Positions 1 through 25,418 of a stretch of DNA of 25,418 nt are shown here, in pieces. Positions within the stretch are counted from its first letter, which is position 1, and every line of letters begins with the position of its first letter. The stretch spans positions 1 through 25,418 of the IMG/VR virus record IMGVR_UViG_3300046837_000101; one strand, written 5' to 3'. Source of the DNA: a virus. The translations under genes were made by a program, and so were the position numbers. The notes under the pieces are model-generated. The model did no database searches and was not told where the DNA came from. It worked only from the letters and a program-made list of their open reading frames with translations.

Positions 1-671
1 CGGGCCAGTTTGCACTCAGCGAGCAGCAGCGACCCCAGGTACTGCGTGTAGGCGGGCGGGATGGCCTCGCGGGTGGTGAAGAAATCTATCCACGGCACGC
101 CCATCGCCTCCCGCCAGTGCCGTTCGGGGTCGTCGCGGCCGAAGACGGTGAACATCAGCTCCCGTCCCTCTACGTTGTGCGGATTCATCGTCGGCAGGGA
201 GTGGTCGCATCCCCGTGGCGGCCACACCGGGAAGCTCGTCTCGAACAGCCGGTGACGGCGGATCGCCAGGCCGCCTTTGCCCAGCCCGAACATGGTGCCG
301 CACAGCTCCACGCCGTAGGCCCCGAACAGGTCGGGCTGGGTGGGCAGTGGCGAGCCGGGCACGTTCTCGATGATCCAGGGGACGCCGCTGGCCTCCAGCC
401 GCTCGCGGGTGGGCTCGATGAGGCGGGGGAAGTTGCCGGCCAGGTGCCGCATTGCCTTGCTGTAGTCCTGGCAGGGCGGGGAGGCGTGGATGGCGTCGAA
501 CCCGTCGAGCGGGTAGGTCATTGCGTCGGCCTGGTGGAACTCGAACGGGAACCGGGGCTGCGGGCTGATGTCCACGCCCACCACCTCGAACCCGGCGCGG
601 TCATAGCCGGCGGCCGCACCACCACCACCGCAGAACAGGTCCAGCAGGCGGGGCCGTCTCTCCGGTGTCAT
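1..671 (-). CDS. DNA (cytosine-5) methyltransferase, C-terminus cut by left edge
   Basis: The reverse strand is open from an ATG at 671 to the window edge (223 codons seen). The N-terminus reads MTPERRPRLLDLFCGGGGAA, which is motif I (SAM binding) of cytosine-C5 methyltransferases. It is followed by the catalytic Cys loop ASPPCQDYSK (motif IV), IIENVPGS (motif VI) and RRHRLFETSFPVWPP (motif VIII). These are the ordered hallmarks of the Dcm/M.HhaI family, which methylates cytosine in duplex DNA at C5. The target-recognition region is probably only partly inside the window, and motif X lies beyond it. Its start overlaps the stop of the small upstream gene (ATGA, 671-668), so the two are probably translated together. 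In a phage such an enzyme usually shields the genome from host restriction. It is unlike the second methyltransferase at 1611 and is not a duplicate of it. Confidence 0.9.
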   Translation of the reverse strand, partial: MTPERRPRLLDLFCGGGGAAAGYDRAGFEVVGVDISPQPRFPFEFHQADAMTYPLDGFDAIHASPPCQDYSKAMRHLAGNFPRLIEPTRERLEASGVPWIIENVPGSPLPTQPDLFGAYGVELCGTMFGLGKGGLAIRRHRLFETSFPVWPPRGCDHSLPTMNPHNVEGRELMFTVFGRDDPERHWREAMGVPWIDFFTTREAIPPAYTQYLGSLLLAECKLA

Positions 672-874
672 GCGCCGGCCCTGAACCCGAATGACACGGC
701 GGTCCAGCCCACGTCCTCCTCTTCGACGCGGTAGTCGCAGCCTTCGCCGTCGAACCCGTGGCAGATCCAGTAGCTGTCGCCGACGAAGACGTTGTTGAAG
801 TCAACGGGGTGCATCCACTTCATCTTCCCGTGGGTGGGACAGCGGGGGGTGGTGGCGATATACATGTCACCCAT
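668..874 (-). CDS. Small zinc-ribbon-like protein (68 aa)
   Basis: I cannot name a function. The protein has a CPTHGKM knuckle near residue 12 and a second cluster, ICHGFDGEGCDY, about 20 residues later, which together look like a small zinc ribbon or treble clef. Actinophages commonly encode short proteins with this CxxHG...CxGxDGEGC pattern. The ATG at 874 is chosen because a TACAGT -10 element ends 8 nt before it and no Shine-Dalgarno sequence is present, which fits a leaderless mRNA. A longer reading from 982 would run through that promoter. The stop overlaps the methyltransferase start (ATGA), so this is probably the first gene of a leftward operon. Confidence 0.75.
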   Translation of the reverse strand: MGDMYIATTPRCPTHGKMKWMHPVDFNNVFVGDSYWICHGFDGEGCDYRVEEEDVGWTAVSFGFRAGA

Positions 875-882
875 GAGTGCGT

Positions 883-912
883 ACTGTAGCCCAGACGATA
901 CAGGATTGTCAA
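883..912 (-). promoter_or_regulatory. Candidate leaderless promoter for the leftward genes
   Basis: On the reverse strand TTGACA (912-907) is followed after 18 nt by TACAGT (888-883), and the ATG of the small zinc-ribbon gene begins 8 nt after the -10. Transcription would start at or next to the start codon. On the forward strand the overlapping TTGTCA at 906-911 and TAGACT at 926-931 are spaced too closely (14 nt) for a standard sigma-70 pair, so the rightward promoter is less certain. Confidence 0.6.
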
Positions 913-965
913 CGCCAGCCGTGGGTAGACTGCTTCCCGCTGGCCGCAGGAGGAGGAAAGACGGC

Positions 966-1127
966 ATGGGATTCCTGGCCACGGTCCCCGCGTTCCTGCG
1001 GTGGCTGATCTATGTGCTGGTGGTAATCGTTATCCTGATCCTGGTGGCACTCGTCGTCCACGCCCTCGGCGGGTTCAACTGGGTGCTGCGGATCGGTCAC
1101 TTCCACCTGGTGATCGGCGTGACGTAG
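966..1127 (+). CDS. Small single-span membrane protein (53 aa)
   Basis: The start ATG at 966 follows a strong purine-rich ribosome site (AGGAGGAGGAAAG, about 946-958). Residues 12-33 (LIYVLVVIVILILVALVVH) form one very hydrophobic helix. The rest is a short tail, HALGGFNWVLRIGHFHLVIGV, that may touch the membrane. No family is recognised. It is the first gene of the rightward run. Small membrane proteins in phages can act as holins, exclusion factors or anti-holins, but the sequence alone does not decide this, and no endolysin sits next to it. Confidence 0.75.
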   Translation: MGFLATVPAFLRWLIYVLVVIVILILVALVVHALGGFNWVLRIGHFHLVIGVT

Positions 1128-1135
1128 GAGGAGCC

Positions 1136-1342
1136 ATGCAGTCCTCACAGTCCAGCACGGGCCAGGTCGCCGCCGCGATAGCCGCTGCCGCCGCCGCGAA
1201 CCGTGGACCCGCGCATTCACCTGCCCAGATCGCCCACGGGCATGAAGAGAACGAGCCTACACCGCACGAGAGCGTCGCCCACCTGCTCGGCCGGCTCACC
1301 GGGAAGACCGATGGCCCCGAGACGGCCGATACGCCCAGCTGA
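1136..1342 (+). CDS. Small Ala-rich protein of unknown function (68 aa)
   Basis: The ATG at 1136 has a good ribosome site (TAGGAGGAGCC) starting inside the stop region of the preceding gene. The N-terminus (QVAAAIAAAAAANRG) is an Ala-rich helix. The C-terminal half is acidic and polar (HEENEPTPHESVAHLLGRL). There is no signal peptide and no recognised domain. It overlaps the next gene by 32 nt, so the two are likely co-expressed. It could be a small head or regulatory protein; nothing in the sequence fixes its role. Confidence 0.65.
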   Translation: MQSSQSSTGQVAAAIAAAAAANRGPAHSPAQIAHGHEENEPTPHESVAHLLGRLTGKTDGPETADTPS

Positions 1343-1601
1343 GGCAGCGGCCCGGCGCGAGCTTCGCGCCCTGCCGAAGCCCTACTGCGACGGCGTCGTG
1401 GCCAAGGGCATCCTCAGCCTGGCCCAGCTGCTCGATGACGGGCAGGTGCCCCGGGACGCGGCGGCGCTTGCCCGGGAGATCCGCCTGGGCATGGACGCCC
1501 TGCACGCGCTGTCCCCGGCGAAGGCTGCCGACGACTTCGTGGATGAGGTCCGGGCCAAGCGGGAGAAGAACATGCGCGAAGCAGCCAGTAGCAGCGGGTA
1601 G
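1311..1601 (+). CDS. Helical protein, possibly small terminase-like (96 aa)
   Basis: The start ATG at 1311 follows GGGAAG and lies inside the end of the previous gene. The protein is a basic N-terminal arm (MAPRRPIRPAEAAARREL) followed by helices (VVAKGILSLAQLLDDG, DAAALAREIRLGMDALHAL) and a charged tail (DDFVDEVRAKREKN). Short helical proteins with a similar ALAREIRL...LxAL pattern are often found upstream of actinophage large terminases and sometimes annotated as small terminase subunits. The resemblance is weak, and four genes intervene before the large subunit at 3634. The last codons (AASSSG and stop) lie in the 25-bp repeat at 1581-1605. Confidence 0.7.
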   Translation: MAPRRPIRPAEAAARRELRALPKPYCDGVVAKGILSLAQLLDDGQVPRDAAALAREIRLGMDALHALSPAKAADDFVDEVRAKREKNMREAASSSG

Positions 1602-1605
1602 CGTG
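1581..1605 (+). repeat. 25-bp direct repeat, copy 1, just upstream of a start codon
   Basis: This copy matches 2399-2423 at 24 of 25 positions; the only difference is A at 1593 against G at 2411. Both copies end exactly 5 nt before an ATG (1611 and 2429). Each contains CAGTAGC, six bases, then TAGCGT, which fits a -10 hexamer 6 nt from the start codon. The two copies are read in different frames of the coding sequences they overlap, so the conservation is at the DNA level. Confidence 0.85.
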
Positions 1606-1610
1606 CAGGC

Positions 1611-2432
1611 ATGAACGTCCTGTCATTGTGCAGTGGCATCGGGGGGCTCGACCTTGGCCTCCAGCGCGCCGGGATGGCGATCGCCGGGCAGGTTGAGATC
1701 GACCCCTGGTGCCAGCGGGTCCTCGCCAGGCACTGGCCCGACGTTCCCCTCCATGACGACGTTGCCACTACCCCAGCGTGGTGGCTGTCAGAAAGGCGCC
1801 CCCCCGTTGATCTCATCTGCGCCGGAATCCCCTGCCAGCCGTTCAGCGGTGCCGGGCACACAAGGGGAACCGCTGACACCCGATGGCTCTGGCCCCACTG
1901 CGAGAAGGTCATCGAGACGGTATCCCCGGCGTGGGTCCTCGTCGAGAACGTTCCCGGCCTCAGGAATCATGGTCTGGGAGATATCCTCCGTGGACTTGCC
2001 GTTCGAGGGTTCGATGCGTGGTGGGCTCGTGTCCCGGCAGCCGCCCTGGGTGCGCCGCATCTCCGCTGGCGGCTCTTCATCATTGCTTCCCACCCCGAAC
2101 GCGCAGGGGCACCACTCCAACCGGGGGGGCGGGGAGGGGCGGACGGGCAAGATACGCCTCACCCTGGCTGGGATGGCTCGGTTTGGGGTCTGGCACTCGG
2201 TCCCGGCGGGGGACAGGCCATACTCCCAGGTGATGGCCGAACTGGTGCCGGAAACCGAACCTGGGGACCTGAACCCGGAGTTCGTAGAGTGGCTGATGGG
2301 GTTCCCGAGCGGATGGACCGACTGCGGGGGCTAGGAAACGCCGTCGTGCCGCAGGTCGCCGAGTACCTGGGGCGCATGATCCTCGCTTCCGCGACCACGC
2401 AGCCAGTAGCGGCGGGTAGCGTGGAAGTATGA
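1611..2432 (+). CDS. DNA (cytosine-5) methyltransferase with probable compensating frameshifts
   Basis: The continuous frame (273 aa) has motif I (LSLCSGIGGLDLGLQRAG), catalytic IPCQPFSGAG (motif IV), VENVPGL (motif VI), RWRLFIIA (motif VIII) and LGNAVVPQVAEYLG (motif X), so it is a C5 cytosine methyltransferase. The middle, from about 2083 to 2330, reads poorly in this frame (Gly/Pro/Arg-rich, many A/T-ending codons). The +1 frame over the same bases gives LLPTPNAQG and LNPEFVEWLMGFPSGWTD, typical of the target-recognition end of phage Dcm proteins, with G/C-ending codons. One extra base near 2079-2083 and one missing G in the G-run 2326-2330 would give one coherent protein ending GWTDCGGLGNAVVP. 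Either the gene has drifted with two compensating indels or the read has two errors. A 25-bp repeat precedes the gene and another overlaps its end. The stop overlaps the next start (ATGA). Confidence 0.85.
   Translation: MNVLSLCSGIGGLDLGLQRAGMAIAGQVEIDPWCQRVLARHWPDVPLHDDVATTPAWWLSERRPPVDLICAGIPCQPFSGAGHTRGTADTRWLWPHCEKVIETVSPAWVLVENVPGLRNHGLGDILRGLAVRGFDAWWARVPAAALGAPHLRWRLFIIASHPERAGAPLQPGGRGGADGQDTPHPGWDGSVWGLALGPGGGQAILPGDGRTGAGNRTWGPEPGVRRVADGVPERMDRLRGLGNAVVPQVAEYLGRMILASATTQPVAAGSVEV
2399..2423 (+). repeat. 25-bp direct repeat, copy 2, just upstream of a start codon
   Basis: This is the partner of 1581-1605 (24 of 25 identical), again ending 5 nt before an ATG (2429). It carries CAGTAGC at 2404-2410 and TAGCGT at 2417-2422. 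A shorter third version with the same spacing (CAGTAGC, six bases, TAGAGT) is at 3026-3044, in front of the gene at 3054. The element is either a promoter motif or a recombination scar bracketing the methyltransferase. Confidence 0.85.
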
Positions 2433-3019
2433 GAAAGCTCGCTGCCCCCGTGCTGCTGCTTGCCCTGTGCGGCTGTGGATCAGTGGCGGTACCAACGGCG
2501 TCACCCGGCGCCGTTACCAGCTCGCCGTCGCCGGTCACCGGCCCGGACCTGTTCCAGGTACATGACCCAGGGCGCGTAACGGGAACGCTCAGTGGTCCCT
2601 GCCATACCCGGGATGCGGGGATGCTGCCAGATCCGCTCTGCACGCCCGGTGCCTATGACCCGGCGATCACGGCGGCGCTGCTGTGCTCATCCACCTACCG
2701 GACCTCCACCTACCGGCCACCGTCGTCGCAGACCACTGCCTTCAAGTACAGCGTGTCCGAGCCCGCCTACGGTGAGCAGCACGTCTCTGGCGAGCTGGAC
2801 CACCTGGTCCCGCTGGAACTGGGCGGGTCCAACGACGCCAGCAATCTGTGGGTGGAGACGGGATCTATCCCGAACCCGAAGGACGCGATCGAGAACGCGC
2901 TGCACGGCTGGGTGTGTGCTGGCGGAGCCGGTGTCGCCCAGGGCAGGCTGCCCCGCGCCCAGGTGGCCATCGCGTCTGACTGGCTGACCGCTGGGCAGGT
3001 GCTCGGCATCCATGCTTGA
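2429..3019 (+). CDS. Putative lipoprotein with an HNH-like core
   Basis: The 196-aa product starts MRKLAAPVLLLALCGCGS, a short positive end, a hydrophobic stretch and a likely lipobox cysteine (C16, LCGC; C14 is less canonical). A Ser/Thr/Pro-rich linker follows (residues 20-40). The C-terminal half has ELDHLVPLELGG (122-133), SNDASNLW (134-141), NPKDAIENALH (149-159) and a closing VC...AQVAIASDW. This DHxxPLELGG...NL...NxKDxxEN arrangement is a recognisable actinobacterial family with an HNH/beta-beta-alpha-metal look. A nuclease-like domain tethered outside the membrane is inferred; activity is not shown. The ATG overlaps the methyltransferase stop, but a TAGCGT hexamer ends 6 nt before it, so it may also have its own leaderless transcript. 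Confidence 0.8.
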   Translation: MRKLAAPVLLLALCGCGSVAVPTASPGAVTSSPSPVTGPDLFQVHDPGRVTGTLSGPCHTRDAGMLPDPLCTPGAYDPAITAALLCSSTYRTSTYRPPSSQTTAFKYSVSEPAYGEQHVSGELDHLVPLELGGSNDASNLWVETGSIPNPKDAIENALHGWVCAGGAGVAQGRLPRAQVAIASDWLTAGQVLGIHA

Positions 3020-3044
3020 CCTATTCAGTAGCGCGACGTAGAGT
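3016..3044 (+). promoter_or_regulatory. Sigma-70-like promoter giving a (near-)leaderless mRNA
   Basis: TTGACC (3016-3021), a 17-nt spacer and TAGAGT (3039-3044) precede the ATG at 3054 by 9 nt, and no Shine-Dalgarno is seen. The spacer contains CAGTAGC at 3026-3032, the same word that sits 6 nt upstream of the -10 in the two 25-bp repeats. It would drive the RHH-like and HNH genes ahead of the terminase. Confidence 0.65.
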
Positions 3045-3053
3045 CAACGGACT

Positions 3054-3290
3054 ATGAGCATAGACAGCGGCAACCGGACAACCATCACCCTCGGGTGCTC
3101 ACGCGAGTTCAAGGACAGGGTCAAGGCATACGCTGCCCGCCGTGGCCTGACCCTGTCCGACGCGGCGCTCGAAATGATGAGCGAGGTGCTGAAGTTCGAG
3201 GACTTCGCCGTGGCCACCGAGCGCACCGCCGAAGCCGACGACTGGCAGACACTGGTCAAGCTCACCGCTGACGGGCACGAGGTGCCGTGA
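3054..3290 (+). CDS. Ribbon-helix-helix-like DNA-binding protein (78 aa)
   Basis: The N-terminus TTITLGCSREFKDRVKAYAARRGLTLSDAALEMMSEVLKFE has the shape of an Arc/CopG ribbon-helix-helix: a short polar beta strand (TTITLGC), then two helices separated by RGLTLSD. The tail (EADDWQTLVKLTADGHEV) is acidic. Such proteins bind operators as dimers. Here it is the first gene behind a clear promoter, so autoregulation or control of the packaging genes is plausible but unproven. Its stop overlaps the next gene's GTG (GTGA, 3287-3290). ATG 3054 is chosen because of the promoter position and the match of the beta strand to the N-terminus. Confidence 0.75.
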   Translation: MSIDSGNRTTITLGCSREFKDRVKAYAARRGLTLSDAALEMMSEVLKFEDFAVATERTAEADDWQTLVKLTADGHEVP

Positions 3291-3571
3291 TTCAGGGAAT
3301 GGGCAGGGCCAACTTCGCCGACCCGAAGGCCATCCGGGCGTGGCTGAGGGGACGCGATGGCGATAATTGCTTTCTGTGCGGTGAGCTGATCGACTTCACG
3401 CTGCCGGTGGCCGGGAAGTGGCCAGCATCGCCGCGAAGCATGGGCGTTACCATCGACCACCGCTTGCCTCGATCCGCTGGTGGCCGGGACGACTTCGCGA
3501 ATCTGCACCTAGCGCACGGGCGCTGTAACCAGCGCAAGGGTGCCAAGCACGGGGTAGCTGACTACCCGTAG
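3287..3571 (+). CDS. HNH endonuclease
   Basis: The 94-aa protein has CFLCGE (a zinc knuckle), then VTIDHRLPRSAGGRDDFANLHLAHGRCNQRKG, the classic HNH core with the DH pair, the asparagine of FANL and a CN..KG end. HNH proteins next to large terminase genes are widespread in cos-type phages, and in several of them the HNH protein is required for packaging and cohesive-end cleavage with the terminase. The position directly upstream of the terminase fits that role. Translation probably starts at GTG 3287 within GTGA; ATG 3299 is an alternative that keeps the whole domain. Confidence 0.9.
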   Translation: MIQGMGRANFADPKAIRAWLRGRDGDNCFLCGELIDFTLPVAGKWPASPRSMGVTIDHRLPRSAGGRDDFANLHLAHGRCNQRKGAKHGVADYP

Positions 3572-3607
3572 ACAGCAAGAACCGCCCCGCCTTGACGCGA
3601 TAGCCCA

Positions 3608-3633
3608 GCAGGCGTAGGAGCTATCCTGCCTGC
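3608..3633 (+). promoter_or_regulatory. Interrupted palindrome and -10-like hexamer abutting the terminase start
   Basis: GCAGGC (3608-3613), a 2-nt bulge, AGGA (3616-3619), loop GCTA, TCCT (3624-3627) and GCCTGC (3628-3633) form a hairpin or operator-like palindrome that ends at the base before ATG 3634. TATCCT at 3622-3627 lies 6 nt from the ATG and could be a -10 for a leaderless transcript. TTGACG at 3592-3597 lies 24 nt upstream of it, too far for a standard -35 but 17 nt from TAGGAG at 3615. Confidence 0.4.
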
Positions 3634-5280
3634 ATGACCGTTCCCCTCGGTAACGGCGAGGAGATCACTGGAGCGCAGCGGCCCCGCCTGTGCTCACTCC
3701 CTGCTGCTCACTCTTACGCGGCCGGCGAGGACGCGGTGGACTTCGCCGCCAAGTCCGGCCTGGTCCTCGATGAGTGGCAGGGCTGGGGCCTCACCCAGTC
3801 GATGGGCACCCGCCGCAACGGGCTGTGGTCCGCCTTCGAGGTGGCCTGGATCATCGCACGCCAGAATGGTAAAAACTCGGGCCTGGAAGCCCGTCAGCTG
3901 GCCGGCCTGTTCGTGCTCCGCGAGGCCCTGCAGATCCATACCGCGCACGAGTTCAAAGCCTCCGGTGAGCATTTCCTGCGCATGCAGTCGATGATCCGGG
4001 GCAACCCTGAGCTGCTGCGCAAGGTCAAGCCGGGCGGTATCCGCACCTCCCACGGCGAGGAGGCCATCGAACTCCGCCCCGAGCCGACCCTCATTTTCGG
4101 CCACAAAGGCACCCAGATCCGCAAGTCGGTCGCCCCCCGGCTGCGGTTCCTGGCCCGGTCCCGTGGCTCAGGCCGGTCATTCACCGCCGATGCCGTCTAC
4201 TACGACGAGGCCATGATCCTGTCGGATGAGCAGGTGTCCGCGTCGATGCCCACCATGTCGGCCGTGCCGAACCCGCAGATGTGGTACACCGCGTCGGCCG
4301 GGATGCCCGACTCGATCCAGCTGTCCCGGGTGCGCAAGCGCGGCCTGGCCCAGAACGACCCGACGCTGTGCTTCATGGAATGGTCCTGTGAGTTCTGCCC
4401 CGACCTGTGCCCCGACAAGGGCAAGCGGCGCTGCTCGTTCGGCCATGACCGGCGCGACGACCCGCATTCGTGGGCGCGGGCCAACCCGGGCATGAACATC
4501 CGCATCAGCGAAGAGCACATCGCCCGCGAGCTGGTCAAGATGGACCCGGCCGGGTTCGACCGCGAGCGCCTCGGCATCGGCGACTGGCCACTGGACGAAC
4601 TGTCGTGGTCGGTGATCAGCGAGCACCTGTGGCGCGGCTGCGAATGGCCCGGCCCCGGCGACATGCCCCGCCCGGAGCGGATCTGCATATCGGTGGACAT
4701 CGCCCCCGACCAGGGCGCGGCAACGATCGCCATTGCTGGCATCGTGTCCGGTGTCGAGGCTGCGGTCACCGACGACAAGACCGGTGAGGTCATCCGGGTG
4801 CCGGTCGCGGCGCTGGAAATCGGCAGCGACGGGCAGTGGGACGATCACCGGTCCGGGGTCGCCTGGATCATGCCCCGCCTGAAAGAACTGGTCGCCAACA
4901 ACCGGGTCGCCAAGATCGTCATCGACCCGATCGGGCCAGGAGCTGAGCTGATCACCGCGTGTGAGGCGGCGGGCCTGTCGGCGAAGAAACCCCGCCCCAC
5001 GGCTGAGCCGATCCTGGAGATCTGCCAGCTGCGGGACGTAGCGCAGGCGCACGCCCAGTTCGTGCGCGGCGTCAGCGACAACACGATCATCCACCGGGGC
5101 CAGGACAGCCTCGGCAAGGCGGTCGCCGCTGGTGTCCGGCGGGACGTGGGTGACGGGATGCACGCCTGGGCACGGCGGGACACCAGTGCCGATATTTCCC
5201 CGCTGTGCGCGGGAACCATGGCAGTATGGGCAGCGCGGAAGTTCGGGCGCGGCTACGACGTACTGAGGTCGGTTCTCTAG
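3634..5280 (+). CDS. terL: Terminase large subunit
   Basis: This 548-aa protein is the DNA-packaging motor ATPase and nuclease. The adenine-binding Q motif is LDEWQ (45-49). A Walker-A-like loop of the phage type is RQNGKNS (76-82). Walker B with the catalytic Glu is AVYYDEAM (187-194), and a coupling-motif-like MWYTASA is near 216-222. The C-terminal RNase-H-like nuclease begins at ICISVDIAPDQG (350-361, acidic D355) and continues with KIVIDPIGPG (D431). Length and order fit HK97-type actinophage large terminases. An unusual Cys cluster (C252, C255, C259, C267) lies between the two domains. The ATG at 3634 has no strong Shine-Dalgarno but sits next to the 3608-3633 element. An HNH gene precedes it, as is usual. 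Confidence 0.93.
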   Translation: MTVPLGNGEEITGAQRPRLCSLPAAHSYAAGEDAVDFAAKSGLVLDEWQGWGLTQSMGTRRNGLWSAFEVAWIIARQNGKNSGLEARQLAGLFVLREALQIHTAHEFKASGEHFLRMQSMIRGNPELLRKVKPGGIRTSHGEEAIELRPEPTLIFGHKGTQIRKSVAPRLRFLARSRGSGRSFTADAVYYDEAMILSDEQVSASMPTMSAVPNPQMWYTASAGMPDSIQLSRVRKRGLAQNDPTLCFMEWSCEFCPDLCPDKGKRRCSFGHDRRDDPHSWARANPGMNIRISEEHIARELVKMDPAGFDRERLGIGDWPLDELSWSVISEHLWRGCEWPGPGDMPRPERICISVDIAPDQGAATIAIAGIVSGVEAAVTDDKTGEVIRVPVAALEIGSDGQWDDHRSGVAWIMPRLKELVANNRVAKIVIDPIGPGAELITACEAAGLSAKKPRPTAEPILEICQLRDVAQAHAQFVRGVSDNTIIHRGQDSLGKAVAAGVRRDVGDGMHAWARRDTSADISPLCAGTMAVWAARKFGRGYDVLRSVL

Positions 5281-5289
5281 GAGGCAGCC

Positions 5290-5481
5290 ATGGGTGAGTG
5301 GACGATCGTCATCCAGGGTCATGGCATCCACGACAACGGGCGCGACGATGACGCGAACGTCATCTGCCAGCGGTTCGTGGATGAACTGGCCCGCAGCCAG
5401 GAAATCCAGCATGCCGAGTTCACCGTGGGTTACCGGCGCCCAATCCCCGCAGGAAAGCAGCAGGAGGCCGTCCGTGGCTGA
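5290..5481 (+). CDS. Small phage protein of unknown function (63 aa)
   Basis: The start ATG at 5290 is preceded by TAGGAGGCAGCC, an excellent ribosome site overlapping the terminase stop. The sequence (MGEWTIVIQGHGIHDNGRDDDANVICQRFVDEL...AEFTVGYRRPI) has the pattern of a short alpha/beta protein: a strand, an N-terminal HGxHxNG loop rich in His and Asp, a helix and a final strand. Similar short proteins appear near terminase or portal genes in actinophages, without a known job. It overlaps the next gene by 8 nt. Confidence 0.75.
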   Translation: MGEWTIVIQGHGIHDNGRDDDANVICQRFVDELARSQEIQHAEFTVGYRRPIPAGKQQEAVRG

Positions 5482-5683
5482 GCAGCAGCACAGCGGCTGG
5501 GCCGAAAACGATGAGCCTACCGGCGGCGGCCCGCCGTTCATCTCCGACATGGGGCCACCCCTGGGCGTGTGGGCGCAGGACATGCCTGCTCCCCGCCCCC
5601 CCGCCCGCAAGACGGTGATCAAGGGCCTGCCTGGCGCGACCGGCTCTGATAGCGACGACCAGCACTGGAAGCAGGTGCAGTGA
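5474..5683 (+). CDS. Small polar Pro/Gly-rich protein (69 aa)
   Basis: The GTG at 5474 is chosen because AGGAGG lies 6 nt upstream (5462-5467) and the frame overlaps its neighbours by a few bases on both sides. The product (MAEQQHSGWAENDEPTGGGPPFISDM...RPPARKTVIKGLPGATGSDS) is polar, Gly/Pro-rich and probably disordered; no domain is recognised. Its stop TGA shares a base with the next ATG (TGATG). Confidence 0.65.
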   Translation: MAEQQHSGWAENDEPTGGGPPFISDMGPPLGVWAQDMPAPRPPARKTVIKGLPGATGSDSDDQHWKQVQ

Positions 5684-6009
5684 TGAGCGACACGGCGACG
5701 ATGGCCCCGGCGAACGGGCGCAAGCCGCTGCACGAGCGGGTGCCACTGGAGGCGATCACCGCCGACGCCAGGAAGGCATCACCAGGCAAGGTGATCCTCG
5801 GCCTGATCGGTGGCCTGATTTTCGCCATCGCCTGGCTGACCGCCAAGGCGTTCACTATGGTGTTCTTCGCGTTCGCCTGGTGCGCGTCGGCGGCGAAGAT
5901 GGGCTGGCGCACCGCCCGTGACCTGCCACTGAATCAGCCGGATGTCAGGGAACTGATAGCCGAGAACGATAGGCTGCGTGCCATGATCGACAGGTACCAG
6001 ATCGGATGA
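5683..6009 (+). CDS. Membrane protein with C-terminal coiled helix (108 aa)
   Basis: A hydrophobic stretch at about residues 37-71 (VILGLIGGLIFAIAWLTAKAFTMVFFAFAWCASAA) could make one long or two short membrane helices. The N-terminal 35 residues are soluble and charged. The C-terminus (VRELIAENDRLRAMIDRYQ) has a heptad-like Leu/Ile pattern fit for a short coiled coil. No family is recognised. Translation starts at ATG 5683 in a TGATG overlap, and the stop overlaps the next gene (ATGA, 6006-6009). A membrane role such as a holin is possible given the cysteine peptidase next door, but this is speculation. Confidence 0.75.
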   Translation: MSDTATMAPANGRKPLHERVPLEAITADARKASPGKVILGLIGGLIFAIAWLTAKAFTMVFFAFAWCASAAKMGWRTARDLPLNQPDVRELIAENDRLRAMIDRYQIG

Positions 6010-6899
6010 CCCACACCGTCAGGGTTGACCACATCACCGAGCACCCCGTCGAAGGCAAGCCGCTCGGCCGGCACGTCTGGCACGACTCCCGCTCCCTCGC
6101 CTACCCCTACCGCAGCGAGGGTGTGCTGCGGACGGTGATATGGGCGCGGATGATCGGCATCCTCGATCAGGGGAACCTCGGCTCCTGCACCGGCAACGCG
6201 ATGGTCGGCGCGGCTGGCACCACTCCCGTCTATGACGCCCTCCCCGTGGGGCACATGACACTGAACGAGGCGGGAGCGATCAGCCTGTATGGGGCGGCCA
6301 CCCGGCTCGACGGCTACCCCGGCTCCTACCCGCCTGACGACACCGGCAGCGACGGGCTGAGCGTGTGCAAGGCGGCGCAGAACGCGGGCCTGCTGTCCGG
6401 CTACACCCACTGCTTCGACCTGAACACCGCCCTCCAGGCCCTGTCGGCTGGCCCGGTGCTGTTCGGCTTCAACTGGTACGACAGCTTCGATAATCCAGAT
6501 TCGTCCGGCCTGGTCGCCATCTCGCCCGGCGCCCAGATCCGAGGTGGCCACGAGGTCGTCGGCCGGGGACTCGACACCGCCTCGATGCTGGTATTCATGG
6601 ACAATTCCTGGACTCCATCATGGGGAAACAAGGGCAGCTTCTCCATGTCGTGGGCGACCCTGACCCGGCTGCTGGCCGAGCAGGGCGACGCGACCGTGCC
6701 GGTCCCAGCCACACTGCCCGCGCCAGTGCCCGTACCAGATCCGGTACCAGTGCCGGTGCCCGATGTGGCCACCCCAGCAGACGTGGCGCTCGCGCACGCG
6801 CTCGGCCAGTGGCCCTACAAGCGCCACTACGGCGCCACCAAGACGGCTGCGGCGGACATCGTCACCTGGGAACACGCCAAGAACCTCGGGCCAGGATGA
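6006..6899 (+). CDS. Papain-like (C1 family) cysteine peptidase
   Basis: The 297-aa protein has the papain catalytic set in order: DQGNLGSCTGNA with oxyanion Gln55 and nucleophile Cys61, IRGGHEVVG with His182, and MDNSWTPSWGNKGSF with Asn200. NSWxxxWGxKG is a diagnostic C1 motif. A Val/Pro repeat (about 231-253) links the enzyme to a C-terminal 45-residue tail (DVALAHALGQWPYKRH...). There is no signal peptide, so a cytoplasmic or virion location is likely. C1-type peptidases occur in some actinophage structural regions; here the gene lies between terminase and portal. It could process head or host proteins, or act in lysis. The ATG overlaps the upstream stop (ATGA). Confidence 0.85.
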   Translation: MTHTVRVDHITEHPVEGKPLGRHVWHDSRSLAYPYRSEGVLRTVIWARMIGILDQGNLGSCTGNAMVGAAGTTPVYDALPVGHMTLNEAGAISLYGAATRLDGYPGSYPPDDTGSDGLSVCKAAQNAGLLSGYTHCFDLNTALQALSAGPVLFGFNWYDSFDNPDSSGLVAISPGAQIRGGHEVVGRGLDTASMLVFMDNSWTPSWGNKGSFSMSWATLTRLLAEQGDATVPVPATLPAPVPVPDPVPVPVPDVATPADVALAHALGQWPYKRHYGATKTAAADIVTWEHAKNLGPG

Positions 6900-6905
6900 A
6901 CCGGC

Positions 6906-7481
6906 GTGAGCAAAAAGCCGAGCGCCGGCGGAACTGGCGGCGGCGGGAAGCAACGCCCTCAGCGCCCCCAGCGTCCTCAGCGCCCTAAGCACAAGGTCAC
7001 TCAAGCGAGCAAGCCGCAAAAACCAGCGGGTACCTCGCGTCACACGGCGGGCAAGGCGCACCACGGCGCTGGCGGGGGTGGCGGGCGCAGCACTAAGCGC
7101 GGGTTCACTGACGGGATTGCATGTTGCGCGGCCGAGGCTCTCGCCGCGTCGCTGCGGTGGCAGGGCTGGCCGGTCGGTGACGCTGACGTGCTGGCGCTGT
7201 ACCGGCTGACTGCCGATCACCCTGACGACGGTGCTGTCATCGAGCACACGCTGGAGATGGCTGCCACCCACGGCCTGGCGGGCGCACGGCTCCTCGAATT
7301 CAGGCTGGACTCTCCTGGCCCGCCGCCGCCCTGCATTCTCGGCGTGGACTGGCCCGGCCGCCACACTGTGTTCGATGACGGCCTGCACTGGTGGTCGTGG
7401 GGCATCGAGTTCGAGCCGTGGGCTGCCACGATTGAAGAGGCATGGAAGGTGCGCTGGGAGCTTCCGGCTTCTATGCTGTGA
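6906..7481 (+). CDS. Putative cysteine-peptidase-fold protein with basic low-complexity N-terminus
   Basis: Residues 1-65 are a Gly/Lys/Arg/Gln/Pro-rich arm that includes a tandem QRP repeat (residues 16-27, a 9-bp DNA repeat near 6951-6986). The folded part starts RGFTDGIACCAAEALAASL (Cys73/74 at a helix N-terminus), continues with DADVLALYRLTADHPDDGAVIEHTLEMAATHGLAG, and ends with ILGVDWPGRHTVFDDGLHWWSW (His153, Asp157/158). That Cys-helix ... His-Asp layout resembles C39-like or papain-like folds in actinobacterial and phage proteins. The assignment is by pattern only. GTG 6906 starts 6 nt after the C1 peptidase stop, so the two peptidase-like genes are probably co-translated. Confidence 0.75.
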   Translation: MSKKPSAGGTGGGGKQRPQRPQRPQRPKHKVTQASKPQKPAGTSRHTAGKAHHGAGGGGGRSTKRGFTDGIACCAAEALAASLRWQGWPVGDADVLALYRLTADHPDDGAVIEHTLEMAATHGLAGARLLEFRLDSPGPPPPCILGVDWPGRHTVFDDGLHWWSWGIEFEPWAATIEEAWKVRWELPASML

Positions 7482-7530
7482 CCAGGCGTGGCCGCCGCCG
7501 CTATTTGCGTGAGCGGAGGTGGTAGTGGCC

Positions 7531-9487
7531 ATGGGGCTTGCTGATCGCATCAGTATCGAAACTCGGACGATCGGCGGGATGCCCTGGCAGTTACCACCCC
7601 TGGCGGAATCCGTACTGGAAATTCAACATCGGTGGGCCGACCCATCCTTCACGGGAAACCCAGGGCCAGGACTCGGTACTGGCGCTCGGTGCCTGCTATT
7701 CGGCGATCAGGTTCATCGCCGACCAGATCGCCTCCCTGCCGATCAAGGTGTACCGGCAGCTGCCCAACGGGGACAGTGAGCGGATCTTCTCCACCATGCT
7801 GCTCGGCTCGCCCGTCGCTGGCGGTGGCCCGCAAGTAAGCGGCACGCTGTATGACTGGATGTTCACAGGCTCCACGTCGGCGCTGCTGCACGGCAACGCC
7901 TGGGGCCTGATCACCAACCGGGGTGGCATCCCCGGTCCTGACGGGCTCGGCCTGCCGACCGGCATAGCGTGGCTCCCCGCCGACCGGATGGACGTTCAGG
8001 ACGACGAGATGCAGCCCGAGAACCCGGACCGGGCGCGGATCTACTACAAGGGCCACCTGATGGAACGCCAGGAGCTGGTCCACCTGAAAGCGTTCAGTGT
8101 CGCTGGCCGGGTCGAGGGCGTCAGTCCCCTCAAGGCGTTCGCCCTGCTGTGGGGGCAGGGCATTGATGCCCTGAAGTATTCGGCTGACTGGTTCTCCAAT
8201 GGCGGTTTCCCGCCCGGCACCTTCCAGAACATTAACGAAGAGGTCAACGACCAGCAGGCGAAGCAGATCCGGCAGCGGCTCACCGACACGATCCGCATGC
8301 GGCAGCCGCTGGTCTATGGCCGGGACTGGGATTACAAGGCGCTCACCGTCCCGCAGAACGAGGCGGCGTTCATCCAGGCGATGCAGCTGAACGCCACGCA
8401 GGTCGCGGCGATCTACGGCGTGCAGCCGTACCGGGTCGGCGGCACCCGCAACGACGGGCTCACCTACTCGAACGTCACGATGAACCTGCTGGACGAGCTG
8501 ATCACCACGCTCCGCCCATGGCTGACCCGGTGGGAACATCTGCTGACGATGCTGCTGCCCGCCACCCAGTTCGTGAAGTTCGATGTCGATGACCTGCTGA
8601 AGATGGACCCGCACACCCGCACCCAGGTGTATGAGATCCAGCGGAACATCGGCACACGGACGGTCAACGAGATCCGCGCCGACGACGACAAGCCGCCGAT
8701 CGCCGGCGGTAACGAGCCGATACCGCTGCCGGTGCTGAACCGCATGCTCGGCACCACCCGCACCATCCCGAAGAGCTACCTGCCGCAGGTCACCATGGAA
8801 GCGCAGCTGATCGCCGACCTGATCGAGAAGATGGAAACCGAGCACCCCGACCAGGTCAACCCGATGACCGCCGGGAAGCCGCCGTTCACCGCATCGCCGC
8901 AGCAGTACCTGGCGAAGCTGATCACCCAGGTGCGGTCCGGCCAGATGTTCGGCCCACCCGACGCCCCCGTGGCTGACAGTGACCGCAAGTCGGCGGTCAC
9001 CATGCTCCATGCCTATGAGCGCCGGGGCGACCTGACCCCCGCTGAGGCGGCGCAGAGAATCGCCGCCGTGAGTGCGGCGAGGACCACGGGCGAACTGGCG
9101 CAGTTGTTCGAGGGCCTGCCGCACCTGACCGATGGCATGGCACCATCGGTCCCGCGCCGCTCTGATTTCGGGCCAGCCGAATACCGCGCCTCCGACACCG
9201 ACCGTGAGCACGCCCGTGAACTGCTCGCCGTCCACGCGGCGGCGGGCCGGCTGCGGGGCCATGAATTCGATGCGCGATCTCTCAAGGCGTCAGAGGCCGT
9301 AACCTGCGGAGATCTTGATACATTGTTCGCAGATCTTCCCGTTGTGGAGCAGGCCGCGTCCACAACGGAAGAGGACCACAGGGACGCCCAGCCCCTGTTC
9401 GGCCCGGCCGCGCTCGCCCTGCTGCACGGCAAGGCGGAAGACTTCGTCCCGGCGGCCAGGGCCGCCATGAATGGGAAGGCGCACTAA
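7531..9487 (+). CDS. Portal protein with apparent N-terminal frameshift and two C-terminal DUF1707-like domains
   Basis: The core (LALGACYSAIRFIADQIASLPIKVYRQ ... NEAAFIQAMQLNATQVAAIYGVQPYRVGG ... NVTMNLLDELITTLRPWLTRWE) is a clear HK97-type portal, the dodecameric vertex for DNA passage. The main frame opens only at TTG 7538 with a poor N-terminus. A different frame from ATG 7531 (or GTG 7525), behind GGAGGT at 7515-7520, gives MGLADRISIETRTIGGMPWQ, a typical portal start. Skipping T7591 joins it to YHPWRNPYWKFNIGGPTHPS. So there is an indel, a sequencing error or a +1 shift. Numbered from 7538, residues 479-528 and 550-601 each match the SDxDRxxxxxxL...GxLxxxE...A..ARTxGELxxLFxxLP pattern of DUF1707. 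LFGPAAL follows at 620-626. The prohead protease follows with a 1-nt overlap. Confidence 0.92.
9395..9415 (+). repeat. 21-bp exact repeat encoding LFGPAAL at the portal C-terminus
   Basis: The same 21 bases recur at 10426-10446 near the end of the prohead protease. Both copies are in frame and encode LFGPAAL, 22-30 residues from the C-terminus, suggesting a shared docking tag on two head proteins or a recent small duplication. Confidence 0.85.
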
Positions 9488-10494
9488 TGGCGGCCATCTC
9501 GACTTCCGAGGCCAACGACCTCCCGGACAGTGCCTTCGCTTACATCGAGCCGGGAGGCACCAAAGACCAGGAGGGGAAGACAACTCCCCGCTCGCTGCGG
9601 CATTTCCCCGTCCACGACGCCTCGCATGTCCGTAACGCCCTCGCCCGCGCCAGCTCGTCCCCGTTCGGGGACAAGGCGATGGCCAAGATCAGGACGATGG
9701 CCAAGAAGTTCGGCGTCCACGTCGGCGAATCGTCTATGTCCCGCGACTACGAGCGGCGCGAGGTGCGGATCACCAGCCAGTTCCGCGATCTGGACCGGCC
9801 GATCGAGATGCGTGACATGGGCACCGAGGGCAGGTGGATCGGTGGCTACGCCACCGTGTTCATCCCCCGCGAGTCGAAGAACCTCGGCGGGTTCAAAGAG
9901 CGTGTCATGCCGACGTTCTTCAACGAGGTGCAGTCGCGCGGCTGGAAGAACATTGACGACGCCACCGGGGTCGTCTGCCGGTATAACCACGACTCGAACA
10001 TGGTGCTCGGCACGACTGAGGCTGACACGCTGCGGCTCAGCCCGGACCGCATCGGCCTCGACTACATGGTGAAGCCGCCTGAGTCCCGCGCCGACATCCG
10101 CGAGCTGGTCGAGCGGCGCGACATCCGGTACTCCAGCTTCGCGTTCCGCTGCCACCCAGGCGGCGACGAGTGGGACTGGCGCGACGGCCTGGCGCTGCGG
10201 ACCCTGCATTCGGGTGACCTGATCGACGTGGCCCCGGTGCTGACCCCCGGCTACGGCGACACCACCTCGATGCTGCGGGCGTTCGACGCCGCGTTGTACT
10301 CGATCGCCGACTATGTCCAGGCTGAGGTCGAAGAGGTGCGGGCATTCGCCGCCGACGACGATCTGCGCAAGTTCTTCGTCCGCAGCGACCGGCCCACTAT
10401 GCCGGCCGCCGGCCCGCGCAAGGGACTGTTCGGCCCGGCCGCGCTCACGTCGATCCTGCTCCGCCGGCGCGACCAGTGGGACGAAGAGGGGTAG
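9487..10494 (+). CDS. HK97-family prohead protease with N-terminal DUF6582-like region
   Basis: Residues 100-260 carry the S78 protease features: WIGGYATVFIPRES, GFKERVMPTFFNEV, CRYNHDSNMVLGTT (catalytic His168), RLSPDRIGLDYMVKPP, RYSSFAF (nucleophile Ser216/217) and DVAPVLTPGY. This enzyme trims scaffold and capsid subunits during head maturation. Residues 8-80 (LPDSAFAYIEPGG...TTPRSLRHFPVHDASHVRNALARASSSPFGDKAMAKI) match a small domain often fused to phage head or portal proteins, which I place as DUF6582-like. The C-terminus holds the LFGPAAL tag (314-320) shared with the portal, then a basic tail. ATG 9487 overlaps the portal TAA by one base. Confidence 0.9.
   Translation: MAAISTSEANDLPDSAFAYIEPGGTKDQEGKTTPRSLRHFPVHDASHVRNALARASSSPFGDKAMAKIRTMAKKFGVHVGESSMSRDYERREVRITSQFRDLDRPIEMRDMGTEGRWIGGYATVFIPRESKNLGGFKERVMPTFFNEVQSRGWKNIDDATGVVCRYNHDSNMVLGTTEADTLRLSPDRIGLDYMVKPPESRADIRELVERRDIRYSSFAFRCHPGGDEWDWRDGLALRTLHSGDLIDVAPVLTPGYGDTTSMLRAFDAALYSIADYVQAEVEEVRAFAADDDLRKFFVRSDRPTMPAAGPRKGLFGPAALTSILLRRRDQWDEEG
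10426..10446 (+). repeat. 21-bp exact repeat encoding LFGPAAL at the prohead protease C-terminus
   Basis: This is the partner of 9395-9415, identical over 21 bases and read in the same codon phase. The sequence beyond both edges diverges (ALLHGK in the portal, TSILLRRR here). Confidence 0.85.
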
Positions 10495-10503
10495 CCGCGC
10501 AAG

Positions 10504-10989
10504 GTGCAGATTGCCTGCTTCTACACCAGCCTGCATCCAGCCTGCAAGGCCACCCTCCCGCCCGGTACAGAGCTGGTGTGGACGGGCCTCGGTGACGACG
10601 CCTACTGGAATGAGATCAGCAAGCGGTGGACCGGCTGGGATGACCTGCTGATCATCGAGCACGACATGGAACTCCACGATGAGGTCGTGCCGCAGCTCGA
10701 AGCCTGCAAGTCTGACTGGTGCGTGTTCCCGTATGAGTACGGCCCCGGGTGGCCTGACGCGCCGCTGATCACCCAGGCGCTCGGCTGCACTAAGTTCTCC
10801 GCCGAACTGCAGCGCGAGTTCCCCACTGAGCAGATCGCCGCGACCGTGTCGAAGGCGGATCACATGCCACCGGAGCCACTGTGGCATTACTGCGATCTGT
10901 ATATCCGCCGCGCCCTCACCAGGGCGGGCCTGAAGGAATGCCAGCACAGGCCGCTGGTGACCCACCACAGGGGCAGACCGCTGGTGTAG
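10504..10989 (+). CDS. Glycosyltransferase-like protein between protease and capsid genes (161 aa)
   Basis: The protein runs MQIACFYTSLHPACKATLPPGTE ... RWTGWDDLLIIEHDMELHDEVVPQLEACKSDWCVFPYEYGPG ... QALGCTKFSAELQREFP. The LLIIEHDMELH segment sits where GT-A enzymes place their DxD metal motif. ACKSDWCVFPYE and ALGCTKFSAEL resemble a small family of phage glycosyltransferase-like proteins. At 161 residues it is shorter than full GT2 enzymes, and no complete donor site can be assigned. GTG 10504 lies 9 nt after the protease stop with only AAGG beside it. Its location between protease and major capsid genes makes the virion a possible target. Confidence 0.65.
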   Translation: MQIACFYTSLHPACKATLPPGTELVWTGLGDDAYWNEISKRWTGWDDLLIIEHDMELHDEVVPQLEACKSDWCVFPYEYGPGWPDAPLITQALGCTKFSAELQREFPTEQIAATVSKADHMPPEPLWHYCDLYIRRALTRAGLKECQHRPLVTHHRGRPLV

Positions 10990-11001
10990 GATCGCCCCAG
11001 A

Positions 11002-11097
11002 GGACGGAGTAGGCCATCCCGTCCAGATAGGCCGCAGGGCCGGGGTAATTCCCCGCCTCCTGGCTGGAGCCCGCCGGGGATCACATCCCTACGGGCT
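11002..11097 (+). other. Three consecutive hairpins upstream of the capsid gene
   Basis: Hairpin A pairs GGACGG (11002-11007) with CCGTCC (11019-11024). Hairpin B pairs CGGGG (11041-11045) with CCCCG (11051-11055) around TAATT. Hairpin C pairs AGCCCG (11068-11073) with CGGGCT (11092-11097) and has an inner GGGAT/ATCCC stem. No U-tract follows any of them, so they read as a structured leader or RNA-processing region before the capsid ribosome site (AGGAGGAG, 11101-11108) rather than as terminators. Confidence 0.5.
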
Positions 11098-11112
11098 TCG
11101 AGGAGGAGCCAG

Positions 11113-12426
11113 ATGGCCAGCGAAGTTACCAAGAGGCTGCGGGACCGGCGTCTCAACGTGTGGGAGCAGTGCAAGGCGCTCGCCGACACTGCCGCCACCG
11201 AGAACAGGGCATTTTCGGCAGAAGAGCAGGGTAAGTGGGATGTCCTGAACGAGGAAATGGACACCCTCGACACCCGCATCAAGTCCGCGCTTGACGCTGA
11301 GCAGCGCTCCGCCGAGGCCGACCAGGCGTTCAACCGCCTGCACGCCGACGCCGAGGGCAAGAAGATGGCGAAGGACCCGGCCGTCAAGATGCTCAACACC
11401 GAGCTGCGCAAGTTCCTGCTCGGCGACAGCCGGGGCAACGCGCCCGGTGGCGCCTTCGAGGTGTCCCGCCCGGACAACAGCCGGATCAACTGGAACTACG
11501 GCCCGGTCAACCTGGCCGAAGTCCGCAGGGCCGAGGCCGAGTACCGGACTCTGGTGTCCACGTCTGTCACCTCCGGTGGCAACCTGGTCCCGACCGACTT
11601 CTATGACCAGCTGATCGCGCACTTGATAGAAGTCTCGGGAATTCTGCAATGCGGCCCCACCGTGCTAAACACTGCCGGCGGCGAGAACCTGCAGATCCCG
11701 AAGACGACCGCGCACTCCTCGGTGAGCGCCGCAGCCGCCCAGACGGCAGCGCTGGCGGCGTCCGACCCCACGTTCGGCCTGATCACCCTCGGTGCCTTCA
11801 AGTACGGCATCCTGCTCCAGGTCGCCCGTGAACTGCTGGACGACTCCGGTGTGGACCTCGTCGGCTACCTGGCCATGCAGTCCGGCCGGGCGCTGGGCAA
11901 CAAGTTTGGTTCCGACCTGGTGACCGGCACCGGCACCACGATGCCGAACGGCCTGATGGCCACCTCCACGGTGGGTGTCACCGGCACCACGACCGGCAAG
12001 AGCGGCGCGGCCCAGTACAGCGACCTGGTCAACCTCGAATACTCGGTCATCGCCCCCTACCGTCAGTCGAAGTCCTGCTACTGGCTGGCGAGGGACGCGG
12101 CGATCGGCGGGTTCCGGCTGCTGCTCGACGGCCAGTCGCGGCCCATCTGGGAGCCCAGCATGGTTCTCGGGTCGCCTGACCTGCTGCTCGGCAAGCCACT
12201 GGTGGCGGACCCGTTCATGCCGGCGGTGGCCACTGGCGCCAAGTCGATCGCGTTCGGCGACTTCAGCCAGTTCTTCGTCCGCATCGTCGGCCCGGTCCGG
12301 TTCGAGCGGTCGGACGACTTCCTGTTCGGCACCGACCTGGTTGCCTTCCGGGCGATCATCCGTGGCGACGGCACGCTGGTTGACCAGACCGGCGCGATCA
12401 AGACATACCAGGGGCCGGCTACCTAA
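11113..12426 (+). CDS. Major capsid protein, HK97 fold
   Basis: The 437-aa length is typical. Residues 1-105 form a charged helical region (KRLRDRRLNVWEQCKALAD ... AEEQGKWDVLNEEMDTLDTRIKS) like the scaffolding delta domain removed by the prohead protease. The capsid body follows: LVSTSVTSGGNLVPTDFYDQLIAHL, ENLQIPKTTAHSSV, ITLGAFKYGILLQVARELLDDSGVDL, NGLMATSTVG, LLLGKPLVADPFMP, SIAFGDFSQFFVRIVGPVRFERSDD. This is the spine helix, E-loop and P-domain order of HK97-type coats. The start has AGGAGGAGCC just upstream. A strong hairpin follows the gene, in keeping with separate high-level expression. The protease and portal lie directly upstream, as usual. Confidence 0.95.
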   Translation: MASEVTKRLRDRRLNVWEQCKALADTAATENRAFSAEEQGKWDVLNEEMDTLDTRIKSALDAEQRSAEADQAFNRLHADAEGKKMAKDPAVKMLNTELRKFLLGDSRGNAPGGAFEVSRPDNSRINWNYGPVNLAEVRRAEAEYRTLVSTSVTSGGNLVPTDFYDQLIAHLIEVSGILQCGPTVLNTAGGENLQIPKTTAHSSVSAAAAQTAALAASDPTFGLITLGAFKYGILLQVARELLDDSGVDLVGYLAMQSGRALGNKFGSDLVTGTGTTMPNGLMATSTVGVTGTTTGKSGAAQYSDLVNLEYSVIAPYRQSKSCYWLARDAAIGGFRLLLDGQSRPIWEPSMVLGSPDLLLGKPLVADPFMPAVATGAKSIAFGDFSQFFVRIVGPVRFERSDDFLFGTDLVAFRAIIRGDGTLVDQTGAIKTYQGPAT

Positions 12427-12433
12427 GTACGTG

Positions 12434-12472
12434 AGCCCCGCCCGCTCTTCCAAGGGCCTGGCGGGCGGGGTT
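12434..12472 (+). terminator. Strong GC-rich hairpin after the major capsid gene
   Basis: CCCCGCCCGC (12436-12445) pairs perfectly with GCGGGCGGGG (12461-12470), and the stem extends by G-U and A-U pairs to 12434/12472 around a 15-nt loop. Only two Ts follow, so it may be a partial or factor-aided terminator, or a 3' stabiliser for capsid mRNA. Confidence 0.65.
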
Positions 12473-12497
12473 CATCACCACAGCAGGAGGCTGAGGG

Positions 12498-13076
12498 ATG
12501 GCAACTTACGGCAGCAACAGCACCGAGGAGCCGGGCCAGTACCCGACCACGGAGTGGAGCGACTTCGGCCTGCCCGAGCAGAACTTCGGCTCAGGCGCTC
12601 CTGGCGGCTCGCCCACCTCCAGCGAGATCGACGTAGGTGCGACGAACGAGCCGGGGCAGTACCCATCGCGGGAGTCCTTCACGGGTGTCGCGCTTGGTGG
12701 TACGGGTGCCCCAGGTACGCAGGGTGTCCCGAACGAGGCGGGCACTGGTGAGCCGGCGATCGGTGGCGCGGCTGACACGATCGTGTTCTCCAAGACGACT
12801 TTCTACAAGTCGATGTATGAGCCGCAGGGCATGGAGCAGGGCTACGTCACCGAGACCGCGCACGACCAGGTCAGTGGCCCGGCCGACTGGACCCAGGCGA
12901 ACGACTACGGGTATGCGGCCCCAGCGGAGTACCAGATGCCGGGCGTAGCTGGCAACACGCCCACCCCGGGCAGCGGCCAGTTCCAGACCGGTGCGGGCAA
13001 TGTGATGTACGGCGGGCGGCTGAACGGCACCGGGCACACCAGCCAGCACCCGTCGTGGTCGGGGCCTGGTACCTGA
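12498..13076 (+). CDS. Gly/Ser/Thr/Pro-rich putative virion protein (192 aa)
   Basis: The start ATG follows AGGAGG (12486-12491) downstream of the capsid hairpin. The N-terminal half is low in hydrophobic residues and rich in Gly, Ser, Thr, Pro, Glu and Gln. It has an imperfect repeat: EPGQYPTTEWSDFG (about residues 11-24) and EPGQYPSRESFTG (about 51-63). The C-terminal half has a Tyr-rich patch (KTTFYKSMYEPQGMEQGYVTETAHDQ) and ends in a Gly/Thr tail. I recognise no family. The place right after the capsid gene suggests a head decoration or minor head protein. It is a natural candidate acceptor for the sugar-transfer genes downstream. Confidence 0.7.
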   Translation: MATYGSNSTEEPGQYPTTEWSDFGLPEQNFGSGAPGGSPTSSEIDVGATNEPGQYPSRESFTGVALGGTGAPGTQGVPNEAGTGEPAIGGAADTIVFSKTTFYKSMYEPQGMEQGYVTETAHDQVSGPADWTQANDYGYAAPAEYQMPGVAGNTPTPGSGQFQTGAGNVMYGGRLNGTGHTSQHPSWSGPGT

Positions 13077-13077
13077 C

Positions 13078-13308
13078 ATGGCGTCCCAGTTCGCACGCGC
13101 CGTAGCCAATGCTCAGGCTGGCTACGGCGGGCGCGGGCGGGATGGCTCGTTCCGTGAGGCGCACAGCCAGCAGCACACCGATGCGCTGGACCGGATGGAC
13201 ACCCATGAGCGGCGGCTCGCCGCGCTGGAAGCCCTGGACCCGTCCACCCTCCACGCCACCACGGGGGAGATAGAGAAGCCGGGTCCGCAGAATTTCGTGG
13301 AGACGTGA
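13078..13308 (+). CDS. Small protein with a central coiled helix (76 aa)
   Basis: The ATG at 13078 lies one base after the previous stop. The centre (REAHSQQHTDALDRMDTHERRLAALEAL) is a polar helix with heptad-like spacing, probably a short coiled coil. The N-terminus is Ala/Gly/Arg-rich (FARAVANAQAGYGGRGRDG). The end (TGEIEKPGPQNFVET) is likely extended. There is no known domain. It sits within four small genes after the capsid, so a head-associated role is inferred from position. Its stop overlaps the next ATG (TGATG). Confidence 0.7.
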   Translation: MASQFARAVANAQAGYGGRGRDGSFREAHSQQHTDALDRMDTHERRLAALEALDPSTLHATTGEIEKPGPQNFVET

Positions 13309-13595
13309 TGGAAGATCTCACCGGCAGGTTCATGTCGAACCTGGCCCCGTCATCAATGGGCGCGGGGAACACCACCGCCGACGACCGTAAGTGGTCCATG
13401 TCGGCGCCGGGCAGCCAGTCCGTCCTCCCGGTTGCGGACAAGATGGACCACCTGCCGCTCCCCGAGTTCTCCAACAGCACCCCGCTCCCTGTCGTGCACC
13501 CGGGCCAGCAGGAGCATGTCCGGTTCACTCACGGGAACCGTGGCAACGGCACCTTTGAAACGATCAGCATCGGCGGAACGTGGAAGGAAGTTTAG
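13308..13595 (+). CDS. Small Ser/Pro-rich protein of unknown function (95 aa)
   Basis: ATG 13308 is preferred over the GTG three bases earlier because it forms the TGATG overlap with the preceding stop. The product (MEDLTGRFMSNLAPSSMGAGNTTADDRKWSMSAPGS...PLPEFSNSTPLPVVHPGQQEHVRFTHGNRGNGTFETISIGGTWKEV) has no signal or membrane segment. Its C-terminus could form beta strands. It holds several Ser/Thr-rich patches. No homologous family comes to mind; a virion accessory role is inferred from its neighbours. Confidence 0.68.
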   Translation: MEDLTGRFMSNLAPSSMGAGNTTADDRKWSMSAPGSQSVLPVADKMDHLPLPEFSNSTPLPVVHPGQQEHVRFTHGNRGNGTFETISIGGTWKEV

Positions 13596-13597
13596 CC

Positions 13598-13783
13598 ATG
13601 CCCCAGCCCGTCTCGTCGCCCATCACCTCGACGCCGTCTGTGGACGGCCAGCCGTATGACGCCACCGCTGACGGCCCGGTCGGTCCCTGGGTGGCACTCG
13701 AAGACAACAGTGGCCCGGCGAGCCTGCAGGGTGGCCGGGTGACCGGCGACTTCGTGGACTCCGCGCCGTGGCGTCAGGTTTAG
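13598..13783 (+). CDS. Small protein of unknown function (61 aa)
   Basis: ATG 13598 has GGAAGGAAG about 8 nt upstream, so it is favoured over an in-frame ATG at 13580, which would overlap the previous gene. The sequence (MPQPVSSPITSTPSVDGQPYDATADGPVGPWVALEDNSGPASLQGGRVTGDFVDSAPWRQV) is Ser/Thr/Pro/Gly-rich and mostly extended. The end (GRVTGDFVDSAPWRQV) resembles the last strands of the preceding protein (TFETISIGGTWKEV), so the pair may be distant paralogues. The stop overlaps by two bases the stop of the convergent glycosyltransferase gene. Confidence 0.68.
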   Translation: MPQPVSSPITSTPSVDGQPYDATADGPVGPWVALEDNSGPASLQGGRVTGDFVDSAPWRQV

Positions 13784-14550
13784 CGCCTGCCCAGTTCGGT
13801 TAGCCGGCGGGTGAACGCCGGGTACCAGTCGATCTCTTCCCAGCCAGGCTGGCGCTGCGTGTCGTAGAGCTGCCTGGTGAACAGCTCATCGACGCCGATG
13901 CCCCACTTCTGTACCCAGCGGGCGAAGCATTCGGCGTCGTGGTATGGCCCGTTGAAGTTCTGCCGGGTTTCCAGCACCTCGCCGATCTTCGGTGCGCCAC
14001 GCCAGAACCGGTCCAGCCCAATGTCGTTGTGACGCATCTGCCAGACGTGCTCGTCGTGGACTGACAGCCGGTCCGGGCAGGTCTGCAGGGCACGCAGCTC
14101 GTAGTCGGCTTCGGGGCCGCCGATGGCGCGGAACCGCTCATCGAACCAGCCGGTGGCATTGAACCCGGCGAGTGACTGCAACTGGACCGTGTCGCCGTGC
14201 GGGGCGATGTAGGTGTCGTAGGCATCGGTGATCAGTTCGTGCCAGCCGGGCAGTACCACCACGTCGTCTTGTGACATCAGGCACCAGTTGCGGGTCTCGA
14301 ATGTGTGCCGCATGCACTGGTTCCAGCACCAGGCGATGCTGCCGGTTTCCCATGACTCCCGGAACATGTTCGGCCACCACTTCACCTGCGGGTAGTCGAG
14401 CCCGATCCCGCTGTAGTCCACGGTGGGGTCGTTGACGATGACGTTCACCGTCTCAAACGGAAACGAGTCCAGCCAGCCGCTGATCGTGGCGCGCAGCGTG
14501 CCCAGCCGCCGGAAGCTCACGATCCACAGGGATATCTCGTCAGGTGTCAC
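13780..14550 (-). CDS. GT-A-fold glycosyltransferase (GT2-like)
   Basis: The 256-aa protein begins MTPDEISLWIVSFRRLGTLRATISGW, a Rossmann-like opening as in GT2 enzymes. It has VIVNDPTVDYSG, then WCLMSQDDVVVLPGWHELI with the DD metal pair at 95-96, and later GWFDERFRAIGGPEADYELRALQ, the acceptor/catalytic region with an acidic pair. It would transfer a sugar from an NDP-sugar. The start GTG 14550 overlaps the preceding stop (GTGA); a GTG at 14562 is possible. It is the last gene of the leftward sugar operon and meets the capsid-side genes tail to tail with no space for a terminator. Confidence 0.82.
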   Translation of the reverse strand: MTPDEISLWIVSFRRLGTLRATISGWLDSFPFETVNVIVNDPTVDYSGIGLDYPQVKWWPNMFRESWETGSIAWCWNQCMRHTFETRNWCLMSQDDVVVLPGWHELITDAYDTYIAPHGDTVQLQSLAGFNATGWFDERFRAIGGPEADYELRALQTCPDRLSVHDEHVWQMRHNDIGLDRFWRGAPKIGEVLETRQNFNGPYHDAECFARWVQKWGIGVDELFTRQLYDTQRQPGWEEIDWYPAFTRRLTELGRR

Positions 14551-14780
14551 GGGTCCAGCCACTCGATCACGGTGCCGTATTCGGGGTGGCCGTGGACTTT
14601 CTCCAGGTCATCCCAGCTTGACCAGATCGAGTGCGAGCGGAATTCGGTGCGCCAGCGGACGCAGACGGTCCCATCGCTGAAAACGACACCCTCAAACTGA
14701 ACTTCATCCGGGGGGGCAGCCGTGCCCTGTTCGTAATATTCAGGCGGCGGATTGGGGCGGTAGCAGTGGAAGCGTCTCAT
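14547..14780 (-). CDS. Small actinophage-type protein (77 aa)
   Basis: The sequence (MRRFHCYRPNPPPEYYEQGTAAPPDEVQFEGVVFSDGTVCVRWRTEFRSHSIWSSWDDLEKVHGHPEYGTVIEWLD) has the VxFEGVVFSDGTVxVRWxTExRSxxxWxSxDD pattern. I associate it with a frequent small protein of actinobacteria and their phages; its function is unknown. The strand-rich centre and following helix suggest a compact beta-beta-alpha unit. ATG 14780 is chosen because it makes an ATGA overlap with the upstream stop; a longer reading from 14819 would enter the neighbouring gene. The stop overlaps the glycosyltransferase start (GTGA). Confidence 0.78.
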   Translation of the reverse strand: MRRFHCYRPNPPPEYYEQGTAAPPDEVQFEGVVFSDGTVCVRWRTEFRSHSIWSSWDDLEKVHGHPEYGTVIEWLDP

Positions 14781-16270
14781 AGCAGCTCCTCCAGCAGGGC
14801 GGCACCGCGTGCCACGCACACCTCATCGAGCGGTTCGGCGTGCAGCGGGGCGCAGTTCAGCAGGGACAGGGCGGCGATCACCATCACGTCATGCGGGATC
14901 TCACCGCCGAGCCATTCTCCCAGCGCGGCCATATGCTGTGGGCGTACCCGCCAGGGCCTGAAATCGCCCCGCCTGGCCCGCCCCCAGTGGACGATCATCC
15001 CGGCCACCAGTTTCGCCAGGTCGTAGCGCCGGTCACCCCAGCGCGTCTTGCCAGCGAAATCTTCCCGCCAGTCGATGCCGGTGAACGCGCCATCGGGGGA
15101 CACGATCACATTGCCGAGGTTGAAGTCGCCGTGGAACGTGACCGGCCGGCAGCCGCGTTCCAGCTCGCCCCACTTCACGCGGGCCACAGCATGCTGCGCC
15201 ACCTCACGCAGCCCCGGCCGCAGCATCGCCACCCGGGCGAGCGTCTTCCCCCGGTAGAACCGGTCACAGTCCGGCGCCGGGTTCAGTACCCGTACCGGAC
15301 GCCACAGGTCACGCTGCGCCCAGTCCAGCAGCCGGGGCACCAGATCAGAGTCACCCTCGGCGGCCTCATAGGCGGGGACGCCCGCCACATACTCGTAGGC
15401 GAACATGTGCGGCCGGGTACCGGTCAGCTTCGGCACGGCGGCGGCGATGTCACCCTGCCGCCGGACACGCCTGGCCAGTGAATCCTGATCTTCGCGGAAC
15501 TTGACCACACGCCCCCGCTCAGGCAGCACATAGGTCACCTCACCCGGCTTGACCCAGTCGTAACCAGAACGGGCCGCGACCGCCCTGGCGTAGGCCGTCT
15601 CGTCGCCAATGTCGGTCCAGCTGATCCGCCGTACAGACAGCGAGGCGAACCTGACCAGCTGGTCAAGCCCACCGGTCACCTGCCGCTCCCCGGCGAGCAG
15701 GCCCGAGGTGGTGATACCACCCCAGAAAGACGGCAGGTCACGGCGGGTGATCATCGCCAGCCCGGTGTAGGCATCACCCGCCGCTGGACCGGGCACCTTG
15801 TCGTAGATCGCATACGCCGCATGGGTGTTCGGGGAAGAGCTGATCCGGCACCAGCGTTCGGGTGCGGTGCCCGCCGGGATGGGCGCGACCCCTGCCCAGG
15901 ATTCCCCGCCGTGCCACAGCGCTTCATCGGCTGCCCACAGCGTGTCGCACGAGGCGAAGATCAGGTCATCGCCGCCCACTTCACTGCGGGCGGCGAGCAG
16001 CGAGGTGCCGGGGCCGCCGCGCGGCTTATCCCAGCCGGGCACGGGGACGAAGGTGATCTTGTGGTCAGGGTGGGCCAGGTCCAGGTAGTCCCGCACCTGC
16101 TCAGCGCGGTAGCCGGTGCAGACGATGATCCTCGCGCCAGGCGGGGCCAGGTCTATCTGGTGGGAGATGACAGCCCGGCCGTCGAGCGGCACCAGCGCCT
16201 TGTGCAGTGCGTCACCAGCCCGGCCCATCCTGGTGCCAGGACCGGCGGCGAGGATGACGAACGCGGTCAT
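14777..16270 (-). CDS. Bifunctional nucleotidyltransferase - APH/choline-kinase-like kinase fusion
   Basis: The N-terminal half (about 1-240) is a sugar or polyol nucleotidyltransferase: VILAAGPGTRMG (5-16, the NTP loop), HKALVPLDG with Lys24, and LIFASCDTLW with the metal-binding Asp. The C-terminal half (about 250-497) is an aminoglycoside-phosphotransferase/choline-kinase fold. Brenner's motif is FHGDFNLGNV (His380, Asp382, Asn387), the metal aspartate is in GIDW (Asp400), and DLAKL follows. LicC/LicA-type fusions that first phosphorylate a small alcohol or sugar and then activate it with CTP or another NTP have this domain pair. Here the substrate is unknown. The gene lies between a cupin and a small protein, overlapping both by 4 nt, so it is probably the activation step of the cassette. 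Confidence 0.85.
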   Translation of the reverse strand: MTAFVILAAGPGTRMGRAGDALHKALVPLDGRAVISHQIDLAPPGARIIVCTGYRAEQVRDYLDLAHPDHKITFVPVPGWDKPRGGPGTSLLAARSEVGGDDLIFASCDTLWAADEALWHGGESWAGVAPIPAGTAPERWCRISSSPNTHAAYAIYDKVPGPAAGDAYTGLAMITRRDLPSFWGGITTSGLLAGERQVTGGLDQLVRFASLSVRRISWTDIGDETAYARAVAARSGYDWVKPGEVTYVLPERGRVVKFREDQDSLARRVRRQGDIAAAVPKLTGTRPHMFAYEYVAGVPAYEAAEGDSDLVPRLLDWAQRDLWRPVRVLNPAPDCDRFYRGKTLARVAMLRPGLREVAQHAVARVKWGELERGCRPVTFHGDFNLGNVIVSPDGAFTGIDWREDFAGKTRWGDRRYDLAKLVAGMIVHWGRARRGDFRPWRVRPQHMAALGEWLGGEIPHDVMVIAALSLLNCAPLHAEPLDEVCVARGAALLEELL

Positions 16271-16626
16271 GCCCGGCCGTAATCGTCTTCGAGGCGGGTC
16301 GTGTCGGTGTCATCGTCGTAGGTGGACACTTCGAGGTAGGACAGCTCCCCGGTGACCCGGTGCGGCACGCCTGGCCTGATCCGCGCCATGCCGATGTGAC
16401 GTTCGGCACCCACCTCGATATAGCCGCTGCCGAACAGCACGATCAGCAGCTCGTCCTTGCGCTGATGCTGCTGCAGCGAGGTCCGGGAGCCTCTCGCCAC
16501 GAACATGTATTTGACCGTGAGGTCGTGACTGGGCGCGTCCAGCCAGTGCATGAACCCCCAGGGGCGCTCTTCGGTGTGGTAATTCTCCATCAGCGCGTCG
16601 AGCAGGTTAGCCGTGGGCGATGGCAT
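16267..16626 (-). CDS. Cupin, mannose-6-phosphate-isomerase-like (type II)
   Basis: The 119-aa protein is a single cupin: RPWGFMHWL (21-29), then SLQQHQRKDELLIVLFGSGYIEVG with the metal ligands His54 and Glu59, and RIRPGVPHRV with His89, followed by LEVST. RPWG...QxHxRxxE...GxPHR is the signature of the isomerase domain that converts mannose-6-phosphate and fructose-6-phosphate, seen at the C-terminus of bifunctional GDP-mannose pyrophosphorylases. As a free-standing domain it may isomerise another sugar phosphate. ATG 16626 has GGGAGG 9 nt upstream and overlaps the aldolase-like gene by 20 nt. The stop overlaps the kinase fusion start (ATGA). Confidence 0.85.
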   Translation of the reverse strand: MPSPTANLLDALMENYHTEERPWGFMHWLDAPSHDLTVKYMFVARGSRTSLQQHQRKDELLIVLFGSGYIEVGAERHIGMARIRPGVPHRVTGELSYLEVSTYDDDTDTTRLEDDYGRA

Positions 16627-17479
16627 CGCTGATCGCCTCCCGCACGTAGTTGTCGCTGTGCTTCGCCAGCACCCGCGTCACGGCAGGCGACTCCAGGTGG
16701 TAGCGCAGCCCGGCCCGCGACAGCACCAGCCTGGTGCCCTCACCGTCGAACCACCGCCGGTAGTCACCGGAGTAGTAGCCGATGTCGAGAATCTTCTCCC
16801 CTTCCTCCGCTGGCAGCAGATGCAGCCAGGCGTCGATCTCGACGTTGGCGAACTCGGGCGCCACGTTGTAGAACCCGGCCAGGTCATAGTTCTGCCGCCC
16901 GCCCAGCCAGTCCAGGTTGTGAGCCTTCACCGCCGTCTTGCCATAGGTGAGCGCGATCAGCGTCGCCTCGGCTGCGTCGATCAGGTGCCCGTATTGCCGG
17001 TCGGCCCAGATGTGGCCACCGAGCGCGGCGACCGCCGCCGATGGCTGGCATATGTCCAGGGCGTGTCCCAGCAGCTCATCCAGCCACCTCTGACTGTCGC
17101 GTTCCCCCCCTACCTCGATGCCGATCCTGTCGCCGTACCGTTCGCACAGCCGCTTCAGCTCGATGCACTGCATTCCCTTGTCCAGGTGGCACACGTCCAG
17201 ATGCAGCACGTCGAACCCCGCGTCAACGTCAGCATCGAGAGCAAGTAGCCAGTTGTCATCGGGATCGCCGTTCTGGTAAGGGCCACCGTGGTCGCGGACC
17301 ACGTCAGTCACGCCGCCGGACAGTTTCTTCACCGCCTCCACCAGTGTCTTGCTGGTGTAGCCCGTGTAGCCGGGTGTGAATTCGCCGACCTGCCGCCGCG
17401 AGGCGACGATCTGCTCGACCTGCAGCCTCGCTGCCTCTTCCACCACGCGCCGCGACGCCGCACCCACGCACAGTTTCAT
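16607..17479 (-). CDS. TIM-barrel aldolase-like protein related to GatZ/KbaZ
   Basis: The 290-aa protein has GVTDVVRDHGGPYQNG (56-71), then a helix and AGFDVLHLDVCH (87-98), CIELKRLCERYGDRIGIEVGGERD (105-128), HALDICQPSAAVAALGGHIW, and ALTYGKTAVKAHNLDWLGG. The DHxGP...GFxxxHLDxx order recalls the non-catalytic subunit family of tagatose-1,6-bisphosphate aldolase (GatZ/KbaZ). Those proteins are about 420 residues, so this one is shorter. A sugar-phosphate aldol role is inferred. ATG 17479 follows the stop of the 44-aa gene by 4 nt (TGAAGCGATG), so the two are probably coupled. I rate the superfamily well and the exact reaction poorly. Confidence 0.7.
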   Translation of the reverse strand: MKLCVGAASRRVVEEAARLQVEQIVASRRQVGEFTPGYTGYTSKTLVEAVKKLSGGVTDVVRDHGGPYQNGDPDDNWLLALDADVDAGFDVLHLDVCHLDKGMQCIELKRLCERYGDRIGIEVGGERDSQRWLDELLGHALDICQPSAAVAALGGHIWADRQYGHLIDAAEATLIALTYGKTAVKAHNLDWLGGRQNYDLAGFYNVAPEFANVEIDAWLHLLPAEEGEKILDIGYYSGDYRRWFDGEGTRLVLSRAGLRYHLESPAVTRVLAKHSDNYVREAISDAIAHG

Positions 17480-17483
17480 CGCT

Positions 17484-17618
17484 TCACCCGCATGGCATCG
17501 GCTCCTCGCATTCGCCGCGAGTGGACGGGCAGGATTTCACCGGCCCGCTGCACCAGCACTGGTGTCCCCCCGCATGCCCTTCGTTCAGAACACAGAAATG
17601 CTTGAGGGTGTGCCGCAC
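17484..17618 (-). CDS. Cys/His-rich 44-aa protein heading the leftward sugar operon
   Basis: GTG 17618 opens a 44-codon frame: MRHTLKHFCVLNEGHAGGHQ, then CWCSGPVKSCPSTRGECEEP and MPCG. It has six cysteines and four histidines, arranged C...NEGHxGGHxCWC...C...C...C, reminiscent of tiny zinc-binding phage proteins with a CxLxxGHxGxH knuckle. Codons end mostly in G or C. The overlapping alternative frame (17476-17718) has poorer codon ends. A TACTAT hexamer lies 7 nt before the GTG and there is no Shine-Dalgarno, which fits a leaderless start. The stop lies 4 nt before the aldolase-like ATG. A regulatory or chaperone role is possible, but nothing shows it. Confidence 0.6.
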   Translation of the reverse strand: MRHTLKHFCVLNEGHAGGHQCWCSGPVKSCPSTRGECEEPMPCG

Positions 17619-17625
17619 AGACGCG

Positions 17626-17631
17626 ATAGTA
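17626..17631 (-). promoter_or_regulatory. -10 element of the leftward sugar operon
   Basis: TACTAT on the reverse strand ends 7 nt before GTG 17618, the distance expected for a leaderless mRNA. No convincing -35 is visible; the region 17-18 nt upstream reads ACTACC/GACTAC. The intergenic space is only 44 nt, so this promoter and the rightward one must overlap. Confidence 0.5.
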
Positions 17632-17650
17632 GCGCAGGCCACCCACACGG

Positions 17651-17656
17651 TAGTCT
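17651..17656 (+). promoter_or_regulatory. -10 element of the rightward sugar operon
   Basis: TAGTCT lies 6 nt before GTG 17663 with no Shine-Dalgarno in between. The -35 position (17628-17633, AGTAGC) overlaps the leftward -10, so the two operons may compete for polymerase. Confidence 0.5.
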
Positions 17657-17662
17657 GGCCCG

Positions 17663-18334
17663 GTGGAAGCCACCGAGCTGGTCATGGTCTGCCCGTCCCG
17701 TGGCCGGCCCGGCAACATCGTGGAACTGACGGAAGCCTGGAAGCAGACCGGTGCCCAGGCGCACCTGATGGTCGTGGTGGATGATGACGACCCCGAGCTG
17801 GACGCCTACCTGTATCTCGACGTAGATCTGCACATCATCTGCGAGCCCCGCCGTCTCGGGCCGATCCTCAACTCGGTCATGCCCCCGATCGCCCAGCACG
17901 GCGGCGCGGTCGGGTTCCTGGGTGATGATCACCGGCCCCGCACTCCCGGCTGGGACAAGGCGCTGGTGGACGCGCTGCCCGGCGTCGCCTACGGCAACGA
18001 CCTGTTCCAGGGGCGCAATCTGCCGACCGCCGTGGCCATGTCGGCGGGGATCGTGCAGGCGCTGGGATATTTCGTGCCACCAGGGCTGATGCACCTGTAC
18101 TTCGATGACTTCTGGCTGACCCTCGGGCGCGAGCTGGGCTCCCTCACCTACCTGGAGGATGTGATCATTGAGCACATGCACCCGGTGGCGGGTAAGGCCA
18201 GCTGGGACGAGGGATATGTGCGGGCCAACTCGATGGAGCAGTTCAACACCGACTCTGCCGCCTACCAGCGGTTCATGACTACCCAGTGGCCGGGCGACCT
18301 GGCCCTGGTGCGGACATCAAGGTGGCGCGAGTGA
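17663..18334 (+). CDS. GT-A-like glycosyltransferase (223 aa)
   Basis: The protein starts MEATELVMVCPSRGRPGNIVELTEAW, a strand-loop typical of glycosyltransferase-like phage proteins. It continues with LMVVVDDDDPELDAY (acidic metal site around residues 38-44), RLGPILNSVMPPIAQHGGAVGFLGDDHRPRTPGWDKAL (a second GDDH motif with a WDKAL helix), and LMHLYFDDFWLTLGRELG. The pair of acidic motifs fits a GT-A fold transferring sugar from an NDP donor. Acceptor and donor are unknown. The start is GTG 17663, behind TAGTCT with no Shine-Dalgarno. It is the first gene of a rightward operon and overlaps the next by 4 nt (GTGA). Confidence 0.78.
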   Translation: MEATELVMVCPSRGRPGNIVELTEAWKQTGAQAHLMVVVDDDDPELDAYLYLDVDLHIICEPRRLGPILNSVMPPIAQHGGAVGFLGDDHRPRTPGWDKALVDALPGVAYGNDLFQGRNLPTAVAMSAGIVQALGYFVPPGLMHLYFDDFWLTLGRELGSLTYLEDVIIEHMHPVAGKASWDEGYVRANSMEQFNTDSAAYQRFMTTQWPGDLALVRTSRWRE

Positions 18335-18957
18335 GTGAGTGGAAACTGTTCGAGGGGGATGCCCCGCACTTCTCTTCGCCGGAATTCTTCGCCGCCCACC
18401 CGTGGGTGCCGCCAGAGAATCAGGCTGGCCACGCCCAGCGGCAGGCGATGGTCGGCGGGATGGTCAGTTACATACTCACCCAGCGGCCGGACATCACCTC
18501 CCTGACTGACCTTGGCTGCGGCGACGGCAGCCTCCTGCACCTCCTGCGCGGCCTGCCAGTGAAGGCGTGGGGTTACGACCTGGGTGAGGCCAACCTGGAA
18601 CGGGCCGCCGAACTGGGGCTTGACGTGCGCCGGGGCGACATTTTCAGCGGCCTGGAATACGGGGACATGCTGATCGCCTCCGAAGTGGTGGAGCACCTGG
18701 CGCAGCCCGAGGCGTTCCTGCGGGGCCTGCCTGACTGCAAGGCGCTGATCCTGTCATCCCCCTCGGCGGAAACCGGTGAATGGCATTACGAGCATCACGC
18801 ATGGGCGTGGGACATGCGCGGCTACGCCGATCTGGTGACCCGCTGCGGCTGGCGGGTGCTGGAACACCGTGAATGCGACGGCGGGGTCAACTGGCACGGT
18901 GGCGTCACGCGCCCGCAGCGGTTCCAGGCCATCCACGCGCACCGGCCGCCCCGGTGA
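18331..18957 (+). CDS. SAM-dependent methyltransferase (class I, 208 aa)
   Basis: Motif I is SLTDLGCGDGSLLHLL (SAM-binding Gly-rich loop), followed by AWGYDLGEANLERAAELG (acidic end of strand 2) and DMLIASEVVEHLAQPEAFL (post-motif EHL as in UbiG/Methyltransf_11 types). A typical late motif is DLVTRCGWRVLEHREC. It probably methylates a small molecule or sugar hydroxyl or amine rather than DNA, because no DNA-methylase NPPY-type motif is present. GTG 18331 is chosen for the 4-nt overlap with the previous stop. The N-terminus (MSEWKLFEGDAPHFSSPEFF) is non-conserved. It is the first of three consecutive methyltransferases. Confidence 0.85.
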   Translation: MSEWKLFEGDAPHFSSPEFFAAHPWVPPENQAGHAQRQAMVGGMVSYILTQRPDITSLTDLGCGDGSLLHLLRGLPVKAWGYDLGEANLERAAELGLDVRRGDIFSGLEYGDMLIASEVVEHLAQPEAFLRGLPDCKALILSSPSAETGEWHYEHHAWAWDMRGYADLVTRCGWRVLEHRECDGGVNWHGGVTRPQRFQAIHAHRPPR

Positions 18958-19493
18958 CGCGGGTGCGGCTGCGGCCCGCCTGGAGCCAGGACCAGCTGAT
19001 GGCGTTCTGCCCCCGGCCCCACGACCACACGCGCTGGCCCGATCACATCGCCAGAGTGGCGGACACGATCCAGCTGGCCCTCGACATGGGCGTCCCCAGC
19101 GTCGTCGCCGATCTGGCGTGCGGCGATGCGGCGATCGGGCGGGCGCTCGCCCCGGACAAGCTGATCCTCGGTGATTTCGCGGCCGGCTATGAGATCACCG
19201 GCATGATCGAGGACACTATTGACATGATCGGGCACGTCGGCATGTTCATCTGCTCGGAGACAGCTGAGCACCTGGATGACCCCGACGCGATGATGGTGAA
19301 GATCCGGGAGAAAGCCGACTCGCTGGTGTTCTCCACCCCGCTCGCCGAGTTCACGCCCATCAACCCGCAGCATTACTGGGGCTGGGACCACGACGGGGTG
19401 AGAGAAATGCTGGAAGCCGCCGGCTGGGTGCCGGTAATACAGCGGGATGTGCTGCACCCGCTCGCCCAGTTCCAGCTGTGGGGGTGCCGGTGA
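18954..19493 (+). CDS. Methyltransferase-fold protein, possible paralogue of the upstream gene (179 aa)
   Basis: VVADLACGDAAIGRALAPDKLILGDF is a motif I, although the loop is ACGDAAIG rather than the usual GxGxG. GMFICSETAEHLDDPDAMM corresponds to the EVVEHL region of the neighbour, and VREMLEAAGWVPVIQRDV closes the fold. The length is at the short end for class I methyltransferases. The overlap of layout with the gene before it suggests an old duplication with divergence. GTG 18954 overlaps the upstream stop (GTGA), and the next gene overlaps this one in the same way. Substrate unknown; a sugar-tailoring step is inferred from the operon. Confidence 0.75.
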   Translation: MTRVRLRPAWSQDQLMAFCPRPHDHTRWPDHIARVADTIQLALDMGVPSVVADLACGDAAIGRALAPDKLILGDFAAGYEITGMIEDTIDMIGHVGMFICSETAEHLDDPDAMMVKIREKADSLVFSTPLAEFTPINPQHYWGWDHDGVREMLEAAGWVPVIQRDVLHPLAQFQLWGCR

Positions 19494-20245
19494 ACTTCAG
19501 CTCACACAATGTCGCCCTGCCAGGCGGGACGCAGACCCTCCCGGGCCAGCTGCTGGTAGCGGAGTCCGGCATATGCCGGGTCGCGCTGAGCGCCCTGGGG
19601 CTGGAGTTCGGCTACGGGCCGCGTTCTGATATCAGGGTCGCGGACCTGGGCTGCCTGGAAGGCGGGTTTACCGCCGAGTTCGCCCGCGCCGGGTATGACG
19701 CGACCGGCATCGAGGCCAGGCAGGAAAACTATGGCAATGCGGTGTGGCTGAAAGACATCCTCGGGCTGGAGAACCTGCACTTCATCCACGGTGATGTCCG
19801 TGAGGTGCTGCCAGGCGTGTCGTTCGACGCCGTGTTCTGCTCTGGCCTGCTCTATCACCTCGATGCACCAGTCGCGTTCCTGAACCTGCTGGGCCAGGTC
19901 ACCCAGCGCATGCTGATCCTGCACACGCACTTCTCGATGGAAAACGGGCACCCGGAAAGTGTCCACAACCCCACTGGAACTTGGTGTGAGCCCTTCCAGT
20001 CACAGCATGAAGGCCGCACCGGGCACTGGTGCCACGAAGAGGACGACCGGTGGGCGAGCTTCGGCAACACCAAATCGTTCTGGCTGTGCAAAGACGACCT
20101 GCTGCTCAGCCTCCACGAGGCCGGGTTCACGCGCGTGTCCGAAGTTCGAGGGCCTGACTGGCACAACACGGCACGTTTCACGACAGTCCAGGGGTCGGGC
20201 GGCGCCTTCCCCGACCATGGCATGTTCGTGGCGGTCAAGCCGTGA
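19490..20245 (+). CDS. SAM-dependent methyltransferase (251 aa)
   Basis: Motif I is RVADLGCLEGGFTAEFARAGYDATGIEAR, a variant with LEGG where most have GxGxG, of the kind found in the DUF1698/FkbM-like neighbourhood of sugar and natural-product methyltransferases. VSFDAVFCSGLLYHLDAPVAFL is the post-I segment with a clear GLLYHLD. A Cys/His/Trp-rich insertion (TGTWCEPFQSQHEGRTGHWCHEEDDRWASFGNTKSFWL) follows and may shape the substrate site. GTG 19490 is picked for its GTGA overlap with the previous gene; an earlier GTG at 19478 is possible. It most likely modifies a sugar or lipid-linked intermediate. Confidence 0.83.
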   Translation: MNFSSHNVALPGGTQTLPGQLLVAESGICRVALSALGLEFGYGPRSDIRVADLGCLEGGFTAEFARAGYDATGIEARQENYGNAVWLKDILGLENLHFIHGDVREVLPGVSFDAVFCSGLLYHLDAPVAFLNLLGQVTQRMLILHTHFSMENGHPESVHNPTGTWCEPFQSQHEGRTGHWCHEEDDRWASFGNTKSFWLCKDDLLLSLHEAGFTRVSEVRGPDWHNTARFTTVQGSGGAFPDHGMFVAVKP

Positions 20246-21117
20246 AGGCGCTGGTGACAGGCCATTGCGGCTTCGTCGGCTGGCATTTCAAGACCCGGCT
20301 GGAAGCTGATGGCTGGGAGGTGGACGGCTGCGACATCGCCGCCACCAATCAGCGTGACGCCCGGGACCTGTTCCGGCATGCCGTCCGCCGTTACGACCTG
20401 GTGGTGCATTGCGCTGCGGTCGTCGGTGGCCGCCACACGATCGAAAACGCGCCGCTCGACCAGGCGGTCAACCTCGAACTCGACGCGGGCCTGTTCCGGT
20501 GGGCGCTGCGCACCCGCCCCGGCCGGGTGATCTACCTATCCTCTTCCGCCGCTTACCCGGAGCACTTCCAGCGCAATGGCCAGGCGGTGCGGCTCAGTGA
20601 GGACATGATCGACCTGGATGCGCCGCGCCTCCCGGATGAGCTTTACGGCTGGGTGAAGCTGACAGGTGAGCGGCTGGCCCGGCTCGCCCGGCACGAGGGA
20701 CTGCCGGTGACGGTGGTGCGCCCATTCTCGGGCTACGGCGAGCACCAGGACACCGACTACCCGTTCGGCGCGTTCGCTGACCGTGCCCGCCGCCATGAAG
20801 ACCCGTTCACCATCTGGGGCGACGGGCAGCAGGCCCGCGACTTCGTTCATGTGGATGACGTGGTGGGTGCCACCCTGGCTGTGGCGGAAGCGGGCATCGA
20901 GGAGCCTGTCAATATCGGCTGGGGCGAGCCGGTGACGATGCTGACCCTGGCGCACCTGTTCACCAGGGCGGCCGGTTACACGCCACGATTTAAACTGAAG
21001 AAGACCGCGCCGGCTGGGGTTAACTACCGGGTCTGTGACCCGGCCCGGATGCGCAAGCTTTACCAGCCGCGCGTCACCCTCGATGAGGGCATACGCCGTG
21101 CCCTGGGAGAGTTATGA
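20242..21117 (+). CDS. NAD-dependent epimerase/dehydratase (extended SDR)
   Basis: The 291-aa protein begins MKALVTGHCGFVGWHF with the GxxGxxG NAD site. It has DLVVHCAAVVGGRHTI, the catalytic serine region VIYLSSSAAYPE (100-105), and the YxxxK pair in LYGWVK (Tyr135, Lys139). TVVRPFSGYGEHQDTDYPFGAF, IWGDGQQARDFVHVDDVV and VNIGWGEPVTM are classic GDP/UDP/dTDP-sugar epimerase and dehydratase segments. It would act on an NDP-sugar made by the nucleotidyltransferase of the divergent operon. The precise reaction (epimerase, 4,6-dehydratase or reductase) cannot be told from sequence alone. GTG 20242 overlaps the previous stop (GTGA); the next gene overlaps by ATGA. Confidence 0.9.
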   Translation: MKALVTGHCGFVGWHFKTRLEADGWEVDGCDIAATNQRDARDLFRHAVRRYDLVVHCAAVVGGRHTIENAPLDQAVNLELDAGLFRWALRTRPGRVIYLSSSAAYPEHFQRNGQAVRLSEDMIDLDAPRLPDELYGWVKLTGERLARLARHEGLPVTVVRPFSGYGEHQDTDYPFGAFADRARRHEDPFTIWGDGQQARDFVHVDDVVGATLAVAEAGIEEPVNIGWGEPVTMLTLAHLFTRAAGYTPRFKLKKTAPAGVNYRVCDPARMRKLYQPRVTLDEGIRRALGEL

Positions 21118-21734
21118 ACCCGCTGGTCTCGGTCATCAGCCCGACCTGGCAGAGGCACGAGTGGCTGTTTGACCGCTGCATCGCCTCGGTGAAAGCGCAG
21201 GAGTATTCACCCATCGAGCATGTGATCGTCTGCGACGGCCCCGACCCGGAACTGGCGGAACTGATCGGCCAGATGGAGATGACGGCAGGCTATTCGCTGA
21301 TCTTCGAGCAGATGCCCCCCAATCCAGACCCACGGTGGGGGACACGTGCCCGGCTGCGCGGCCTGGAACTGGCCAACGGGGGACTGATCGCCTACCTCGA
21401 TGACGATGATTCCTACCGGCCAGACCACTGCTCCCAGCTGGTGCGGGCACTGGAACGCCACCCCGAAGTGGGCTTCGCCTACACCCAGATGGCCAGCCAC
21501 GGCGGCGTCATAGACGGGGCGGCCCTGGCTATCATCGGCTCAGGTGACCTCGGCCCGTGCGCCATCGGCACACCCATGATCATGCACCGGCGGGAACTGC
21601 TGGAGATCTCCACCTGGGGGCCGCCCGACGCGATGGAGGACTGGAGGCTGGTGGACCGGTGGGTGGAGCGGGGCGTCAAATCCGAGTTCGTGCCGTGGGT
21701 GACGGTGGATGTGTGGCCAAGTGCCTACCGCTGA
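21114..21734 (+). CDS. Glycosyltransferase family 2
   Basis: The 206-aa protein opens PLVSVISPTWQRHEWLFDRCIASVKAQEYSPIEHVIVCDGPD, the canonical GT2 N-terminus. The metal-binding stretch YLDDDDSYRPDH (95-106) follows a GxRARLRGLELANGGLIA helix. The C-terminal part (GTPMIMHRRELLEI...DAMEDWRLVDRWVERG) has the typical ED pair of the catalytic base region. There is no membrane segment, so it is a soluble transferase for an NDP-sugar. It is the sixth gene in the rightward chain and overlaps the epimerase by 4 nt. After it the chain breaks with an inverted-repeat region. Confidence 0.9.
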   Translation: MNPLVSVISPTWQRHEWLFDRCIASVKAQEYSPIEHVIVCDGPDPELAELIGQMEMTAGYSLIFEQMPPNPDPRWGTRARLRGLELANGGLIAYLDDDDSYRPDHCSQLVRALERHPEVGFAYTQMASHGGVIDGAALAIIGSGDLGPCAIGTPMIMHRRELLEISTWGPPDAMEDWRLVDRWVERGVKSEFVPWVTVDVWPSAYR

Positions 21735-21738
21735 TGCC

Positions 21739-21836
21739 GTGAAGGCCGATGGGCCGGTAAGGGAAGGTGCCCGGTTGCACCCCGGGGTAAGTGGTTTGCC
21801 AGCAGACAGGCCCATGGTCCCGCCTTCCGCCTTCAC
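21739..21836 (+). repeat. Nested inverted repeats around the start of the GT4-like gene
   Basis: GTGAAGGC (21739-21746) pairs with GCCTTCAC (21829-21836), and ATGGGCC (21749-21755) pairs with GGCCCAT (21809-21815), so the ATG at 21814 would lie inside a stem. A competing GGAAGG/CCTTCC pair is also possible. It may be a regulatory leader limiting translation of the transferase, or a trace of an insertion. Confidence 0.4.
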
Positions 21837-22851
21837 CTCATCGGTGTGGGGCATCCATGATGCCCAGGCTGAAGGCAACCCCCTGCCCACAGGCTGCGGA
21901 TTCTTCCGGGTCAAGCTGCCTCTCGATCAGCTGGCCGCCCACGGATGGAAGGTGCGCTACCAGGCGTTCACCCCTCCCCCCGAGGTGGCGGACTACAAGC
22001 TGATCACCGCTGAGCGGCTGGACCGCCCGCAGGTGCTCGGGGCCTGGCGGCGGCTGCGGCAGGGCCACCGGCTCGCCTATGAGATAGACGACGACGTGTG
22101 GAACATCGACGTGACCAACTTCAGCGCCTACAGCACGTACTCGCGGCTCGCGGTGCTCGACGCGGTTGAGAATTCAATCATCACCTCCGACCTGGTGACC
22201 GTCACTACCGAGCCGCTGGCCGAGGCAGTCCGGGACCATACCAGCCATCCCAACGTGAAGGTGATCGGGAACTACATCCCGCAGCACCTCCTCACACTGG
22301 AACGTCCCCGGCGTAAGGAAGTGACGATCGGCTGGACCGGCGGCGCGAGCCACGCCATGGACATGGCCATGATCGCCACCACCGTGCGCCAGGTTCTCGA
22401 CCGCGACCCCAGCCTGCGGCTGCACATCGTGGGAGTGGACTACCGGCCCACCCTCGGTCACAACCACGCCCGGCACACCCGGTGGGTGGAGGACCCCGCC
22501 GTCTTCTCCCAGCACCTGGACCAGTACCTGGATTTCGACATCGGCCTCGCGCCGCTCGCATCCACCAGGTTCAACGAATCCAAGAGCCACCTGAAAGCCC
22601 TCGAATACGCGGCGATGGGCATCCCTGTCGTCGCCTCAGACTTCGGCCCCTACCCAGGGTTCGTCATCGACGGGGTGACCGGGTTCCTGGTCCGCAGCAA
22701 GAGCGAATGGCGGGACCGTATCCGCGAGCTGGTGGCCGACGCTGACCTGCGTGAGAAGATGGGCGCTGCCGGACGTGAGCTGGCTGCCCAGCATACGATT
22801 GAGGGCAACTGGCATCGCTGGGCCGCTGCCTATGAGGGAGTTCTGACGTGA
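21814..22851 (+). CDS. Glycosyltransferase with GT-B fold (GT4/GT1-like)
   Basis: The 345-aa protein has GCGFFRVKLPLDQLAAHGWKVRYQ, EIDDDVWNID and SDLVTVTTEPLAEAVRDH in the N-terminal Rossmann domain. The C-terminal domain has VTIGWTGGASHAMDM, LRLHIVGVDYRP, DIGLAPLASTRFNESKSHLKALEYAAMGIPVVASDFGPYPGFVIDGVTGFLV and REKMGAAGREL. The last run holds the ExGIPVVA-like donor-binding signature of GT4. ATG 21814 is selected because codon third positions are poor between 21739 and 21813; in-frame GTGs at 21709 and 21739 exist, so the start is uncertain. The stop overlaps the next GTG (GTGA). It probably adds a sugar in the decoration pathway. Confidence 0.85.
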   Translation: MVPPSAFTSSVWGIHDAQAEGNPLPTGCGFFRVKLPLDQLAAHGWKVRYQAFTPPPEVADYKLITAERLDRPQVLGAWRRLRQGHRLAYEIDDDVWNIDVTNFSAYSTYSRLAVLDAVENSIITSDLVTVTTEPLAEAVRDHTSHPNVKVIGNYIPQHLLTLERPRRKEVTIGWTGGASHAMDMAMIATTVRQVLDRDPSLRLHIVGVDYRPTLGHNHARHTRWVEDPAVFSQHLDQYLDFDIGLAPLASTRFNESKSHLKALEYAAMGIPVVASDFGPYPGFVIDGVTGFLVRSKSEWRDRIRELVADADLREKMGAAGRELAAQHTIEGNWHRWAAAYEGVLT

Positions 22852-23129
22852 AAGTAAAAATGATCCAGCAGATGAGCGGCCCCCGCTACGACGGCCGGGA
22901 CTGGCCAGACTACGGGGCTGTGATCGAAGTCCCCGACGATGAAGGCCGGGATCTGTGTGCTGGGGGCCTCGCGGTGCCAGTGGCGGAGGAGCGCAAGGTG
23001 GAGACCGCCGCGCCACCGCCTGACCCTGCCGTAGAGGTGCGGGCGGAGCCAGCCCTCGCGGAAGGTGAGGCGGAGCCGGTGAAGCGCGGCCCCGGCCGGC
23101 CTCCAGGCAGCACTAACAAGCCGAAGTGA
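22848..23129 (+). CDS. Small head-region protein with AT-hook-like tail (93 aa)
   Basis: The start MKVKMIQQMSGPRYDGRDWPDYGAVIEVPDDEGRDLCAGGLAVPV is a small beta-rich module frequent in actinophage head regions. It is followed by an Ala/Pro/Glu-rich linker and a basic end, EPVKRGPGRPPGSTNKPK. RGPGRPPG is the core of an AT-hook, which binds the minor groove of AT-rich DNA. The pattern, a short domain plus a GRP tail, occurs in other phage small proteins near head-tail connector genes. Its job is unknown. GTG 22848 overlaps the previous stop, so this gene was carried into the same transcript as the glycosyltransferases. Confidence 0.75.
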   Translation: MKVKMIQQMSGPRYDGRDWPDYGAVIEVPDDEGRDLCAGGLAVPVAEERKVETAAPPPDPAVEVRAEPALAEGEAEPVKRGPGRPPGSTNKPK

Positions 23130-23183
23130 TGACGCGCTAAGCTGTCCCGTAACGGGCCGCACCGCCGAGTGGGAGCACGACTG

Positions 23184-23522
23184 GTGACTGCGGCCTGCAT
23201 TGATGAGCTGGTGAGAGCCTGGGCGCTCGATGAGATAGCCCAGCAGGCTTTCGGCACTGAGTACCGTGTCGCGGTCACCTGGGTGCCGTGCCCGGTTCCG
23301 GGTGCCCAGAACGTCATTGCCCCCGGCTGGTACCTGGCGATCACCGCCCGTAACCCCATCATCGGTGAGCCGCGCCTGTGCCACACCATGCCGATCGGCA
23401 TGCCTGAACCTGACGAGAAGACGGTGCGCCGGGTCACTGCCGAGGGGCTGAGCCTGCTGCGTGACCTGACCGCCTCGAAACTGGCGGGGGTGAACGGCCA
23501 TGATCCCGCTGCTGCGCGCTGA
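23184..23522 (+). CDS. Protein of unknown function in the connector region (112 aa)
   Basis: GTG 23184 is preferred because GGGAG (23170-23174) lies 9 nt upstream; GTG 23169 would place the site inside the gene. The product (MTAACIDELVRAWALDEIAQQAFGTEYRVAVTWVPC...GWYLAITARNPIIGEPRLCHTMPIGMPEPDEKTVRRVTAEGLSLLRDL) looks like a compact alpha/beta protein: helix, strand pair, loop, C-terminal helix. Position between an AT-hook protein and a zinc-ribbon protein hints at head-tail assembly, but no family is recognised. It overlaps the next gene by 23 nt. Confidence 0.7.
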   Translation: MTAACIDELVRAWALDEIAQQAFGTEYRVAVTWVPCPVPGAQNVIAPGWYLAITARNPIIGEPRLCHTMPIGMPEPDEKTVRRVTAEGLSLLRDLTASKLAGVNGHDPAAAR

Positions 23523-23817
23523 GACCCGGTGGGAATGCCCGAACTGCCCGGCGACCCACCTGACCACCGAGCCGCAGCCGCATATCCCGTACCACAACTG
23601 CCCCGGGCTGCGGGGCATCCTCGCGCCCTACGTGGAGGAGGGCACCCGCTGCAACGTGCGCGCCCTCGACCGCGAGGATTACGTGGGTCCAGAGCAGGGC
23701 CTGCGGGCTGACGCTGATGGCCGTCCCGTCATGAGCGTGATAACCGAACGGTGGGACGGCAGCAACGACTGCGCCGTCTTCCCTGGTACTGCGTCCGCAA
23801 CCGAGCAGAGAGAGTGA
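23500..23817 (+). CDS. Zinc-ribbon-like phage protein (105 aa)
   Basis: Residues 8-40 (ETRWECPNCPATHLTTEPQPHIPYHNCPGLRGILAPYVEEGT) hold CPNCPxxH...HNCxG, a plausible Cys/His zinc site. The rest (RCNVRALDREDYVGPEQGLRADADGRPVMSVITERWDGSNDCAVFPGTASA) recalls a small actinophage protein found near head-tail connector genes; DGSNDCAVFPG seems to be its conserved end. No enzymatic role can be suggested. The ATG at 23500 is inside the preceding gene with a G-rich ribosome site upstream. The spacing to the next gene (3 nt) suggests co-expression. Confidence 0.75.
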   Translation: MIPLLRAETRWECPNCPATHLTTEPQPHIPYHNCPGLRGILAPYVEEGTRCNVRALDREDYVGPEQGLRADADGRPVMSVITERWDGSNDCAVFPGTASATEQRE

Positions 23818-23820
23818 CCC

Positions 23821-24294
23821 ATGGCCTGGTCAACGTCCAACATTTCCGCTGCCGGGCTGGACCAGCTCCTGAACGGCACCTTCTACGCCACCAACGCCGG
23901 CACCTCCTATGCGGCCGACACGATCGACGTTGCGCTATATAACAACTCGGTCACGCCGGACAAGAACGCCACACTGGTCAACAACACCTTCAACGGTGGC
24001 ACCTGGACGGGCAACGAACTCACCTCCGCCGGCCAGTGGGCCGCCGGCGGTGTCGCGCTCGGATCGAAGACGCACACGTTCGGCGCGGGCACCGCGCAGA
24101 TCAGCGCGGCGAACACCGCTTCGGGTAACGCGGCGACCCTGACGGGTGTGTTCGGCTGTGCGGTCTACGACGCCACGCTGACACTGAAGTACCTCTACTG
24201 CTGGAACTACTTCGGCGGGTCACAGTCCGTGACCGCCGGCACGTTCACGGTCGTCTGGTCGGGTTCCGGGATTCTCCAGTACACGCTCACCTAG
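23821..24294 (+). CDS. Putative minor virion (decoration or fibre) protein (157 aa)
   Basis: The protein is rich in Ala, Gly, Ser, Thr and Asn and nearly free of charge: MAWSTSNISAAGLDQLLNGTFYATNAGTSYAADTIDVALYNNSVTPD ... GGTWTGNELTSAGQWAAGGVALGSKTHTFGAGTAQISAANTASGNAATLTGVFGCAVYD ... FTVVWSGSGILQYTLT. This composition and the beta-strand rhythm, plus the end VVWSGSGILQYTL, are typical of phage head-decoration or short-fibre proteins. I cannot place it in a named family. The start ATG has AGAGAG about 8 nt upstream. It ends right before the TylF-like gene with no gap. Confidence 0.72.
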   Translation: MAWSTSNISAAGLDQLLNGTFYATNAGTSYAADTIDVALYNNSVTPDKNATLVNNTFNGGTWTGNELTSAGQWAAGGVALGSKTHTFGAGTAQISAANTASGNAATLTGVFGCAVYDATLTLKYLYCWNYFGGSQSVTAGTFTVVWSGSGILQYTLT

Positions 24295-25014
24295 ATGGAC
24301 CTGGAACAGCTGAAGCTGTCCCTCACTGGGATCAGCGGCGAAGACCCGTGCATCCCGGTACCCGGCAACGGCCACCGCAGCGAGTTCAGCCCGGCTGACC
24401 GTGCCCGTGGCGCGGACTGGCCAGCGCACGCCCCGACGATGATCGGGCTGGAACGGCTGGGCAACATCCAGGAGTGCGTGGAGAAGATCCTCGCCGACGA
24501 CGTGCCCGGTGACCTGATCGAGACCGGGGCATGGCGCGGCGGGGCCTGCATCTTCATGCGCGCCCTGCTCAAGGCGCATGAAGTCACCGATCGCACCGTA
24601 TGGGTGGCTGACTCGTTCGCGGGTATGCCTGCCCGGGAGCACGGGGGCGAGGACGGCTGGTTCGACATGCCCGAGCTGGCCGTGCCGCTCGATGAGGTGA
24701 AGGCGAATTTCGCGGGCTACGGGCTGCTCGATGAGCAGGTCCAGTTCCTGCCCGGCTGGTTCGATGAGACGCTGGCCACCGCGCCTATCGAGAAGCTAGC
24801 GCTGCTGCGGCTCGACGGTGACCTGTACTCTTCGACCATGACCGCGCTGGAAGCCCTGTACCCGAAGGTGTCACCTGGCGGGTTCGTCATCATTGACGAC
24901 TGGTGGTTCAAATCCTGCCGCGAGGCGGTGACCGAATACCGGGCGAAGCACGGCATCACCACGCCTATCTGGCAGGCTGACTACGGCTACTGGCGGGTGC
25001 CTTCCGCACAATGA
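24295..25014 (+). CDS. TylF-family O-methyltransferase
   Basis: The 239-aa protein matches the TylF/MycF macrocin 3''-O-methyltransferase family. It has GDLIETGAWRGGACIFMRALL (72-92, SAM-binding acid plus G-rich loop), VWVADSFAGMPAREHG, LLRLDGDLYSSTMTALEALYPKVSPGGFVIIDDWW (170-204, metal-binding Asp run) and ACxEA-like SCREAV. These Mg-dependent enzymes methylate hydroxyls of sugars or macrolides, so a role on a sugar made by the upstream cassette is sensible. The ATG directly follows the TAG of the virion-protein gene with no ribosome site, so translation is probably coupled. The 3' end overlaps the convergent methyltransferase gene by 50 nt. Confidence 0.88.
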   Translation: MDLEQLKLSLTGISGEDPCIPVPGNGHRSEFSPADRARGADWPAHAPTMIGLERLGNIQECVEKILADDVPGDLIETGAWRGGACIFMRALLKAHEVTDRTVWVADSFAGMPAREHGGEDGWFDMPELAVPLDEVKANFAGYGLLDEQVQFLPGWFDETLATAPIEKLALLRLDGDLYSSTMTALEALYPKVSPGGFVIIDDWWFKSCREAVTEYRAKHGITTPIWQADYGYWRVPSAQ

Positions 25015-25418
25015 TCAGCCCGTAGCGGTACTCCACCGACTCCACCTCACCGCCAGGCTCGGTGAACAGGGCCAGGAACGATTCGGCGGTGCGCATCATC
25101 GAATGATCCCCGGCGTGCAGCGGGTGGTTCCCGTAGCCGACGAACCAGTCCTCGATCACGTACCAGCCGCCGGGCCTCACCAGCGGCCACAGCAGTTCCC
25201 AGGTGATACGGGTCAGCTTCCCCAGGTGGGAGGCGTCGTCCACGATCAGATCCCACGCGGGGCAGATCGCCGCGAGCTTGCCGGGCAGGTCATCGTCTTC
25301 CTGGCTGGCGATGATCTGCACACTCTCCTGCGGCCACACCGACTCTTCGCTGCGGTCCACCCCGGCGACGACCCCGCCGGGGAACAGGGCCTGCCACATG
25401 TGCAGCGACTCGCCGCGC
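24965..25418 (-). CDS. SAM-dependent methyltransferase (MycE/TcmP-like), N-terminus cut by right edge
   Basis: The reverse strand is open from 24965 to the window edge, and the last bases encode RGESLHMWQALFPGGVVAGVDRS, which continues a G-x-x-R-G-E-S motif I. Farther on come DLIVDDASHLGKLTRITWELLWPLVRPGGWYVIEDWF, the DDxSH and IED metal-type motifs of sugar O-methyltransferases such as MycE/TylE types, and VEYRYGLIIVRK at the C-terminal end. It is not TylF-like in detail, so the two right-hand methyltransferases likely act at different positions. An ATG at 25399 exists inside, but the coding frame continues upstream of it, so the true start lies outside the window. Confidence 0.85.
   Translation of the reverse strand, partial: RGESLHMWQALFPGGVVAGVDRSEESVWPQESVQIIASQEDDDLPGKLAAICPAWDLIVDDASHLGKLTRITWELLWPLVRPGGWYVIEDWFVGYGNHPLHAGDHSMMRTAESFLALFTEPGGEVESVEYRYGLIIVRKAPASSRSQPAR

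Follow-up and report, generated by a model that had tools for sequence, protein, structure and literature searches.

In HK97, the protease is said to co-assemble with the capsid protein. The resulting Prohead 1 contains the capsid protein with its delta domain, about 60 proteases and 12 portals (PMC12749128). How one portal and tens of proteases are recruited to each shell of HK97-type phages with fused scaffolds is poorly understood. In phage SPN3US, a truncated protease from which part of the C-terminal propeptide is missing is active but fails to be incorporated, and the authors propose that the C-terminal tail targets the protease into the prohead (PMC7411985). The same source describes a shared N-terminal sequence that targets several internal proteins in T4 (PMC7411985). 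This capsid-targeting sequence (IPI-III, Alt) has 10–20 residues, is carried by internal, ejected proteins and contacts a separate core. Encapsulin cargo-loading peptides are short C-terminal peptides on a flexible linker, which bring a protein inside an HK97-fold shell.

The stretch of DNA analysed here, called the window, is a 25-kb piece (25,418 nucleotides, 67% G+C) from an uncultured tailed soil phage, an IMG/VR virus record. Its portal and its prohead protease share a peptide, LFGPAAL, near their C-termini. The protease tail resembles the propeptide of SPN3US gp245 in that it extends beyond the catalytic domain, and here it contains a conserved segment. In contrast, the gp245 propeptide is 64 residues long and autocleaved, its targeting role was inferred from truncation mutants, and the accessible text on SPN3US, a member of a different phage family, reports no tag common with the portal (PMC7411985). 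As in T4, one short sequence is found on several proteins that enter the prohead, here the portal and the protease; however, the T4 sequence is N-terminal, whereas both tags here are C-terminal. As with encapsulin cargo, the tags are short terminal motifs on a variable linker, but encapsulin is a non-viral shell whose peptide binds the shell wall and is unrelated in sequence to LFGPAAL. HK97 has the same gene order of portal, protease and capsid and a delta-domain scaffold; to our knowledge, no LFGP motif common to its protease and portal is known.

The head module and the repeat

The window has the head-module order of HK97-type phages. On the plus strand lie the genes for a portal with an HK97-type core and a long C-terminal extension (7538..9487; PF04860, E=8.8e-50; PHROG portal; start codon uncertain), a prohead (S78) maturation protease (9487..10494; PF04586, E=5.3e-24; PHROG head maturation protease) and a major capsid protein with an N-terminal scaffold (delta) domain (11113..12426; PF05065, E=2.2e-54, residues 155-432). 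The large terminase is at 3634-5280, and a papain-like peptidase (6006-6899; PHROG peptidase, weak PF00112) lies between the terminase and portal genes. In relatives, the protease is also upstream of the capsid. A gene at 10504-10989, between protease and capsid, has no family match; since the gap between these two genes in many relatives is only about 100–200 bases, it looks like an insertion.

The earlier note on this DNA described an exact in-frame 21-bp repeat encoding LFGPAAL 22–30 residues from the ends of the two proteins, and its coordinates and frames are confirmed. CTGTTCGGCCCGGCCGCGCTC occurs twice in the window, at 9395-9415 in the portal gene and at 10426-10446 in the protease gene. 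The portal copy corresponds to residues 620-626 of 649 (ORF 7538-9487) and starts 30 residues before the end, and the protease copy corresponds to residues 314-320 of 335 (ORF 9487-10494) and starts 22 residues before the end. The repeat was found in none of the dinucleotide shuffles of the window. Portal and protease would be expected to have 0.0007 7-residue words in common, and after this one their longest common word has only 4 residues, in agreement with the note's view that the two proteins have no further similarity.

With the peptide fixed, agreement of all seven codons has p ~0.008 from codon usage alone; the exact 21-bp identity is therefore an accident added to the conservation of the peptide and gives no evidence of a recent duplication. 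The unit that matters has about 14 residues, including the helix, rather than seven. On the plus strand, the portal tag is LFGPAALALLHGKA (9395..9436; identified by repeat, alignment, entropy and profile) and the protease tag is LFGPAALTSILLRR (10426..10467; by repeat, alignment and entropy), each with its 7-residue core at the repeat.

The two tails

In the protease, LFGPAAL sits in a conserved 14-residue terminal motif, (L/M)FGPxAAxxLLxR(R/K), which follows a variable linker and is widespread in the family. The residues flanking the motif on both sides are conserved, as is the helix up to RxDP(W/Y); in some subclades S or T replaces F. The protein ends in the acidic/aromatic segment RDQWDEEG (10468..10491, plus strand; family consensus xDP(W/Y)xxx, from the alignment), and close relatives end in PRKGLFGP(A/Q)AAxxLLxRKRDQWDxx. 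Just upstream of the tail, many proteases have FxR-(T/S)D (10372-10390), a possible cleavage site, at which cutting would release the tag.

At 8975-9340, two DUF1707 (SHOCT-like) domains are fused to the C-terminal tail of the portal, and one or two are found in relatives. On the plus strand, the first (8975..9130; PF08044 match, limits approximate and read from the sequence) is preceded by MFGPP (8945..8959) and the second (9185..9340; PF08044, residues 550-601) by FGPA (9167..9178), both motifs being read from the sequence. Such an FGP motif stands 5–10 residues upstream of nearly every portal DUF1707, divergent relatives included, and there are up to three FGP motifs per portal tail, about 75 residues apart. 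Close relatives have a portal end of the form PLFGPAALALLxxRA...AAxNGKxH. The conserved C-terminus is NGKAH in the window (9470..9484, plus strand; alignment), and an NG(K/N)xH-like motif closes family portals even where tag and DUF1707 are missing; NG falls inside the last 25 residues in 50/73 portals.

Conservation in relatives

Relatives were collected by protein-guided IMG/VR searches, which gave 33 and then about 150 related loci; genome contigs contributed only distant prophage-like relatives, mostly from Streptomyces. Neither the protease tail nor the FGP-DUF1707 part of the portal had a match in the GenBank phage collection, so that the search there gave no cultured relative carrying the tag.

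The earlier note proposed to look for the tag in portals and proteases of related phages. Both tags are conserved, at the level of the peptide, and are kept in relatives whose proteases are 60–100% identical. The mean column entropy of the tag is 0.51 bits in 17 motif-bearing portals, against 2.59 in the linker directly upstream, and 0.47 bits in 16 motif-bearing proteases, against 1.61 in the linker. Linker length is variable, and the tag nevertheless keeps its place close to the C-terminus, a pattern typical of short linear motifs.

At the DNA level, the exact 21-bp identity holds in the window and its nearest relatives. The portal and protease copies agree in 7/7 residues and 20/21 bases in relative L035, and in 6/7 residues and 16/21 bases in L020. 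In lineages where the protease has LFGPQAA and the portal LFGPAAL or LFGPAAM, the two copies have just 13–14 bases in common. A P-to-A change in both tags of L028/L038 was considered as co-variation and rejected, being a single lineage and contradicted by L040.

Profile comparison and collection scan

A 14-column profile was built from the protease tails of ten phages, all with untagged portals. With this protease-only profile, the best site lies at the aligned tag, 22–41 residues from the end, in 21/21 portals of the tagged clade. The window portal has a score of 17.6; the highest score among 2400 shuffled portals is 15.0, and none of the other window genes scores above 4.1. In degenerate portals of the clade the scores are 0.7–2.2, individually not significant, and the best site is still at the tag.

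A DNA pattern for LFGPAA(L/M/I), scanned across 2.9 million viral contigs, matched in 46 stretches. Newly fetched stretches contained 58 sites, of which the portal or protease tails of this group account for 43; the remaining 15 belong to about eight families of unrelated proteins. The tag coding pattern is thus found mainly in portal and protease tails. A search for a third carrier gave none among the remaining window genes; in related loci it gave only two matches, both weak and internal to unrelated long ORFs.

Origin of the portal copy

In the protease tree, the strict form of the protease motif is scattered and reaches lineages distant from the window, and looser forms (S/T-G-x-x-A-M) occupy the same position in other lineages. 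The portal tag is restricted to one clade, so that its distribution is nested within that of the protease tag; it is degenerate in L123, L126 and L127 and takes the variant form TFGPQALALL in L039. Wherever the portal has the strict tag, the protease of the same phage is also tagged (16/16). DUF1707 is present in the tagged portals tested and in the degenerate ones. The protease tag is conserved in four sister or outgroup phages (L044, L045, L062 and L052) whose portals have neither DUF1707 nor tag. The best explanation of these patterns appears to be that the tag is ancestral in the protease and that in one clade the portal bears it as well; an ancient duplication is a possible origin of the portal copy. 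The L052 portal (L052:3274-5979) also contains an intein with a LAGLIDADG domain (PF14890, PF14528).

Proposed docking in the prohead interior

The presence of the tag, its conservation as a peptide, its confinement to two tails and its nested distribution suggest a docking function in the prohead interior. LFGPAAL is probably the core of a shared docking peptide, for which the N-terminal scaffold (delta) domain of the capsid protein is the most likely receptor. The docking peptide would be C-terminal and about 14 residues long, a short helix behind a hydrophobic LFGP cap, on a flexible linker, and within this phage family it would be an ancestral feature of the prohead protease. Portal C-termini point into the prohead interior. 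In one clade the portal would carry the same peptide there, at the end of a DUF1707-containing tail. One common binding site in the assembling prohead, most likely the capsid scaffold domain, would then probably recruit both proteins, which would thereby enter the same shell.

The capsid scaffold domain, rather than DUF1707, is proposed as the receptor because a receptor must exist wherever the protease tag does. About 150 residues precede the PF05065 domain of the capsid protein; the N-terminal helical part (about 11113-11400) is conserved, and the first residues of the scaffold domain, SEVxKxLRDRRLNVWExxKxxAD, are kept across the family. AlphaFold2 predicts the capsid N-terminus of relative L017 as helical, with pLDDT 66–83 in the best part. 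To see whether the tail becomes ordered beside the scaffold domain, the L017 protease and its read-through fusion to the capsid protein were also modelled with AlphaFold2; with shallow ten-row alignments, both models are of low confidence (mean pLDDT 37.5 and 41.6), and the tail is unordered in each (pLDDT about 30–36). Of the note's original idea, a common signal for the prohead interior stands as the best explanation, supported by conservation and by the profile, while the delta domain is a candidate partner only. Most phages of the family have no portal tag; therefore, portals can in general be incorporated without one.

Alternative explanations

A direct contact between portal and protease, in which the tags bind each other or the portal DUF1707 is the receptor of the protease tag, seems rather unlikely. 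Portal tags are seen only in portals with DUF1707, and in clade portals an FGP motif precedes nearly every such domain, as would suit this arrangement. However, the protease tag is conserved in the four phages named above, and since these lack a portal DUF1707, the ancestral receptor was not DUF1707. It is possible that DUF1707 was added as a receptor within the tagged clade.

The earlier note also considered the tag as a cleavage site of the prohead protease, which would trim its own tail and that of the portal at LFGP/AAL. The position of the motif near the ends of both proteins is consistent with this, and prohead proteases trim themselves and sometimes portals, as with gp245 and gp81 of SPN3US (PMC7411985). 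Cleavage nevertheless fits less well and is unlikely. The principal substrate is the capsid protein, whose scaffold/shell junction contains nothing like LFGP but instead a nearly invariant (Y/L/M)R-TL (94/99 capsids), and in the protease the conservation of the flanking residues and of the whole downstream terminal helix exceeds what a cut site needs. The nearly invariant R before T/S-x at the capsid scaffold junction ((Y/L)R-TL; 11113-11570) is itself a possible cleavage site. R-(T/S) as a common cut site of capsid, protease and portal is no more than a lead, since it is found in 94/99 capsids but, with a simple pattern, in only 61/123 proteases.

It is similarly improbable that the two tails are unrelated conserved C-terminal helices, with no common partner, which have converged on a generic N-capped alanine/leucine helix. 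GC-rich genomes do favour A, L, G, P and R, and the downstream parts are unlike, NGKxH in the portal and DP(W/Y) in the protease. Convergence would, however, have to account for a profile match that exceeds both the shuffled portals and all other window genes, for the same site in every clade portal, and for seven-residue identity in several lineages.

A functionless recent local DNA duplication or gene conversion, which could produce the exact 21-bp identity of the window and its nearest relatives and which the earlier note, together with chance, had expected to leave neither tag conserved, is very improbable, because both copies are old and conserved across the whole clade, most relatives show synonymous differences between them, and codon usage accounts for the identity.

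Implications

Tails and sequences that target single proteins are known, but a label shared by portal and protease appears to be undescribed: no common tag of the two was found in the literature searched, which included few subscription papers. With the common docking peptide as the preferred reading, it is conceivable, as a more tentative extension, that one scaffold-domain receptor recruits both the nucleating portal and the protease through a portable tag, and that the FGP motifs of the DUF1707 tail may act multivalently on the 12-fold portal. If a short transferable tag is indeed common to both proteins, their recruitment would become testable by deletion, swapping and competition, and the tag would add a new peptide with which to load proteins into phage shells. 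It would also show that a portal can acquire the address label of another head protein.

Follow-up and report, generated by a model that had tools for sequence, protein, structure and literature searches.

Analysis of a 25,418-nucleotide stretch of viral DNA (IMG/VR record IMGVR_UViG_3300046837_000101; hereafter, the window) points to a sugar cassette beside the capsid gene which is replaced as a block among otherwise near-identical phages, uncultivated soil viruses of actinobacteria. In the reading that we favour, with a probability of roughly 0.6, this exchangeable cassette would serve the glycosylation of virion proteins, with serotype-like swapping of an inferred, probably methylated sugar on an inferred acceptor. 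The window carries the following features:

10504–10989, plus strand: small protein in the gap between the protease and capsid genes, possibly GT-A-like (motif only)
11113–12426, plus: HK97-type major capsid protein, left constant flank (phrog_10, 3e-61)
12498–13076, plus: protein rich in S/T/G/P/Q/N and devoid of cysteine, bearing EPGQYP and GAPG motifs; it may accept the glycan or decorate the head
13305–13595, plus: small protein in the constant left flank, conserved (about 20 relatives have a homolog)
13598–13783, plus: conserved ORF of 61 aa bordering the exchanged unit on the left (family F0 in relatives)
13780–14562, minus: GT-A-like glycosyltransferase GTm with a QDD motif (motif; alignment A4, relatives 75–91% identical)
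13785–21117, no strand: exchanged unit (unrelated 4.6 kb in its place in L021)
14777–16270, minus: nucleotidyltransferase-kinase fusion (Pfam NTP_transf_3, E 5e-16, and APH, E 1e-7)
16267–16626, minus: phosphomannose-isomerase (PMI)-like cupin (PF01050, E 9e-6, 26.4 bits, cut-off 23.6)
16607–17479, minus: GatZ/KbaZ-like TIM-barrel enzyme, probable sugar-phosphate C4-epimerase (AlphaFold2, Foldseek, alignment)
17480–17662, no strand: putative divergent promoter region between both operons (from its position in the gap separating divergent genes)
17663–18334, plus: GT-A glycosyltransferase GTa (GT-A fold by AlphaFold2, pLDDT 90, and Foldseek)
18286–18957, plus: class I SAM methyltransferase MT1 (PF13489, 3e-7)
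18873–19493 (ORF; likely start 18999), plus: methyltransferase-like MT2 (BLAST cluster with MT1)
19478–20245, plus: class I SAM methyltransferase MT3 (PF08241, 2e-8)
20242–21117, plus: NAD-dependent epimerase/dehydratase, GDP-fucose-synthase-like (PF01370, 5e-35)
21114–21734, plus: family 2 glycosyltransferase GT2, constant right flank (PF00535, 1e-14)
21709–22851, plus: GT-B (group 1; GT1/GT4) glycosyltransferase GT1, constant right flank (PF13692, 2e-12; phrog_7162, 2e-53)
22848–23129, plus: small protein, directly behind the capsid gene in cassette-free prophages (weak phrog_2322, 4e-5, and DUF7302)
24295–25014, plus: TylF-family sugar O-methyltransferase (PF05711, 5e-88)
24965–25417, minus: truncated methyltransferase-like ORF at the contig end (weak Methyltransf_24, E 0.0016)

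The two divergent operons and the enzyme classes described in the initial annotation were all present, at or near the places it assigned to them. Four proteins of the window are glycosyltransferase (GT)-like, two by Pfam, one by fold and one by motif. The family search returned no match for GTm, and Pfam gave no confident match for GTa, which shares 40–44% identity with glycosyltransferases of cultured Streptomyces phages. MT2 had no Pfam match of its own, and the epimerase/dehydratase scored 93 bits against NF047922, which lies under the cut-off of that model. Two further methyltransferases had been proposed downstream: the TylF-family enzyme is certain, while the second corresponds to the truncated ORF with its weak match, a full-length homolog of which is present in L005.

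The GatZ-like protein could not be filed under PF08013 or with a solved structure by sequence, as no match was obtained, and fold and alignment were used instead. Its AlphaFold2 model (pLDDT 82) is a class II aldolase-like TIM barrel (Foldseek matches to class II aldolases, E to 2e-6) and aligned with the tagatose 4-epimerase 9lhw at a TMq of 0.60. Additionally, an actinobacterial homolog that the phage protein matches with 94 bits reaches PF08013 at 41.9 bits. E. coli GatZ/KbaZ convert fructose-6-P to tagatose-6-P, GatZ being a fructose-6-phosphate C4-epimerase (PMC11907403). The phage enzyme is like them in its barrel and in the alignment of the catalytic Asp and the His/Glu/His metal site (Asp87, His88, Glu171 and His257 of E. 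coli GatZ), which are kept in 7 out of 7 phage sequences; it is unlike them in its length (290 aa as opposed to 420) and in having no adjoining GatY. Cys20, Glu44 and Lys279 of the E. coli protein are replaced by Ala, Val/Ile and Asn in the phage proteins, which suggests that the substrate may differ. What the initial annotation had labelled a GatZ-like aldolase would more fittingly be called a C4-epimerase-type member of the superfamily. No GatZ-like protein was found in cultured phages (50,697 records). A recent host origin of the phage gene was considered and set aside, since no recent donor emerged: 11 of 397 actinobacterial-phylum genomes gave a GatZ match, ten of them weak.

The GatZ-cupin-nucleotidyltransferase/kinase trio is conserved in 7 distinct phage sequences, and a HAD phosphatase gene adjoins it in relatives. 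Together with the enzyme set, this conservation gives good support to the earlier proposal that a dedicated methylated nucleotide sugar is made de novo and transferred. In cultured phages, the fusion enzyme matched one protein over its full length (26%, from a single-cell marine virus) and five others in part.

Comparison with L021 delimited the exchanged unit. In blastn, the two sequences are 77% identical up to position 13784, share no similarity until 21117, and are 82% identical from 21118 onwards. The capsid proteins are 92% identical, and 7.3 kb is cleanly replaced. GT2 and GT1 (21114–22851) are kept where the cassette is swapped and therefore belong to the constant flank, so that the unit originally drawn at 13780–22851 stands as a cassette, with its exchanged part narrowed to 13785–21117. 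In a capsid tree built by a quick method without bootstrap, the carriers form a single clade, within which the cassette type (defined by HMMs built from the same sequence set) switches frequently. This makes the contrast between presence and absence of a cassette essentially a single evolutionary event. One ancestral insertion behind every cassette was rejected as an explanation: the carriers are one clade, yet the content was switched many times. The cassette is an exchangeable hot spot common to the whole phage clade, which the initial annotation had overlooked.

That annotation had also suggested that the cassette splits capsid-side from connector-side genes and had proposed a comparison with phages that keep both adjacent. 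The comparison was run, with genes in relatives called by a home-made ORF scorer, and it bore out the split: in 29 related prophages, nearly all from Actinomycetota, the counterpart of the 22848–23129 protein lies within about 1.8 kb after the capsid gene. The name 'connector' was dropped, as it goes back to the weak phrog_2322 match, and relatives of the protein match phrog_2616 (function unknown); the gene was retained as a positional marker. In bacterial genomes, most of the prophage relatives have no cassette. Cassette genes were absent from all 37 prophage loci typed as cassette-free, some of which are counted although the marker gene was not seen in them.

The S/T-rich protein encoded behind the capsid gene co-occurs with the cassette. 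Its family (42 members, mean S+T content 18.7%, no Cys) was found in 38 out of 45 loci that carry cassette-type genes and in 0 out of the 37 that do not. It went unrecognised in the other 7 of the 45, and we do not regard it as an obligatory partner.

In the pathway that we envisage, the GatZ-like enzyme would epimerise a host ketose phosphate at C4, and the PMI-like cupin would convert the product into an aldose. The fusion enzyme would then form a sugar-1-phosphate and, from it, an NDP-sugar; the HAD phosphatase might remove a second phosphate. After tailoring by SDR and methyltransferases, the sugar would be transferred to virion proteins during head assembly by the constant GT2/GT1 and the cassette GTs, with the capsid protein and its S/T/G/P-rich neighbour as the first candidate acceptors. 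Replacement of the whole block could thus bring a different sugar and serotype-like variation of the particle surface among near-identical phages, with altered adsorption or protection from host or soil factors as the possible benefit.

The cassette might instead act on the surface of the infected or lysogenic host cell, where modification of a cell-wall polymer or glycolipid would block superinfection or change a receptor. Pelagimyophages carry, in their structural region, a hypervariable island rich in GTs that was so interpreted by its authors (PMC7029224), envelope polymers can draw on GTs and NDP-sugars, and a receptor change would suit serotype-like switching as well. However, the cassette enzymes include no membrane flippase, polymerase or lipid-linked or membrane GT, and the 19-residue hydropathy of those in the window stays below 1.6 throughout. 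The stretches that follow the capsid gene encode 442 distinct proteins, of which the few strongly hydrophobic ones were small transmembrane proteins, a 350-aa protein with an N-terminal anchor and a few ORFs that are unassigned or spurious; none was a sugar enzyme or GT. The lack of a membrane-bound cassette enzyme argues against an exported host glycan. The block also lies among head genes beside the capsid gene, not in a lysogeny or moron position, and most prophage relatives in bacterial genomes do without it. We therefore consider modification of the host surface unlikely. The initial annotation had weighed virion and host surface equally; the missing membrane-bound functions, the late head module and the S/T/G/P-rich partner favour the virion as the probable acceptor. 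It seems very improbable that the block is a moron or serves auxiliary metabolism, for instance by making a soluble glycoside, without a dedicated acceptor on the particle. An actinobacterial operon that pairs GatZ and a PMI cupin with a GT and an aminotransferase-like gene does resemble a secondary-metabolite locus, but four GTs, the constant flanking ones among them, the clade-wide fixed position beside the capsid gene and the co-occurring low-complexity head-region protein all speak against it.

DNA is a real rival acceptor, because homology across its two domains links the fusion enzyme to RB69 ORF053c and ORF052c (hhalign probability 97%), which were proposed to provide UDP-arabinose for DNA glycosylation (PMC6024577). 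The sugar would then form a hypermodified base that counters restriction, as ara-hmC does in RB69, and the capsid-side position would be incidental. Additionally, in L095 and L097 the trio lies near a C5 DNA methylase-like gene and a thymidylate-synthase-family gene, with a dUTPase-family gene nearby in L095, a context missed by the initial annotation. These two loci, however, have no recognisable counterparts of GTm, GTa, GT2 and GT1 or of the capsid-side arrangement, and they carry a different, unassigned 482-aa protein beside the trio. GTa showed a very weak similarity to TET-associated GTs (PF20691), an assignment which we rejected (2 of 7 members match, best E 0.21; 11.9 bits, cut-off 27.5). 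A gene of the thymidylate synthase/hydroxymethylase family is absent from the window and from 55–190 kb contigs of cassette-bearing relatives; it was not detected in G000, G001, G002 and G006–G009, whose records are possibly incomplete, and was found in G003 and G005. A search for TET/JBP dioxygenases gave no match in 12 records, the control genomes being equally silent. We regard DNA as quite an unlikely acceptor for the window's cassette. A broader, tentative possibility is that the slot by the capsid gene is a head serotype system exchanging complete donor pathways, and that the trio is a portable module serving virion glycosylation in one clade and DNA glycosylation in another.

Covalent glycans have been described on the capsid of mycobacteriophage Che8 (PMC11256854). 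Che8 and its cluster F1 relatives are likewise actinobacterial siphophages with phage-encoded GTs, and their glycans are attached covalently to capsid proteins; in an F1 relative the GTs lie near the genome 3′ end and not in the head module, and that paper describes no dedicated donor-synthesis or methylation cassette and no cassette exchange (PMC11256854). The host recognition cluster of pelagimyophages and cyanomyophages is also a hypervariable structural-region island with GTs and sugar enzymes, but these phages are T4-like, infect Gram-negative hosts and carry the island, tail fibres included, between VrlC and gp14 (PMC7029224); in the window, sugar genes alone lie between the capsid gene and the next head gene and are replaced as a single block. 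The RB69 module shares a homologous nucleotidyltransferase and an APH-type kinase beside sugar-phosphate isomerases, but these are SIS isomerases, near DNA polymerase and a dCMP-hydroxymethylase-like gene (PMC6024577), as opposed to GatZ and a cupin in a head module, with no hydroxymethylase found. In Streptomyces phage Zuko, genes for a UDP-glucose dehydrogenase and a GT1 homolog (31% identity) closely precede those for terminase, portal and capsid; these are two genes, without GatZ, cupin, fusion enzyme or methyltransferases. Bacterial capsule and O-antigen loci similarly hold an exchangeable sugar-synthesis centre between constant flank genes, but the window has no flippase, polymerase or membrane-anchored GT.

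Phage glycosylation is usually pictured as a few glycosyltransferases working with host sugars. This phage clade, by contrast, seems to produce sugars of its own and to exchange entire pathways in one set position beside the capsid gene, much like bacterial capsule loci. If so, gene exchange would vary the coats of the particles, which would affect how they adsorb, how they persist in soil and how antibodies recognise them; unusual sugar-nucleotide enzymes could also be drawn from the slot. The idea lends itself to direct tests, since there are prophage relatives without a cassette and sister phages with a swapped one.

The small protein at 10504–10989 had no match in Pfam, PHROG and NCBIfam searches. 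It shares 44% identity with a portion of a protein of 424 aa that is encoded downstream of TylF in L005 and itself weakly matches Methyltransf_24.

In the window, an entire 25,418-base IMG/VR record (GC 65–69%), which is probably a virus fragment and in which no tRNA genes were found, the gene order is C5 DNA methylase, HNH gene, terminase, portal, protease and HK97-type capsid protein, followed by the cassette. The sugar, methyltransferase and glycosyltransferase enzymes named in the initial annotation are indeed there. The C5 cytosine DNA methylase (PF00145) lies upstream of the terminase at 1611–2432, and 6006–6899, between terminase and portal, weakly matches papain-family cysteine proteases (PF00112, E 0.002).

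Capsid proteins 60–100% identical to that of the window occur in 80 IMG/VR loci; cultured phages among the matches listed stay below 32%, and the close relatives are uncultivated viruses only. A scan of bacterial genomes revealed 44 related loci, nearly all in Actinomycetota (Streptomyces, Pseudonocardia, Actinomadura, Arthrobacter and a Micromonosporaceae MAG), which makes actinobacteria the very probable hosts. According to per-gene profiles, in 29 prophages among them the marker gene (family of the small gene 22848–23129) is directly behind the capsid gene, starting 1.2–1.8 kb after the capsid gene start, with no cassette genes in the available sequence beyond it. Our capsid tree comprised 82 loci, after exclusion of those with neither a cassette gene nor 6 kb of downstream sequence. 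All 37 loci typed as lacking a cassette come from bacterial genomes; every viral locus in the tree carries cassette-type genes, as does the Micromonosporaceae contig L107. Judged by these comparisons of sequence, the cassette has been inserted next to the capsid gene. In one sub-branch, which includes the relatives L055, L062 and L094, the cassette follows a marker gene that adjoins the capsid gene; the slot can therefore lie on either side of the marker. Loci of the L062 sub-branch also encode, just before the cassette, a conserved protein of 58–62 aa with strongly hydrophobic segments (family F18; L062:13902-14084).

On the same tree, built by a quick method, the carriers form one clade (43 rows, SH-aLRT 100), in which several cassette types alternate.

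Main cassette types, with families assigned by Pfam (further types exist)
Type A: GatZ/fusion
Type B: epimerase and sugar C-methyltransferase, frequently joined by cupin or UDP-glucose dehydrogenase
Type C: C-methyltransferase and GDP-mannose dehydratase
Type D: methyltransferase and SDR
Type E: with a haem-peroxidase-like gene

Within the clade, 4 changes are required for type A, 7 for B, 5 for C and 4 for D. The cleanest case, at the level of sequence, is the window versus L021, whose capsid protein is 92% identical: DNA homology extends up to 13784, is absent until 21117 and returns at 82% from 21118, the start of the glycosyltransferase gene GT2; in between, L021 carries a different 4.6-kb set of sugar genes. 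Conversely, L094 combines the capsid gene and terminal glycosyltransferases of another sub-branch (closest to L056, a locus without the GatZ–cupin–fusion trio) with window-type GatZ, cupin, fusion, epimerase and the glycosyltransferase-like GTm. Cassette content is exchanged among carriers, in a logic resembling that of capsule loci: a constant flank (here GT2/GT1) and a variable donor centre. Phage sugar genes, capsid glycosylation and variable glycosyltransferase islands are already known; for an entire donor-synthesis and methylation block that is swapped en bloc beside the capsid gene, a literature search of limited scope gave no precedent. An animal-haem-peroxidase-like protein (PF03098) occupies the slot behind the capsid gene in the related phages L066 (11727-13544), L064, L068, L070 and L080. 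The type D cassette of L107 (4351-9620), between capsid and marker genes, includes an FAD-dependent oxidoreductase (DAO), and this contig is a host lead for the carrier clade.

The GatZ-like protein had no Pfam or PDB match by sequence. Its AlphaFold2 model (pLDDT 82, 7 sequences) shows a TIM barrel with matches to class II aldolases; the top query TM-score among the matches listed was 0.60, to a tagatose 4-epimerase. When aligned with E. coli GatZ, all phage members keep Asp87 (predicted to be catalytic) and the metal ligands His88, Glu171 and His257, residue roles that are model-based in the source (PMC11907403); Cys20, Glu44 and Lys279 are not conserved. GatZ and KbaZ are reported to epimerise fructose-6-P to tagatose-6-P (PMC11907403), and a bacterial homolog (94 bits) that reaches PF08013 shares its operon with a glycosyltransferase and a PMI-like cupin. 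Fold, residues, known activity and operon context together make C4-epimerase-type chemistry the likely prediction. The actinobacterial operon L167:5336-13108 (genome G189) encodes a GatZ-like protein (PF08013), PMI-like cupin, glycosyltransferase, transglutaminase-like protein and, by eye, an aminotransferase-like gene; it is possibly an uncharacterised sugar or natural-product cluster.

The cupin matches the C-terminal domain of phosphomannose isomerase, and the fusion enzyme is homologous over both domains to RB69 ORF053c and ORF052c, proposed for UDP-arabinose synthesis (PMC6024577). A HAD-type phosphatase, with Pfam support below cut-off, adjoins the trio in L028 and L097; L095 has a similar-looking protein nearby with no Pfam hit, and none was found in the window. 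The donor pathway would run from a ketose-P epimerase through an isomerase, C1 kinase, phosphatase and nucleotidyltransferase to the SDR, methyltransferases and finally glycosyltransferases.

One methyltransferase-like protein (18999–19493) and three glycosyltransferase-like proteins of the window gave no confident family match. The former groups with the neighbouring methyltransferase in BLAST clustering. GTa has a predicted GT-A fold (pLDDT 90), its closest structural neighbours being viral glycosyltransferases, among them Pas34 of Actinoplanes phage phiAsp2, and annotated glycosyltransferases of Streptomyces phages are 40–44% identical to it. GTm and the small 10504–10989 protein are candidate glycosyltransferases by motif and context. 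In the closest relative, two additional genes separate protease and capsid genes (L019:1624-2810), one with weak tail-fibre/collagen-like matches and the other with a weak glycosyltransferase match (phrog_14775, E 0.0014).

We favour the virion as acceptor (probability about 0.58) because the cassette sits in the head module, no membrane-bound sugar enzymes were found, and 38 of 45 cassette-type loci, against 0 of 37 others, encode a cysteine-free S/T/G/P/Q/N-rich protein behind the capsid gene; these loci are not phylogenetically independent. Virion glycosylation has a precedent in Che8, as described in PMC11256854. Decoration of the host surface, as in the pelagimyophage precedent, is unlikely, given that export genes are lacking. 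Marginally less probable again is DNA as acceptor, a reading suggested by the homology of the fusion enzyme to RB69 proteins and by L095 and L097. In these two the trio is embedded in replication-type genes, a DNA-methylase-like gene is nearby, and the contig also carries a thymidylate-synthase-family gene. No gene of that family occurs in the window or in 55–190 kb contigs of cassette-bearing relatives, and the glycosyltransferase genes of L095 and L097 differ from the window's. These two trio regions (L095:9555-18997 and L097:9401-17504) are themselves a candidate new DNA glycosylation system; near the replication-type genes they hold a 482-aa unassigned protein and the C5 DNA methylase-like gene, together with dUTPase_2 in L095 and, by eye, a deaminase-like gene in L097.
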